The notes under the pieces are model-generated. The model made no database searches. It was not told where the DNA came from and was given only the letters and a program-made list of their open reading frames with translations. Below, one piece after another: positions 1 through 57,271 of a stretch of 57,271 bases of DNA (positions are counted from its first letter, which is position 1; each line of letters opens with the position of its first letter). The translations under genes and the position numbers were made by a program. The DNA comes from Flavobacteriaceae bacterium. Its GTDB lineage: Bacteria; Bacteroidota; Bacteroidia; Flavobacteriales; Flavobacteriaceae. The stretch covers positions 1 through 57,271 of the forward strand of contig JABXHN010000080.1 of assembly GCA_013373635.1 (NCBI GenBank). Reading direction: 5' to 3'.

Positions 1-1227
1 AAGATTGCCCGTAGCATCCGTAATCACCGGAGCATCATTGTCGGTTAAATTAACAATTAGTTCATTCGAAGTAATGTCAATTACGGGAGAAGCAGTAACA
101 TTTCTAGATGAAGTCGTAGTTGCAATAACCTCATAAGTTCCCGATGAAAAACCAGTTAAATCGATAAACCAGTTGTTATTAGTAAATGAAAGTGAAGTGG
201 AAGTAGAAGATGTGTAAGTAATTCCATTGACGGTTACTGATAAACTATCATCGCCTCCAAAATCACCTCCCCAAGTTCCAGTCAGAGTAAAATTAGATGA
301 AGTAGTAGTTAATGAGTCAACTGTTGGAATTATTAAATCTCCTGTTGAAACAGAATTTAAACTTGTATTAACTATAACCCCAAGAGACTCCCATGTTTCT
401 GTATTTGAAGAAAACCCATTTAATCCTGCAATATCTCCGTTTGGATTTGGAGTATTTCCTTGAGAGGTAAATAAAAATAAAGCTATTTGTGAATCCCCAT
501 TGACAGTATCTCCAAAAGCATCTAAAATAAATGTTGTTAAGGAAGTTTCAGAAAATGCAAATTCAATCCAAATATCAGTATTACCATCACTATCTAAATC
601 AGTCGACGATGGAGTGTAATCACCTATTTCCGAGTCATATCTAAAAATTCCAGAATTTGTTAGATCTAATACAGGATTTGGTCTTGCACCATCAGTATAA
701 TAAAATTCACTAATATCTCTTTCATAATTAGAATTAGAAGTGCTATTTATCCATTGAGTAGTAGCTGGAGTTAAACCATCAACAGTTGAGTCAGCTATAT
801 GAAAATTAACTTTTCCTTCTTTATCATTTGCTTCAATAAAAACTTCTGCAATATCATCAAAATCATAATCAATAGCTAAATATACATATGTTCCGTTATT
901 ATTTCCACCATCAGTACCCATTCTAACCCTAAAATGATATATATCACCAGATTGGTAAGTATTTGTTGAACCAGGAACATAATCAATTTCTGCTGATGTT
1001 GATTTTGTGGATAATAATAAAGGATGCGTAGAGTTTCCTACTAAGTCATGCCAAGTATTTGAACCATTATCATCATTGGGATCATAACTAGTTCCTCTCA
1101 TCACATCATACCAAGTATTAGTTTTTTTAGATGTAATAGTTGTTTGAGTATATGTTTTTATACTAGTTAATAAAAGTATACTAAAAACAAAATATTTGGC
1201 TATTAATAAGAGCGTCTCCCTCATCAT
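1..1227 (-). CDS. Secreted protein of unknown function, partial (C-terminus beyond the window)
   Basis: An open frame of 409 codons runs leftward off the edge without a stop. It starts at ATG-ATG (1222-1227) and opens with a signal peptide (MMRETLLLIAKYFVFS, then a hydrophobic stretch ending near KTYTQ). The mature part is rich in Asp, Asn, Thr and Ser, with Asp/Gly loops such as LDSDGNTDIW and repeated beta-sandwich-like segments (for example TGTWGGDFGGDDSLSV, and LIVNLTDNDAPVITDATG at the edge). This composition is usual for secreted or surface proteins of Bacteroidota, possibly T9SS substrates, but the sorting domain would lie outside the window. No catalytic motif is seen. The start lies inside the end of the upstream lipoprotein gene (47-bp overlap), which suggests translational coupling. 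I do not recognise the family. Confidence 0.75.
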   Translation of the reverse strand, partial: MMRETLLLIAKYFVFSILLLTSIKTYTQTTITSKKTNTWYDVMRGTSYDPNDDNGSNTWHDLVGNSTHPLLLSTKSTSAEIDYVPGSTNTYQSGDIYHFRVRMGTDGGNNNGTYVYLAIDYDFDDIAEVFIEANDKEGKVNFHIADSTVDGLTPATTQWINSTSNSNYERDISEFYYTDGARPNPVLDLTNSGIFRYDSEIGDYTPSSTDLDSDGNTDIWIEFAFSETSLTTFILDAFGDTVNGDSQIALFLFTSQGNTPNPNGDIAGLNGFSSNTETWESLGVIVNTSLNSVSTGDLIIPTVDSLTTTSSNFTLTGTWGGDFGGDDSLSVTVNGITYTSSTSTSLSFTNNNWFIDLTGFSSGTYEVIATTTSSRNVTASPVIDITSNELIVNLTDNDAPVITDATGNL

Positions 1228-1570
1228 ATGTATTATTGAAGTTTATATCTAAATATGTATGTATAATTAATCCTCCATTTCCTTCAGGACAATTAAAATC
1301 TTGTGCATTTTCAAAGAAATATTTGATTGTATAAATTTCATCACAATTATAAAATTCATATATTTTTTGATCAATATCTTCATCGAAATTTCCATTCAAA
1401 TTTGAATCTTTATAAAAAATTAAAAGATTACAGTTGTTTGATGAATTTTCAATTGAAATATTTAAATTGTTTTCAGATAAATAATTTAATAAGTTATTAT
1501 TAAAATCATTATAATCTTTATTACAAGATAAAATTGAAATAAATACTAAAAACTTTAAATATTTTTTCAT
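1181..1570 (-). CDS. Small lipoprotein with acidic Asp/Asn loops
   Basis: This 129-residue protein starts MKKYLKFLVFISILSC, a type II signal peptide with the lipidated Cys at about residue 16. The mature part has two Asp/Asn-rich loops (DSNLNGNFDEDIDQ and DINFNNTYDEGD) that resemble calcium-binding loops of dockerin or EF-hand type. Several further Cys (NNCN, YNCD, FNCPEG, IFCF) could form disulfides. Such short acidic lipoproteins are common in Flavobacteriaceae and often sit beside surface proteins. Its last 47 bp overlap the start of the downstream secreted protein, so the two are probably one transcript. Function is unknown; calcium binding is inferred only from the loop pattern. Confidence 0.7.
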   Translation of the reverse strand: MKKYLKFLVFISILSCNKDYNDFNNNLLNYLSENNLNISIENSSNNCNLLIFYKDSNLNGNFDEDIDQKIYEFYNCDEIYTIKYFFENAQDFNCPEGNGGLIIHTYLDINFNNTYDEGDALINSQIFCF

Positions 1571-1752
1571 GCAAATGTATTTATAGAAATTAGTTAAATA
1601 AACTAGTCATAAAAATTTTATTTTGCAATATAATTACTTTTTAAGTATTTTAAAATACAATTTAGAGGTTGGTTTTATCATATTAATTTGGATAGTTTTT
1701 CAATAGAGGAGAACTATAAAGCAGTAAAATGAAAATCATTTACTCATTTTAG

Positions 1753-1953
1753 AAAAGCGGCGCGAATCGAAACCCAATTCAAGCTAAAACATTTAGAAAA
1801 ACATACCTTACATGGGTGTATCACACTATGGGAAGTGACACCAGATTTCTCTCAGATCATACCTCAATGAAGGTGCTTGAAAACCACTACATCAATCCTC
1901 TTTTGTTAAATGTTGAAGAAGAGAAAATAATGAAGGTGAAAGTGTTTGGTTAG
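1753..1953 (+). pseudogene. Tyrosine recombinase (phage-type integrase), C-terminal remnant
   Basis: After an in-frame stop (TAG at 1750) a 66-codon frame encodes the end of a tyrosine recombinase. Visible are FRKTYLTWVYHTMG (the Arg of the HxxR catalytic box; the His is replaced by Lys in KTFR), SDHTSMKVLENHYINPLLL (the second His/Asp-His motif and the nucleophilic Tyr in ENHY), and a charged tail ending at TAG (1951). The catalytic N-terminal two thirds are absent and there is no plausible start codon or promoter. This is a decayed integrase, which explains the accessory character of the left edge. Its closeness to a broken tRNA gene fits element integration at a tRNA. Confidence 0.7.
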
Positions 1954-2065
1954 ACATAAAAATCATTTAACACAGAAGTCTAGCACGTGTAACACAAAAA
2001 TGATAATATTTTTGTAACGACTTGAAAATGAATTGATAAAATTGATTGAAATTTGGGAGTGAGGA

Positions 2066-2106
2066 GGGTTATGATCTTGACGAGCTACCTACTGCTCTAT
2101 CCCGCG
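2066..2106 (-). pseudogene. 5' half of an initiator tRNA (tRNA-fMet, CAU) gene, truncated
   Basis: Read on the minus strand the sequence begins CGCGGGATAGAGCAG, continues through a D-arm (GGTAGCTCGTC) and reaches a CAT anticodon followed by AACCC. This matches the standard bacterial initiator tRNA from its unpaired 5' C1 through the 3' side of the anticodon loop. Past position 2065 no variable loop, T-arm (GGTTCGA) or matching 3' acceptor can be found. The anticodon stem is also damaged (TCAAG opposite CCCTC). It therefore cannot give a functional tRNA. Confidence 0.7.
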
Positions 2107-2115
2107 ATGTGGGTG

Positions 2116-2147
2116 CAAATATACGAATATTAATAACTTCAATGCAA
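2116..2147 (-). promoter_or_regulatory. Bacteroidota promoter of the truncated tRNA-fMet gene
   Basis: On the minus strand a TATATTTG -7 box (2116-2123) lies about 10 bases upstream of the tRNA 5' end, with a TTG -33 element at 2145-2147 (21-base spacing). The arrangement is like that at the intact tRNA-Phe promoter at the right end of the window. The promoter may still fire into the broken tRNA. Confidence 0.6.
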
Positions 2148-2200
2148 GTGAAAGTTAAAATTAATTTACAATGTTTTAATAAGCTTCGATTTTTGATTCA

Positions 2201-3211
2201 CTACAACACCTGAAATCCATAGGCAAAAGGGTCGTCATCAGGGTCAATACTAATCGTATTAGTTCCGTATATTTTAGCCCAGCCTTCGATGCTTGGAATA
2301 ATCGCAGGGATGGTACCTATCGTTGTTTCCTCACTGATAATTCCTGTAAAGGTCGATCCAATGTAACTTTCATGGATGAATGGTTGATTTAATTGCAGTT
2401 TGCCTTTAGCATGCCACTGTGCCATCCGAGCCGAAGTTCCAGTCCCGCAGGGGGAACGATCAATGGCCTTGTCTCCGTAAAATACGGCATTTCTGGCGGT
2501 TGAATGTGCATTCAAGGGGCTTCCCGTATACAGAATGTGACTTAATCCATTAATGCTTGAATCTTCAGGGTGCACAAAGGCATTTGGATATTTTGAATTG
2601 ATGGAAGATCTCAGTTCTGAAGCAAAGGATATCAATTCAGAGGCGCGATACGCTTCGATTCCTTTAAAGTTTTCTTGAGGATCGATGATGGCGTAAAAAT
2701 TTCCTCCATAAGCGACATCGAATACCACTCGACCAAGAACTGAGTGTTCAACTTCGAGTTCCTGAGCGGCTAAATAGGACTTTACATTGGTAAATTGAAC
2801 AGCGCTCACTTTTGTCCCATTCATGCGGTAGTTGATCTTTACCAGACCTGCGGGAGTTTCAAGCCTTACAACTCCAGGAACTTTTGGTTGAATTAATCCC
2901 TTTTCGATAGCAATGGTGATGCTTCCAATGGTCCCATGACCACACATGGGTAAACAGCCACTGGTTTCTATAAATAAGATTCCACAATCATTTTCTGGAT
3001 TGGAGGGAGGGTAAAAGATGCTGCCACTCATCATATCATGACCTCTAGGTTCAAACATCAATCCCTTTCGGATCCAATCGAAATGGTTTAAAAAATACTG
3101 TCGTTTTTCACTCATGGATTCTCCGATTAGTTGAGGTCCACCTTTTGCCACTACACGAACCGGATTTCCACAGGTATGAGCATCAATGCATTCAAATAAG
3201 TTTTCTGCCAT
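2201..3211 (-). CDS. 4-hydroxyproline 2-epimerase (proline racemase family)
   Basis: This 336-residue cytoplasmic enzyme belongs to the proline racemase superfamily. It has both catalytic cysteines, C90 in MCGHGTIG and C255 in DRSPCGTGTSA. Retention of Cys at the second site argues for an epimerase or racemase and against trans-3-hydroxyproline dehydratase, which has Thr there. The expected reaction is trans-4-hydroxy-L-proline to cis-4-hydroxy-D-proline, the first catabolic step. It is the last gene of a three-gene operon, 3 bp after the aldehyde dehydrogenase, and the other two genes encode the third and fourth steps of the same pathway. That context makes hydroxyproline a better substrate guess than proline. 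The substrate is inferred, the family is firm. Confidence 0.88.
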   Translation of the reverse strand: MAENLFECIDAHTCGNPVRVVAKGGPQLIGESMSEKRQYFLNHFDWIRKGLMFEPRGHDMMSGSIFYPPSNPENDCGILFIETSGCLPMCGHGTIGSITIAIEKGLIQPKVPGVVRLETPAGLVKINYRMNGTKVSAVQFTNVKSYLAAQELEVEHSVLGRVVFDVAYGGNFYAIIDPQENFKGIEAYRASELISFASELRSSINSKYPNAFVHPEDSSINGLSHILYTGSPLNAHSTARNAVFYGDKAIDRSPCGTGTSARMAQWHAKGKLQLNQPFIHESYIGSTFTGIISEETTIGTIPAIIPSIEGWAKIYGTNTISIDPDDDPFAYGFQVL

Positions 3212-3214
3212 TGG

Positions 3215-4789
3215 TTAGTTTTTAGTCCATTGATTGTCAATAAGCCTCCATAATCCTAGAGGATTGCTGGCTTTTAAAGCTTCTGGTAGGAATTCATCGG
3301 GCCAATTTTGATAACTGATGGGTCGCAACCATCGTTTCATGGAATGCACCCCTACAGCTGTGAATCGAGGATCAGTACTCGCGGGGAAGGGTCCTCCGTG
3401 TTGCATGGCTGTACAGACCTCTACACCGGTTGGGACTCCGTTAAAGATGAGCCTTCCCACCCTGCTTTTAAGGACTTCTACAAGTTTTGATGCCTGTTTA
3501 ATTGCTGAAGTAGTCCCTAAAATAGTTCCGGTTAACTGTCCTTCAAGCGATTGAATGATCGGAATTAATTCTTCAATATTTTGACAGCGAACCAATAGTG
3601 ACAAGGGGCCAAAAACTTCTTGATGAAGTCTTGGATTGTTGGCAAAGGTTGAGGCATCTACTTGATAGATCGATCCTCTTCCGGGATAAGAGAGTGATTC
3701 ATTGCCTTTGCTTTGACCGATCAATGTGGCATTTTCTTCCACAGTAGCTCTTCCTCTTTCAAAAGATTTGTGGATGCTAGGATGTAACATACTGTTCGCT
3801 TCTATGGTACTTAATTCCTTTTTTAATGTTTCAATAAAGGTGTCTAGTTTTGGATTTTCAATACAAAAAATTAATCCGGGATTGGTGCAAAATTGACCCG
3901 ATCCAAGGGTGATGGAGCTCGCATAGGATTTGGCCCAACTATCGGATTGATCTAATGCTTCTGGCAGTACTACGACAGGATTGACCGAACCCATTTCAGC
4001 AAACACAGGAATGGGCTCAGTTCGGTTTTGAGCCAGTTGATATAAAGCAGTTCCACCTGAGACACTTCCCGTAAAACCAACCCCTTTGATTCTGGGGTCT
4101 TGTACGAGTTGCTGGCCCAGTTCAAAGGTGTTGCTGTTGAGGTTTGAAAAAACTCCATCAGGCATTCCAGTTTGTTGAGCGGCTTGTAAGATGGCAGTGG
4201 TAACCAGAGACCCTGTAGCAGGATGCATGGGGTGTGCTTTAACAATGACAGGACATCCAACTGCTAGAGCGCTTGCCGTGTCTCCTCCCGCGGTTGAATA
4301 GGCAAGAGGGAAATTACTAGCCCCAAAGACCACAATAGGGCCAATGGGTTGATTGAGCTTTCGAAGATCCACTTTAGGAATAGGACTTCTAGAGGGATCT
4401 GCAGTATCGATAGTAGGTTCTAAGTATTGACCTGAATCCAATGCCTTTGCAAAACCTTCAAGCTGCCCAATCGTTCGAGCGCACTCACCTTGTGCTCTAC
4501 CCATCGCTAAGCCTGATTCCAAACAATAGGTTTCCAACAAATGAGGTCCTAAATCTGTAATGTTTTGAGCGATTGCTCTAAGAAATTTGGAGCGGTCTTT
4601 TAATGAAGTCTGTTGATAAATTTCAAAGGCCTTTGCAGCTTTTTGTGTGGCTAATTGACACTCAGCTGCTGTGGCAACTGAAAATTCCCATGGATTAGAT
4701 GCGTTGGTGAGTGGATTAAAACTCTGAAATTTTTTTGATCCTTTAGCGCTGTAGTCGAATCCAATGAGGTTCTCTGTTCTAAGTTCCAT
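3215..4789 (-). CDS. 2-oxoglutarate semialdehyde dehydrogenase (aldehyde dehydrogenase family)
   Basis: The 524-residue protein has all aldehyde dehydrogenase landmarks: N159 in GASNFPLA, K184 in VIVKAHP, the glycine motif FTGSVSGG (about 239-246), E265 in FAEMGS and nucleophile C301 in GSGQFCTNPG. The sequence style (AEMGSVNPVVV, HGGPFPAS near the end) is that of the 2-oxoglutarate semialdehyde dehydrogenases linked to hydroxyproline and sugar-acid pathways. The expected reaction oxidises the semialdehyde to 2-oxoglutarate with NAD(P). I start it at ATG 4789, 10 bp past the upstream stop; a longer frame to 4867 would overlap the deaminase gene by 68 bp and adds a non-homologous leader. It is the middle gene of the operon. 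Confidence 0.87.
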   Translation of the reverse strand: MELRTENLIGFDYSAKGSKKFQSFNPLTNASNPWEFSVATAAECQLATQKAAKAFEIYQQTSLKDRSKFLRAIAQNITDLGPHLLETYCLESGLAMGRAQGECARTIGQLEGFAKALDSGQYLEPTIDTADPSRSPIPKVDLRKLNQPIGPIVVFGASNFPLAYSTAGGDTASALAVGCPVIVKAHPMHPATGSLVTTAILQAAQQTGMPDGVFSNLNSNTFELGQQLVQDPRIKGVGFTGSVSGGTALYQLAQNRTEPIPVFAEMGSVNPVVVLPEALDQSDSWAKSYASSITLGSGQFCTNPGLIFCIENPKLDTFIETLKKELSTIEANSMLHPSIHKSFERGRATVEENATLIGQSKGNESLSYPGRGSIYQVDASTFANNPRLHQEVFGPLSLLVRCQNIEELIPIIQSLEGQLTGTILGTTSAIKQASKLVEVLKSRVGRLIFNGVPTGVEVCTAMQHGGPFPASTDPRFTAVGVHSMKRWLRPISYQNWPDEFLPEALKASNPLGLWRLIDNQWTKN

Positions 4790-4799
4790 TAAAAGGAGG

Positions 4800-5714
4800 T
4801 TATAAGTTTTTGTAATCGGGTAATTTTGGTCTAGTGCGCATCGCATGATCAATAATTTGTTGAACACGCGCTCGTTCTTTTCCAGTTAGCGGCATTCGAG
4901 GAAGACGGACCAATTCAGATCCAATTCCAGTGGCTACCTCTGCCATTTTAATATTTTGTACCAGTTGAGGATTGATGTCCAATTCGAGTAAAGGCATAAA
5001 CCATCGATTGATCGCTACTGCTTCATCGATTTTTCCAGCTTTCATTAATTTGTAAATGGCTACGGTTTCTCTTGGAAACGCACAAACCAGGCCAGCAACC
5101 CACCCCTGAGCTCCAAGTACTAAACTTTCAAGAGCCAGGGTATCTACTCCTGAAAGAATTTTCAGTCGATCTCCAAAAGCATTGATCAACCTGGTAATGT
5201 TGGTAGTATCGCGAGTCGATTCCTTTACAGCCTGTATGTTGTCATGATTGAGTAATTGTTCAAACATCTCAAGGGTTACTTCAATTCCATAATCCACTGG
5301 ATTGTTGTAGATCATAATGGGTAAATCTGTTTGAGAAGCAACAGCAGAAAAATAGGCAACTGTTTCATCAGCAGTTGCTTTGTACCGCATGGGTGGAAGC
5401 ATCATAAGTCCTTTTGCCCCTTGTTCTTGTGCCGCATGGGCAGCTGCGATGGCCTCCTTTGTGGTTTGTTCTGCAATATTGATAACGACCGGTACTTGTT
5501 GGTTAACTAAAGCTACCGTATGTTCTACTAATATTTTTTTTTCAACTTTTGTAAGTGTACTCGCCTCCCCAAGGGTGCCTCCTAGTATAATTCCTTCGAC
5601 TCCAGCCTCTAATTGCGAGTGAATATTTTTAGAAAATAGCTCCAGATCAAGCGTGTCATCTGGTTTGAATTTGGTTGTAACTGCAGGCATGACCCCGCTC
5701 CATTTAACTGACAT
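4800..5714 (-). CDS. 1-pyrroline-4-hydroxy-2-carboxylate deaminase (DapA/DHDPS family)
   Basis: A 304-residue TIM-barrel lyase of the dihydrodipicolinate synthase family. The substrate-binding loop GGTLGEASTLT (about 45-55), the catalytic Tyr in YNNPVDYG (Y136) and the Schiff-base lysine in AVKESTRDT (K164) are all present. In hydroxyproline catabolism a member of this family deaminates and dehydrates 1-pyrroline-4-hydroxy-2-carboxylate to 2-oxoglutarate semialdehyde, exactly the substrate of the next enzyme in this operon. It is the first gene, so the promoter should lie in the 146 bp shared with the divergent gene at 5861. On its own sequence it could be another N-acetylneuraminate lyase or DHDPS relative; the context decides. 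Confidence 0.85.
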   Translation of the reverse strand: MSVKWSGVMPAVTTKFKPDDTLDLELFSKNIHSQLEAGVEGIILGGTLGEASTLTKVEKKILVEHTVALVNQQVPVVINIAEQTTKEAIAAAHAAQEQGAKGLMMLPPMRYKATADETVAYFSAVASQTDLPIMIYNNPVDYGIEVTLEMFEQLLNHDNIQAVKESTRDTTNITRLINAFGDRLKILSGVDTLALESLVLGAQGWVAGLVCAFPRETVAIYKLMKAGKIDEAVAINRWFMPLLELDINPQLVQNIKMAEVATGIGSELVRLPRMPLTGKERARVQQIIDHAMRTRPKLPDYKNL

Positions 5715-5860
5715 AAAATTGGGTTTAGAGTTTCACTAATGTACTATTTATAAAAAGATTCAACAATAATTTACAAGGATATTCGATCTAAATTTAACAT
5801 GGATTTCATGATTTTAAGGATTTTCTCAAGTATCTTGCAGTAATTCTAAAATCGCTTTTT

Positions 5861-6466
5861 ATGAAAAAATTAGGAACCCTTATTTTGATTTTCACTGTTT
5901 GTTGTAGTGGTGTTTTTGCTCAAGATCAAGAAGATTTGTTTGCACAATTAGAGCTGGAAACCTCTGAAACCCCTTTATTGCCGGAACGAATGATTTTTAC
6001 GCAACGAATTCTGTGGGGAGAAAAAGGCTTGATGCGATCTTCTAAAAAGTTTGAACTTTCAAAAGAATCGCGAGAACAGGAGTTAAAAATAAGACGTCAG
6101 ATGCTCAAAGCACATCAATTGATCGGGTATGCTACGCTTGCTGGAATGGTTGCACAGGGAGTCATCGGGGGAAAGCTTTACAATGGTCGATACGATTTGA
6201 AAGACACCCATGAAACCATCGGTAATTTAACCACAGCGACCTATTTTACAGGGGCTGCTTTATCACTGTTTGCTCCACCACCTTTAATCAATAAAAAAGT
6301 TAAAGGTTTTAGTTCTACAAAATTGCATAAAACCATGGCGACGATTCATATGTCAGCGATGATCGCTACGAATCTTTTAGCGGAGGAGGATAAGTCAGCA
6401 CATCGAGCAGCTGCTTATACCCTTTTTGGTAGTTATGCTGTAGCGGTACTTTCTTTTAAATTTTAA
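5861..6466 (+). CDS. Four-helix membrane protein, cytochrome b561-like
   Basis: The 201-residue protein has a signal peptide (MKKLGTLILIFTVCCSGVFAQ) and a charged mature N-terminus, then four hydrophobic helices at about 86-102, 121-137, 158-174 and 182-199. Histidines lie near the membrane edges (H85, H117, H156, H163, H181), a pattern that could ligate heme as in b561-type cytochromes. The next gene, 2 bp away, encodes a YceI protein; in E. coli yceI is likewise paired with the b561-like yceJ. That shared neighbourhood supports the call, but heme binding is inferred. It is divergent from the hydroxyproline operon. A TATCTTGC box near 5830 could serve as its -7 element. Confidence 0.55.
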   Translation: MKKLGTLILIFTVCCSGVFAQDQEDLFAQLELETSETPLLPERMIFTQRILWGEKGLMRSSKKFELSKESREQELKIRRQMLKAHQLIGYATLAGMVAQGVIGGKLYNGRYDLKDTHETIGNLTTATYFTGAALSLFAPPPLINKKVKGFSSTKLHKTMATIHMSAMIATNLLAEEDKSAHRAAAYTLFGSYAVAVLSFKF

Positions 6467-6468
6467 CT

Positions 6469-7017
6469 ATGAAAAAATTAGGACTCTTACTAATCGCACT
6501 TATTATTTCTGTTGATTTAATGGCTCAAAATCAATCCTATGGGGTTGTAGCGGATCAAAGTTCAATTGCATACAGTGCCAAACACTTACTTCACTCTTGG
6601 AAGGGGGTGAATCGAAACGTGCTCGGTATCGCTGTGGTCGATCAAATGAATCAGCAAATCGAACAATTAGCAATTGCTGCCAAAGTCAGTGATTTTGATT
6701 CTAAAAATTCGAATAGAGATGCCCATGCCCTTGAAGTCTTAGAGGCACTTTCGTTTCCTACCGTGAAATTTTATGCCACTGCGATTGATTTAAAGCAATC
6801 GACTTCAACCATCGAGGGACAGCTGACCTTTCACGGACAAACGAAAACAATAGCCCTCCAACTCGATCGAAGCTTCAGTGAAGAAGGACTGCGAATCAGT
6901 GGTAATTTTGATGTGATACCTTCACATTATCAGATACCACTTCCTTCGTTTTTATCAGTTGCGATCGAAGATTTACTCGAGGTTTCTTTTGAATTAGTTC
7001 TGCATCCGAAAGACTAA
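6469..7017 (+). CDS. YceI family periplasmic lipid-binding-like protein
   Basis: A 182-residue exported protein with signal peptide MKKLGLLLIALIISVDLMAQ and the YceI lipocalin-like beta-barrel: an early SIAYSAKH strand, HALEVLEALSFPTVKFYAT (a typical YceI segment, residues about 85-102) and the GQLTFHGQTKTIALQL strand. Family members bind long isoprenoids or amphipathic molecules in a closed barrel; a specific ligand cannot be read here. It starts 2 bp after the b561-like gene and is almost certainly cotranscribed. The pair may act in periplasmic isoprenoid or redox chemistry, which is inference. Confidence 0.85.
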   Translation: MKKLGLLLIALIISVDLMAQNQSYGVVADQSSIAYSAKHLLHSWKGVNRNVLGIAVVDQMNQQIEQLAIAAKVSDFDSKNSNRDAHALEVLEALSFPTVKFYATAIDLKQSTSTIEGQLTFHGQTKTIALQLDRSFSEEGLRISGNFDVIPSHYQIPLPSFLSVAIEDLLEVSFELVLHPKD

Positions 7018-7097
7018 TTCACTTCATTGGCTGTTTATTTCATATATTTTTAATAGATTCATAAAACTTATGATGATGTCTTAGAATCAATTGTTTT

Positions 7098-8048
7098 ATG
7101 AAAAAAGAAGTCCCATTAAATAAACATAAGGATATTCCTGGAAACCCAACCAGTCCAAAATCAAGTTCGTATCCACTTCGAACTTCTAAGGATGGATTGC
7201 CACTTCGAGTACTCAGTGAAGAAGATTGGGAATTTTGGAGATACAATGGTTATATTGTCATAAAAGGAGCTATTTCTAAAGAAGAGGCTGCAGCTACCGC
7301 TCAATTTATTTGGGAGTTTGAAGAGAAAAACCCTAAGGATCCATCAACCTGGTATACCGAGCAGAACCCTGATTTGCAGATGAAGGAATTGGCTTATACG
7401 GGGATGGTGGAGTGTTATAACAATCAAAAATTGTGGAATAATAGAATGTCTCAACGTGTTTATGACGCTTTTGTTGATATATGGGGTAGAGAGGATTTAT
7501 GGGTAACCATTGATCGTTGTAATTTGAATTTTCCTGTGAAGCCCGGTCATGAGTACAAGGGTTTTATTCACTGGGATTACGATCCAGAGGAAAAACCACA
7601 ACAGGTGCAAGGGGTACTTGCTTTAGTCGATCAAACCGATGAAAGGATGGGAGGATTTCAGTGCATCCCAGAGCTTTTTAGAACCTATGATACTTGGAAG
7701 TTAACCCAGCCAAAAGATCGTCATCGCTTTTTACCAGACACTTCAGGTTTTACTCCTACTAAAGTTAAAATGGAGGCAGGGGATTTACTCATTTTTAATT
7801 CTTCTCAACCTCATGGAATCCGCAGAAATGATTCAAACAAACCAAGATTAGCACAGTATATTTCCATGATGCCAGCTGAAGAAGAAGATCAGCAACTCGT
7901 AGAGTGGAGAGTCGATTCTTGGAAGAATCGAATTGCTCCTCAAGGCTATGCTTTTCCTGGAGATCCACGAAATTGGGAGCAAACAAAATATCCCACGGCA
8001 AAACTCAACGAACTAGGAGAAAAATTACTGGGATTAAGGAGGTGGTAG
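7098..8048 (+). CDS. Phytanoyl-CoA dioxygenase (PhyH) family protein
   Basis: The 316-residue cytoplasmic protein is an Fe(II)/2-oxoglutarate-dependent oxygenase. The metal triad is visible as H158 and D160 in FIHWDYDP and H239 in SSQPHGIRRN, with R250 in NKPRLAQY as the likely 2-oxoglutarate anchor. DEWEFW-like text near residues 42-48 (EEDWEFWRYNGY) is the usual N-terminal PhyH opening. Substrates in this family range from phytanoyl-CoA to small-molecule natural products and cannot be assigned. A thioesterase gene follows after 49 bp on the same strand, so a CoA-linked substrate is conceivable. No signal peptide is present. Confidence 0.82.
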   Translation: MKKEVPLNKHKDIPGNPTSPKSSSYPLRTSKDGLPLRVLSEEDWEFWRYNGYIVIKGAISKEEAAATAQFIWEFEEKNPKDPSTWYTEQNPDLQMKELAYTGMVECYNNQKLWNNRMSQRVYDAFVDIWGREDLWVTIDRCNLNFPVKPGHEYKGFIHWDYDPEEKPQQVQGVLALVDQTDERMGGFQCIPELFRTYDTWKLTQPKDRHRFLPDTSGFTPTKVKMEAGDLLIFNSSQPHGIRRNDSNKPRLAQYISMMPAEEEDQQLVEWRVDSWKNRIAPQGYAFPGDPRNWEQTKYPTAKLNELGEKLLGLRRW

Positions 8049-8097
8049 CACAGAACGAACGCAACAAGCGAATTACACATTTTAAAATATAAAAAAC

Positions 8098-8640
8098 ATG
8101 TATAAAACCATAGAAGAATCTCAAGTAACTATCACTCAGTTGATGTTACCTTCTCATTCCAATTTTAGTGGAAAAATTCACGGGGGATTTATCTTAAATC
8201 TTATGGATCAAATTGCTTTTGCGTGTGGTTCTAAGCACTCAGGTCATTACTGTGTGACAGCTTCAGTGAACAAAGTAGATTTTTTAAATCCTATTGAAGT
8301 AGGGGAGCTGGTGACCTTAAAAGCCTCTGTAAACTTTACAGGTAAAACTTCTATGGTAATTGGGGTGCGTGTTGAGTCAGAGAACATTCATACGGGTGAA
8401 GTAAAGCACTGTAATTCATCTTATTTTACCATGGTCGCTAAAGATGAGCAGGGGAACAATGTTTCAGTTCCTGGAATTATTTTAAAAAACGATGATAATA
8501 TCAGACGTTTTGCTCGTTCGATTGCCAGACAAGAACAAGCTAAAAATCGTTCAACTGCTTTTAAGTCTTCTGAGTTTAAAAAGGAACTGTATTTAGATTC
8601 TTTAAAAGATCACAATGTTCGATTAGAACTCGAAGAATAA
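8098..8640 (+). CDS. Acyl-CoA thioesterase, hotdog fold (YciA/BFIT-like)
   Basis: A 180-residue single hotdog-domain thioesterase. The catalytic region GKIHGGFILNLMDQIAF (25-41) carries the conserved HGG and the acidic D37, and the following strands (CVTASVNKVDFLNPIEVGE) match the acyl-CoA thioesterase family. A lysine- and arginine-rich tail of about 40 residues extends past the fold. It hydrolyses acyl-CoA to free acid and CoA in the cytoplasm. It follows the PhyH-family gene by 49 bp. Chain-length preference cannot be read. Confidence 0.85.
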   Translation: MYKTIEESQVTITQLMLPSHSNFSGKIHGGFILNLMDQIAFACGSKHSGHYCVTASVNKVDFLNPIEVGELVTLKASVNFTGKTSMVIGVRVESENIHTGEVKHCNSSYFTMVAKDEQGNNVSVPGIILKNDDNIRRFARSIARQEQAKNRSTAFKSSEFKKELYLDSLKDHNVRLELEE

Positions 8641-8673
8641 GACATATATTTATAGAGCCTTAGATCTTCTAGT

Positions 8674-9840
8674 ATGAATAAAACAACCCTTTTTTTTATT
8701 AGCTTTTTGTTTGTGTTGTTAGCTTCCTCTTGCGAAGGTGATGAATCGGCAACTGCTGGTATTCCACTCAGTTGTTTTGACGGTTTTAGGGACGGAGATG
8801 AAGTAGGAGTAGATTGTGGAGGAAGTTGTGATACCAACTGTCCAGTCTACATAAATCCTATTGGAGGTGAAATCATATGGAGAACGGTTCTCAAAACAGG
8901 AACTACATATACGATAACCGAGCCAATTATTATTCGCGAACAATCCATGTTGGAAATTCAAGCAGGTGTTACCATTAAAGTGGTTCCCCATATTGGTGCT
9001 CATATTGCTATTGCACAAGGAGGTCAACTCAACTGTAATGGATCAGCAGAAGCTCCAATAGTTTTTGAATCCTTGAGTGACAATCCCTCTCCTGGTGATT
9101 GGGGAGGAATTCTAGCGATGGGAAAAGCTAGCACCAACAATCCTAATCATCAAATGACCACTGCTGGTAGTTATCTCTACGGTGGGATTGAAGATTACGA
9201 TTACTCTCTAAAACTCAATTTTGTCAAAATTAAACACGCAGGTGAGAAAATCAATCAGGAAGTTCAAGCTGCTGTTGGTCTTTATGGAGTTGGATTTCAA
9301 TCTCAGATCAATCAAGTTGAATTTGCTGAGTTGGGAGGAGCCGCACTTAAAATTGTTGGAGGAACTCCTAATTTAGGAAAGCTCTATATTCACGATGCTA
9401 TTTATGGAATTCACTCTAAAGATGGATGGAGGGGTTCTGTTGATGAGGTGTATTTAAAAAACATCGAAAGCAGTCCTTTTGTTTTTGATAATCCAATCGA
9501 TAAACTTTCTGAACCTAAGGCTTCAGTGGTCATGGACCATATCAGTTTTGTAGGTTCGACCAATGAGTCTCTTTTTAGTTTGAGAAATGGCGGTGCTGAA
9601 TTACAATTGTCAAATTGGTATGTGAATGGAATTACTTCATTTATGAATGTAGATAGTGATTCACAAGAGTTGATTACAAATAATCTAGTTCAAGTAAGTC
9701 CTATTGAATTTGAAAATTCAGCTACTAATTTTAGCTTGTTGAGTCCAGAAAATCTAGATACTTCATTTATAAAAACCGGTGCGACTAATGGATCAGGAGC
9801 AAAAGATGAGCTTCCTTCTTGGCTTTATTGGGTCAATTAA
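8674..9840 (+). CDS. Lipoprotein with Cys-rich linker and predicted beta-helix/beta-sheet domain
   Basis: The 388-residue protein has a lipoprotein signal (LASSC, Cys20), then a short Cys-rich stretch DGDEVGVDCGGSCDTNCP, a motif seen often after the signal in Bacteroidota surface lipoproteins. The body begins with ITEPIIIREQSMLEIQAGVTIKV-like text in short strands, followed by GSAEAPIVFES and GDWGGILAMGKAS. This pattern is typical of right-handed parallel beta-helix adhesin-like proteins of this phylum. No enzymatic residues stand out. It converges with the next gene, sharing 8 bp at their 3' ends. Function unknown; an outer-membrane location is likely. Confidence 0.7.
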   Translation: MNKTTLFFISFLFVLLASSCEGDESATAGIPLSCFDGFRDGDEVGVDCGGSCDTNCPVYINPIGGEIIWRTVLKTGTTYTITEPIIIREQSMLEIQAGVTIKVVPHIGAHIAIAQGGQLNCNGSAEAPIVFESLSDNPSPGDWGGILAMGKASTNNPNHQMTTAGSYLYGGIEDYDYSLKLNFVKIKHAGEKINQEVQAAVGLYGVGFQSQINQVEFAELGGAALKIVGGTPNLGKLYIHDAIYGIHSKDGWRGSVDEVYLKNIESSPFVFDNPIDKLSEPKASVVMDHISFVGSTNESLFSLRNGGAELQLSNWYVNGITSFMNVDSDSQELITNNLVQVSPIEFENSATNFSLLSPENLDTSFIKTGATNGSGAKDELPSWLYWVN

Positions 9841-11518
9841 CCTCAAATTCTTTTACCACTGAAAAAGGCTTGAGATTGGAATCCAATCCTTGAACTCTGA
9901 CTTCGAATCTTCCACTGATATCCGAACTAAACAATTGTATGTTTTGAAATTCTGAAGGACTGAGCCTAGGGTTCCAATAGAGCTGCGTTCTGTAATCTGG
10001 CAGATTGCTATAGGACTTGTGTAATTGGTTAAAATAAGATTTTGGCGATTCCGTTAGATGTGTTTGAGGAACATTTACAACCTTATTAAAATAGGGGGCT
10101 TCAGGATCATTCCCAGTCATGATCAACGCACCTGCATAGGTTTTGCCACCAAGAACAAAGGGTTCGGTATAGACCCGAATTTTATCGATCATTGTTGCTG
10201 AAATATCAAACAGCTGTTGAGTGTTTGCAAAAACAATTCCATCAACTAATAATAAAGCGTTTTCAAAACGCGGCATCATTCTAATTTGTTTCACTCGAAT
10301 AACATCTTTTTCTTGAATAGTCGTTACGGAAACTTCAGGAATGATTTCTCTAATGGTTTCTTTAAGAGTCGCAAACCTGGTGTATTCGTTGAGGTTAAAT
10401 TCAACTGAGTTGAGGCTTTTTAAAAAGCTCGTATTTGGGTTTAAGATTATAGAGTCCGGTTTGAATTCAAAGTAACTATTCTCTATTTGATTGTAGAGAC
10501 TTCTTTTAATAATGGCTATTTTAAAGTGTGGATCTATCGACTTAAAAGACGAAGGATATACTTGTTTTTTTGGTTTGGGTAGTGAGTTGAATTTGATCAG
10601 GTCTTCTATAGAATAATTGCCTTGATCCTGAATCAAAACAGAAAAATCACTGTTGGCTTTTGGTGATTGAATACTGATGGTATTTGAGTTTTCATCAGTT
10701 AGTCTTAAAACCAATCGATCGGTACCACGTTGGCTGATCACAGCCGATTTAGCATCGAAAAAATCACTGTTGACTTGAGCCCTGATGGTTCCTCCTCTGT
10801 GTTCTGGTAGCCATATAGAATCCTTAATTGACGTATTCTGTACGCTTTTTGAATTCCATATTTGATTGCGAATGGGATGTGGAATAGTATCTATTTTACG
10901 CACTGAAACGCTGTATGGAAACGAAGAAAGATTTGCTTCGTTAATCGTTCTGATCAGTAGCTCAATCGAATCTCTTTTTTTGTATTGTTTTGCCACTTCA
11001 ATTGCTATGGAGTTAAATTCACCTAGCTTGGTGGGCTTGTTGTTTGAAGTTAATTCCTCAGTATTTACAGCTGTTACTTTTGCATTGGTATAAGGATTGA
11101 TGATAAATACTTCTTGAGTAAAGATCGATTGAGGTTCATTGAGCATCCATGCTGTATAAGCCTGAATCTGATAACTTCCTGTTTTGAGTGTTGGTGGTAT
11201 AAATAGGTCTCCTTGTCCAAATCCATCATTTAATGCTACTCTTTTTACAAGAGCAGTGTCTCCACCTGATGATACCAAGTGCACATAGGCAACTTTGCTA
11301 AGATCACTTGCTTTAAGAGTTGAAACATTCAATGTGTAAATGTTGAAATAGAGGTACTCAGATGGGAAGAAAGTCGTATTGTTGGTATGTAGCCAAAGAC
11401 TTTCTTTTGGGGTATCTATCAAGCTTTGTCGAACCTCATCTGTGAGAACAACTTGTTGTGCAATGCTGGAATAGCTTAAAAATGCAAACAGGATGATATG
11501 TAGTACGCTAATCTTCAT
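9833..11518 (-). CDS. Exported macroglobulin-like/TonB-plug-like protein
   Basis: The 561-residue exported protein has signal peptide MKISVLHIILFAFLSYSSIAQ. Residues about 35-140 (SLWLHTNNTTFFPSEYLYF, TGSYQIQAYTAWM) resemble the MG2-type domain of bacterial alpha-2-macroglobulin-like proteins found beside TonB receptors in this phylum. Near residues 420-470, ALLLVDGIVFANTQ and VLGGKTYAGALIMTG resemble a receptor plug domain, without any beta-barrel behind it. It is the distal gene of the receptor operon and overlaps the DUF4249 gene by 11 bp. A role in assisting the receptor at the outer membrane is inferred from context. Confidence 0.65.
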   Translation of the reverse strand: MKISVLHIILFAFLSYSSIAQQVVLTDEVRQSLIDTPKESLWLHTNNTTFFPSEYLYFNIYTLNVSTLKASDLSKVAYVHLVSSGGDTALVKRVALNDGFGQGDLFIPPTLKTGSYQIQAYTAWMLNEPQSIFTQEVFIINPYTNAKVTAVNTEELTSNNKPTKLGEFNSIAIEVAKQYKKRDSIELLIRTINEANLSSFPYSVSVRKIDTIPHPIRNQIWNSKSVQNTSIKDSIWLPEHRGGTIRAQVNSDFFDAKSAVISQRGTDRLVLRLTDENSNTISIQSPKANSDFSVLIQDQGNYSIEDLIKFNSLPKPKKQVYPSSFKSIDPHFKIAIIKRSLYNQIENSYFEFKPDSIILNPNTSFLKSLNSVEFNLNEYTRFATLKETIREIIPEVSVTTIQEKDVIRVKQIRMMPRFENALLLVDGIVFANTQQLFDISATMIDKIRVYTEPFVLGGKTYAGALIMTGNDPEAPYFNKVVNVPQTHLTESPKSYFNQLHKSYSNLPDYRTQLYWNPRLSPSEFQNIQLFSSDISGRFEVRVQGLDSNLKPFSVVKEFEVN

Positions 11519-12725
11519 CTATCCAAAATTCAGGTTTAATATTTGATCCAATTCTGGTGCAATCACCACAATAAGGAAGCACCATGACAAATGGCCCCGC
11601 TTCTCCTGGAAGTGTCGATGAAAAATAGATTAAAGCATCAGATTTGATAGCTTCTAAAAGAGGTCGCTCTCCCTGTCTTCCACCAATCGAAGGAATGGAT
11701 GTTGGGCAGGCATAAAAATAGGGAGGTCTATTTCCTTCAGGATAAAAGTCTCTATAATCGACAAAAATTCTTTTGCTATCGACTCCAGAAACTTCAAAAT
11801 AACCCAAAACAATTTCATCAGTATTGGATTCCGAATAAATATTGCTATTGATCAGTCCTGGTTGTGATTGCGTAAACACTGTTGAAGAGGCATCAGAGAT
11901 TTCTTTTAGAGCCTGGTAATAGGCATAGGTTTCATTATCGAGTGCGTATTGTTTTACCTCAATGCTATAGCGATGCATTCCTTTGGGATCTAATTTTCTA
12001 AGGAATTGAATAGGGTATTCAATAATTTCATCAGACTGATAATTATGAGTATCGACTAGGTTAATGTTTGTGGATTTGTAGGTTCCATAACAAACGCGTT
12101 CCTCTGTTTCTCTTAGAATAGCTCTTACATCAACAGTGTGAAAGCCTTCTGCAAAAATGATCGCGTCAAAGGCACTCCAATAGGGGGCAATAATCTTATA
12201 GGTTTCTTCAAAATCAATACGGTAATAATTACCTGTGGAATTGGAATTACTCGCACTTAATTTAAAAGACAATCCTTCTTCCTGATCCTCGTTCAAGTCC
12301 TCCTTGGCATGAAATTCATCAATATGGACTGATCCAGCCAATTGTTTGGCTTCAGATCGATAGGTCTTGCCATTTCTGGTTGTTATATGCAAAGTATAAG
12401 AGGTGCCTTTAGTTGCTTTAAAAGCATTAATTGAAGTATAGGTACCCAATTCTAATTCTTCAAATTCGAATTCACTACCATCATCAGTAATGACTTTTAC
12501 TTTAGCTGCAGCTTCAACGGGTGCTTCTCGTAAATTAAAAGCGTAAGTTCTCGATAAGCTTATTTCTTGATGTTTTAACTCATCAGTTAAAATAGCGTGA
12601 ACCACTAAAGAACTTATTTCATTTTCGATGTCAATATTGACTTCCTCTACACAGGAGAAGAGTGTCAATACCAGTCCCAAGCTCCAAAATGCCTTCATCC
12701 ATCGATATGTTTGCGCTTTTTTCAT
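11508..12725 (-). CDS. DUF4249 family lipoprotein
   Basis: A 405-residue lipoprotein (LVLTLFSC, Cys25). The text after the Cys (VEEVNIDIENEISSLVVHAILTD, split by short strands) and the later LQALKEI-like helix (YYQALKEISDASS) match the DUF4249 family, which is nearly always encoded next to a TonB-dependent receptor in Bacteroidetes. Its C-terminal part has four Cys (YFYACPTS and LPYCGDCTRIG). It sits 1 bp downstream of the receptor gene and overlaps the next gene by 11 bp. A SusD-like accessory role on the cell surface is suggested by this constant neighbourhood, but no ligand is known to me. Confidence 0.85.
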   Translation of the reverse strand: MKKAQTYRWMKAFWSLGLVLTLFSCVEEVNIDIENEISSLVVHAILTDELKHQEISLSRTYAFNLREAPVEAAAKVKVITDDGSEFEFEELELGTYTSINAFKATKGTSYTLHITTRNGKTYRSEAKQLAGSVHIDEFHAKEDLNEDQEEGLSFKLSASNSNSTGNYYRIDFEETYKIIAPYWSAFDAIIFAEGFHTVDVRAILRETEERVCYGTYKSTNINLVDTHNYQSDEIIEYPIQFLRKLDPKGMHRYSIEVKQYALDNETYAYYQALKEISDASSTVFTQSQPGLINSNIYSESNTDEIVLGYFEVSGVDSKRIFVDYRDFYPEGNRPPYFYACPTSIPSIGGRQGERPLLEAIKSDALIYFSSTLPGEAGPFVMVLPYCGDCTRIGSNIKPEFWIDED

Positions 12726-12726
12726 C

Positions 12727-15477
12727 TTAGAATTTTAAATTATAGGAAATGGATGGAATTGATCTTGCAAAGATAGAGACTTGATAGGCTCTAATTCTGT
12801 TATCTTCATTGACAAAAAACATGGAATAAGGATTGTTTCTGCCTAAAAGATTATAGATGGATACACTCCAAAAACTATGAGCAACCTTATTGAGTTTGTG
12901 ATTTCCTTCGACGTTAAATCCGAGATCTAAACGAATGTAATTAGGAATTCTGTATTTATTTCTACTACTATAGGTCACATAGGTCACTCCGTCTAAGTCG
13001 TATTTTCCAGTAGGGAAGGTAATGGGTCTTCCACTTTGATAGGTAAAGTTTGATGAAAAACTAAATCTTCTTGTGAGTTTGTAGTTAGCGACCACACTTA
13101 AATCATGGGGTTTGTCAAAGTTTGAAGGGAAGTATTCACCCTGATTGATGCGCTCATAAGGGAATTTGCTGTCCAATTGAATCATCGATCTGGAATAGGT
13201 GTAGGCAATCCACCCATTGAGATCCCCTTGATTTTTTCGAATCATCATTTCAGCTCCATAGGCTTTTCCATCTCCTTGAAGAATTTGTGTTTCAATAGAT
13301 GGTACTAATTGAGTGTTCGCTCCTGTTTTTAGATCGGTTAAGTTTTGGTATTTTTTGTAATAGAGATCAAAAGTCAAATCAAAGTTGTTGTCTTTTTGTC
13401 TATAGGAATAACCAAGGGATGCTTGTTGAGCTTCTTGTGGTTTCACATATCTGTTGGATAGTCTCCAGGAGTCAAAAGGAGAAGCAGCTGTATTATTGCT
13501 CAAGGTGTGTAAAAATTGATAGGCATTGTTGATTCCTATTTTGATGGAAGATCGTTCCGTTAATAAATAACGAGTACTCAATCGAACTTCAGTTCCTACA
13601 AAGCTTGATTCTAACTGACCCTTTTCTACCGTAGAGGTATTGATGATACTAGATTTTGATTTTGGAAAGTTGGTATCGTACTCATTGATTTGATAGGGTC
13701 CAAATGAGAGGTAATAGGGGATTCGAACAACTGCATTGAGTTGAAATTTCTTATTGAGATCCCAAACATCAGAAAGAAAAAGCGCACCTTCTAAGGCCTG
13801 CTCAGAATTGAGATTGATTTGTCCGATGCGGTCCAGCTCAGTTCTAGGACTTAAAGTTCCTGGTTGTATTTTGTAGAGGGTATTGGTGTTTCCCAGTTCG
13901 ATACGATGTTTTTCGTGAAGGTATTTAGAAAGCGATGCCATGAGATTGACTTGACTCAACCCATAATCTTGAATGAATCCATTTTGTGCATTTCCAGTAT
14001 AATCGATTTGATGTCTGTAATCGGAAAAGGAACCATTAAGTCTAAAAATGTTCTTTTTGAGATTCTTGCGAATACCTGCACTGAGCATTAAATTGGTGTA
14101 GGAGAACAAAGAATCAGCAGTGGCATTAAATTGATCCTTGGAGTAGTAGGTAGTGATGTTTAATTCTGAATCATTTTCGGTTTCAAAGTGAAACTTATTG
14201 ACTACATCAAAGAAATTGGCCTTGTTGTTTTTTAGGTTTTCATCTTTGAGTTTTTTTAAGATCCAATCCGAATAAACCCCTCGAATTCCTGTAAGCATTG
14301 AAGATCTCCCTTTCTTTATAGGAGTTTGAACGGTTCCGTTAAAAGTGATGGGGCCTAGGGATATTTCTCCGTGAACTTCTTCCAAATCTGCATTCTTGGT
14401 TTGAATATCAAAAACAGAAGAGAGTCTTCCACCGTAGGATGCTGGAATACTTCCTTTGTATATATTTAGTTGTCCAATAGCAATGGGGTTCAGTGCCTGA
14501 AATATTCCAAAGAAGTGAGTGGGATTATACACTACTCCACCGTCTAATAAATTGAGATTTTGATCTGGTTTTCCACCTCTGACATTGAGTCCTGTGGCAC
14601 CTTCTCCGGCGGAACTGATTCCAGGAAGTGCGGCAGCTACTTTTAAAACATCTCTTTCGCCTAGTACTAAGGGGATGGTCTTCGATTCCTCTACATCGAT
14701 ATTTTCAGCACCGGTTTCACTAGAGTTAATTTGATTAATTCGATTTCCACTAAGGACCACTTCTTCGAGTGCCTCTACAGCTTCGTTTAGTTGTAGTTGT
14801 ATACTTCCGTCACTGTAAACGGTAATGGGTTGTTCCATTGACTGGTAGGCCGCTGCAGAAATACTCAACACATAATCACCTCTAGACAATCGCAATTGAA
14901 AAGCGCCTTGATCGTCAGATTGACTGTAGGTGTTCGTGTTTTTAACAGCGATAACCGCTTCTCTAATTGGAACTTGAGTATCACGCTGAATGATGCTTCC
15001 TCTAATGTCTAACCAGTATTTAGAAGCAGATCCTCCTTGTTTTCCAATGATGATATTCTTTTGAGAACTAGTTTGTTGAAGTGAAGATTTATCAACGAGA
15101 CTAGGACTAATAATAGGTGTCGTTTCTTCGTCTTGCTCTATTGCGATTTCTTGGAAAAACCCTTCAGCTATTTCATCGTAGATCTTTTTGTATCGCGTAA
15201 TGATGATGGTCGATGCATCCAGTAGGTAATAGTTGAATTCAGTATCAGTAAATAAGTGATCTAAGACTTCTTGAATTGTTTTGTTGTTAATATCAATACT
15301 GACAGGGGAGTCTTCAAACCAAGATTCAGCATATCGAATTTGATAATCGGTCTGCTTGTCAATACTGTTTAGGATGGATACCAGCGATTGGTTCTCAAAA
15401 TGAAAACTGTAGGTTTTCTTCTGAGCATGTACAGCAAAAGAAAGCAATAACAATCCGATGTAAACAAGTTTTTTCAA
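12727..15477 (-). CDS. TonB-dependent outer-membrane receptor with N-terminal STN domain
   Basis: The 916-residue receptor has signal peptide MKKLVYIGLLLLSFAVHAQ, an STN (secretin/TonB short N-terminal) domain at about 20-100, a carboxypeptidase-regulatory-like domain at about 153-235 (QVPIREAVIAVKN), a plug (GKPDQNLNLLDGGVVYNP, RLSSVFDIQTK) and a long beta-barrel ending in an aromatic residue (ISYNLKF). STN domains normally signal to an anti-sigma factor, but no FecR or sigma gene is in the window. The start codon is TTG inside a TTGA overlap with the stop of the upstream gene; the MKK that follows supports it. It is the second gene of a four-gene operon. Substrate unknown. Confidence 0.88.
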   Translation of the reverse strand: MKKLVYIGLLLLSFAVHAQKKTYSFHFENQSLVSILNSIDKQTDYQIRYAESWFEDSPVSIDINNKTIQEVLDHLFTDTEFNYYLLDASTIIITRYKKIYDEIAEGFFQEIAIEQDEETTPIISPSLVDKSSLQQTSSQKNIIIGKQGGSASKYWLDIRGSIIQRDTQVPIREAVIAVKNTNTYSQSDDQGAFQLRLSRGDYVLSISAAAYQSMEQPITVYSDGSIQLQLNEAVEALEEVVLSGNRINQINSSETGAENIDVEESKTIPLVLGERDVLKVAAALPGISSAGEGATGLNVRGGKPDQNLNLLDGGVVYNPTHFFGIFQALNPIAIGQLNIYKGSIPASYGGRLSSVFDIQTKNADLEEVHGEISLGPITFNGTVQTPIKKGRSSMLTGIRGVYSDWILKKLKDENLKNNKANFFDVVNKFHFETENDSELNITTYYSKDQFNATADSLFSYTNLMLSAGIRKNLKKNIFRLNGSFSDYRHQIDYTGNAQNGFIQDYGLSQVNLMASLSKYLHEKHRIELGNTNTLYKIQPGTLSPRTELDRIGQINLNSEQALEGALFLSDVWDLNKKFQLNAVVRIPYYLSFGPYQINEYDTNFPKSKSSIINTSTVEKGQLESSFVGTEVRLSTRYLLTERSSIKIGINNAYQFLHTLSNNTAASPFDSWRLSNRYVKPQEAQQASLGYSYRQKDNNFDLTFDLYYKKYQNLTDLKTGANTQLVPSIETQILQGDGKAYGAEMMIRKNQGDLNGWIAYTYSRSMIQLDSKFPYERINQGEYFPSNFDKPHDLSVVANYKLTRRFSFSSNFTYQSGRPITFPTGKYDLDGVTYVTYSSRNKYRIPNYIRLDLGFNVEGNHKLNKVAHSFWSVSIYNLLGRNNPYSMFFVNEDNRIRAYQVSIFARSIPSISYNLKF

Positions 15478-16181
15478 GAGGACTTAAGGAATTTAATCAG
15501 TGATTTCAAATAAGTTGAAGCGTCTGTTTTCTTTTTAATTCTCCATTCCTTGCTCCAATTTTTGATCGTTGAGCTCCATTTGGGATAGAACTGTTCGATT
15601 TTAACAGCATCAGATCGTTGCCAACCCTCATTGTCGTATACAAATAAGGTTTCTTTGGGGTTGAATTCGTAATATCCCACCTTGTCATCCATTTTAAAAC
15701 TTGAGGTCTTTTGATGGAAAATCCACAGTTCTTTACCTTGAAAAGTATCGATATATTCTAATAGATAGACTTGCTTATCGATCCGATGTTTTACAAAAAT
15801 AGCTCCGTCAATCTTAAAGGCATTGACCCTGTTCATGTCAATTGCAATGAGGGTAACCCCATCTGAATTGGGATGGTAAAGCGCTATCTGTTGTTCGTGT
15901 AGATCGAATTTGAATTGGAGGTTGCTATAGTGATCATTGTCGAAAATGATAGAGCCCTTTAAGAGCTCATAATCTTTAAAGTATTTGTGTTTGTTGTTGA
16001 GGATTCTGTGATTGTCAAAATAGCGTTTCCCTTGAAATAATTCTAAATAAAGAGAGGCGTTTTTTAAATCGGCCCATGAATAATCTGGGGTGTTGTTGAA
16101 TTCTTTTTGTGCATACCCTAGAGCGCTAATACTAAAGAAAATACATAAAAGTATTCGATTAAAACTCAAATTGGGTCTCAT
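15474..16181 (-). CDS. Exported protein of unknown function, first gene of the receptor operon
   Basis: The 235-residue protein opens with signal peptide MRPNLSFNRILLCIFFSISALGYAQ. The mature part is basic and strand-rich, with text such as YLELFQGKRYFDN, GSIIFDNDHYSNLQFKFD and FVKHRIDKQVYLLEYIDTF; this repeated 'make readable, then compare' layout resembles small periplasmic proteins that precede TonB receptor genes in Flavobacteriia. No catalytic motif is seen. It shares a 4-bp TTGA overlap with the receptor start, so translation is probably coupled. I do not recognise the family. Confidence 0.7.
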   Translation of the reverse strand: MRPNLSFNRILLCIFFSISALGYAQKEFNNTPDYSWADLKNASLYLELFQGKRYFDNHRILNNKHKYFKDYELLKGSIIFDNDHYSNLQFKFDLHEQQIALYHPNSDGVTLIAIDMNRVNAFKIDGAIFVKHRIDKQVYLLEYIDTFQGKELWIFHQKTSSFKMDDKVGYYEFNPKETLFVYDNEGWQRSDAVKIEQFYPKWSSTIKNWSKEWRIKKKTDASTYLKSLIKFLKSS

Positions 16182-16220
16182 AAAATTAATCTCATAGGGT
16201 GTGCACTAAAGATAGTATTT

Positions 16221-17777
16221 CTATTGATTCAAATAGAGGTTTTCATAAAAGAATTGAAGACGCTTCGCATCGTGAAGTTCTTTGGTATTCGATTTCTCAT
16301 CCAAATACATAACTTGATGGTTTTTTGAATCAAATGACTTCCAATTTGGCAGATGTTCTCCATTGGGATTTCCAGTTTTTGCAAAGTTGGTCCAATAAGT
16401 ACTCATTTGTCCACTTAATTGACGGTCGCTTTCCTTCCAGGGCCGGTTGACCTTATCAAGGGTGGCAAGTGCATAAGGAACTTCAGCTGTATGAAAAGCT
16501 TTAAAGCCTATATAGGCTCCTTCTGCGGGAACATCTCGTGTAAAACGGTATACGTAAACAGGTTGATTTTGTGAAGCCATGATTTGAGCTAGGGTATAGT
16601 TTTGAGAACCAAAAAGTTGATCTCTCGCTAAATCAGCTACAGAAGTCTTGAGCTCTTCTTCACTTGAAGAAGGGTAAAGACGAATCATATCATCAGCTAG
16701 TGCTCCATAATTTGATTTTAAAGATTCTTTAAAGGAATCCATTGTCGGAAGTGGACCATAAGCTAAACCTTCATTTTCATTCCAGCCGGTAAGAAGTGCC
16801 ACAGGATTATTCTCTCCTGCTTTAAATAGTTCAGCAGGACTTTTAGGCATCACATGCCCATCGATATTTGGAGCCAGACGCACACTTGCTGTGAGTAGTT
16901 TTTCTGCCGGCAAAGCTCTTAATTCTTCAAGTGAAGAAACTTCGAATTGTTTTGCTACTGCTAGTCCAGTTTTTTCAGCAGTTGAAAGGGTGTTTGCAAA
17001 GGTAGAAGAACTAGTAGGAGCTAAAGGTAGAATCCCTGCACCGCTTTGAGGAATGGCCTTTTGAAATAATCCCTTTGCTAGGGGAGAAGCGATTAAGTAC
17101 GATACGCTCATCGATCCAGCAGATTGTCCAGCAATAGTAATATTATCAGGATCTCCACCGAAGTTTTCGATATTGGCTTTAACCCATTTTAACGCGGCTA
17201 TTTGATCGAGTAGACCGTAGTTTCCAGAAGTGTTGTTGGGTGACTCAGAAGTGAGGTCGGGATGTGCTAAAAACCCAAAAACCCCTTCTCTGTAATTGAT
17301 ACTGACGTAAACAATATCCTTTTTAGCGAGTTCACTACCATCATAGATGGGAACTGATCCTGATCCAGAGGTAAATCCACCTCCGTTAATCCATACCATC
17401 ACTGCTTTCTTGTCATCAGTTGTCTTAGCAGTAGTCCAAACATTGAGGTAGAGGCAGTCTTCACTGATAGGGGCAGCTGGTATTAAAAATTCTTCAGACC
17501 ACATAAAAAATGCCTGTGGGGAAGTTTGCATAGGACTCGGACCAAATTTGGTGCAATCGAGTGTTCCCTCCCAAGGAGTTTTAGGAGCAGGCGCTTTCCA
17601 TCGAAGCTCATCAATAGGTGCTTCAGCATATGGGATCCCCTTAAAACTTAGAACATCTCCATCCATTGATCCTTTAATCAATCCTTGCTCCACTTGAACT
17701 TGTGTGGTCATTGGATGATTGTTGCTACAAGAGTAGCTAAATCCAATAATTACTATTAGAAGTACTAGTCGTTTCAT
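16221..17777 (-). CDS. Type-B carboxylesterase, lipoprotein
   Basis: A 518-residue carboxylesterase/para-nitrobenzyl esterase family protein with a lipoprotein signal (GFSYSC, Cys17). The alpha/beta hydrolase triad can be read as S219 in GQSAGS, E336 in NENEG and H429 in FHTAEVPYA; the oxyanion hole is NGGGFTSGS (131-139). It should cleave carboxylic esters at the cell envelope. It is a paralogue of the next upstream gene but differs in anchoring: this one is lipidated, the other soluble and exported. A strong hairpin (17795-17820) separates the two, so this gene may be expressed at a lower level or from its own promoter. Natural ester substrate unknown. Confidence 0.87.
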   Translation of the reverse strand: MKRLVLLIVIIGFSYSCSNNHPMTTQVQVEQGLIKGSMDGDVLSFKGIPYAEAPIDELRWKAPAPKTPWEGTLDCTKFGPSPMQTSPQAFFMWSEEFLIPAAPISEDCLYLNVWTTAKTTDDKKAVMVWINGGGFTSGSGSVPIYDGSELAKKDIVYVSINYREGVFGFLAHPDLTSESPNNTSGNYGLLDQIAALKWVKANIENFGGDPDNITIAGQSAGSMSVSYLIASPLAKGLFQKAIPQSGAGILPLAPTSSSTFANTLSTAEKTGLAVAKQFEVSSLEELRALPAEKLLTASVRLAPNIDGHVMPKSPAELFKAGENNPVALLTGWNENEGLAYGPLPTMDSFKESLKSNYGALADDMIRLYPSSSEEELKTSVADLARDQLFGSQNYTLAQIMASQNQPVYVYRFTRDVPAEGAYIGFKAFHTAEVPYALATLDKVNRPWKESDRQLSGQMSTYWTNFAKTGNPNGEHLPNWKSFDSKNHQVMYLDEKSNTKELHDAKRLQFFYENLYLNQ

Positions 17778-17794
17778 AATTGAATCTTAAAAGA

Positions 17795-17820
17795 AAACAA
17801 GGCTCGATTGAGCCTTGTTT
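17795..17820 (-). terminator. Intrinsic terminator or attenuator between the two carboxylesterase genes
   Basis: Perfect 11-bp arms (AAACAAGGCTC and GAGCCTTGTTT) enclose a 4-base loop. On the minus strand the hairpin is followed by a T-rich run (TTTTCTTTT). It lies directly after the stop of the upstream esterase and 18 bp before the ATG of the next, so it probably limits readthrough. Confidence 0.75.
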
Positions 17821-17833
17821 AAAAGTTGTGGTA

Positions 17834-19453
17834 TTAGTTGGAGCTAACCAATTTAAGTAGCTCTTTATCGTGTTGTGGTCCAACATGTGACTTCACATTA
17901 AAGAACATCGTTTGTGTTTTCTTTTGGTCATAGGTAGGCCATTCGATTAATTGATCGTGATTAGGATTTCCATTACGAGCAAAATTAATCCAAGCACCGC
18001 TCACTTGCTTGGCTACTGCATCGGTGTTTTCATTACTACCTCCAGTCATTCCATAGCACTCCGCTACATTGTCAAAAACAAAAGGCAGTTCAAAACAGTG
18101 CATCGATTTGTATTTTCCTCCAAAAACAGGAGAAGACCATTCAAAGAAATACATATAGACATCTGCACCGTCTTTTATACTTGATTTGACATTAGCTTGA
18201 TGAACGGCTCCTGGTCTAAATAGTAAATCAACATCTACGAGATCCCCTGGGTTTTCAAGATGAGGATAGGCTTTCTTTACCGCTTTTTTATAAGCGTCTG
18301 CCTTGTCTTTGTATTGCTGGGCAATAAACTCATCTACTTTTGCTTGATCATTATTTGGAATTCCTCTCCACAGCGTGGTAAAGAATTCGTTTTTAACGGT
18401 TCCAATCATCAGTGGAATGTCTTTTGAGAGCTCAAGAGACTCTGCATCTAAGATGTCATGAGGAAGTACCGCTCCATCGACAGAAGGTCCCCAATTGTAT
18501 CCAAAAACTCCAGTATCGGTTCCAGTTGCTCTAAGGCGTTCGTTGATAGTTTGAATCGCTTTATTACCTGCAATTCTCAAATCTTCCCAAGGAATGGTTT
18601 GGATTTGATCTACAGTTGACGCATCGAGTCCTAAATTCTTAAGTACTTCTTCTGTAACGGCACGAGTGGTTTCAGTCGTTGCAGAGGCTCCTCTAAAAGC
18701 TCCTGATTGATTAATGGCCTTGTGAAACAATCCATGGGCAGAAGGCATCGCCATCAACGCATTGACTTTAGCTCCTCCTCCTGATTGACCAAAGATGGTC
18801 ACATTGTCAGGATCTCCTCCAAAGTTTTCAATATTGTTTTTGACCCAAGTGAGTGCCGCCTGCATATCGAGTAATGACTGGTTGGCAGAATGCTTGTATT
18901 TCTCGCCATATGCAGAGAGGTCTAAAAATCCTAATATGTTTAATCGGTGATTAATCGATACTACCACAACATCTCCATTTTTACTCAAGTTTTTTCCATC
19001 GTAAGAAGGCAGTTCTTCACTAGATCCAGCAGTAAATCCACCTCCGTGAATCCAAAACATAACTGGTCTTTTCTTTCCGTCTGTAATACTCGGTGTCCAA
19101 ACGTTTAAAACTTGATTGTTTTCTCCTGGATATCCCCAAGAGTGATTAAAGACAAATTCAGATTCGTCATTAGCAACCGCTGTTGGGGTCATCAAATGAG
19201 CTACAGGTCCGTAAACCAATGCGGAGCGAATGCCCTCCCAATTAGCAGGTGGTTGTGGATCTTCAAATCGTTTTGATTGAGCATAAGGAATTCCTTTGTA
19301 GGTGTAAATCCCTTCTTGAATTAATCCACGAACCCTCCCGTGATTCGTATTTGCAACAGCAATGTCATTTCCGAATGAAACATTTTGTGCCCAGAGACTG
19401 CTGCAACTAAAAAGAAATGCAGCTACAATTGAAAATAGGTGTTTGTTTGACAT
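17834..19453 (-). CDS. Type-B carboxylesterase, exported
   Basis: A 539-residue carboxylesterase with a cleavable signal peptide (MSNKHLFSIVAAFLFSCSSLWAQ). The triad is S224 in FGQSGGG, E356 in TVKNEFFT and H452 in MHCFELPF, with an HGGGFTAGS oxyanion motif (about 136-144). The family hydrolyses carboxylic esters; the natural substrate is unknown. It is divergent from the Nudix-family regulator at 19601 and their shared 147-bp region holds a 15-bp palindrome (19531-19545) also found, in variant form, before the rhamnosidase operon. Control by that regulator is therefore plausible. A second esterase gene lies downstream behind a terminator hairpin. Confidence 0.87.
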   Translation of the reverse strand: MSNKHLFSIVAAFLFSCSSLWAQNVSFGNDIAVANTNHGRVRGLIQEGIYTYKGIPYAQSKRFEDPQPPANWEGIRSALVYGPVAHLMTPTAVANDESEFVFNHSWGYPGENNQVLNVWTPSITDGKKRPVMFWIHGGGFTAGSSEELPSYDGKNLSKNGDVVVVSINHRLNILGFLDLSAYGEKYKHSANQSLLDMQAALTWVKNNIENFGGDPDNVTIFGQSGGGAKVNALMAMPSAHGLFHKAINQSGAFRGASATTETTRAVTEEVLKNLGLDASTVDQIQTIPWEDLRIAGNKAIQTINERLRATGTDTGVFGYNWGPSVDGAVLPHDILDAESLELSKDIPLMIGTVKNEFFTTLWRGIPNNDQAKVDEFIAQQYKDKADAYKKAVKKAYPHLENPGDLVDVDLLFRPGAVHQANVKSSIKDGADVYMYFFEWSSPVFGGKYKSMHCFELPFVFDNVAECYGMTGGSNENTDAVAKQVSGAWINFARNGNPNHDQLIEWPTYDQKKTQTMFFNVKSHVGPQHDKELLKLVSSN

Positions 19454-19530
19454 AGTATAGTAGGTTATTAAATTTTAGTAATTGGTATTTTTTAAAAAAT
19501 TTAAATACTTTAAGAACAACTAACAATATA

Positions 19531-19545
19531 GTGTAATAGTTACAC
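19531..19545. promoter_or_regulatory. Palindromic operator candidate GTGTAATAGTTACAC
   Basis: Arms GTGTAA and TTACAC flank a 3-base centre, in the region between the exported carboxylesterase and the divergent Nudix-family regulator. Sites of the same 15-bp GTGT-N7-ACAC form occur at 28027-28041 and 34702-34716. Location beside the regulator's own gene suggests autoregulation. Confidence 0.5.
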
Positions 19546-19600
19546 AATATAACATTTATTTTGATATTTTTCACTAACTTGCACTACCAAATCAACATGC

Positions 19601-20344
19601 ATGAAATCAATTAGTTATTTAAGTCACTTGTCGGTCGATAATGTGATTTTTGGATATCACAACAAACAGCTCAAGGTGCTCTTAATGAAACTTCGAAACA
19701 ACGGTCATTGGATGTTACCAGGAGGTTTTGTGAAGGAGGATGAATCAATTTTAAATGCTGCTAAACGCGTTGCTCACGAGCGCACAGGTCTTGATCAATT
19801 GTATTTAAATCAATTCAAAACCTATGGTGATCCTCAAAGAAACAAGGATTCTAGAATTGAAAAACAAAAAGTTTATCAGAAATATACCTTTGATCAAAAG
19901 GAAGTCAATATTGTCGATTCTTATTTTGTGTCTATTGGTTATTACACTTTAACTGAGTTTTCTAAAGTTGAAATTCAATTAGGACCAGTTGATGAAGATT
20001 GTCAGTGGTTTGCATTAGATGAAATACCACATCTACTCTATGATCACAATCAACTGATTAAGGATGCCTTAATAGCACTTCGTTTTCATGTGGATCACTA
20101 TCCTATTGGTAAAAAACTACTCGAAAAGAAATTTACCATGCCTGAGATACAAGCATTGTACGAGACCATTTTAGAAAAGTCTATCGATCGCAGAAATTTC
20201 TCCAAGAAGATCATGAAGTCAGGTATTCTCATTAAACTCGATGAGCAGCGTAATATAGGTGCTCATAGAGCTCCCTATTTATATACCTTCCACGAAGAAA
20301 AATACGCTGAAGCACTTCAAAATGGGATTGCTTCATTCTTTTAA
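19601..20344 (+). CDS. Nudix-domain transcriptional regulator (NrtR/AraR-like)
   Basis: The 247-residue cytoplasmic protein has an N-terminal Nudix domain (1-150) and a C-terminal winged-helix part (about 155-247). The Nudix box at 42-64 keeps G42, E48, R56 and E60 but lacks two of the conserved glutamates (V57 and R61 in RVAHERTGL), so hydrolysis is unlikely and the domain probably senses a sugar or nucleotide ligand. Proteins of this build act as sugar-responsive repressors in Bacteroidetes (AraR of Bacteroides is one) and as NrtR elsewhere. It is followed after 9 bp by an esterase gene and is divergent from a carboxylesterase. The ligand is unknown; arabinose, rhamnose or xylose derivatives are options given the neighbours. 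Confidence 0.75.
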   Translation: MKSISYLSHLSVDNVIFGYHNKQLKVLLMKLRNNGHWMLPGGFVKEDESILNAAKRVAHERTGLDQLYLNQFKTYGDPQRNKDSRIEKQKVYQKYTFDQKEVNIVDSYFVSIGYYTLTEFSKVEIQLGPVDEDCQWFALDEIPHLLYDHNQLIKDALIALRFHVDHYPIGKKLLEKKFTMPEIQALYETILEKSIDRRNFSKKIMKSGILIKLDEQRNIGAHRAPYLYTFHEEKYAEALQNGIASFF

Positions 20345-20353
20345 ATTTTTAAA

Positions 20354-21373
20354 ATGAAAAAAATACTTCTACTTCTCGTTTTTGTTTCAACGACTTTATT
20401 CGCACAAAATAAAGGAAGAGTTGTTCTCGATAGTTTGTATTCTAAAGTATTGGAGAATAAAATGGGGGAATCTCCCAAAAGAGCAGTAGCTGTATATTTA
20501 CCACCTAATTACGATTCTACGAAACAATCGTATCCTGTTATCTATTTCTTACATGGATTTTTTGGAGATCACACTGTTTTAAATGAATTTTCAGAAGTGT
20601 TAGATCATGCCATTGAGCAAAAGAAAATCAAGCCATTTATATTGGTTGTAAGTGATCAAAAGACTAGTTATTTCGGAAGTTTTTATTCGAACTCTAAGGA
20701 CTTTGGGAGATGGGAAGATTTTACGGCCTTTGATTTAGTTTCCTATATGGATACTAATTACAGAACTATCAAAAATGCTTCAAGTAGAGGTATTACGGGT
20801 CATAGCATGGGAGGATATGGCGCTTTAAAAATTGCAATGCGACACCCCGATGTTTTTAGTAGTGTGTACGCTATCAGTCCCGGTGCCTTAGATGTAGTTC
20901 GGGAATACGGACCTAATAGTGATACTTTTAAAGTATTATCAACCTACAATTCATACGAGGATATTAAACCATCTCATTATTTTTCATTAGTGATGTTAGC
21001 ATTTGCAAAATCTTGGTCTTCCAATGCCAATCGCCCCCCTTTTTATTGTGATATGCCTTTTGAATATCAAGGAGATGAATTAATTGTTCACAAAGAAATA
21101 CTGGAGAAGTGGCAAAAGAATATGCCGGTATATATGTTAGAGGATAATTTAGAAAATCTACAAAAACTTACTGCGATTAAAATGGATTGGGGGAGAAATG
21201 CAGGACTTCGTTTTACGCAACAATGTGAAATGTTTAGTCAGCGTTTAGAGAATTTGGGAATTAAGCATTTTGCTGAAGAATATATTGGGACTCATACCAG
21301 TGGGATCTATACTATGGACGGTAGAATTCCAAATTCAGTACTTCCTTTTTTCAATGATTATCTGAAGTTTTAG
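20354..21373 (+). CDS. Exported esterase of the esterase D/feruloyl-esterase-like family
   Basis: A 339-residue alpha/beta hydrolase with signal peptide MKKILLLLVFVSTTLFAQ. The family hallmark is clear: YLPPNYDSTKQSYPVIYFLHGFFGD (read as two short motifs) and nucleophile S151 in GHSMGGYGALK. The late HTSGIYT supplies the likely catalytic His. Members include feruloyl and acetylxylan esterases and S-formylglutathione hydrolase; the exported form in a carbohydrate cluster favours removal of acyl or phenolic groups from glycans. It is cotranscribed with the Nudix regulator. The 3' end overlaps the convergent gene by 23 bp. Substrate not determined. Confidence 0.8.
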   Translation: MKKILLLLVFVSTTLFAQNKGRVVLDSLYSKVLENKMGESPKRAVAVYLPPNYDSTKQSYPVIYFLHGFFGDHTVLNEFSEVLDHAIEQKKIKPFILVVSDQKTSYFGSFYSNSKDFGRWEDFTAFDLVSYMDTNYRTIKNASSRGITGHSMGGYGALKIAMRHPDVFSSVYAISPGALDVVREYGPNSDTFKVLSTYNSYEDIKPSHYFSLVMLAFAKSWSSNANRPPFYCDMPFEYQGDELIVHKEILEKWQKNMPVYMLEDNLENLQKLTAIKMDWGRNAGLRFTQQCEMFSQRLENLGIKHFAEEYIGTHTSGIYTMDGRIPNSVLPFFNDYLKF

Positions 21374-21710
21374 ATAAGCTTAGGTGACGATATTTTCGGT
21401 ATTCTTCAGGGTCAATTTCCATCATCAAAAAGATAGAAGACAATGTCTTTCCATGAGGGTCTAAAGCCAAAGATCGCGTAACCCCTGAATACAAAGCAGC
21501 TTCCAAAACAAAATTAAATGCGTGAAGATGAGGTAATTCATAACGAGTAACCGACCCTTTGATACGTTCATTAAAATAGCTTTTTACTTTTTCTTCAGTA
21601 ATTTGTTTTTTTAAAAACAAATAATCCAATTCATTGTATGGGATGAGTGACAAATTTGAAATGTTTCCTTTATCACCTGCTCTTGAATGTGCTATATCAC
21701 CTAATTTCAT
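21351..21710 (-). CDS. AtuA C-terminal-like small protein
   Basis: A 119-residue cytoplasmic protein that begins MKLGDIAHSRAGDKGNISN, the signature opening of the ferredoxin-fold C-terminal domain found in AtuA-type proteins (HSRAGDKGN is highly characteristic). In many proteobacteria this segment is fused to the larger AtuA domain; here it is a separate gene whose ATG overlaps the AtuA stop by 4 bp (ATGA), which fits a two-subunit enzyme. Biochemical activity is not established for this pair. It is the last gene of the rhamnosidase operon. Confidence 0.82.
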   Translation of the reverse strand: MKLGDIAHSRAGDKGNISNLSLIPYNELDYLFLKKQITEEKVKSYFNERIKGSVTRYELPHLHAFNFVLEAALYSGVTRSLALDPHGKTLSSIFLMMEIDPEEYRKYRHLSLSKTSDNH

Positions 21711-23056
21711 GATTCAATAGTTTTGGTGGTGAGTTGAATAGTTGGTAAATTTTCATCAATTAGAATTGATTGGACTGCGATAATTTCTTTAACGCTTTTG
21801 GAGGCGCCTCCACCAGCAGCTGGGCCATTAGTATACAGCGCTTCTACTTGTTGTCCTACCGTGATTGCTTCTTCTTTAGTTTTAGTTCGTAGCGCGACTC
21901 TTATTCGAATCTCGTTTGGACTTTCCTCCACCTGATCTTTTGAAAGCGAATTGACACCGATGAGGTCATAGTTAGCATCGTACTTGCTCAAACCTAAATG
22001 ATGTAGTTTGCTTTTGATGATTTTTAAAGCGAGACTTGCTCTTTCTTTTGCTTGATATCCACCATAACTCATCTGTCCTTCACCGATATAACCGTCTTTA
22101 TAGCCTAGAGAAACTTTTAGCTTCCCTGTTTTGTTTGCGCCCGTTGCTCCGCTGATCTCAACTTGATTTGAAGCTAATTCTCTAAATCGAACAGATGAAA
22201 AATCAGCAATGACATCTGGAGTGATATAATTTTTTGGATCGTGTATTTCGTAAAGTAATTGTTCAGTGCAGGTTGCTTTGTTAATGATTCCTCCACTATT
22301 GGGGACCTTTGTTATTGTGTAATGTCCATCCGAAGTAACTTTAGCAATTGGAAAACCGATTGCTTCAGGATTGGGCACTTGTTTCTTGTCTAAATCATTA
22401 AAATAGCCTCCGCATACTTGAGCTGCACATTCTAATAAATGTCCCATTGCAGTAGCCTTACCTAATAAATCGCTGTTGTCAATATCCCAATTGAATTCAT
22501 AAAACAGAGGTGCCATAAATATAGCGGGATCGGCAACTCTTCCAGTAATGATAATGTCAGCATCTAATTTTAATGCTTCTACAATAGGCCGAAGCCCCAA
22601 ATATGCATTAGCAGATACGAGTTGATTTTTTAGTACTGATATGGAATCCCCACTTTCTATAAGTTTGTAATCTTGATCATTGATGGCATTGATTACATCA
22701 TCTCCACTAATTGCAACCACCTTTAGTTTTTTTATTTTTAATTGCTTAGCGAGTTCAATTATTTTGTCAACTGCTGCTATGGGATTAGCAGCACCCATAT
22801 TTGAGATGATTTTAATGTTTTTTTTAACACAAATAGGAAGTACTGCTTTGATTCTTTCTTCTAAAAGTGGATCGTAACCTAGTTGAGGATCTTTCAGTTT
22901 TTGAAGCTGTGCTAGAGCAATAGTGCGTTCAGCTAAGCATTCAAAAATTAAGTAATCGATAGTTCCTTCTTCTGCTAATTGAACTGCGGGTTGAATAAGA
23001 TCACCAGAATAACCAGCTCCCGAACCAATTCGTATGGATCTTTTACTCATTTTCAT
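21707..23056 (-). CDS. AtuA family protein (DUF1446), N-terminal large domain
   Basis: The 449-residue protein starts with RIGSGAGYSGDLIQPAVQL and TIDYLIFECLAERT, which are the family hallmarks, and ends near AAGGGASKSVKEI. The name derives from acyclic terpene utilisation in Pseudomonas, but the reaction is unproven and the family occurs widely in genomes with no terpene pathway. It carries no signal peptide. It sits 1 bp after a CitMHS transporter gene and overlaps the small AtuA-like gene by 4 bp. The transporter pairing suggests the substrate is a di- or tricarboxylate or similar acid. A second ATG (23050) is a possible alternative start. Confidence 0.82.
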   Translation of the reverse strand: MKMSKRSIRIGSGAGYSGDLIQPAVQLAEEGTIDYLIFECLAERTIALAQLQKLKDPQLGYDPLLEERIKAVLPICVKKNIKIISNMGAANPIAAVDKIIELAKQLKIKKLKVVAISGDDVINAINDQDYKLIESGDSISVLKNQLVSANAYLGLRPIVEALKLDADIIITGRVADPAIFMAPLFYEFNWDIDNSDLLGKATAMGHLLECAAQVCGGYFNDLDKKQVPNPEAIGFPIAKVTSDGHYTITKVPNSGGIINKATCTEQLLYEIHDPKNYITPDVIADFSSVRFRELASNQVEISGATGANKTGKLKVSLGYKDGYIGEGQMSYGGYQAKERASLALKIIKSKLHHLGLSKYDANYDLIGVNSLSKDQVEESPNEIRIRVALRTKTKEEAITVGQQVEALYTNGPAAGGGASKSVKEIIAVQSILIDENLPTIQLTTKTIES

Positions 23057-23057
23057 A

Positions 23058-24338
23058 TTATAAGGGTAAGTAACCTAAAAGTATGGAACTAATAGTCATC
23101 ACTAGGCTAATTAAAAACGCATACTTGAATGTAAATTTTTGATGTTGTGCTAAATCAATACCACATAGACCAATTAATAAAAAGGTAGAAGAGGTGAGAG
23201 GGCTTAGAGGAAAACCAGTGGTCATTTGTCCCATCAGGGAAGCATGTGCCATTTGAATAGGGGTGATGTCCATGGTAGATCCAACCTCTGACAATACTGG
23301 GAGTACGCCAAAATAAAAGGAGTCGGGGTCAAAAAACAAACTCAAGGGCATACTTATTACACCTAGAATCGCAGGAATATGAGTTCCCAATTGTTGTGGA
23401 GTTACAGCAACAATTCCGCCAGCAAGTTCATTGATCATTCCAGATTCTTTTAAGATACCTGTAAAGATACCAGCAGCAATAAGTAGACTTGCCATTAGTA
23501 AGGCTGATTTTGCATGAGAATCGATGCGTTCTTTTTGTTCTTTTAGTTTAGGAAAATTGATGCTTAACGCCAATACAGTACCCAACATAAAAATTATAGC
23601 TGGAGGTAAAATTCCTTTTACTAGACAGTAGATAACTACAATAGTGAGAAGAATATTAATACTAAAATAGATTCGGTCCTTTCTGGTTAGTTTACTAGTA
23701 GGATGAATTTCATTGGTTGATGTCGCTTGGTAATTTAATCTTTTGGCTTCTTTTTTTCCTAAAAAAGCAGCTATTAGTAAGACAGATGCAATTCCTATTA
23801 GTTGAGGTACCATTAAAGATTGGTATAAGGTAGCGACCTCTAAATTAAGTGCAGATGCTGCTCTTAGTGTTGGTCCACCCCAAGGTACCATATTCATGGT
23901 TCCAGCTCCTAATGCAACAACAGCAGCTAAGATTCTTTTGTCCATTTGGAGTTCTTCGAACAGCGGTAGCATTGCGGGAATTGCAATTAAAAAGGTGACT
24001 GCTCCAGATCCATCGAGATGAACTAACATTGCTAAAATGGCTGTTCCTACGGTTATTTTAATGGGATTTTTGCCAACTTTTTTTAAGATGATTTCAATGA
24101 TGGGTTGAAACATTTTTGCATCGGTTAGAACTCCAAAAAATAGTATCGCAAAAATAAACATGGCTGTTATTGGAGCGATGTTTTTAATGCCACTGATTGC
24201 AAAATTTGCAGTTTCTGAGCCATATCCTGCTAATAAAGCACCTGCAATTGGTACCACAATGAGCGCTGTTAAAGCAGAAGTGATTCTAGTAAGAATTAGA
24301 ATCAATAGTGCTACTATTATAAAAATGGCTGTTAACAT
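23058..24338 (-). CDS. CitMHS family transporter (citrate/hydroxy-acid symporter-like)
   Basis: A 426-residue integral membrane protein with about 11-12 hydrophobic segments beginning at residue 2. The text [20 protein letters not shown] and [16 protein letters not shown] (about 110-165) matches the CitMHS family, which takes up citrate-metal complexes or other carboxylates by proton symport. [11 protein letters not shown] near the end is also typical. It lies 30 bp after the rhamnosidase gene and directly before the AtuA genes on the same strand. Given this, it may import the acid that AtuA handles; the actual solute is unknown. Confidence 0.85.
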
Positions 24339-24368
24339 AGAAGTTGATCTTGTTTACTAATTTATATA

Positions 24369-27300
24369 TTAATTATTTGAAATTACTTTAAAACTGTAAT
24401 TCCCAGATCCTATTTTAAGTTGAATCCTTTCTGATTCACTATCTAAAAGTTGAATTGCAGTTGATTTCTTAAGTTTTTTTCCAGACTCTCTAATATCATT
24501 GATGGAGTTTGCTTTTAAATAAACCGTTGCAGTTGTATTTGCTGGTATACTGATCGTATACAAAGTATGGTCTTCTTTTAATTCCCACTTGCTCTTGATG
24601 GTTCCATGCATGGAATCGTAATGACCTTCGGCCCATTTAAGTTGGTTGTTAGGATCAGGAGTTGGTTTTAAAACGATGGCTTTAAAGGCAACCGCTTTAG
24701 GGTCTCTTTGAATTCCTAAAGAATAGTTTTGCATCCAAGCTCCAATGGCTCCAAAAGAGTAGTGGTTAAAGGAATTCATGGAATTATTTCCTCCAAATCC
24801 ATTTTCAACAGTATAAGAGTTGAGTCGCTCCCAAATTGTTGTTGCTCCATTGACGACTGGATACAGCCAAGAAGGATACTGGTCATTGAGTAGTAGTTGA
24901 TAGGCAATGGCGTCATATCCGTTTTTTGAGAGCGCCTCATTAATAGCAGCAGTTCCAATAAAACCAGTCATTAAAGAGAATTTTGGACGTAGTACTCCAA
25001 GATCATCTTTATTCGATCTGTTGATGGTATTCACCAACATCTCTGCAGCTTTTTTTTCATTGTTACTGTGATAGGTGTTTAAAGCTAGAGGTATCGCATA
25101 AGAGGCTTGAGTGTCTACAATGCTTCCTTTTGTTGGCTTGATATAACCATCAGGTTTAGGGCCTAAAGTAAATGCTTCATAACCGGCACTGACACTTTTA
25201 AAGTTATTTGGGTTGAAATAAGTATTGTTAAAAAAGTCTTTTCGTTCGGTATATTTATTTTTGTATTTGGTTGCATCTTCTGTATATCCGAGAATTTCTG
25301 CGGATTTATAAATAATCTCTAAGTCGTATACTTGATAAGCATTCCACATTGCGGTATTGTCATTTTTTGAGTTTTCTGGGCTGAGCCAGTCACCTAGAGG
25401 TCCCTCGTCTAGGATTCCATCTTCATTTTGTTTACTCTCTAAAAAGTCGACATAGCGCTTCATCGCTGGATAGTGTTCTCTTAAGAGTTCTGTGTTTCCG
25501 TATTGTAGGTAAGTCTCCCAAGCCACCACAACTCCTGCAGATCCCCAAAGGGTTCCTCCAAATCCGCCTCCAACTGGAGCTACATCTGTAAATCGACCAT
25601 TAACAGCTTGGATTTCTCTCATGGCTAAGAGATGTCTTCTTAAAAATTGAGAGGCATCAATCATATAGGTAGCTGTTTTTGAAAAGACATTGATATCTCC
25701 ACTCCAACCCATACGTTCGTTGCGCTGAGGACAATCCGTTGGTATGGACAAAAAATTGGCTCTAGTGGACCAAGCAATATTATCCCATAGTCTGTTGACG
25801 TTTTTGTCGGAAGTCTTGTAGTCAGCTGTGAGTTGATCGACAGAAGAAATGACAATACTCTTTACATGATCAAGAGGAAGTGCTTTTTCGATTCCTGTGA
25901 TTTCAATGTAGCGATATCCGTGAAAGGTAAATCTTGGCTGGATGGTTTCAGCACCTCCTTTTTGAATGTAGATGTCTTGAGCGAGTGCAGCCCTAATATT
26001 CTCCAGCATGATCATGCCCACTTGGTCGCCGTATTCTTTTAGATTAGGGTAGGTAACCTCTGCAAATCGCAGGGTAATTTGAGATCCTTTATTGCCTTGT
26101 TGGAGTCTTATTTTAGGAACCCCAACCATATTCTGTCCCATATCGTATACAAAAACTCCAGGACGAACTTCTTCCACGCTTTGAGCTGTGAGTTCCATAC
26201 TTGGAATAACATTGGTTCCCATTTGTCCTATGAGTTGCATCTCACTAAAATCTAAATCGTATCCAATTCCGGTGGTTGCAGTAGTGTTTTGAAGTGGTAT
26301 TTCTACGCAGCTACTCCAATGGTGGTCATCAAAATCAGCTGAAGTCCATCCTTTTATTGCTTCCTCATCTCTAGCGTCGTAGATCTCCCCTTGAAAGAAA
26401 CTACCTACTTTGATTGGTCCCTCTTTGTAGTACTTCCAATCTTTGTCATTGGAGGTGATGATTTGTTCACTTCCATCTTCATAGCTAATGATTAATTGGC
26501 TCAACAGTGATTGACGATCTCCAAAAAAATTCCAATAATCTTCTCCTGAATAGGTGATGTTTCCACTCCACCATCCTTCTGCCAATAGCGCTCCAAGCAC
26601 ATTGTCTTTTTCAATAAGATCAGTAACATCATAGGTTTGATACATATGTGTTTTATTGTATTGGGTAAGTCCTGGGTTAAAAAGATCTTCACTAATGCGT
26701 TTTCCGTTTAAATAGAGTTCGTAAATTCCACGAGCAGTAGTATAAATTCTAGCCTTAGCTATTTTTTTGTCTTGTTTTTTGAATGAAGTTCTCAAGTGAG
26801 GCACTGCATTTTTACTTGGGTTAGCAATCATTAGTTCGTTCTTAGTTCCACCGACTACATAACTGTTGTTGTGAATTTTGATGTCCTTAAAGATTCCTTT
26901 ATAGTTGCTTAATTCTTCTTCGAACAAGGTATTGCTGGGTTCTCTTTTGTTTTTGATTTTGAGATCTGAGAAATAAGCTTTTTGATTGGCCTGCGTTTTA
27001 AAACCTATATCGGCAAGCATCGGAAAACTGATGTAATCATGTCCTTTTCCAATAGGATTTAAGTTAAAAGCGTTGTTGGCATAAGGAGATGAAGATGTAG
27101 CTTTATTTAATTTGAAATCATTGATGTAAAAATCAAATCCTCCCATTCCTCCGTCAATTACAATCTGATGTTGGTGATAGGCATTGGTTTGATTAATGAT
27201 ATCTGTTGGAATCTCAAAGCTTTTAAAAGGAATGTCTTCTTTGTCTTGCTGGTCGTATCCAACTCTATAGATATGGAGTTTAGCTTTACTTGAATTGTCT

Positions 27301-27947
27301 TTTAAAGAACTGATGTCTAATTCAACTGCGAAATAACTCTCATTGATATTGGATTGAACTCCCTGAATATTTTTGTTGAGATCCATTAAACGAGAATCAT
27401 TAGCTCCGAAAATAAAACTGGCTTTAGTGCTTTTTGATTTTTGGTCTAGTTGAAGTTTATAGGAGAGGTTAAATACCGATAAGTAATGAGAGGCTAGTGG
27501 AGTGTCTTCCATGGTGGTTCCAATCCACTGAGCTCCATTCCATGCGTTTATAGTAGTGTCTAAAAGTCCCGTTTCAAAAAAGGATTGAGATTGATATCTC
27601 TCGTTATGTTCATCCCAACTACTGACGTTCCACAGATATCTGGTTCTTGATTGTAATGGAGTCCCCTTGTATTGAATGGCAACTGAATGATCAGAAATCA
27701 CCTTTTTACTATCCCAAACCAATTCTTTCTGCTCATTGAATACTTGAATTTGATATGCGGTTTGTAATTGACCTCTTTTAGTCTGATCTGTTTGAATTTG
27801 CCAACTAAAGAGTGGTTTTTCAACATCAATTCCAATGGGGTTTGAGGTGTACTCTACTTTTAATTGAACTGGCTTTTGAGCATAACTAAATAAACTGCTC
27901 ATAACAATAAGTACAATAGCCAGTGTTTTTAGGTTCTTAGAATTCAT
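24369..27947 (-). CDS. Alpha-L-rhamnosidase, GH78, exported
   Basis: The 1192-residue protein has a signal peptide (MNSKNLKTLAIVLIVMSSLFSYAQ), an N-terminal Ig-like domain, an inserted lectin-like jelly-roll region (about 135-345) and the GH78 N-domain (ARGIYELYLNGKRISEDLFNPG in the text around 405-425). The catalytic (alpha/alpha)6 barrel carries the family signature DCPQRNERMGWSGD at about 735-748, with acidic residues of the active site, and GPLGDWLSPE further on. It removes terminal alpha-L-rhamnose in the periplasm. It is the first gene of the operon with the CitMHS and AtuA genes, and is divergent from the DUF1593 pair across a region with a palindromic operator candidate. No lipobox is seen. 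Confidence 0.92.
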   Translation of the reverse strand: MNSKNLKTLAIVLIVMSSLFSYAQKPVQLKVEYTSNPIGIDVEKPLFSWQIQTDQTKRGQLQTAYQIQVFNEQKELVWDSKKVISDHSVAIQYKGTPLQSRTRYLWNVSSWDEHNERYQSQSFFETGLLDTTINAWNGAQWIGTTMEDTPLASHYLSVFNLSYKLQLDQKSKSTKASFIFGANDSRLMDLNKNIQGVQSNINESYFAVELDISSLKDNSSKAKLHIYRVGYDQQDKEDIPFKSFEIPTDIINQTNAYHQHQIVIDGGMGGFDFYINDFKLNKATSSSPYANNAFNLNPIGKGHDYISFPMLADIGFKTQANQKAYFSDLKIKNKREPSNTLFEEELSNYKGIFKDIKIHNNSYVVGGTKNELMIANPSKNAVPHLRTSFKKQDKKIAKARIYTTARGIYELYLNGKRISEDLFNPGLTQYNKTHMYQTYDVTDLIEKDNVLGALLAEGWWSGNITYSGEDYWNFFGDRQSLLSQLIISYEDGSEQIITSNDKDWKYYKEGPIKVGSFFQGEIYDARDEEAIKGWTSADFDDHHWSSCVEIPLQNTTATTGIGYDLDFSEMQLIGQMGTNVIPSMELTAQSVEEVRPGVFVYDMGQNMVGVPKIRLQQGNKGSQITLRFAEVTYPNLKEYGDQVGMIMLENIRAALAQDIYIQKGGAETIQPRFTFHGYRYIEITGIEKALPLDHVKSIVISSVDQLTADYKTSDKNVNRLWDNIAWSTRANFLSIPTDCPQRNERMGWSGDINVFSKTATYMIDASQFLRRHLLAMREIQAVNGRFTDVAPVGGGFGGTLWGSAGVVVAWETYLQYGNTELLREHYPAMKRYVDFLESKQNEDGILDEGPLGDWLSPENSKNDNTAMWNAYQVYDLEIIYKSAEILGYTEDATKYKNKYTERKDFFNNTYFNPNNFKSVSAGYEAFTLGPKPDGYIKPTKGSIVDTQASYAIPLALNTYHSNNEKKAAEMLVNTINRSNKDDLGVLRPKFSLMTGFIGTAAINEALSKNGYDAIAYQLLLNDQYPSWLYPVVNGATTIWERLNSYTVENGFGGNNSMNSFNHYSFGAIGAWMQNYSLGIQRDPKAVAFKAIVLKPTPDPNNQLKWAEGHYDSMHGTIKSKWELKEDHTLYTISIPANTTATVYLKANSINDIRESGKKLKKSTAIQLLDSESERIQLKIGSGNYSFKVISNN

Positions 27948-28011
27948 AATTAATAGGTTGATGCAAGTATCAAATTAACTTGATCACAAGTTTTAGGTTT
28001 GGTTTGAGGTA

Positions 28012-28060
28012 TGAATATAATAAATTGTGTATTAATAACACAATAATAGTTGTATATTTG
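28012..28060. promoter_or_regulatory. Divergent control region with palindrome 28027-28041 and rightward promoter
   Basis: ATTGTGT and ACACAAT arms form a palindrome whose core GTGTATTAATAACAC (28027-28041) resembles those at 19531 and 34702. A rightward -7 box TATATTTG lies at 28053-28060, so the palindrome covers the -33 side of the DUF1593 promoter. Leftward, TATATTCA (28012-28019) is a weak -7 candidate for the rhamnosidase operon. A regulator bound here would control both directions. Confidence 0.5.
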
Positions 28061-28124
28061 TTTTAAGCTGTTAATTTTTAATCTAACTAATAGTGATTTA
28101 CCAAACAATAAACACAATAGTTTA

Positions 28125-29666
28125 ATGCTTATGAAAGACCTGAAATTGTTCAACAAACATCAATGGATTCTATTGAATTTTTTTGGTTTAATTCTTTTTA
28201 CGAGTTCTTTATACGCTCAGATAAGTAAACAAAATAAACCACGAATAGTCATTACTTGTGATCCTGAATTAGATGATAATAACTCTTTGATTCGATTTTT
28301 GCTTTACAGTACTGATTTTGATATTGAAGGCCTTGTGTATGCGAGTAGTCAATTTCATTGGAAAGGAGATGGTAAAGGAACGAAATGGTTTGTGGAAGGG
28401 AGAGAATATACCCGTTTTGGATTAAATATGGGGCCGATGGAATCATGGCGATGGTCTAAAGATGAGCGTTTTATACACGATGCAGTAGAAGCCTATGAAA
28501 AAGTATATCCCAACTTAATAGTTCACAACGCAGATTATCCGACTCCAGACTATTTAAAGTCAAAAATTAAATGGGGTAATATCGAATTTGATGGTGTTTT
28601 TAAAAAAGACACAGAGGGTTCCAATCTAATTAAGACTTTGATTTTAGATGATAAGCCAGGTCCATTATACATCACTGCTTGGGGAGGTGCTAGTACTATT
28701 TCTAGAGCGTTAAAGGCAATTGAGGATGAATTTGCATCTTCAAAAGAGTGGTCTCTTTTAAAAGAGAAAATTGAAAGCAAAGTTGTATTGTGCTTATCTG
28801 GAGATCAAGACAACACCTTTGAAAATTTTATCAAGCCACACTTTCCTGGTATTGAAGTGTTGAAGACAACCTTTTCTTCGACCCCATTAGGTTACAACGC
28901 TCAAAATGGTGTATCCGATGAGAATCAAATTTACTACAGTCCTAAATGGACTCATGAAAATATCCTTAACAGAGGGCCTTTAGGTTCACTTTACAGAGTA
29001 TGGGGTGATGGAAAGCAAATGGTCAAGGACGATATTTTTGATTTCTTTGGTTTTTCTGGATTAACTGAGGAGGAATTAAGAGCAAAAGGCTATGTGGTAT
29101 GGACCCCTCTAAAAGATAAAAATTCATTTTTAGGAGAAGGAGATACACATACCTATTTAAATTTAATTGATAATGGTTTGAGAGCTGATCAAGATCAAAC
29201 ATTTAATGGATGGTCTCGACAACAAATCGATGAATCGATTGATTTTGAAACGTTATCAGTTGACCGTAGTCAAGAGGTATCAAAAGAGTTGGATTATATT
29301 CCTGCTGTTCAAAATGGATTGGCTGCTCGATTTTTGTGGTCAGTAACTCCTGTCTTTAATGATGCGAATCACGAACCTAAGATTAGTGGCCCATTGGAAC
29401 ACAATGTAAGTGCTGGTAAGCAAATAAAATTAAAAGTTTCCATAACTGATCCGGATGGCGATCGTTTACAAATAAATTGGGTTCCTTTCAACACGGAGAA
29501 GTATTCAGGGGAACTGCTAATAGAAAATCCTTTCGAAGAAGAGGTAACTGTTTTAATTCCTTCTGAAGCAAAAAAAGGGGAAGCCATTCACTTAGTTGTA
29601 GAAGTGACAGATGATGGAATAATTCCGATGACTCGATATCACAGAATAATATTAAAGGTTGTTTAA
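28125..29666 (+). CDS. DUF1593 nucleoside-hydrolase-like exported protein, first copy
   Basis: The 513-residue protein has a signal peptide ending near SLYAQ (residue 31) and a domain with the inosine-uridine nucleoside hydrolase fold. The family's calcium loop is seen as TCDPELDDNNS (D46, D50, D51). After about residue 410 follows a C-terminal Ig-like domain (KIKLKVSITDPDGDRLQINW in short runs). I start at ATG 28125; an upstream in-frame ATG at 28050 lies before the -7 box and would add a non-signal leader. Family proteins are exported and are presumed to hydrolyse a glycosidic bond, but the substrate is unknown. It is followed by a paralogue with a 1-bp gap. Confidence 0.82.
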   Translation: MLMKDLKLFNKHQWILLNFFGLILFTSSLYAQISKQNKPRIVITCDPELDDNNSLIRFLLYSTDFDIEGLVYASSQFHWKGDGKGTKWFVEGREYTRFGLNMGPMESWRWSKDERFIHDAVEAYEKVYPNLIVHNADYPTPDYLKSKIKWGNIEFDGVFKKDTEGSNLIKTLILDDKPGPLYITAWGGASTISRALKAIEDEFASSKEWSLLKEKIESKVVLCLSGDQDNTFENFIKPHFPGIEVLKTTFSSTPLGYNAQNGVSDENQIYYSPKWTHENILNRGPLGSLYRVWGDGKQMVKDDIFDFFGFSGLTEEELRAKGYVVWTPLKDKNSFLGEGDTHTYLNLIDNGLRADQDQTFNGWSRQQIDESIDFETLSVDRSQEVSKELDYIPAVQNGLAARFLWSVTPVFNDANHEPKISGPLEHNVSAGKQIKLKVSITDPDGDRLQINWVPFNTEKYSGELLIENPFEEEVTVLIPSEAKKGEAIHLVVEVTDDGIIPMTRYHRIILKVV

Positions 29667-29667
29667 A

Positions 29668-31161
29668 ATGAAATCAATTTTTAAACTCCTACTCTTTTCA
29701 TCTTTAGCAGTTATTTCTTTAACTGTGAGTGCACAACAACGTGTTAAAACCATCATCACAACCGATGGTGAAATCGACGACGTAGATACCTTTATTCGTA
29801 TGCTTTTGTATGCCAATGAATTTGATATAGAGGGACTGGTGTATTCGAGCTCCATGTGGCATTATAGTGGCGATGGATTGGGTACAAAATTTGTTTCTGA
29901 AATGCCCATGACCAAAGAGATGTATGGAGCACAAACAGATCTGAGGTGGCCAGGGGTGAATTGGATGCAAGAACTCATCTTGGACTATGCTCGAGTATAT
30001 GATAATTTAATCAAGCACGATCCGAATTATCCAACGCCCGAAAAATTAATGTCCATGGTACGAGTGGGAAATATCGAATTTGAAGGGGAGATGGAAAAAG
30101 TGACTCTAGGATCTGAGTGGATCAAAAACAAATTACTTCAAGACGATATTGATGAATTATACTTACAAGCTTGGGGTGGAACCAATACCATTGCTAGAGC
30201 ACTAAAATCCATTGAAGAAGCATATGCTGATTCTGAAAATTGGGAAGCGATTCATAAAGCGGTTACGGATAAATCTATTATTTATACCATCATGGATCAA
30301 GATGCCACCTATAGGGACTACATTTCTAAAAATTGGCCAGATATTCGAGTGTATTACAACGCCTCTCAATTTGCTGCGTTTGCCTATCCCTGGAAACGTG
30401 TGGTGCCTAAGGAATTTCAAAAGTATTTAGAGGGGTCCTTCATGGGGCCGATTATCAATAACAGTGGGCCACTTCTCAAGAAATACTACTCTTATGGCGA
30501 TGGTCAAAAACAAGAAGGAGACGACGAGCATATTCATGGAGATCTTTCAAAAATTAAAGATGCTCAATGGGGGTCTTTTGATCAATATGCCTTCATATCA
30601 GAAGGAGATACTCCTGCCTATTTGCATTTAGTAGATTTAGGGTTGGATAATTATAATTATCCACATTATGGTGGATGGGGAGGGCGTTTTGCGCAATCAA
30701 AAGAAAACCCATTTAAATACGAAGATGGAGAACTCGTGGCTGATTTAAACCCAGAAACCGGTGAAAAAGATCCAATGTACCCTCAAACGAGATGGATCGA
30801 AGCAATTCAAAATGATTTTGCAGCTAGAGCAGCTTGGTGTGTGAGTGATTTTGAAGGGGCCAATCACGCTCCTCAAATTACTATTCAAGAACCCACAAGA
30901 CAAACGGTTAAAAGAGGTGCTAAAGTGAAACTGAATTTTACTTCTACTGATGTAGATGGAGATCAAATCACACATAGGGTTTGGAATTATGCCGATGTTA
31001 GTACTGCTAAATCAACTGTTGTGTTTTCAGATGTGGATGCTATAATCAAAGTCTCTAAAAAGGCAAAGTCTGGTGATGAGGTTCATATCATAGTGGAAGG
31101 AACAGATTCAGGAGTGCCAGCACTTACAAGATATAGAAGAGTGATTTTAAAAGTAGAATAG
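29668..31161 (+). CDS. DUF1593 nucleoside-hydrolase-like exported protein, second copy
   Basis: A 497-residue paralogue of the previous gene with signal peptide MKSIFKLLLFSSLAVISLTVSAQ. The metal loop reads TTDGEIDDVDT (D33, D37, D38), differing from the first copy (DPELDD) and closer to the canonical nucleoside hydrolase DxxxDD. The shared segment FDIEGLVY occurs in both, and the C-terminal Ig-like domain with TSTDVDGDQI is retained. I use ATG 29668, 1 bp after the previous stop, because MKSIFK begins a normal signal peptide. The pair probably forms an operon. A bidirectional terminator follows. Substrate unknown. Confidence 0.82.
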   Translation: MKSIFKLLLFSSLAVISLTVSAQQRVKTIITTDGEIDDVDTFIRMLLYANEFDIEGLVYSSSMWHYSGDGLGTKFVSEMPMTKEMYGAQTDLRWPGVNWMQELILDYARVYDNLIKHDPNYPTPEKLMSMVRVGNIEFEGEMEKVTLGSEWIKNKLLQDDIDELYLQAWGGTNTIARALKSIEEAYADSENWEAIHKAVTDKSIIYTIMDQDATYRDYISKNWPDIRVYYNASQFAAFAYPWKRVVPKEFQKYLEGSFMGPIINNSGPLLKKYYSYGDGQKQEGDDEHIHGDLSKIKDAQWGSFDQYAFISEGDTPAYLHLVDLGLDNYNYPHYGGWGGRFAQSKENPFKYEDGELVADLNPETGEKDPMYPQTRWIEAIQNDFAARAAWCVSDFEGANHAPQITIQEPTRQTVKRGAKVKLNFTSTDVDGDQITHRVWNYADVSTAKSTVVFSDVDAIIKVSKKAKSGDEVHIIVEGTDSGVPALTRYRRVILKVE

Positions 31162-31180
31162 AATTACTTCAGTATAAAGA

Positions 31181-31206
31181 AAGCCCATCTTACAGGATGG
31201 GCTTTT
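31181..31206. terminator. Bidirectional intrinsic terminator
   Basis: AAGCCCATC and GATGGGCTT arms (9 bp, perfect) enclose a 6-base loop and are followed by a T-run. The hairpin lies between the convergent DUF1593 and FG-GAP genes and can serve both. Confidence 0.85.
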
Positions 31207-31226
31207 TTGTTTCACAAGGGTGCTTT

Positions 31227-34200
31227 TTAATTAGATCTACTAAATAAAAGTACTTGATCTCTGTTTTGAGTCACGATATAATTCTCTTTTCCAGAAGCTG
31301 TTTTAATTTTAGCAATCTCTCTTCCATCTACAGGAATCACAATTCCACTTTGTGCTGGAGGAATTACTTCAAATTTGTCGGTGCCAGTTCCTCTGAGAAG
31401 TAATCCATTAGAAGCATCTAAACGACCAATAAAGGATTCGTATCGGTAATCATTTCCAACTCCGATAATGTCTGGATAATCGTCATTGTTGTAATCTGTA
31501 ATCATCAAATCAGTTAGAGGAGCAATCTGGACTTCTTGCGGAAGTGCTGTTACATTGAATTGATTGTTGCCTAAGCTTTCAATATAGATCGATAACTCGA
31601 AATTAGCTGTAAGCTTATGAGCATTTTGAAATTCTTCTTTGGTGTAGAATTCTTTGAGGTCTGTATTTGCGTAGTTCTTGTAGAATTTGAACTGTTTTCT
31701 AAAACGAGGACTTTGTTCTACTAAATTGTCTTTAAAAGCATAAGGATACGCTCTTTTAATGCTGTCTTTTCCTTTTTCGTAATAGAAAAGTACTGGATCA
31801 ACAGAGCCATTATTGTCCAGATCATCCGCTACAAGAGTAATCGGTGTTTGATCGCTTAGGTGTAAATAGTTGTTTGCTCCAATATTACCTGCTAAGATGT
31901 CGAGATCACCATCAGCATCATTGTCAAATAAAACAACAGAGCTCCATAGGCCCCTGTAGTCATCTAAATTTGAATGGTAACGCTCTAATCCATTTGTGCT
32001 GTGCAAGTATATCTTGATTGGTTCGAATTCACCTACAACTACCAGGTCTAGTAAACCATCTCCGTTGAGATCTCCCCATTTAGCATCGGTTACCATTCCC
32101 ATTTGATCAATATCTTTTATGATAGCAGCTCCACTGTCTTGAAGTCGGCCTCCTTGATTGATGAGTAATCGACTCGGTTTGGTTTGAGGGTATTCTCTCA
32201 AACGAGGACCTCCACCAACAAACACATCATCCAATCCGTCACCGTTATAATCTCCTACAGCGATTACAGAACCTTCGAAACTCTCATCAGCATTTTGAAT
32301 GCTGAACGTTCCTTTACCATCATTGATTGCGATATAATTATTTTGTTGTTGGTAGTTTTTGCGTTTAGAAGTGATGATCAAATCTAAGTCACCGTCATTT
32401 TCAAAATCAAAAGGACGGATACACTCTTCGATGTTTTCAAAGTAATCTTTTATTGTGAATAGGGCAGAGGAACTAAAGCTTCCATCAGCATTTTGAAGAT
32501 AGGCTGTGGGGAAATCAGATTCTGAAGATCCCAGAATGACATCTTCTAATCCATCATTGTTGATATCAGCTACCGCAAGACAAGGACCTGATTGAGAAAT
32601 CTTGTGTTGGATGAGTCGTTGTACACTGAAATCGTCAAAGTCGAGTTCCGTGTGAACAAAACTGAGGTTTTTATCGGCTGATACTTCATTGAAAATTGTT
32701 TGTTTTTGAGCTGTCGTGTTTGATGTACTGCTCTGTGAAGCATCCGAGTATTTTAATGCAATACTTTGGTCGGCTGCTATGTTAGAAAGTTGTTGCGTTT
32801 TTCCGTCAGGCCATATTACTGAAAGGGATTCCACAGAGCTTTGAGAGCCCAATCCAAAATGAACTCTTGGATCAACACTAGACATATATCCTCTTGTTAA
32901 GAACTGATTGTAGTATTGACTTTTTCCGTCAGCTGTTTTGATTTGAATTCGAGATCCAATCCCATTAGAATTGTTCTTTGGTCCTTGTAATTCAATCTTT
33001 AAGTAGTGATTGTTAATTGGTTGTTCCTTTTTGTTGAGACTGTTGTTGAACACAAATGCTTTATCATTAATGTTGTTTACTACATAGTCTAAATCTCCGT
33101 CATTATCTAGGTCAGCATATACTGCTCCATTAGAAAAAGAAGGAATGTTAACTCCCCAATCATCAGTGACATTGTCAAATTGGTACGAGTCTACGTTTTT
33201 GTATGCGTAGTTTGGAATTTTGACAGAAGGCATCGAATCGAGTAAGATCTCATGACTAGCAAATCGCTCGTATTCAAACTTAAAATTGATAAAATCCATG
33301 TCGGTGATGTCTCTTGGAAATCCATTGGTAATCATCAAATCTTTATAACCATCGTTATTTGCATCCATAAACAAAGGACTCCAGCTCCAATCTGTTTGAT
33401 AAACACCTGCCATCATTCCAATTTCGCTGTAAGGAATGCCAGTTGGATTTCCTTTTTGAAGCATGTTTCTAGACTGTTGAAACTCATAACCCCATTGATT
33501 ATTGTGAATGATATCTTGGTAATCCGATTTTCCCATGGTCGTCTTCTTTCTGTAATTGGTTTCTCCTAACATATCAACGGTGATAATATCATCGATACCA
33601 TCATTGTTGAAATCACCAGCATCATTTCCCATGGAAAACTTACTTTGATGCTTGAAATAGGAACTCATTTCATTTTTAAAGGTTCCATCTCTTTGATTGA
33701 TATAGAGCACATCATTGGTCAGGTAATCATTTGAAACATACAAATCCGTCCATCCATCTTTGTTGATATCGAGTGCAGCTATTCCCAGTCCAAATCCTTC
33801 AATGGTAATACCAGCTTCAAGAGATACATCTTTAAAAGTTCCATCTCCCATATTTTTATACAATTGATCGGTGCTTTTTGCTGATCCGTCTACAATTTTA
33901 TCTCTGTAATTAGTTGGGCTAAACTGTTCTTGTTCGTTGTTGAGCACATATAAATCGAGTAGTCCATCTTTATCGTAATCAAAGAACAATGCGGCCATGG
34001 TGTTTTTATCGTTGACAAGACCATACTCACTTGCCATTTCTTTAAATGAGATTTGATTATTTGAACCAATACCCTGATTGATATAGAGTTTATTTTCTTT
34101 TTTTCCCTCTAACATGGCGACACCCACAAAAATATCCTGCCATCCATCGCCATTGACATCCGCAACAGCAACTCCAGTTGACCAAAAGTCGGAAGAATTT

Positions 34201-34508
34201 AATCCTGCTTCATCGGTGATATCTTCGAATTTAAAATCTCCTTGATTGAGATATAATTTATTGGAAACTTGATTTCCAGTAAAGAACAAATCCATGTTTC
34301 CATCATTGTTAAAATCGGAAGCAGCAACGCCTCCACCATTAAAGATGTATTCATCAGTTAAGACATTGAAATCTTTGGTTTCAGTGATTTGGTTGTTGAA
34401 ATTGATTCCAGAGTGATCGGAATCGACCAGTTCATATAGTTTAGGGTTTTTGTTCGAGCATGAAAAGAGTGTAACACTCAAAAGTATGAAAGCAAGAATT
34501 TTCTTCAT
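31227..34508 (-). CDS. FG-GAP/VCBS-repeat lipoprotein with ASPIC/UnbV domain
   Basis: A 1093-residue lipoprotein (SVTLFSC, Cys17). It consists of many repeats of the form DFNNDGNMDLFFTG, DVNGDGWQDIFVG and DYDKDGLLDLYVL, each with a DxNxDGxxD calcium-binding loop, which build a beta-propeller. In the middle an ASPIC/UnbV domain is readable (GIGSRIQIKTADGK, DPRVHFGLGSQ, VIWPDGKTQ). Related surface lipoproteins are frequent next to SusC/SusD loci in Flavobacteriaceae and may bind glycans, but no substrate is established. It is divergent from susC across a 392-bp control region and convergent with the DUF1593 pair. It ends in the same terminator as those genes. Confidence 0.85.
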   Translation of the reverse strand: MKKILAFILLSVTLFSCSNKNPKLYELVDSDHSGINFNNQITETKDFNVLTDEYIFNGGGVAASDFNNDGNMDLFFTGNQVSNKLYLNQGDFKFEDITDEAGLNSSDFWSTGVAVADVNGDGWQDIFVGVAMLEGKKENKLYINQGIGSNNQISFKEMASEYGLVNDKNTMAALFFDYDKDGLLDLYVLNNEQEQFSPTNYRDKIVDGSAKSTDQLYKNMGDGTFKDVSLEAGITIEGFGLGIAALDINKDGWTDLYVSNDYLTNDVLYINQRDGTFKNEMSSYFKHQSKFSMGNDAGDFNNDGIDDIITVDMLGETNYRKKTTMGKSDYQDIIHNNQWGYEFQQSRNMLQKGNPTGIPYSEIGMMAGVYQTDWSWSPLFMDANNDGYKDLMITNGFPRDITDMDFINFKFEYERFASHEILLDSMPSVKIPNYAYKNVDSYQFDNVTDDWGVNIPSFSNGAVYADLDNDGDLDYVVNNINDKAFVFNNSLNKKEQPINNHYLKIELQGPKNNSNGIGSRIQIKTADGKSQYYNQFLTRGYMSSVDPRVHFGLGSQSSVESLSVIWPDGKTQQLSNIAADQSIALKYSDASQSSTSNTTAQKQTIFNEVSADKNLSFVHTELDFDDFSVQRLIQHKISQSGPCLAVADINNDGLEDVILGSSESDFPTAYLQNADGSFSSSALFTIKDYFENIEECIRPFDFENDGDLDLIITSKRKNYQQQNNYIAINDGKGTFSIQNADESFEGSVIAVGDYNGDGLDDVFVGGGPRLREYPQTKPSRLLINQGGRLQDSGAAIIKDIDQMGMVTDAKWGDLNGDGLLDLVVVGEFEPIKIYLHSTNGLERYHSNLDDYRGLWSSVVLFDNDADGDLDILAGNIGANNYLHLSDQTPITLVADDLDNNGSVDPVLFYYEKGKDSIKRAYPYAFKDNLVEQSPRFRKQFKFYKNYANTDLKEFYTKEEFQNAHKLTANFELSIYIESLGNNQFNVTALPQEVQIAPLTDLMITDYNNDDYPDIIGVGNDYRYESFIGRLDASNGLLLRGTGTDKFEVIPPAQSGIVIPVDGREIAKIKTASGKENYIVTQNRDQVLLFSRSN

Positions 34509-34701
34509 GATTTTAACTTTATTAAGTATAACCTTATAGTTGTTTATTATTAAGGTCTATGGTTTTAAGTTTTTTTGATTTAAAGGTTTTAAGAACCGTT
34601 CCTGTCAAATTGATTTGTAAGTGTACTTAAAAAATTGGAGTTATACAATTCTTAGGTGTTTAAATATTTAAATCAATTGTATCGCTTAATTTTAATAGAA
34701 T

Positions 34702-34716
34702 GTGTATATAAAACAC
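34702..34716. promoter_or_regulatory. Palindromic operator candidate GTGTATATAAAACAC
   Basis: The core is flanked by AAT and ATT, giving 7-bp perfect arms AATGTGT and ACACATT. It has the same 15-bp GTGT-N7-ACAC form as the sites at 19531 and 28027. It is about 190 bp from each flanking start codon, so which gene it serves is open. Confidence 0.4.
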
Positions 34717-34837
34717 ATTATTTGTAGAAACTTTTTTATGCATTCTTATACAAAATAAAAAAATCACAAATTATCATACAATTGATGTGTTTTTTTTACG
34801 CATTAATAAAATAATTTTTATATAATTGTTAACGAAA

Positions 34838-34863
34838 CTATAACGTTATAGAAAAACGTTATA
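34838..34863. promoter_or_regulatory. LacI-type operator candidate before susC (CTATAACGTTATAG plus half-repeat)
   Basis: A perfect 14-bp palindrome with a central CG (34838-34851) is followed by a second AACGTTATA (34855-34863), 13 bp on. Central-CG palindromes are typical LacI-family operators, and a LacI gene lies at the end of the same cluster. The site is 37-63 bp upstream of the susC start. Confidence 0.5.
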
Positions 34864-34900
34864 AACAAACTAAATTAAATTTTAACTAAAACTAAACTTT

Positions 34901-37900
34901 ATGAAATTAAACTTTCTTAAGTATGCATTACTGTTTGTAGCTGTTTTAAGCTATGGATTTGTTAGTGCACAACAGATTTCTGGTACCGTTTCGGATGAAA
35001 ACGGACCGTTACCTGGAGCAACAGTTCTAGTGAAAGGAACCGTGAACGGTACTTTTGCTGATTTTGATGGTAATTATACCATTGATGCTGCCTCAGGAGA
35101 TGTATTGGTGTTTTCTTATGTAGGTTATAACTCGAAAGAGGTAACTGTAGGAGATTCTGATACGATTAATGTGACTTTAGAAGCTAGTAACGCTTTAGAA
35201 GAAGTTGTTGTAGTCGGTTATGGTACTCAGCAAAGAGGATCGATCACCGGTGCTGTCGCTTCTGTAGACGTTAGTGAAGCTGCTAAAACACCAATGACCA
35301 ATGCTGCTGAAGCATTACAAGGTCGTGTTTCTGGGGTTACTGTAGTGAGTAACAACTCTCCAGGAGCGGCTCCAAAAATTGTGATTCGTGGATTTGGTAC
35401 TTCTAACAATACCGATCCATTATATGTGATTGATGGAGTACAAACGGATGATGCTTCTGTTTTAAATTCAATTAACCCTAATGACATCGAGCAGATGAAC
35501 GTTCTTAAAGACGGTGCTGCGGCGATTTATGGTGCTCGTGCATCGAACGGGGTTGTTATTGTAACGACCAAGTCAGGTGGATACAACATGGAAAAAGCTA
35601 GAATTTCAGTAGATGCTTATACTGGATTTGCTCAGGCAACACGAGTTCCTGAATTATTGACGGCACAACAACACGGTCAAATGATTTGGGATTCTATGAA
35701 GAATGACGGATTGACTCCTACACATCCACAATACGGATCTGGATCATCTCCTGTAGTTCCTTCAACCCTGCAAGGTTTTAGAAGAATCGCTACTTTTAAC
35801 CCAGTAACCTTTGAAACACCGACAGCAAGAGTATTGCCTAATGGTACTGATTGGTTTGGAGAGGCAACTCAAATGGCTGTTCAACAAAATGCCACAGTTA
35901 CGTTAGAAAATGGTAACGCTCGTGGTAAGTATTTAATGTCCAATTCATTCCAAAACAGAGAAGGAATTTTAAAAACCACCTTTTTTAAGCAAGGAACAAC
36001 GCGTTTAAATTCTGAATTTAAAGTATCGGACAAGATTACTATTGGAGAGCATTTAACGGCATCCTTCTCTAATGCAAACAATACCAATGTAACAGATCTA
36101 CTTTTAAGAGCTTCCCCACTGATCCCAGTTTACACTGAAGATGGAGGATACGCTGGATCTGCAGCTGGACAGTTGTCAAACGTCAACAACCCGGTAGCTG
36201 ATTTATACAGAAACGCTGATAACTACAACAAAACATTCCGTTTGTTAGGAGATGTATATATGAATGTCAATCTTGACAACTTTGTTGATGGCTTGTCGTT
36301 CAAGACGCGTTTTTCAGGAATGCTCCAGTATTTCAATGGAAGGTATTTCACTTCCAGAGTTCCTGAGGCAATTGAGCCACGTACCGATAACACCTTAACT
36401 GAGGTAGATTGGGCAAGAAACTCATGGACTTGGACCAATACCATGAATTACGATAAAGTTTTTGGAGATCATGCAATCAATGCAATTTTAGGTGTTGAGG
36501 CAGTAGACGAATTCAGAAAAGGAAAGTCCGTTTCAAGAACCGGTTATTTATTTGAAGATCCAAACTTCTACTTGTTAAACAACGGAGGTGGAGGGATCCT
36601 AATTGGTGATTCTTATGCTGGAGGTTCTTCATTATATTCGTTATTTGGAACGACTCAGTACTCTTTTGCTAATAAGTATTATTTAACAGCAACTGTACGT
36701 CAGGATACTTCTTCGCGTTTTAAAGGAGATAACAAAACGGATATCTTCCCATCATTCTCTGGAGGTTGGGTCGTATCTGATGAAGAGTTCTTCAATGCAG
36801 AAGGAGTGATTTCAAGATTTAAATTAAAAGGTTCTTGGGGACAAATTGGAAACCAAACCTTACCTGCAAACAACCCAACCATCAATATTTCTTCTTTAAA
36901 TGAAGTATACGCTAACTACGCGATTGATGGAGGAAGTGTTTCTCAAGGGGCGATGTTATCTCAAGTAGGGAACCCTAACTTACGTTGGGAAACTTCTGAG
37001 GCTTTGAACTACGGATTCGAATTAGGATTGCTAGACAATGCACTTACTTTAGATGTTGATATCTTTAATATTGAAACTAAAGACTTGGTGACGCCAAACG
37101 AATCATTGATTTCAACTACTGCGATTGATGCAGGGGCTCCTTTAGTGAACTTAGGAAATGTAGTAAACAAAGGGATGGACGTTGCTTTAGGATATAACTC
37201 AGATGCTTCAAAAGAATTTGTATTTGGAGTTCAAGCGAATCTTTCTGCATACAAGAACGAGGTAACAAATCTGATTTCAGCATTCCAAGCGGGTAGAAAT
37301 ACACGTGTAGGATCGTTAACTAGAACTGAAGTTGGTCAGCCAATCTCATTTTTCTACGGATACAATGTAACGGGATTGGATTCAAACGGACGTTTTGTTT
37401 ATGAGGATGTCAACGGAGATGGAGCAATCTCAGCTCTAGATCGTAAGAACATTGGTTCGCCACATCCAGATTTCACCTACGGGATCAACCTAACGGCTTC
37501 TTATAAAAACTTTGATTTTTCTGCATTCTTCCAAGGATCTCAAGGAAACGAAGTGTACAACTATGAGAAGATTTATACTGACTTCCCATTCTTTAAAGAC
37601 GGTAACCGTTCGACTCGAGTGTTAGATGCGTGGACTCCTTCTAATACCAACACGAACATTCCAGCACTTAGTTATTCAGTAACTAATAGCGAAACAGATC
37701 CAAACTCTTATTTTGTTGAGGATGCATCTTATTTAAAACTGAAAAACTTACAAATTGGGTACACGATGCCTGATTCAATTGTTGATTCGATTGGAGCTGA
37801 TTCACTTCGCTTATACGTTCAAGCATCAAACTTATTAGTTATTACCGACTATACAGGAGTGGATCCTGAGGTTGCGATCAGTGATAACCTTTCATTAGGA

Positions 37901-37963
37901 GTTGATGAAAACGTATTCCCAATGTCAAGAATTATAACTTTTGGAGTTAACTTAAAATTATAA
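34901..37963 (+). CDS. SusC-like TonB-dependent outer-membrane transporter
   Basis: The 1020-residue receptor has a signal peptide to about residue 24 (SYGFVSAQ), a carboxypeptidase-regulatory-like domain (GTVSDENGPLPGATVLVKG, 28-105) and a plug with the SusC signature (EEVVVVGYGTQQRGSITGA and NVLKDGAAAIYGARASNG), then a beta-barrel ending in FGVNLKL. It imports an oligosaccharide together with the SusD-like lipoprotein encoded 5 bp downstream. The next genes are for xylose catabolism, so a xylose-containing oligosaccharide is a fair inference. A LacI-type palindrome pair lies directly upstream. No glycosidase gene for xylan is in the window. Confidence 0.95.
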   Translation: MKLNFLKYALLFVAVLSYGFVSAQQISGTVSDENGPLPGATVLVKGTVNGTFADFDGNYTIDAASGDVLVFSYVGYNSKEVTVGDSDTINVTLEASNALEEVVVVGYGTQQRGSITGAVASVDVSEAAKTPMTNAAEALQGRVSGVTVVSNNSPGAAPKIVIRGFGTSNNTDPLYVIDGVQTDDASVLNSINPNDIEQMNVLKDGAAAIYGARASNGVVIVTTKSGGYNMEKARISVDAYTGFAQATRVPELLTAQQHGQMIWDSMKNDGLTPTHPQYGSGSSPVVPSTLQGFRRIATFNPVTFETPTARVLPNGTDWFGEATQMAVQQNATVTLENGNARGKYLMSNSFQNREGILKTTFFKQGTTRLNSEFKVSDKITIGEHLTASFSNANNTNVTDLLLRASPLIPVYTEDGGYAGSAAGQLSNVNNPVADLYRNADNYNKTFRLLGDVYMNVNLDNFVDGLSFKTRFSGMLQYFNGRYFTSRVPEAIEPRTDNTLTEVDWARNSWTWTNTMNYDKVFGDHAINAILGVEAVDEFRKGKSVSRTGYLFEDPNFYLLNNGGGGILIGDSYAGGSSLYSLFGTTQYSFANKYYLTATVRQDTSSRFKGDNKTDIFPSFSGGWVVSDEEFFNAEGVISRFKLKGSWGQIGNQTLPANNPTINISSLNEVYANYAIDGGSVSQGAMLSQVGNPNLRWETSEALNYGFELGLLDNALTLDVDIFNIETKDLVTPNESLISTTAIDAGAPLVNLGNVVNKGMDVALGYNSDASKEFVFGVQANLSAYKNEVTNLISAFQAGRNTRVGSLTRTEVGQPISFFYGYNVTGLDSNGRFVYEDVNGDGAISALDRKNIGSPHPDFTYGINLTASYKNFDFSAFFQGSQGNEVYNYEKIYTDFPFFKDGNRSTRVLDAWTPSNTNTNIPALSYSVTNSETDPNSYFVEDASYLKLKNLQIGYTMPDSIVDSIGADSLRLYVQASNLLVITDYTGVDPEVAISDNLSLGVDENVFPMSRIITFGVNLKL

Positions 37964-37968
37964 TCAAA

Positions 37969-39648
37969 ATGAAAAAACACATACTATATTATTTATCATT
38001 TGCACTTGTTCTTGCTTCATGTTCTGATGAGTTTACAGAAAAACCAGCAATTGGAGCGTTAAGTGATGAGTCTTTAGCGAATGCTAAAGGAGTAGAATTA
38101 CTCTTAATCGGTGCGTATTCGGCACTAGATGGAAACACCATTGGAGGTAATGAGATCTGGGGTGGAGCAAATGGATGGGTAAATGAATCCATCACCGATA
38201 ACGCTCACAAAGGATCAACCGATAGTGATAACACGGATGCCTATAACTTAGAGGTGTTTAACTGGACAGCTTCGAATCCAAACCTCTTAGGTTCATGGAA
38301 GAGTTTATACTCTGGAGCTAACAGAGCTAATGCCGTGATAGACCTAATTTCGAAGGTTGAAGGAGATTATTCAGCTGAATTGGCAGAATCTAGATTTTTG
38401 AGAGGATATTTTTACTACAATCTACAAATTAGATTTGGTAATATTCCATACATCTCTGAAGTAGAATTTGCAGCTACAGAATTCAATCAACCGAATCCTG
38501 GACCTGTTTGGGATGCGATTGAAGCAGATTTTCAGTATGCTATGGATAATTTACCTCCTACGCAATCTGCTAAAGGAAAGCCAAATACCTATGTAGCTCA
38601 TGCTTTTATGGCAAAAGCTAAAATTCAACAAAAGAAATATGCAGAAGCACTTTCTTTGTTAGAAGCAGTTATTGGTTCAGGAGAATATTCATTGCTTGCT
38701 GAATTAAAAGATAACTTTAATTCATCAGGTGAAAATGGATCTGAAAGTGTTTTTGCAATTCAGTTCTTTGCAGATTCAGGTCAGTCATTCAACGGTGCTG
38801 GAGCGGATACTTTAAACTTTCCTCAAGGAGGTCCATTCGGATCATGCTGTGGATTCTATACCCCAACACAAGATTTAGCAAATGCATATAAAACAGATGC
38901 TAATGGATTGCCATTATTGGACACTTATAATCAGTCTGATATCGCAAATGATCAAGGTTTAGATGATTCAGATGCGTTTACTCCAGAGGCTGGTAATTTA
39001 GACCCACGTATCGATTATACCATTGGTCGTAGAGGAATTGATTACAATGGATGGGGAGTACATCCAGGTCAGTCATGGCAACGTCCATCAGCTTCTGACA
39101 TTGGAGGTCCTTACCTTCCTAAGAAGAATGTTTACCAAGCAGGAGACGACGGTATGAGAGGTACTGGAGCATGGGGAGAGCAACGTTCAGGAATTAACTG
39201 GCATGCTGTTCGTTACGCTGACGTTCTTTTATTAGCTGCTGAAGCTGCAGTTGAAACAGGTGATTTAGAAAAGGCTCGTGGCTATGTGAACCAAGTGCGT
39301 GAGCGCGCAATGAACATGACATGGGTTAAGGATGCCGCTGGTAACAATGCTGCGAACTATGTTATAGGATTGTACACAGCTCCATGGACTGACGCTGCTG
39401 TAGCGCGTAAAGCGGTTCGTATGGAGCGTCGATTAGAGTTAGGAATGGAAGGTCACCGTTTAACAGATTTAAGACGTTATGGAAACATGGCTGATGTGAT
39501 GGCTGCTTATATCGAAAATGAAGCTAGAACTATTTCTACTTTCAAAGCGAAAATGGGAACCTATAAATCTAACTATGAGTTATTTCCAATTCCTCAAAAC
39601 GCAATTGATTTAAGTGGTGGAATCTTAACTCAAAATCCAGGATATTAA
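37969..39648 (+). CDS. SusD/RagB-like surface glycan-binding lipoprotein
   Basis: A 559-residue lipoprotein (FALVLASC, Cys18). It has the helical, TPR-like SusD fold signalled by LLLIGAYSAL near residue 45, FLRGYFYYNLQIRFG (about 140-154), the EARGYVNQVRERA-like stretch near 440 (KARGYVNQVRERA) and the C-terminal ERRLELGMEGHRLTDLRRYG, a hallmark of the family. It captures glycan and closes the SusC barrel. The gene starts 5 bp after susC, and a strong terminator follows it, so the pair is one transcript separate from the xylulokinase gene. Confidence 0.95.
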   Translation: MKKHILYYLSFALVLASCSDEFTEKPAIGALSDESLANAKGVELLLIGAYSALDGNTIGGNEIWGGANGWVNESITDNAHKGSTDSDNTDAYNLEVFNWTASNPNLLGSWKSLYSGANRANAVIDLISKVEGDYSAELAESRFLRGYFYYNLQIRFGNIPYISEVEFAATEFNQPNPGPVWDAIEADFQYAMDNLPPTQSAKGKPNTYVAHAFMAKAKIQQKKYAEALSLLEAVIGSGEYSLLAELKDNFNSSGENGSESVFAIQFFADSGQSFNGAGADTLNFPQGGPFGSCCGFYTPTQDLANAYKTDANGLPLLDTYNQSDIANDQGLDDSDAFTPEAGNLDPRIDYTIGRRGIDYNGWGVHPGQSWQRPSASDIGGPYLPKKNVYQAGDDGMRGTGAWGEQRSGINWHAVRYADVLLLAAEAAVETGDLEKARGYVNQVRERAMNMTWVKDAAGNNAANYVIGLYTAPWTDAAVARKAVRMERRLELGMEGHRLTDLRRYGNMADVMAAYIENEARTISTFKAKMGTYKSNYELFPIPQNAIDLSGGILTQNPGY

Positions 39649-39690
39649 TTTTTTAGTTTAGTTGAATACATTATAGTATTTACTGGGAGA

Positions 39691-39716
39691 AGCAGGGTGA
39701 AAGCCCTGCTTTTTTA
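39691..39716 (+). terminator. Intrinsic terminator after susD
   Basis: AGCAGGG and CCCTGCT arms with a 6-base loop (TGAAAG) are followed by six or more T. It lies 43 bp past the susD stop and 35 bp before xylB, reducing readthrough into the xylose genes. Confidence 0.85.
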
Positions 39717-39744
39717 TTATATTTAACGGTAATAAGTCTTTAAA

Positions 39745-41229
39745 ATGTACTATTTAGGATACGATTTAGGAAGTTCCTCAATCAAGGTTGCTCTAGTGGA
39801 GTCTACTACCGGTAAATCTGTAGGGGTAGTGACTTATCCAGAGCAAGAAATGGAGATGATAGCAACGCATCAGGGTTGGGCTGAACAGCATCCCGATTTG
39901 TGGTGGGATTACCTATGTAAGGCTACTTCAAGGCTACTTCGAGAGTCGAATGTTTCTGCTGAATCGATTCAGGGAATCGGTATCTCCTATCAAATGCATG
40001 GATTGGTAGTTGTAGATGCTAAAGGTGTGCCACTTCGTCCATCGATTATATGGTGTGACTCTAGAGCTGTTGGTATTGGTAATCAAGCTTATCAGGATTT
40101 AGGTGAAGATTTTTGCGCTGCTCATTTTCTCAACGCTCCTGGAAATTTTACAGCCTCTAAGCTCAAATGGGTTGCTGAACATGAACCAGAGCTCTTTGCT
40201 AAGATTTATAAATTCATGTTGCCTGGAGATTATGTGGCCTATAAACTTAGTGGTCAATTTCAGACAACGATATCAGGCTTGTCAGAAGGTATTTTTTGGG
40301 ATTTTAAGAATGAATCCCTAGCAGATTCCCTAATAAAGTATTACGGTATTGATTCCAAATTGGTTCCTGATATTGTACCTACTATCGGATTCCAATCAAA
40401 ACTTTCTGAGGCTGGAGCTAAAGCTGTTGGATTAGCGGAAGGAACACCTATTTTTTACAGAGCTGGCGATCAACCCAACAATGCTCTTTCACTCAATGTT
40501 TTGAATCCAGGAGAGGTAGCTGCTACTGGAGGAACTTCTGGAGTGGTCTATGCGGTAACGGATCAACTTTCGGTCAAAGAATGCTCTAAGGTGAATAATT
40601 TTGCTCATGTCAATTATACCCCAAAGAACAATCACATCGGCAAATTACTTTGTATTAATGGATCTGGAATCCTCTACAGGTGGATGAAAGATAACCTAGA
40701 TGTCTATTCCTATCATCAGATGAATCAACTTGCTGAAAGTGTATCTGTTGGAAGTGAGGGACTGTCTATTTTGCCTTTTGGGAATGGTGCGGAGCGAATG
40801 CTTGGGAACGTCAATATAGGCGCTCATATAATTGGATTACATCTCAATACACATCACAAATCACATCTTTGTAGAGCTGCTTTGGAGGGTATTGCTTTCT
40901 CCTTTGTATACGGAATGGAGCTCATGCAAAATGACGGTGTCAATTTATCGATGATTAAGGCTGGTGATGACAATTTGTTTCGATCTCAAATCTTTTCAGA
41001 AACCATTGCAACACTGATGGGTGTTGAAATAAAAATCTTTCATACCACAGGGGCCATTGGAGCCGCAAGAGCTTGTAGTCTAGTCAATGGAGATATGACT
41101 TCGTTCTCTGCCTTAATAGAAGAGAATGACTACAAGATGACCTATTTACCAAAAGACAATACAGAAGCCTTTAAATCGGCTTATACGCTTTGGAAAAAGC
41201 GTTTAGAACAAAAATTAAAAGAAGAATAA
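39745..41229 (+). CDS. xylB: Xylulokinase (FGGY family)
   Basis: The 494-residue cytoplasmic kinase has the FGGY N-terminal ATPase loop GYDLGSSSIKVAL (4-16), the QMHGLVVVD segment near 89-97, and TGGTSGVVY (about 260-268) in the second ATPase domain. It phosphorylates D-xylulose to xylulose 5-phosphate. The gene is 21 bp upstream of xylose isomerase, which makes the assignment to xylulose much safer than family membership alone. It follows a terminator, so it may have its own promoter. The pathway entry point (xylose uptake through the inner membrane) has no gene here. Confidence 0.92.
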   Translation: MYYLGYDLGSSSIKVALVESTTGKSVGVVTYPEQEMEMIATHQGWAEQHPDLWWDYLCKATSRLLRESNVSAESIQGIGISYQMHGLVVVDAKGVPLRPSIIWCDSRAVGIGNQAYQDLGEDFCAAHFLNAPGNFTASKLKWVAEHEPELFAKIYKFMLPGDYVAYKLSGQFQTTISGLSEGIFWDFKNESLADSLIKYYGIDSKLVPDIVPTIGFQSKLSEAGAKAVGLAEGTPIFYRAGDQPNNALSLNVLNPGEVAATGGTSGVVYAVTDQLSVKECSKVNNFAHVNYTPKNNHIGKLLCINGSGILYRWMKDNLDVYSYHQMNQLAESVSVGSEGLSILPFGNGAERMLGNVNIGAHIIGLHLNTHHKSHLCRAALEGIAFSFVYGMELMQNDGVNLSMIKAGDDNLFRSQIFSETIATLMGVEIKIFHTTGAIGAARACSLVNGDMTSFSALIEENDYKMTYLPKDNTEAFKSAYTLWKKRLEQKLKEE

Positions 41230-41250
41230 ATCATAACAAACAAATCAATT

Positions 41251-42576
41251 ATGGCTTTAATAGGAGATAAGGAATACTATAAAGGTATTGATGATATTAA
41301 ATACGAAGGAAAGGATTCAGACAATCCACTAGCATTTAAATACTATAACCCAGATCAAGTAGTCGCAGGTAAAACAATGAGAGAACACTTTAAGTTTGCA
41401 GTAGCCTACTGGCATTCATTCTGTGGGACTGGTGCTGATCCATTTGGACCAGGAACGATTAATTATTCATGGGATCAAATTGCTGATCCTATTGAATCGG
41501 CAAAATCAAAGGCCGATGCTGCTTTTGAGTTCATAACTAAAATGGGGTTTGATTACTTCTGTTTCCATGACTACGATTTAGTAAGAGAAGGAAGTACGAT
41601 AGCTGAGTCTGAAAAGCGTTTATCGACCATCGTTGAGTATTTAAAAGAAAAGAAGGCAGCTTCTGGAGTCAAGCTTCTATGGGGAACGGCAAACTGTTTT
41701 TCAAACCCAAGATATATGAATGGAGCTGCAACCAATCCAAATTTTGAAGTGGTGGCTAGAGCTGGAGCACAGGTAAAGATGGCCTTAGATGCAACCATGG
41801 CCTTAAATGGAGAAAACTATGTGTTCTGGGGAGGTAGAGAAGGCTATATGTCACTTCTAAATACCGATCTTAAACGCGAAGTTGAACATATGGGTATCTT
41901 TCTTCAAAAGGCGAGAGATTACGCCAGGGCTCAAGGGTTTAAAGGAACTTTCTTTATAGAACCAAAGCCAGCGGAACCCATGAAGCATCAATACGATTTT
42001 GACGCTGCTACTGTTGTTGGATTCTTGCATCAATTTGGACTTCAAGATGATTTTAAAATCAATTTAGAAGTCAACCACGCAACCCTTGCGAATCATACCA
42101 TGCAACATGAAATTGCTGTTGCAGCTTCTCATGGTATGATGGGAAGTATCGATGCCAACCGCGGAGACTATCAAAACGGATGGGATACCGATCAATTTCC
42201 AAACAATATTACAGAGGTTACAGAAATTATGATTGAATTCTTAAAGGCTGGAGGTCTTCAAGGGGGTGGAATTAATTTTGATGCGAAAATCAGAAGAAAT
42301 TCAACAGATTTAGAAGATATCTTCCACGCTCATATCGGAGGAGCTGATACCTTTGCTAGAGCACTGCTAATCGCTGATAAAATCTTAACCAAATCACCTT
42401 ATTCAAAGATGTTTACAGATCGTTATAGCTCTTTTGATTCAGGAAAGGGTAAGGCATTTGAGAATGGTGAAATCAATTTTGAAGAACTCTTTGAGATTGC
42501 TAAATCAATTGGAGAACCTGAGTTGATTTCAGGCAAACAAGAGCTTTTTGAAAACATCATCAATCAGTATATTTAA
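41251..42576 (+). CDS. xylA: Xylose isomerase
   Basis: A 441-residue TIM-barrel isomerase, the normal length for class II XylA. Active-site features: H106 and D109 in CFHDYDLVREG, the metal ligands E237 and K239 in FIEPKPAEP, and E273/H276 in LEVNHATLANH. It converts D-xylose to D-xylulose in the cytoplasm, feeding xylulokinase encoded just upstream. The 21-bp gap suggests one transcript. A strong terminator follows. Confidence 0.96.
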   Translation: MALIGDKEYYKGIDDIKYEGKDSDNPLAFKYYNPDQVVAGKTMREHFKFAVAYWHSFCGTGADPFGPGTINYSWDQIADPIESAKSKADAAFEFITKMGFDYFCFHDYDLVREGSTIAESEKRLSTIVEYLKEKKAASGVKLLWGTANCFSNPRYMNGAATNPNFEVVARAGAQVKMALDATMALNGENYVFWGGREGYMSLLNTDLKREVEHMGIFLQKARDYARAQGFKGTFFIEPKPAEPMKHQYDFDAATVVGFLHQFGLQDDFKINLEVNHATLANHTMQHEIAVAASHGMMGSIDANRGDYQNGWDTDQFPNNITEVTEIMIEFLKAGGLQGGGINFDAKIRRNSTDLEDIFHAHIGGADTFARALLIADKILTKSPYSKMFTDRYSSFDSGKGKAFENGEINFEELFEIAKSIGEPELISGKQELFENIINQYI

Positions 42577-42604
42577 CCTTAATTTAGAGTTTATATTGTT
42601 AAAA

Positions 42605-42631
42605 AAGCTTCCCAATCGGGAGGCTTTTTTT
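42605..42631 (+). terminator. Intrinsic terminator after xylA
   Basis: AAGCTTCCC and GGGAGGCTT arms (one G-T pair) enclose loop AATC and are followed by seven T. It closes the xylBA transcript before the LacI gene. Confidence 0.85.
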
Positions 42632-42671
42632 ATTGCTTAAACTACAAAAACTACACTTACTATAAATTTTA

Positions 42672-42702
42672 CTACAACAGTGTAGTGTTGTAGATAATTT
42701 TG
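42672..42702 (+). promoter_or_regulatory. Promoter and inverted repeat before the LacI gene
   Basis: Arms CTACAACA and TGTTGTAG (8 bp perfect, 6-base spacer, 42672-42693) lie just upstream of a TAATTTTG -7 box (42695-42702). Further CTACA copies lie 20-40 bp upstream. The position suits repression, but the sequence is unlike the susC palindrome. Confidence 0.5.
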
Positions 42703-42732
42703 TACTTTTAAGGCACCTAACTTAACTACATC

Positions 42733-43740
42733 ATGAAAAAGAAAACCACGCTAAAGGATATAGCTACAGCCCTAAATGTGTCTATTTCAACGGTTTCAAA
42801 ATCTTTAAAGGACAGTCCTGAAATCGGTCAAGAAACAAAGGACAAGGTATTGGCTTATGCTAAAGAACATCACTACCAGCCCAATTTAATGGCCTTAGCA
42901 TTAAAAAACAGTCTCTCAAAACATATTGGTGTGATTGTTCCAGATTTGAGGTATTTCTTTTTCACTTCGGTGATTCGAGGAGTGGATGCATACGCAAATC
43001 AACGTGGGTATCACGTAAGTATTGGTAACACAGAAGATTTATTGGAGAATGAAAAATCAAATATTGATTTCTTACTCAGAAACCAGGTAGATGGTCTTAT
43101 TTTGTCACTCTCATCAGAAACGGAATTGAAAAATTCATTTGATCATTTAAAAGCACTGAACGAGGTAGGAATACCTGTGGTTCAATTTGATCGAGTTGAG
43201 GATTCTATTAAAGGCGATAAGGTGGTCGTTGATGATTTGGATAGTGCCTATAGAGCTGTCAAACACTTTATCAATAAAGGAAAGAAAAAAATAGGCTTTA
43301 TATCTACAGAAGAACACATCAGTGTGGGACGCTACCGTATCGAAGGTTATAAAAAGGCGCTTAAAGATTCAGGAATTGAAATCGATGAATCGTTAATTCA
43401 GTACTATCCTGCGATGATTATTAAAGATGAACTCATTAGAGCATATTTAGAAAGAGTTGATATTGAAGCAGTTTTATGTGTTAATGAAGTTCTTGCAGTA
43501 CAGACCTTAAGGGTGATGCACGAAATGGGTATCCCCAAACTTATGGTCATTGGATTTACCAATGGTTATTTATCTGAATACTCCAATCCACCTTTGACAG
43601 CTATCGATCAACACGGTGAGGATATTGGAAGGAAGACAGCTCAAATGCTTATTGAGCGTATCGAGTCTAAAAGAGATATTCCAGATCGAACTGAAATAGT
43701 TCGTACGACGCTTATTGAGAGGGAATCGACAAAACTTTAA
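42733..43740 (+). CDS. LacI family transcriptional regulator
   Basis: The 335-residue protein starts with the LacI helix-turn-helix TLKDIATALNVSISTVSKSL (5-24), the hinge region near 50-65, and a periplasmic-binding-protein-like sensor domain (HIGVIVPDL onward, VDGLILSLSS). It is separated from xylA by a terminator and has its own promoter, but the position suggests control of the SusCD-xylBA genes in response to xylose or xylo-oligosaccharides. The likely operator is the palindrome pair at 34838-34863. The effector is inferred. It ends in a 4-bp overlap with a convergent gene. Confidence 0.9.
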   Translation: MKKKTTLKDIATALNVSISTVSKSLKDSPEIGQETKDKVLAYAKEHHYQPNLMALALKNSLSKHIGVIVPDLRYFFFTSVIRGVDAYANQRGYHVSIGNTEDLLENEKSNIDFLLRNQVDGLILSLSSETELKNSFDHLKALNEVGIPVVQFDRVEDSIKGDKVVVDDLDSAYRAVKHFINKGKKKIGFISTEEHISVGRYRIEGYKKALKDSGIEIDESLIQYYPAMIIKDELIRAYLERVDIEAVLCVNEVLAVQTLRVMHEMGIPKLMVIGFTNGYLSEYSNPPLTAIDQHGEDIGRKTAQMLIERIESKRDIPDRTEIVRTTLIERESTKL

Positions 43741-43976
43741 TCGAGTTCATCTAAAGAATTAAAGAGCTCTTCTTTTTCTTGCATCCATTTTTGCATCGAC
43801 TGTGGTGAATCCATTAAATGCTTCATTTCCTGCATTGCATTCATATGATCTTGATCCCCCTTCTGGAGCATTTCCATGGCGTGCTTTTTACTCAGCTCTG
43901 CCATCTCTTTAAAAGTTGTTGCGTAAAACTCTTCATTACAAGCACCACCCAGTTCATAGCAGCTCATTTTTTTCAT
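43737..43976 (-). CDS. DUF1059-like small protein
   Basis: A 79-residue protein starting MKKMSCYELGGACNEEFYA and continuing with EMAELSKKHAMEM. This matches the DUF1059 type, small cytoplasmic proteins with a Cys pair (C6 and C13) and many Met, His and acidic residues; function unknown. I start it at ATG 43976; a longer frame to 44027 would overlap the CBS gene and add a basic leader. It follows the CBS gene by 34 bp, so the two could be cotranscribed. Confidence 0.7.
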   Translation of the reverse strand: MKKMSCYELGGACNEEFYATTFKEMAELSKKHAMEMLQKGDQDHMNAMQEMKHLMDSPQSMQKWMQEKEELFNSLDELD

Positions 43977-44010
43977 ATGACGACTTTTATTTCTAAATAT
44001 AGGAAAAGAT

Positions 44011-44424
44011 CTAAATGAGCGAAACAAGATAGTTGATTAAATCGGTTGAACTGACAATTCCAACGAGCTCTTCGCCGTTTAAAACAGGAACAGCATGGAA
44101 TTCGTGCTTTGATAATAGTGTTGCGACATCAGCGATTGAATCACTGACTTGAACACTTATAATTCGTTTGGTCATGACTTGTTCTATAGTCAAGTTTTCA
44201 TAGATGGCTTTATTGATTTCTTCTTCGTCAAAAGCGGAGATGAAACTCGCTTTGTCGATGTCTGTTTTACTCAGCATTCCGACTATTTTTCCATCAGAAA
44301 CAACTGGAAGATGTCTAATCTTATTTTTGGTAATGATGTTGTAGGCGTCTAATAATTGTTGATTAGATTTTACAGTAAAGACATCAGCTGTCATTATCTT
44401 CGAAATGGTGGCTTTCTCTTTCAT
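44011..44424 (-). CDS. CBS-domain protein (pair of CBS motifs)
   Basis: The 137-residue protein consists of two CBS motifs (TADVFTVKSNQQLLDAYNIITKNK with HLPVVSDGKIVGMLSK, then ISVQVSDSIADVATLLSK with AVPVLNGEELVGIVSS). Such stand-alone pairs bind adenine nucleotides and are often stress- or redox-linked. A palindrome ATGATTTTTATCAT (44477-44490) lies upstream. The DUF1059 gene follows by 34 bp. The partner is unknown. Confidence 0.9.
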   Translation of the reverse strand: MKEKATISKIMTADVFTVKSNQQLLDAYNIITKNKIRHLPVVSDGKIVGMLSKTDIDKASFISAFDEEEINKAIYENLTIEQVMTKRIISVQVSDSIADVATLLSKHEFHAVPVLNGEELVGIVSSTDLINYLVSLI

Positions 44425-44476
44425 GACATTTGAATTTAAGGATACACTAATTTACGTCTGTTATATCGAATCAAGT

Positions 44477-44490
44477 ATGATTTTTATCAT
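44477..44490. promoter_or_regulatory. FNR/CRP-like palindrome before the CBS gene
   Basis: ATGAT and ATCAT arms with a 4-base spacer (ATGATTTTTATCAT), 53-66 bp upstream of the CBS start. A near-identical site (46016-46029) lies before the SLC13 gene. The form resembles TTGAT-N4-ATCAA sites of FNR/CRP proteins. Confidence 0.45.
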
Positions 44491-44492
44491 TG

Positions 44493-45950
44493 TTAACCAT
44501 GTATGAGAAGGATCCAAATCGTAATCAAAAGAGGTCCTAAAATTCCAATGAGCAGACCATTGCTCCTAAAATCTTTCTGCTGTAGTTTTCCTGTGCTATA
44601 TGCTATGGCATTGGGAGGGGTAGAAATTGGAAATAGTAAGGCACAAGAAGCACTTAGTCCAATGATTAGAGGAACGACGATTGGGCTTTGAGTTCCAAGT
44701 AAACCTGCTATTGGAATTAAAATAGTAGCAGTTGCCGTATTGCTCATAATATTTGAAAACAGCACAGTGAGTATGCCAAACAAGAGGGATATAGCCCAAA
44801 AACTCATTTGAAAATCAGCCAACTGGGTCACAAAATAAGCTGCCAATCCTGTTTTTTGAATGGCTAATCCTAAAGATAATCCTCCAGCGACGAGCATAAG
44901 CGTATCCCAAGGTAGTGATCGTACATCATCCGAGGTGATAATACTCAGCATCGTAAATACTAAAATTGGAATACCCGAAACAAGAGCAGGTGGAATACCG
45001 TGAACTTTTCCAGTCAACCATAGTAATATGGTTATTGTTAAAATTCCTAATACAATGTTTTTTTTGGATTTTAAATCTTCTTTTTCCCAGAGCTCTTCTT
45101 CTGATAATTCTTCTTTAGGTTTAATAAAACTCAAATCTAGATTTTGTTGTTCAGCTGGAAATAGTTTTGTCAATAAAAACCAAGTTAAGAGAGTGAGTGA
45201 TAAGGCAATAGGAATTCCAACGATCATCCACTCTAAGAATCCGATGTTAAAATCAAAAAGATCACTATTGTTAATTGCATCGACCGCAATGGCATTTGGA
45301 GGAGATCCTATGATTGTCCCCATACCACCTATGGATGCAGCAGCAGGAATCCCTACTAAAAGAGCTTTGTGAAATTTATCTCCCTCGTTTAATTTGAGTA
45401 GTAGAGGAGATACAGAGGCAATCATCATTGCAGTAGTTGCTGTATTAGACATCACCATAGAGCCTATTGCTGTAGCTCCCATAAGACCTAATAAAACGTA
45501 TTTTGGTTTGGTTCCAAATCCGCCTACAGCAATTCTAAAGAGCTCTACATCTAATTTGGATTTCTTCATTCCTTCTGCTAAAAAGAATCCTCCGAGCAAT
45601 AGCCAGATTACCGAGTCACTCCAAGTATTAATAAATATGGTATAATCGATATAATCAGCACTTTCAGGGCTATTGACCGAAGGATTTCCTAGGGTAAATA
45701 ACAAGAATCCAATAATGAATAAGACCACCGCAAATGGAGGTATCGCTTCAGTTACCCACAATAAGACTGAAAAAAACAACAAAAACAACACATAAGATTG
45801 TGGTGTGGTAAACGAAGAGTCTTTCAATAGATACATACTCCCTAAAGCAATGATGATGGAAAGTAAAAAAGTGATAATATTTTTTTGATTGTCAACAGTG
45901 CGTTGCATTTTCTGAGTGTAACGCGAAGATGCGCGTCTAGAATCGGCCAT
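44493..45950 (-). CDS. SLC13/DASS family anion symporter
   Basis: The 485-residue membrane protein has about 11-13 hydrophobic segments and two copies of the family's substrate motif: SNTATTAMM (in the N-terminal half) and SNTATATIL (in the C-terminal half), each in a serine-asparagine-threonine loop. SLC13/DASS carriers import dicarboxylates, citrate or sulfate with sodium. I start at ATG 45950; a TTG seven codons upstream gives no better fit. A palindrome (46016-46029) is centred about 43 bp before the likely transcription start, an activator-like position. Substrate not determined. Confidence 0.85.
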   Translation of the reverse strand: MADSRRASSRYTQKMQRTVDNQKNIITFLLSIIIALGSMYLLKDSSFTTPQSYVLFLLFFSVLLWVTEAIPPFAVVLFIIGFLLFTLGNPSVNSPESADYIDYTIFINTWSDSVIWLLLGGFFLAEGMKKSKLDVELFRIAVGGFGTKPKYVLLGLMGATAIGSMVMSNTATTAMMIASVSPLLLKLNEGDKFHKALLVGIPAAASIGGMGTIIGSPPNAIAVDAINNSDLFDFNIGFLEWMIVGIPIALSLTLLTWFLLTKLFPAEQQNLDLSFIKPKEELSEEELWEKEDLKSKKNIVLGILTITILLWLTGKVHGIPPALVSGIPILVFTMLSIITSDDVRSLPWDTLMLVAGGLSLGLAIQKTGLAAYFVTQLADFQMSFWAISLLFGILTVLFSNIMSNTATATILIPIAGLLGTQSPIVVPLIIGLSASCALLFPISTPPNAIAYSTGKLQQKDFRSNGLLIGILGPLLITIWILLIHG

Positions 45951-45984
45951 GATAAGTATATTTTGATTCAAAGAAAGTTACACT

Positions 45985-46029
45985 GCAAAGGTCGATACTT
46001 ATTAAAACTCAAAAGATGATGTTTATCAT
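45985..46029 (-). promoter_or_regulatory. SLC13 promoter with FNR/CRP-like palindrome
   Basis: On the minus strand GACCTTTG (45985-45992) is a near-consensus -7 box. The palindrome ATGATGTTTATCAT (46016-46029) is centred about 33 bp upstream of the -7 box, close to the -41 to -43 location used by activators of the CRP/FNR group. It shares ATGAT-N4-ATCAT with the site before the CBS gene. Confidence 0.45.
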
Positions 46030-46060
46030 TTGTAATGGATTATATCCTACATAACCAATT

Positions 46061-46516
46061 TCAATTAAGTATTTTCAAATGTTCAATTAATGATTGAGGC
46101 TCCTGGTAGGATTGGAGTACAGATTTAATTTTGTAGCTTTTATCCAATACTACAAGAGTCGGGAATATAATTTGATTTGAGTCCTTTGTTAGTGTGAGTG
46201 CTAGTTGATGGTATCCTTGAAGAGGATTATACAAATAGTTTTTATTTAATAATTTAATACTCGATTTGGATTCTGCATCGAGTTCAATACAGTAATAATT
46301 GCGATTTAAAAATTCAATTAATTGAAGATTTTTAAAACTAATCTCTTTTTGCATTTTACAGTATCGACACCATTTTGTATGGATGAAGATTAAAAGTGGT
46401 CGATTGTCTGTCTGTTGTAATTCAGAAAGTTGATCAAAGTTTATCCATTGAATTTCTTGTGCGTTGATCTTAAGTGAAAAACAGATTGCTGCTATGATGA
46501 TTCCAATTCTTTTCAT
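46061..46516 (-). CDS. Exported thioredoxin-like protein
   Basis: A 151-residue exported protein with signal peptide MKRIGIIIAAICFSLKINAQ and a thioredoxin fold with the active-site motif KWCRYC (C50 and C53), close to the WC-x-x-C of DUF255/thioredoxin-like proteins. The ILFPTLVVLD-like segment (QIIFPTLVVLDKS) supplies the cis-Pro. It overlaps the TonB receptor gene by 4 bp and would act in the periplasm, perhaps keeping the receptor's plug cysteines reduced or handling metal-thiol chemistry. That partnership is inference. Confidence 0.82.
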   Translation of the reverse strand: MKRIGIIIAAICFSLKINAQEIQWINFDQLSELQQTDNRPLLIFIHTKWCRYCKMQKEISFKNLQLIEFLNRNYYCIELDAESKSSIKLLNKNYLYNPLQGYHQLALTLTKDSNQIIFPTLVVLDKSYKIKSVLQSYQEPQSLIEHLKILN

Positions 46517-48795
46517 CGATTAAGCTGATAGCGAATCCCTGCAAATAATCGGATTCCTTGATTTGGTGCATAAATATAGGTAGGGTCAAAACTCAATGCT
46601 TTTGGGTTGTTTGGAGTCGGAATAATTTGACCGTTATTGTCAAATTTCACCTCTTTGTCAAATGGATCAAAAGCCCTGGCAATACTATTAGCAGGAGGAG
46701 TGAAATTCAATAGGTTTTTTACTCCAGTATAGAATTCCCACTCTTTGAATGGTTTTGAAAATTGAATATTTTGAAGACTATACCATTTTGAAAATCCAGG
46801 TCGATCATCTAAGGGACCAAGAAGGGGTAGTTTCATCGGACCAGTTACATTAGCGGTATAATCTATTTTTAGATTAGAAGCAAAGGTGTAACTCAGACTC
46901 CAAACTCCTGAAAATCGCTCCGTAAGTAATTGTCTATAGCTTTGTTTACCTTCAGTAATGGAAACATCCATCAGTGTTCCACCTGCTAATAATTTAATGC
47001 CGTTAGTAAATACTACGTCAATATTTGTAGAAATACCTTTAGATACGGCATAACCATTTAAGTTTTCATAAATGATTTGATTGGGATTGGTTTCGTAATC
47101 TGGAAAAATCGCATTGTTGAAGTGGGTATAAAACAGACTCGAGTCCAAGCCGACATAAATCCCTTTTGAGCTGTAAAATTTGTTGACCAAATTCAAATTT
47201 ACATTCCATGATGTTTCAGGTTTTAATTCCTCTGTAAAGATTACTTCACGTGCACCAGTTAGTGCTGCGTGGTCTTCGGTAAAGACATTGGCAACTCTAT
47301 ATCCATTTCCAATACTCAAACGAATACTATTCTTTTGATCTAGAGAATTCCATTTGTAATTCAAACGAGGAGCGATAATTCCTTTGTGTACACTGTTGTA
47401 ATCGTAACGCAATCCTATGAGTAATTTATTCTGTTCGTCAAATTGAATTTCATCTTGAATAAACAATCCAGGTAAGTGAATAATAGAAGGCTTGTTGTCT
47501 AAGTTCGTTGCTGAAGTAGCTACGGTGTTATCGTCATAAAAGGTATATCGATAAGCCAAGCCTAACATAAAGTCGTGGCTTTTACTGATGTGATTCCAAC
47601 TCAACTGACTAAATCCAATGAGTTGATTGGCTTGATAATTGGTAGTGCCATAAACAGAATTTTGGTTGTGTCCATTGGCGCTAAACTGTAGTTGAATAGG
47701 CTCATCGAAAGGAAGTTCATAATTTCCGAGGAGCTCCCATCGTGAAGTATAGATACTCTCTCCATAGATTTGATCGCCACCCCTATAAGATTTATTCCAA
47801 TTCATTTCACCGCCCCAACGATCTTCATAAACATAACGACTAGCTAAGGAAAAACTTTTAAGGCTTTTTCGCTTAAAGTCAATTTTATTGAATAGTGATA
47901 TGCGGTGTTGAAGGGTGATGTCGGTAAATCCATCTGAATTGTTATCGATGGGATTTTGATAGTTAAAATAATTAATTCCCATCAAAGCCTGTGATTCATT
48001 CAGTTGATAGCGTAGCCCAATATCGGTATTAAACTCTCCCCAGCTGGTACCCATAAAATCCGCAGAAACAATTGGACTGGAAGCTGGTTTTTTGGTAATG
48101 ATGTTGATCAATCCTCCAACGGCTTCAGATCCGTATAATGTCGAAGCTGGTCCTTTGACAATTTCAACACGTTCAATTAAGGACTGAGGGATTCCAGTAA
48201 GGCCGTATACTGTTGAAAGACCACTGACTATAGGCATGCCATCGATTAAAACCATGGTGTAAGGTCCTTCAAGCCCATTGATATGGATGTCTCCAGTATT
48301 GCAAATATTGCAATTGAGTTGAGGACGTACACCATTAATAGTTGTTAAGGATTCAAAAATCGAAGGAGTCGGGTTCGATTTAAAAAATTTAACCGAATAC
48401 ACTTCAATAGGTACTGAACTCTCTAATTTAGATACCTCTTTAAGGGTCCCAGACAAGACCACTTCCTCTAATTGTTCTGAGGATTCTCTAAGAACTATTT
48501 CAACATATTGATCACGAGTTGATCTAAGATCTATTTTAATGGATTTTGATTCGAATCCAATAATAGATGCCGTGATAGTATGTTTGTCGTGATCGAGTCC
48601 CTCTATAGAAAAATACCCATTATCATCAGTATAAGTGTCTGTTTTGCCTCCAAAAGCACTGATGTGAACATAGGCTAATGGATGGTTGTTTTGATCCAAA
48701 ACACGACCTTCAATTTTTGTTGATTGTTGCGCGTTTACAGTTTGACCTAGAAGGCAAAAAATGAATATGATATAGGAGTATATGTTGTAGCTCAC
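46513..48795 (-). CDS. TonB-dependent metal/metallophore receptor with CxxC in the plug
   Basis: The receptor (760 residues from GTG 48795) has a signal peptide ending near QTVNAQ, a carboxypeptidase-regulatory-like domain (EGRVLDQNNHPLAYVH) and a plug with NCNICNTGDIHINGLEG, placing C162 and C165 in the plug, then GPASTLYGSEAVGGLINI and a beta-barrel. An upstream TTG at 48814-48816 falls inside the -7 box and so cannot be the start; GTG gives a normal signal peptide. It is divergent from a DtxR-family regulator and its promoter holds a DtxR-like box. A metal ion or metallophore is the probable ligand (iron or manganese by regulator class; copper or zinc possible from CxxC). Confidence 0.82.
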   Translation of the reverse strand: MSYNIYSYIIFIFCLLGQTVNAQQSTKIEGRVLDQNNHPLAYVHISAFGGKTDTYTDDNGYFSIEGLDHDKHTITASIIGFESKSIKIDLRSTRDQYVEIVLRESSEQLEEVVLSGTLKEVSKLESSVPIEVYSVKFFKSNPTPSIFESLTTINGVRPQLNCNICNTGDIHINGLEGPYTMVLIDGMPIVSGLSTVYGLTGIPQSLIERVEIVKGPASTLYGSEAVGGLINIITKKPASSPIVSADFMGTSWGEFNTDIGLRYQLNESQALMGINYFNYQNPIDNNSDGFTDITLQHRISLFNKIDFKRKSLKSFSLASRYVYEDRWGGEMNWNKSYRGGDQIYGESIYTSRWELLGNYELPFDEPIQLQFSANGHNQNSVYGTTNYQANQLIGFSQLSWNHISKSHDFMLGLAYRYTFYDDNTVATSATNLDNKPSIIHLPGLFIQDEIQFDEQNKLLIGLRYDYNSVHKGIIAPRLNYKWNSLDQKNSIRLSIGNGYRVANVFTEDHAALTGAREVIFTEELKPETSWNVNLNLVNKFYSSKGIYVGLDSSLFYTHFNNAIFPDYETNPNQIIYENLNGYAVSKGISTNIDVVFTNGIKLLAGGTLMDVSITEGKQSYRQLLTERFSGVWSLSYTFASNLKIDYTANVTGPMKLPLLGPLDDRPGFSKWYSLQNIQFSKPFKEWEFYTGVKNLLNFTPPANSIARAFDPFDKEVKFDNNGQIIPTPNNPKALSFDPTYIYAPNQGIRLFAGIRYQLNR

Positions 48796-48813
48796 TTTTA
48801 ATGTTTTATAATA

Positions 48814-48843
48814 CAAAGTTAATAAGTTAGATTAGTCTAACAA
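48814..48843 (-). promoter_or_regulatory. TonB receptor promoter with DtxR-like box in the spacer
   Basis: On the minus strand a TTG -33 element (48841-48843), a 19-base spacer and a consensus TAACTTTG -7 box (48814-48821) form a full Bacteroidota promoter. The spacer is occupied by GTTAGA-TTAG-TCTAAC (48826-48841), a perfect 6-bp inverted repeat like DtxR/MntR boxes. Metal-bound regulator here would block the polymerase. Confidence 0.65.
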
Positions 48844-48863
48844 TTTAATTTAGATAAATTTTA

Positions 48864-48871
48864 TATTTTTG
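48864..48871 (+). promoter_or_regulatory. -7 box of the DtxR-family regulator
   Basis: TATTTTTG matches the TAnnTTTG consensus and lies 14 bp before the regulator's ATG. The DtxR-like box at 48826-48841 is 22 bp upstream, so autoregulation is possible. Confidence 0.45.
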
Positions 48872-48885
48872 ATTAAAAAGCATTC

Positions 48886-49545
48886 ATGAATTCACAAACC
48901 AAGGAGAATTATCTCAAAGCACTTTATAAATTAGCAGATGATAAAGGGCAGGTTAACATATCTGATTTAAGTGTTGCATTAGATGTGTCAATTCCTTCAG
49001 TAAATAATATGGTTAAAAAGCTTCACGATGCAGGTTGGTTGACTTATCAGAAGTACAAGCCGCTTACAATGACTCCAGAGGGAATGAAAAGAGCCGCATC
49101 AATTATTAGAAAGCATCGTTTAACCGAAATGTATTTAGTGGAAAAAATGGGATTTGGATGGGATAGTGTTCACGAAATTGCCGAGCAAATAGAACATGTG
49201 AAATCTGAAGCTTTTTTTGATAAGATGGATGAATTATTGGGCTATCAAAAATTCGACCCTCATGGTTCTCCTATACCAGACAAAGATGGGGTTACACTTG
49301 AATTGAATCTTGAACATCTCTCTGACTGCAAGCCTGGACAGCGAGTGGTATTAAAAGCCTTATCAAATTCAGACAAACAATTTCTTCAATTTTTAAGCAG
49401 TAGATCGATTGCTTTAGGTGTTGAATTTGAGATATTAAATAAAGAGCCATACGATAATTCAATGACCCTTTCTTACAAAAATCACCTCAAAGAAGTGCTG
49501 AGTCAAAAAGTGTGTGGACACCTATTAGTCAGTCATGTAGATTAG
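48886..49545 (+). CDS. DtxR/MntR family metal-dependent transcriptional regulator
   Basis: The 219-residue cytoplasmic protein has an N-terminal winged helix (KENYLKALYKLADDKGQVN, DVSIPSVNNMVKKLHDAGWL), a dimerisation and metal-binding helix region (HRLTEMYLVEKMGFGWDSVHEIAEQIEHVKSE in short runs, with the conserved His and Glu ligands) and a C-terminal FeoA/SH3-like domain (KPGQRVVLKAL). It represses metal uptake genes when metal is bound. It is divergent from the TonB receptor, with a DtxR-like box between them. Iron versus manganese cannot be decided from sequence alone. Confidence 0.9.
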   Translation: MNSQTKENYLKALYKLADDKGQVNISDLSVALDVSIPSVNNMVKKLHDAGWLTYQKYKPLTMTPEGMKRAASIIRKHRLTEMYLVEKMGFGWDSVHEIAEQIEHVKSEAFFDKMDELLGYQKFDPHGSPIPDKDGVTLELNLEHLSDCKPGQRVVLKALSNSDKQFLQFLSSRSIALGVEFEILNKEPYDNSMTLSYKNHLKEVLSQKVCGHLLVSHVD

Positions 49546-49603
49546 GAATAGGGTTAGGGTATTTTCATCCTTTCTTCGTATCTTTAATAGAAATACAAAA
49601 GGA

Positions 49604-50261
49604 GTGAAAATAAAAATTTTAATACTTTCTATTCTATTACAAGGAGTAGTAAGTTCCCTTTTTGCTCAAACTGCGAATCACAGCCCTACGCTATGCAACG
49701 CATCTAAGTCAATACGATTTTCAGTTACTTGGGGCTGATTACAAAGACTATTTAGCATTGGGAATGGGCTGGGAGGGAGCCATTATTGCGATCGGTTTTA
49801 AAGGAGAAATGACTTATTTTACCCCTGTTTTTTTTGATTCTTTGGTGGGTTCTTCGCAATCAATGCTAGATATTTTTCAATTCTCCCTGTCTTTTGATTA
49901 TTACTTTAAAAATGGCTGGTATGTATTGTTTTCTAATTTGTATAATTCCCAGGGAATTTCAGGTGCAGATGTAAGTTCTTCGCTCTTCTCCAATTCGAGA
50001 GTTGATGTTACGAGCTTGATGCCCAATAAAAACACTTATTTAATTCAGCTTTCAAAACCGATCAATGCTCAATTGTCAACTTCACTTACAACATTATATG
50101 CGAGAGAGCTCAAGGCCTATTTCTCAATGCCACAACTCTCGTGGAGTCTATCTCAAAATTGGGATATCAATTTAATTGGTCAGTTGTACTATTCAAAAGC
50201 GACTACTGATTTTAGTAGTTCCACCTCCAATATCTTTATTCAACTGGGGTATTCTTACTGA
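49604..50261 (+). pseudogene. Outer-membrane beta-barrel-like protein gene with a probable frameshift
   Basis: From GTG 49604 a frame encodes a clear signal peptide (KIKILILSILLQGVVSSLFAQT) but ends at TGA near 49738. The rest of the protein, rich in aromatic beta-strands (YDFQLLGADYKDYLALGMGW, then FSLSFDYYFKNGWYVLF and ending NIFIQLGYSY), continues in another frame to TGA at 50259. The body frame has no natural start (only TTG at 49662). A one-base indel between about 49665 and 49735 would join the two into a 215-residue barrel protein. It may be a true pseudogene or a base-call error. The gene ends convergent with, and 7 bp over, the monoheme lipoprotein gene. Confidence 0.6.
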
Positions 50262-50818
50262 GGATTGTCGTAGATAATCTTTAAAAGTCCTCTGAGTTCT
50301 CCATCGCTAAATCCCGTTGCTAAATCGTTTGGATAAAGCTCATAAAGAGTGCTTTTTACCGATTCTGATACCTGCGTTGTTCCATGGCAGTTTAAACAGA
50401 GAGGAGAATCGATATAAATGGGAGCGTAGAATAATTTTTGTGAACCCGTTTGAAAGAGTTTGGGTATTTTGCTCTTTGACTGATTGTACTGTTCAATCAA
50501 GGATAATTCAAAGCGAGATGCTTTGTTGAGAAGATTTCTGTTTCTGTGACTAACTCTTGAAAAGGACAGCTGTTTGGCCTTAGAAATGCTATCTGTTAAT
50601 GGAATAGCATTGGTGTTGCAGAATTCAATAGCATTTTCAATTCCACCATTCTCTATAGCTGTTTTGAGATTGCTCTTAAGGGTGTTGCTGTACTCTTTAG
50701 CATATGTTTTGCTCATCGACATCAATTCAGAGTCATTGAACTCAATAGGTTTATCGCTACAACCCGATAAGAGTGTTACTGCAATGAGCAGTGTAATTCT
50801 GTTTAATGATGTGTTCAC
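50255..50818 (-). CDS. DUF3365 (Tll0287-like) monoheme lipoprotein
   Basis: A 187-residue protein with a lipoprotein signal (VTLLSGC, Cys20) and the DUF3365 features: NAIEFCNTNAIPLTDS near 62-77, SRVSHRNRNLLNKA (88-101, His as possible distal ligand) and the heme-c motif CLNCHG (141-146). Tll0287-like proteins are single-heme sensors or cytochromes of the periplasm. The start is GTG at 50818, supported by the normal signal peptide that follows. Its role here is unknown; no adjacent cytochrome gene is present. Confidence 0.82.
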   Translation of the reverse strand: MNTSLNRITLLIAVTLLSGCSDKPIEFNDSELMSMSKTYAKEYSNTLKSNLKTAIENGGIENAIEFCNTNAIPLTDSISKAKQLSFSRVSHRNRNLLNKASRFELSLIEQYNQSKSKIPKLFQTGSQKLFYAPIYIDSPLCLNCHGTTQVSESVKSTLYELYPNDLATGFSDGELRGLLKIIYDNPQ

Positions 50819-50879
50819 AGCAACGTATTATACTTGTATAAAGTTAAGAGTTTTACATCAAACAGCTGTCCATTTAAAA

Positions 50880-51740
50880 TTAGTGTTTTACATTCTTAAA
50901 GTATTCTTCTTGTAATTTGAGGGATTGTTCATCAGCCTTTACATCTTTTATAGCTTTTATTAAAGAAGATACCATTGAATCTGAAAGTAGCTTTCCTAGC
51001 TCAGCAGTTGACACTTCTGCCTCACCTGCATAGTGGTTTGGAAAAGAAGCATACCACCAGATTGCGGTATACAAATCAGATGAGAGCTTTAGTCTTTTTT
51101 GATCTTGACCTGAATCCTTGTTGACGTAATCCATCTTGACGAGTTCGGGTCTTAGATGCATAAGCATCGAAGTTTCTTTTTCGCCTCCATGCATATCAAA
51201 TGAAGGATCTGATTTTCTGAGTTTAGCAGCTTTCTTAGCATCAGACTCTGGAATCTTTGGATCGAAGAAATAAACGACATAATCGCGTTTCTTTTCCATT
51301 TGATTCTGAATAAAATAACGAATCATTTGAGGGTTTCCACCGTGTCCATTGACAATTAAAATACGCTTAAATCCATTTCTTCCCAATTCTTGACAGGTAG
51401 CCTCTAAAAGTTCCATAGCTAATTTGCTGGGAATTGAAAAAGTGCCATATTGCTGTCTGGCTTCATTTACTTGTCCGTAAAAATAGTCTGGAAAAACTAC
51501 TGCGTATTCTTCTTTAGTAGCCATTGCAGACCACTCTCTAACCTTGATAAGGTCAGAACCGATTGGACCATGTGGTCCGTGTTTCTCTAATATACCAATA
51601 GGCAAAATACAAGTGTAATTTGATTTTTCAAGAGCTGTTTCCCAATCAGTTGCGGTGAGTTCATCCCACCTAGAAGGAAGTTCTTGTGAAAAACTAAAAA
51701 TGCTCGTTAGTAATAATAGGGTTAAAGCAAAGTGTTTCAT
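50880..51740 (-). CDS. Exported creatininase family amidohydrolase
   Basis: A 286-residue protein with signal peptide MKHFALTLLLLTSIFSFSQ and creatininase-fold motifs: LPIGILEKHGPHGPIGSD (first metal-binding Glu/His/Asp set), NGHGGNPQMI (about 140-149) and MHGGEKETS (His/Glu set). The family opens lactam-like rings (creatinine, other amides) with zinc or manganese; most members are cytoplasmic, so export is a notable variation seen in Bacteroidetes. No operon partner. The substrate is unknown. A perfect inverted repeat (51760-51782) lies 20 bp upstream of the ATG. Confidence 0.85.
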   Translation of the reverse strand: MKHFALTLLLLTSIFSFSQELPSRWDELTATDWETALEKSNYTCILPIGILEKHGPHGPIGSDLIKVREWSAMATKEEYAVVFPDYFYGQVNEARQQYGTFSIPSKLAMELLEATCQELGRNGFKRILIVNGHGGNPQMIRYFIQNQMEKKRDYVVYFFDPKIPESDAKKAAKLRKSDPSFDMHGGEKETSMLMHLRPELVKMDYVNKDSGQDQKRLKLSSDLYTAIWWYASFPNHYAGEAEVSTAELGKLLSDSMVSSLIKAIKDVKADEQSLKLQEEYFKNVKH

Positions 51741-51759
51741 AAGTATAAAATTTTATTTA

Positions 51760-51782
51760 GTTCAATTTAATTATAATTGAAC
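51760..51782. repeat. Inverted repeat GTTCAATT-N7-AATTGAAC
   Basis: Perfect 8-bp arms flank TAATTAT between the TolC-family gene and the creatininase gene. It lacks the T-run of a terminator in the TolC direction, so it could be an operator for the creatininase gene or a weak transcript end. Confidence 0.4.
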
Positions 51783-51849
51783 GTAAAACAACTCACAAAA
51801 CAGTTTTATTGTGTAAAAATTACAAATTGATAATTTTCAGCTTATTTTA

Positions 51850-53238
51850 TCAAATTAATGACAACACATTATAGAGATTGCTTTTGGAAACTAACAGTTT
51901 GTATTCCGCCTCAATGGCCTTAAGCTGATTTTCTATCAGTTTTGATTCTCTTGTTATAATGTAAAACAAAGAACTTTCTCCAAGTTCAAATTTACGCTGT
52001 TCGGCATTGAGTAATTTTTGATAATCAGAAACTATTTCATTGCTTAAAATCAACTGTTTAGAATAGGATTCAATTTCATTTTCTATTGCAGTAATTTTGT
52101 TTTTTAAACTTAACTCTGTTTGAAGTTGATCGTATTCAATGGCTTTTAATTTGAAGTTTGCGAGTTTTAATGCAGCTCGTTCTTTTCTTAAAAACAAGGG
52201 TAATTGAACTTGAACACCAGCCTTGAAGTTTTCAGGATTTAAATTGTTGAAGAGCTCTGAAGAAGTCTGATTTAAAAAGTTGTATTTTAAATTAACAGTT
52301 GGCAATAAATTATTTAATTGAAGATTTTTTTCCACTTTCAAGGATGCTCGTTTAAAACCTAAAGATTGTAGTTTAGGGTGTTGATCAATTTCAAAAGCAT
52401 CAAAGCTAAACTCGTCTATTCCAAGAATAAGGTCAGCCTCACTTTGAGTGTTTAGATCAGGAGTAATGGTCTCCTTAAGTTCTAATGGAATGTCGTTTAT
52501 CCAAAGAAAATTAGAAAGCCCTAATGAAGCTTTGAGATAGTTTAAATTTGCCTTTTCACTGCTTAATTTTCTGTTGTTATAAGCAATCTTGGCTTCTGTA
52601 ATATCGATGGTTGGATTTTCACCTAACTCCACGTTCTTTTCGATACTGAGAAGTCTGGTTTTAGCGTTGACCACAAACTCTTTGTAAATGAGTTGTTCTT
52701 TATAAGCTCGAAGCCAATTAAAATAGGTTAACGTAGCTTCAGACAACAATTCATTGACGGCTAGTTGATTGTCTACAAGCGCTTGGCTTCTGTACAGTTT
52801 TGCTTGCTTTAAAGTAGCCATACGCTCATTGATGAGCAATCCCTTTGCTAACGCAATTTCTGCTCCGACTTGATACAGTTTTTTGTCAGAAGTATACAGA
52901 TTAGGGTTGAGATAATCTCCTGAATTTTCTTCTAGAGCAGCTTTTAATTCTATACCATACCAAGTTGGAATCTTAAACACAGAGTTGAGTTGATTGTAAT
53001 AGTTGGTGCCTTTAAATTCTTTAGAGGCATAATCCACTTCAATCTTTGGATCAAAGGCACCTCTAGCTTTTAATAACTTAGCTTGACTTTCACTGATGAT
53101 TAAGTCTGCTTGTTTTACGATCGGGTGGTGTTTTTTGACATAGGCCAAATACTCTTCCAAACTCAATGTTGACATCTCTTGACTTTGCAAAGGATTTTGC
53201 CAAAGCAGGAGGGTTAAGATCCATAAATAACGTATCAT
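51850..53238 (-). CDS. TolC family outer-membrane efflux protein
   Basis: A 462-residue exported protein (signal to about residue 20, WQNPLQSQ). The OEP repeats are visible: LSLEEYLAYVKKHHPIV and ADLIISESQAKLLKARGAFDPKIEVDY near the start, then LYRSQALVDNQLAVNELLSEATLTYF and a second half with FELGESSLFYIITRESKLIENQ (all in long helices with strands between). It forms the outer-membrane exit duct. Last gene of the TetR-ABC-HlyD operon, overlapping HlyD by 4 bp (ATGA). The exported compound is unknown. Confidence 0.9.
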   Translation of the reverse strand: MIRYLWILTLLLWQNPLQSQEMSTLSLEEYLAYVKKHHPIVKQADLIISESQAKLLKARGAFDPKIEVDYASKEFKGTNYYNQLNSVFKIPTWYGIELKAALEENSGDYLNPNLYTSDKKLYQVGAEIALAKGLLINERMATLKQAKLYRSQALVDNQLAVNELLSEATLTYFNWLRAYKEQLIYKEFVVNAKTRLLSIEKNVELGENPTIDITEAKIAYNNRKLSSEKANLNYLKASLGLSNFLWINDIPLELKETITPDLNTQSEADLILGIDEFSFDAFEIDQHPKLQSLGFKRASLKVEKNLQLNNLLPTVNLKYNFLNQTSSELFNNLNPENFKAGVQVQLPLFLRKERAALKLANFKLKAIEYDQLQTELSLKNKITAIENEIESYSKQLILSNEIVSDYQKLLNAEQRKFELGESSLFYIITRESKLIENQLKAIEAEYKLLVSKSNLYNVLSLI

Positions 53239-54581
53239 TTTGATTCTTTATTTGAAGTTTGTGGTTTGTAAAAATCTGGTGGAAACCCATTGACCTGTCT
53301 CCATATTTCATACCAAATTGGTACGTCGTTTAAAAGCGCAATGGTCATGGCTCCTGAACCCACTCTGAGTTCTTTTGGCCAAGGGTGGTCTTCTGGGTCT
53401 GGAGAAAGCATGACGCGATACTTTCCATTGGGACTGATATCGTTTTCTAAAGCGACCACAATGGCGCCATAGGTACCATAAGAAACCGATTCCCAACCGT
53501 TAAACACGATTGCGGGCCAACCATCGAATTGGACGCGGACCCGTTCTCCTAAATGAATTAAGGGCATGTCAATCGGACGAACATACGTTTCAACTGCTAA
53601 ATCAAATTGAGCAGGAGTGATGGTTAATAGGTTTTCCCCTTCTTTGAAGCTCTCTCCAATACCAGCCTTGTATATTTTGTTGACATAGCCATCTTGAGGA
53701 GCTCGAACCCACAATAAATCCCCCCTTCTCGAGTAGTTCTCAAAACTGTTTTCGAGTTTCGAAACCTCAACTCTATTATTGAGTTCTAAAGATTTCGCAC
53801 TGTACAAATCACTTTTTACCTTGGACAGTTTATCTCCATAGGAAGCCTTGATTCGTGACAGTTCCAATTCAGCATTGAGAACATTGTTCTGACTCTCTAA
53901 AAGTTTGTTTTGTTGGGCGATGTATTTGGCCTGAGCCATTTGTAATTTCAATTTTTTATCTTCCACATCACGCGTTGCTTTCAAGCCCTCAAGGTTTAAT
54001 GCTACTACGCGATCGTATTGCTTTTGAGCAATGGATTGATTCGTTAAAGCAGCCTCTAATTCGATGCTGTCGCTCTTCACTTTTAAGTGCGATTGTAGAA
54101 TTTTATTGGAAGCTTGTTGCAGTTTTAAATTGAGTTCCTCTTCCAGAGCTTTTAATTGGTTATCAAGGGCTTCAATCTTATTCAAATAAGCTTTGGAAGA
54201 TTCATTTTTGGCTTGAAGCTGAAGATTGGTGCGCTCGCTGAGTTTGCTGTCAAAGTAATCGCTTTTTACTTCAGAAATCCTCAAAATGGTATCTCCAGCC
54301 TTAACGTAATCCCCTTCTCGGATAAACCACTGCTCAACCCTACCAGGGATTTGAGATTGGATGTTTTGTGGACGTTGCCCAGGCATCAGGGTGGTTACTT
54401 TACCGTAACCTGTTATATTTTGAGTCCAGGGTAGAAAGAGGATGACCAATAAAATAATACCAAAAGCCAATAAGAACTTATTGAGTTGACGATAGTATTG
54501 TTTGTCACCTACTTTTTGTAGGGAGGTATAGTGATCGATCTGAACCTCTTTATAGAGTGGGTTTTTTGATATATTGAGCAT
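53235..54581 (-). CDS. HlyD family periplasmic adaptor subunit
   Basis: The 448-residue protein has a short cytoplasmic N-terminus, one membrane helix at about 33-50 (LLAFGIILLVILFLPW), a lipoyl half-motif (QIPGRVEQWFIREGDYVKAGD), a long coiled-coil hairpin (about 105-265) and the second lipoyl half (LLWVRAPQDGYVNKIYKAGIGE), then a beta-barrel (VRVQFDGWPAIVFNGW). It links the ABC inner-membrane transporter and the TolC-type duct. It lies 11 bp after the ABC gene and overlaps TolC by 4 bp. Confidence 0.92.
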   Translation of the reverse strand: MLNISKNPLYKEVQIDHYTSLQKVGDKQYYRQLNKFLLAFGIILLVILFLPWTQNITGYGKVTTLMPGQRPQNIQSQIPGRVEQWFIREGDYVKAGDTILRISEVKSDYFDSKLSERTNLQLQAKNESSKAYLNKIEALDNQLKALEEELNLKLQQASNKILQSHLKVKSDSIELEAALTNQSIAQKQYDRVVALNLEGLKATRDVEDKKLKLQMAQAKYIAQQNKLLESQNNVLNAELELSRIKASYGDKLSKVKSDLYSAKSLELNNRVEVSKLENSFENYSRRGDLLWVRAPQDGYVNKIYKAGIGESFKEGENLLTITPAQFDLAVETYVRPIDMPLIHLGERVRVQFDGWPAIVFNGWESVSYGTYGAIVVALENDISPNGKYRVMLSPDPEDHPWPKELRVGSGAMTIALLNDVPIWYEIWRQVNGFPPDFYKPQTSNKESK

Positions 54582-54592
54582 ATATAATGGGT

Positions 54593-56248
54593 TTAAACGA
54601 GTTTTCCTTTAGTTAACTTGATCACTTGAGTAGCAAAATTTTTCCAATAATCATTACTGCTCACCACCACTAAACTCCAGGGGTGTTGAGGATTTGTGAG
54701 GTAGTCGATAATTTCCTTCGTTTCAGATTGACTAAATTGATCGAGCGCATCTTCTAAAATTAATAGTTGCGGACTTTTTAAGATTGCTCGTGCCAAGATG
54801 ATTTTTTTGCTATTGGTGTAGGATATTTGCCTTCCTTCAGGGTTGATTTCAGTATTCAATCCATGGGGTAATTCGGTTAGAAAATCAAGAAGCCCAACCT
54901 TTTCCATAACCTTGTAGATCTGATCGTCCGTAATCGAGCGATCATTAAAAGTCAAGTTCTCTCGAAGACTTCCTTCAAAAGGGTATTCCTCGGATAGAGA
55001 AAGGCCTAATTGAGCTCTGTAATGATTGATGAGGATTCCTTGACTGTTGAGTTGGTTGACAAATAAACTTCCTTTGGTTGGTTTGATTAATCCCGCAAGA
55101 ATTCTCAACAAGGTTGATTTACCAGATCCACTTTCACCCTGAATTAAAAGGATGTTCTTTTTTTCAATACGCAGGTTGATGTCTGATAAGATGGGTTTCT
55201 CTCGATTAGGAACACTGTAGCTTAGATGATCCAATTCAATCTTCAGACGCTCTTTGAGATCGACGATTTCACCTGTTCGTGACTCAAGCGGTTTATCAAC
55301 GACTTGCCCCAACTTTTCGATTGAAGTAAGCATATCATAAAGGGTTTCCAATCCAATAATAAGTTTTTCAATGGAAGCAATAACCAATAAAATGATGATT
55401 TCTGCAGCCACAAATTGACCGATGTTCATTTGTTGTCCAAGCACTAACAATCCGCCAATACTCAGCAGACCTGCGGTGATTAAGGCTTTAAAAACGATCA
55501 TTTTAATGTATTGTGATTTGATTACGCCAAAGTGCTTTTCACGAGCGTTGAGGTATTTGTCGACCAAAAGGTCATTTTTGTGAAGCGCTAAATTGGTTTT
55601 TCCAGAAAGTTTAAAACTTACCACCGAACGCGCGACCTCTTGGATCCAATGAGCCACCTTGTATTTGTATTTGGACTCTTCTAGGGAAGTTGAGACCCCT
55701 TTTTGAATACTGTATTTAAAAACAATATAAACACCTCCTAAAAGCACCAATCCATAAGCTATGAACAGCGGATGATAGAAGGAGAGTAGCAAGAGCGCAA
55801 AGATCACCTGGAGTAAAGCCGCAGGGACATCGATCAAAATTTTGGTCAATCCCTTTTGAATGGTCAAATTGTCAAAAAAACGATTGGCGAGCTCTGGTGG
55901 ATAGTAATTGCGGAGCTCTTCCATGGCCATCTTAGGAAATCGATAGGTCAGTTCAAATGAAGAACGCGTAAAGATGCGTTGTTGCATCGTTTCAATAATG
56001 CGAAGCTGCATCAATTGAAGCAGGCCATTAAAAACTGCACCAAGAGTTACCAAAACGATTAAAACAATCCAAGAAGAGGAAATTTCAGCTCCTTGAATCA
56101 AATTGATGATCGCTTGAATTCCCAAAGGAAGCGATAGCGCAACGATTCCTGAAAATAAGGCGTAGTAAAATATTTGAAAGATATCCTTGCGTTCTAACTT
56201 TAGTAGGTTAAAAAATCGATCCCAGGGACTTAAAGGTGAATTATTCAT
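54593..56248 (-). CDS. ABC exporter subunit with non-canonical ATPase motifs
   Basis: The 551-residue protein has an exporter transmembrane domain (residues 1-310, helices such as IFQIFYYALFSGIVALSLPLG) and a nucleotide-binding domain from about 345. The Walker A is intact (GESGSGKST, 371-379). The other motifs deviate: Q-loop region LGLSLSEEYPFEG lacks Gln, the signature reads QISYTNSKK (474-482) where LSGGQ-type sequence is usual, Walker B is LLILEDALD (495-503, E-D in place of D-E) and the H-loop VVVSSND (527-533) has no His. It has no peptidase domain. It overlaps the TetR gene by 8 bp and precedes HlyD, so it is the inner-membrane part of a type I-like export system. Confidence 0.85.
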   Translation of the reverse strand: MNNSPLSPWDRFFNLLKLERKDIFQIFYYALFSGIVALSLPLGIQAIINLIQGAEISSSWIVLIVLVTLGAVFNGLLQLMQLRIIETMQQRIFTRSSFELTYRFPKMAMEELRNYYPPELANRFFDNLTIQKGLTKILIDVPAALLQVIFALLLLSFYHPLFIAYGLVLLGGVYIVFKYSIQKGVSTSLEESKYKYKVAHWIQEVARSVVSFKLSGKTNLALHKNDLLVDKYLNAREKHFGVIKSQYIKMIVFKALITAGLLSIGGLLVLGQQMNIGQFVAAEIIILLVIASIEKLIIGLETLYDMLTSIEKLGQVVDKPLESRTGEIVDLKERLKIELDHLSYSVPNREKPILSDINLRIEKKNILLIQGESGSGKSTLLRILAGLIKPTKGSLFVNQLNSQGILINHYRAQLGLSLSEEYPFEGSLRENLTFNDRSITDDQIYKVMEKVGLLDFLTELPHGLNTEINPEGRQISYTNSKKIILARAILKSPQLLILEDALDQFSQSETKEIIDYLTNPQHPWSLVVVSSNDYWKNFATQVIKLTKGKLV

Positions 56249-56927
56249 TCGAAATGGTGTTTAAAGTTCGTATGACTAGATCTGTTAAAAAGAATTTAGG
56301 AATGGCACTATCGTGACAATCAGTTATATTTTTAAAATGCTTGTTCAAGAAGTGTTGATGCAGGCTTGATTCGACAAGGGTGCTTGCCAAACTACTCGGA
56401 TAATTGTAAGAAGCATCAACATCGCTTATCATTGTTTTGATTCTCAGGACCAGTCTCTTGTAAACATTGAAGTAACCTTCTTTATTTTCTTTGTCGACTT
56501 CTTTGGTCAAGAAGGATTTGGAATTTTCATTGATAATGATTCGATGTAGGGCTACTTCATTTATGTGCGTAATACTGCTGTCTTCAACAACGGGTTTTGA
56601 GATGACTTCAATGGCTTTTTTGAGTTTTTCAATGGGATTGTTCAAGCTGTAGGTTTCAATGAGAACTTGATATTCGATCCAAGTCCAATACCAAGAGGTT
56701 AGATAACTCAAAAGCTTGTGTTTGTTTTCAAAATAGCGATAGATAGAACTTTCGTTAGACCCAATGCGTTCTCCTAGTTTTTTAAATGTGAATGCTTCAT
56801 AGCCAATTTCATCGATGAGTTCAATGCTCTCACGAACAATACGCTTTCCTAAAGCAGAAGATTCAGGGTCCTTATTGTAGATGGAATCTGCAACTGTTAT
56901 TTTAAAGTTAGCTAACATGTTAATCAT
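56241..56927 (-). CDS. TetR family transcriptional regulator
   Basis: The 228-residue protein has the TetR helix-turn-helix near residues 30-70 (VRESIELIDEIGYEAFTFKKL then RIGSNESSIYRYFENKHKLL). The C-terminal ligand domain is not recognisable. I start at ATG 56927 (second ATG at 56918 is possible); an upstream TTG lies in the -7 promoter box. It is the first gene of the export operon, and a 17-bp palindrome (56955-56971) lies exactly in its promoter spacer, so it probably represses its own operon. The inducer is unknown, likely the exported compound. Confidence 0.88.
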   Translation of the reverse strand: MINMLANFKITVADSIYNKDPESSALGKRIVRESIELIDEIGYEAFTFKKLGERIGSNESSIYRYFENKHKLLSYLTSWYWTWIEYQVLIETYSLNNPIEKLKKAIEVISKPVVEDSSITHINEVALHRIIINENSKSFLTKEVDKENKEGYFNVYKRLVLRIKTMISDVDASYNYPSSLASTLVESSLHQHFLNKHFKNITDCHDSAIPKFFLTDLVIRTLNTISNE

Positions 56928-56948
56928 AACATTTAATCTTATTTTGTG

Positions 56949-56980
56949 CAAATATAATAGTAATACTATTAATAATGCAA
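56949..56980 (-). promoter_or_regulatory. Export-operon promoter with TetR-type palindrome
   Basis: On the minus strand a TTG -33 element (56978-56980), a 21-base spacer and a TATATTTG -7 box (56949-56956) are seen. The perfect palindrome TAATAGTA-A-TACTATTA (56955-56971) fills the spacer and touches the -7 box, the expected place for a TetR repressor. Confidence 0.7.
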
Positions 56981-57112
56981 ATAAAACTTTCTTATGATGC
57001 TATAAGACTTGTTTATGTCAACTTGAGGGATTGTTTAGAGTAACTAGAAACTAGCTTCTGTTCAATAGAAAAATTCTAGTTTTTTAAAATTCAAATAGAA
57101 AAAATAAAGAAT

Positions 57113-57146
57113 AAAAAAAGCCCATTCGTGTTGAATGGGCTTTTTG
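57113..57146 (-). terminator. Intrinsic terminator of tRNA-Phe
   Basis: GCCCATTC and GAATGGGC arms (8 bp, extended by A/T pairs) enclose loop GTGTT with A- and T-runs on the two sides. It lies 8 bp past the tRNA 3' end on the minus strand and can work in both directions. Confidence 0.85.
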
Positions 57147-57153
57147 TTTGTTG

Positions 57154-57226
<73 letters not shown>

Positions 57227-57243
57227 ATGCTCTTAAGCGGATG

Positions 57244-57251
57244 CAAATATA
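57244..57251 (-). promoter_or_regulatory. -7 box of tRNA-Phe
   Basis: On the minus strand TATATTTG matches the Bacteroidota consensus 18 bp upstream of the tRNA 5' end. The -33 element is at or beyond the window edge. Confidence 0.6.
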
Positions 57252-57271
57252 AATTCTAATTGTGGAAAACC

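Follow-up and report, generated by a model that had tools for sequence, protein, structure and literature searches.

Three 15-bp palindromes of the form GTGT-N7-ACAC raise the question of which protein reads them and which genes they control. An initial annotation had proposed that a neighboring Nudix-family regulator binds all three and co-controls the genes around them. In the window, the whole 57,271-base stretch of DNA that was analyzed, the 15-mers at 19531, 28027 and 34702 agree letter for letter with that annotation and are the sole matches to GTGTN7ACAC; all three are intergenic, and their restriction to control regions of this cluster holds. In all likelihood the three palindromes are bound by the neighboring sugar-sensing repressor, which is predicted to control sugar-harvesting genes. 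Taken as a whole, the explanation that serves best, and in which we place high confidence, is that they are operators of an NrtR/AraR-type regulator encoded at 19601-20344, which would repress the set until a sugar releases it. Switches of this kind are already known, as are the protein family, its fold and the layout of the operator; the gene set under this one looks undescribed.

Palindromes and genes of the cluster

The coordinates bear out the described arrangement, with site 1 beside the Nudix regulator, site 2 between the divergent GH78 and DUF1593 genes and site 3 before SusC:

16221-17777, minus strand: second carboxylesterase, downstream of the first on the same strand
17834-19453, minus strand: carboxylesterase (COesterase), behind operator 1
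19528-19548 (core 19531-19545), unstranded: predicted operator 1, ATAGTGTAATAGTTACACAAT, between the divergent carboxylesterase and regulator genes
19601-20344, plus strand: regulator, 247 aa, Nudix-like domain and NrtR/AraR winged helix (family models, structure matches)
20354-21373, plus strand: esterase-family alpha/beta hydrolase, directly downstream of the regulator
21351-21710, minus strand: AtuA_ferredoxin-like small protein, 119 aa, end of the GH78 run
21707-23056, minus strand: AtuA-family protein, after CitMHS in the GH78 run
23058-24338, minus strand: CitMHS-family transporter, about 30 bp after GH78 on the same strand
24369-27947, minus strand: GH78 alpha-L-rhamnosidase, behind operator 2
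28024-28044 (core 28027-28041), unstranded: predicted operator 2, ATTGTGTATTAATAACACAAT, between the divergent GH78 and DUF1593 genes
28125-29666, plus strand: Sde182_NH-like (DUF1593) protein a, behind operator 2 (ATG at 28125; longest ORF from TTG at 28050)
29668-31161, plus strand: Sde182_NH-like (DUF1593) protein b
31227-34508, minus strand: FG-GAP/UnbV_ASPIC repeat protein, divergent from SusC
34699-34719 (core 34702-34716), unstranded: predicted operator 3, AATGTGTATATAAAACACATT, between the SusC and FG-GAP genes
34901-37963, plus strand: SusC-type TonB-dependent receptor, behind operator 3
37969-39648, plus strand: SusD-family protein
39745-41229, plus strand: FGGY kinase, best match XylB (305.6 bits, below the cut-off of 380.25)
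41251-42576, plus strand: xylose isomerase, XylA (TIGR02630, 666 bits, cut-off 533.25)
42733-43740, plus strand: LacI-family protein, after XylA; may be a second regulator
50880-51740, minus strand: creatininase-family gene with the weaker candidate site 51808 in front
51808-51828, unstranded: weaker candidate operator, ATTGTGTAAAAATTACAAATT, before the creatininase-family gene

Operator 1 is centered 63 bp upstream of the regulator start and 85 bp upstream of that of the esterase; for operator 3 the distances from the center are 192 bp to SusC and 201 bp to the divergent FG-GAP gene.

Counting the motif in the window or genome had been suggested as a check, and by itself this proved weak. Dinucleotide shuffles of the window held 0.44 matches on average, and three were reached in 1 of 100 shuffles. 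The whole assembly (2,526,726 bases, 97 contigs) contains GTGTN7ACAC at 14 places against 21 for the backwards (mirror) pattern, so the bare pattern is not rare. According to the ORF caller, on which these intergenic and coding calls depend (it missed the regulator in L064 and took an AraR-like paralogue in L106), 9 of the 14 fall within ORFs and 5 are intergenic; site counting alone is therefore weak evidence. Besides the three window sites, the intergenic places are one on contig C16 (position 139308, 45 bp before a GH3 gene) and one adjoining a gene that we read as recA in the sister genome.

A matrix built from 17 dereplicated sites of relatives, with the window and its sister left out, was applied to the whole window, to 80 kb of the sister's contig and to selected stretches, and genome-wide coverage came from pattern searches. 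The window sites scored 21.2, 19.7 and 17.7, and no position in 2 million simulated bases reached 17.7. The C16 site scored 20.4, the window position 51808 scored 16.0 and the next window position 10.6; a coding place in L003, at 18.0, exceeded site 3. Measured against the extended form ATTGTGTN7ACACAAT, site 2 has no mismatch and site 1 has one, while the two of site 3 make it one among many two-mismatch places in the pattern search.

The regulator and its characterized relatives

Family models and structure comparison place the regulator in the NrtR family. It scores 40.9 bits for NUDIX (positions 10-145), 78 bits for NrtR_WHD (172-230) and 31.4 bits for AraR_C, the latter two both above cut-off, and its best solved relative is BtAraR (5bs6, E 9.9e-33). 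An AlphaFold model from a 24-sequence alignment (mean pLDDT 87.5) matched BtAraR chains at ranks 1-6 in the PDB with Shewanella NrtR next, and its fold agrees with BtAraR and NrtR along its length, with the Nudix-like N-terminus and winged-helix C-terminus of that family.

BtAraR (BT0354; PDB 5bs6, 5dd4, 5ddg, 5deq) is described in PMC4666351 as the L-arabinose repressor of Bacteroides thetaiotaomicron and a member of the NrtR family. Its crystal DNA, GTGT-TACTTTT-ACAC, holds the contacted GTGT and ACAC seven bases apart, and 0.01-0.5 mM L-arabinose released the protein from DNA in gel shifts (PMC4666351). The window palindromes share this layout (crystal DNA positions 7-10 and 18-21). AraR proteins have two or three Nudix-signature glutamates substituted, and in the regulator, whose Nudix stretch reads G42-FVKED-E48-SILNAAK-R56-V57-A58-H59-E60-R61-T62-G63-L64, signature glutamates 57 and 61 are V and R, an impaired signature by the definition in that paper (PMC4666351). 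At the BtAraR DNA-contact positions K179, R180, N181, K184, K204 and R205 the regulator carries R, R, N, K, H and R, so that four of six are identical and two differ, one conservatively (K179 to R) and the other as K204 to H. Of the sugar-pocket residues the regulator retains R86 and H131, but L takes the place of R34 and F36 aligns to a gap.

Unlike AraR proper, which conserves R34, R86 and H131 together with all six DNA contacts, the regulator departs on both features, and by its sequence it stands outside AraR in the strict sense; with Arg34 lost, any effector assignment is tentative. It shares with BtAraR the domain order, the operator layout and, here as predicted targets, SusCD and sugar genes, but it is only about 30% identical over the structure alignment. 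Its predicted targets are also different, namely GH78, DUF1593, AtuA and XylA/XylB, and araA, araB and araD were not recognized among the part of the window ORFs scanned against the family library. Another NrtR-family protein of Bacteroidota, BtXylR (BT0791), is a predicted xylose regulator with xylose isomerase and xylulokinase in its predicted regulon, according to PMC3878776 and PMC4666351. We liken the two by description rather than sequence, and the window xylBA genes, unlike those of BtXylR, lie behind SusCD about 20 kb from the regulator. The ADP-ribose-responsive repressor of NAD genes in Shewanella oneidensis, NrtR (PDB 3gz5, 3gz6), has the same fold and domain order; the NCBIfam model for such repressors, however, gave 102.6 bits against a cut-off of 400, and sugar genes, not NAD genes, surround the window regulator.

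The mechanism that we infer, comprising binding, repression, operon structure and effector, would follow BtAraR by analogy. A sugar-free regulator dimer would sit on GTGT-N7-ACAC with one winged helix per half-site and repress transcription, and a pentose-like effector in the Nudix-like domain would turn the winged helices and release the DNA. Operator 1 would serve the regulator itself and the carboxylesterase, operator 2 the GH78-CitMHS-AtuA-AtuA_ferredoxin run and the DUF1593 pair, and operator 3 SusC-SusD-XylB-XylA; further targets would be the C16 GH3 gene and perhaps the creatininase-family gene at 50880-51740.

The dyad beside relatives of the regulator

Searching genome_contigs with a profile from a 16-sequence alignment confirmed at least 575 relatives of the regulator. 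Among the matches listed, 80 loci were kept: one sister (L047, regulator 98% identical) and 79 others, 35 of them Mucilaginibacter. Across the 79 loci (1.39 Mb) we scanned every 4-mer dyad W-N(s)-rc(W), with s from 0 to 15, against the product of word frequencies. GTGT-N7-ACAC was the top dyad (91 against 8.2 expected, z 28.8), followed by TGTA-N5 (z 12.6), which overlaps it. At longer word lengths GTGTA-N5 headed the 5-mers (60 against 0.8 expected), and AAATGT-N7 led the 6-mers, above the GTGT-N7-ACAC form. Fully 86 of the 91 sites were intergenic against 85% coding bases. Of ten control patterns, eight had very few matches or lay mainly or entirely in coding sequence, but GTGT-N9-ACAC was likewise mostly intergenic, at 12 of 19 places.

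The sites recur before three target groups. The regulator itself accounts for 47 loci, window and sister counted, usually with the site some 60 bp upstream (63 in the window); a GH3-type gene divergent from the regulator, identified by running Pfam on a single representative, accounts for 40, and SusC for 36, the window among them. A strict site stood within 400 bp before the regulator in 35/35 Mucilaginibacter, 11/43 other genome_contigs and 4/16 own-family loci, where the mean of other dyads in the same test was 0.53, 0.48 and 0.21, respectively; some A/T-only dyads were as frequent or more so in the two groups outside Mucilaginibacter. At a matrix score of 13 the corresponding counts were 35, 27 and 7 loci against 0.3, 0.15 and 0.1 in shuffled upstreams, counts that are partly circular because the matrix derives from those loci. 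Among family genomes, TTGTGTN7ACACAA was present in 10 of the 24 that carry the regulator (E <= 1e-30) and in 24 of the 175 that do not (Fisher p 0.002). We take this whole-genome presence test as weak, since in three of the ten positives (G100, G117, G196) the sole copies are TTGTGTCC-TGC-GGACACAA, which looks like another element.

The comparison of equivalent intergenic regions that had been called for finds the motif again in relatives. The same dyad and its placement there, together with the BtAraR layout, support the prediction of the Nudix regulator as binder and co-controller of its neighbors, which was largely right. We think it unlikely that the sites belong to some other regulator, the candidates being the LacI-family protein (42733-43740), a global regulator of the Crp type and the genome's second NrtR-type protein, encoded on contig C59. 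A LacI gene does follow XylA, and C59 carries a one-mismatch site at position 11722 before a sulfatase gene. The dyad, however, accompanies relatives of the window regulator, and LacI homologues occur in 0 of 95 of their loci. In the C59 paralogue, M and N replace K179 and R180 of BtAraR, and the Bacteroides Crp-like motif wwwTATGTTnTAnAACATAwww, as given in PMC3878776, has a different spacing.

The sister genome and the extent of the gene set

In the sister (G199, the MAG of L047) we found 19 strict places, three of which are identical to the window cores and lie on one contig. Its gene order matches the window from the left edge to the right of the cluster, two exchanges apart. The window esterase, AtuA and CitMHS, which occupy the regulator-GH78 interval, are missing from that interval in the sister; a homologue of the esterase at 20354-21373 was not found at the equivalent sister position, and a search of the sister genome, run without a positive control, did not find AtuA. 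The second exchange is about 10.5 kb between site 2 and the DUF1593 pair in the sister, holding DeoR, a fucose-isomerase-like protein, transketolase halves, a ribose-type binding protein, an ABC ATPase and permease, an FGGY kinase and an esterase. The sister's isomerase was not found in the window's genome, again in a search without a positive control. Catabolic cargo seems to have been exchanged behind a kept operator in the two sister genomes, with xylBA behind operator 3 in both.

The flanks of site 1 are 90.5% identical to the sister's, with all 14 differences outside the operator, and those of site 2 are 71% identical, with homology stopping at the operator's right edge. Flanks at site 3 (98.7%) and the C16 site (96.6%) are nearly identical, and the comparison therefore informs on constraint at sites 1 and 2 only. 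There is a small chance, one we rate a little below that of a different binding protein, that operator 1 alone functions, in self-regulation and control of the carboxylesterase, with sites 2 and 3 chance or relics. Site 3 differs from the extended form as many other places do, and its near-identical surroundings in the sister are uninformative; against this, a second site precedes SusC in many of the relatives, and site 2 was kept despite a non-homologous right flank. That all three palindromes are chance occurrences in A/T-rich intergenic DNA is very improbable, since the low assembly count relative to the mirror control is outweighed by the top dyad rank, intergenic bias, fixed placement, matrix scores and regulator-upstream counts in relatives.

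The sister's run of DeoR, isomerase, split transketolase, CUT2 transporter, FGGY kinase, esterase and DUF1593 resembles a D-apiose pathway. We leave this likeness as no more than a resemblance. Its isomerase matched no PDB sequence at E 0.01, its binding protein is of the ribose type and its kinase is glycerol-kinase-like. The literature searched yielded no paper on the D-apiose pathway and none that uses the term DUF1593.

Returning to the regulator at 19601-20344 as the reader of the sites, the gene list first assigned to it stood for the listed neighbors, which lie behind the sites, and lacked XylB/XylA, the C16 GH3 gene and, as a probable member, the creatininase gene behind 51808. The perfect C16 site stands 45 bp before a 782-aa GH3 gene, and the sister keeps it with one spacer change. 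In Muricauda (L062, L063) a GH3 gene 60.5% identical to this one is divergent from the regulator with ATTGTGTTAAATATACGCAAT between them. Of 32 own-family GH3 matches, 30 loci were scored. A site of at least 13 preceded 7 of the 16 GH3 genes from regulator genomes, 6 of these 7 adjoining a regulator, and none of the 14 from genomes that lack it. Ten other family genomes, five of which carry the regulator, hold C16-type GH3s of 58-63% identity, and no such site was found before these. In the Pontibacter loci L100 and L103, GH3 lies near the regulator together with homologues of DUF1593 (52 and 51%) and of the creatininase-family gene (65 and 61%), and in L100 the GH3-DUF1593 run is headed by an operator beside the regulator. 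A site before the creatininase gene itself was not found in these two loci; in the window, the weaker candidate operator at 51808 probably serves the creatininase-family gene behind it.

The inclusion of AtuA and CitMHS stood in part. In one distant relative, Rhodocytophaga L093, a CitMHS-AtuA-AtuA_ferredoxin run (53, 50 and 59%) and a carboxylesterase piece recur at roughly 4-10 kb from the regulator, whose upstream site is weak (matrix 11.7); the pair is an accessory part of the gene set, being absent from the sister. Of 41 window genes (at least 110 aa, regulator excluded), 15 belong to the proposed regulon; for 8 of these, one or more of the 95 relatives' loci held a homologue (40% identity, 60% coverage), compared with 1 of the 26 others. 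Four of the eight depend on L093 (its carboxylesterase a 106-aa edge piece) and two on the same pair of Pontibacter loci. The creatininase, moreover, entered the set after its Pontibacter homologues were known, and SusD and FG-GAP are common families, so this linkage count is a hint rather than a test.

As to the signal, site 3 heads SusC/SusD-XylB-XylA, and a pentose or some product of this pathway would be the likeliest effector. Our best guess is D-xylose or a related pentose, given XylA and an XylB-like kinase directly behind SusC/SusD and operator 3. Homologues of XylA, XylB, GH78 and DUF1593a were found in 0 of 95 relatives' loci, and with no XylA or XylB there, xylose is on present evidence not a signal shared across the branch. 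We tentatively propose, as a possibility that we favor less than its negation, that the regulator represents a sugar branch of the NrtR family that is both widespread and undescribed. This branch would combine the operator layout of AraR with a changed sugar pocket, keep operator and regulator fixed with whole catabolic runs exchanged behind them, and respond to a non-arabinose pentose. For a branch of Nudix-type regulators of sugar use found across Bacteroidota (at least 575 relatives), the locus offers a predicted operator and regulon open to testing, and it would tie DUF1593, AtuA with CitMHS, FG-GAP/ASPIC and creatininase-like hydrolases, all little understood, to one sugar signal. Our search, which covered literature outside subscription, found no accounts of Nudix/NrtR sugar regulators beyond PMC4666351 and PMC3878776.

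A further observation concerns promoter positions around the sites. The promoter -7 element has the consensus TAnnTTTG, and a scan found one 19 bp past the center of site 2 (28053-28060) and none at sites 1 and 3. In relatives, the element lay 39-40 bp from 14 of 50 regulator-facing sites, compared with 0-2 per distance in the other two target groups. The promoter at site 2 may conceivably be occluded by bound regulator.

A second NrtR-type regulator and a variant dyad

Contig C59 of the window's genome encodes a second regulator of the NrtR type, in which M and N occupy the main DNA-recognition positions.

L176:975-1703 (contig C59, window's genome), second NrtR-type regulator, 37% identical

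On the same contig, a sulfatase gene is preceded by a one-mismatch site (C59:11722), and GH3 and glucoamylase-family genes follow.

Homologues of the GH3 gene with a predicted operator on contig C16 of the window's genome carry, in three loci (L187, L189 and L191, from the own-family genomes G075, G108 and G037, respectively), a variant dyad like TTGTGAAGTGAAGCCACAA 48-59 bp upstream. These three genomes also encode NrtR-type paralogues, located a few kb from the dyad-headed GH3 gene, and the variant dyad is perhaps the operator of a paralogue branch.

Possible catabolic gene runs

Behind operator 2, the predicted site between the window's divergent GH78 and DUF1593 genes, the sister genome has a gene run.

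L158:5620-19102 (sister contig C30:25620-39102), gene run behind operator 2

Its members comprise DeoR, a fucose-isomerase-like gene, a split transketolase, a ribose-type CUT2 transporter, a glycerol-kinase-like FGGY kinase, an esterase and the DUF1593 pair, which together possibly constitute a branched-pentose pathway.

In the left part of the window (2201-5714), proline-racemase-like, aldehyde-dehydrogenase-like and DapA-like genes lie side by side; from their sequences, read by eye, they look like a hydroxyproline breakdown run.

Other recurrent elements

The intergenic element GTGTGCTAGGCACAC was found in the L002/L004 region of G000 and at L180:8177 in the sister genome, in both cases on the downstream side of putative recA. 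It scored 7.8 with the matrix built from relatives' sites and is likely a terminator stem, not an operator.

TTGTGTCCTGCGGACACAA or its complement was repeated in three family genomes, G100 (three copies), G117 and G196, and looks like a conserved element of a different kind.
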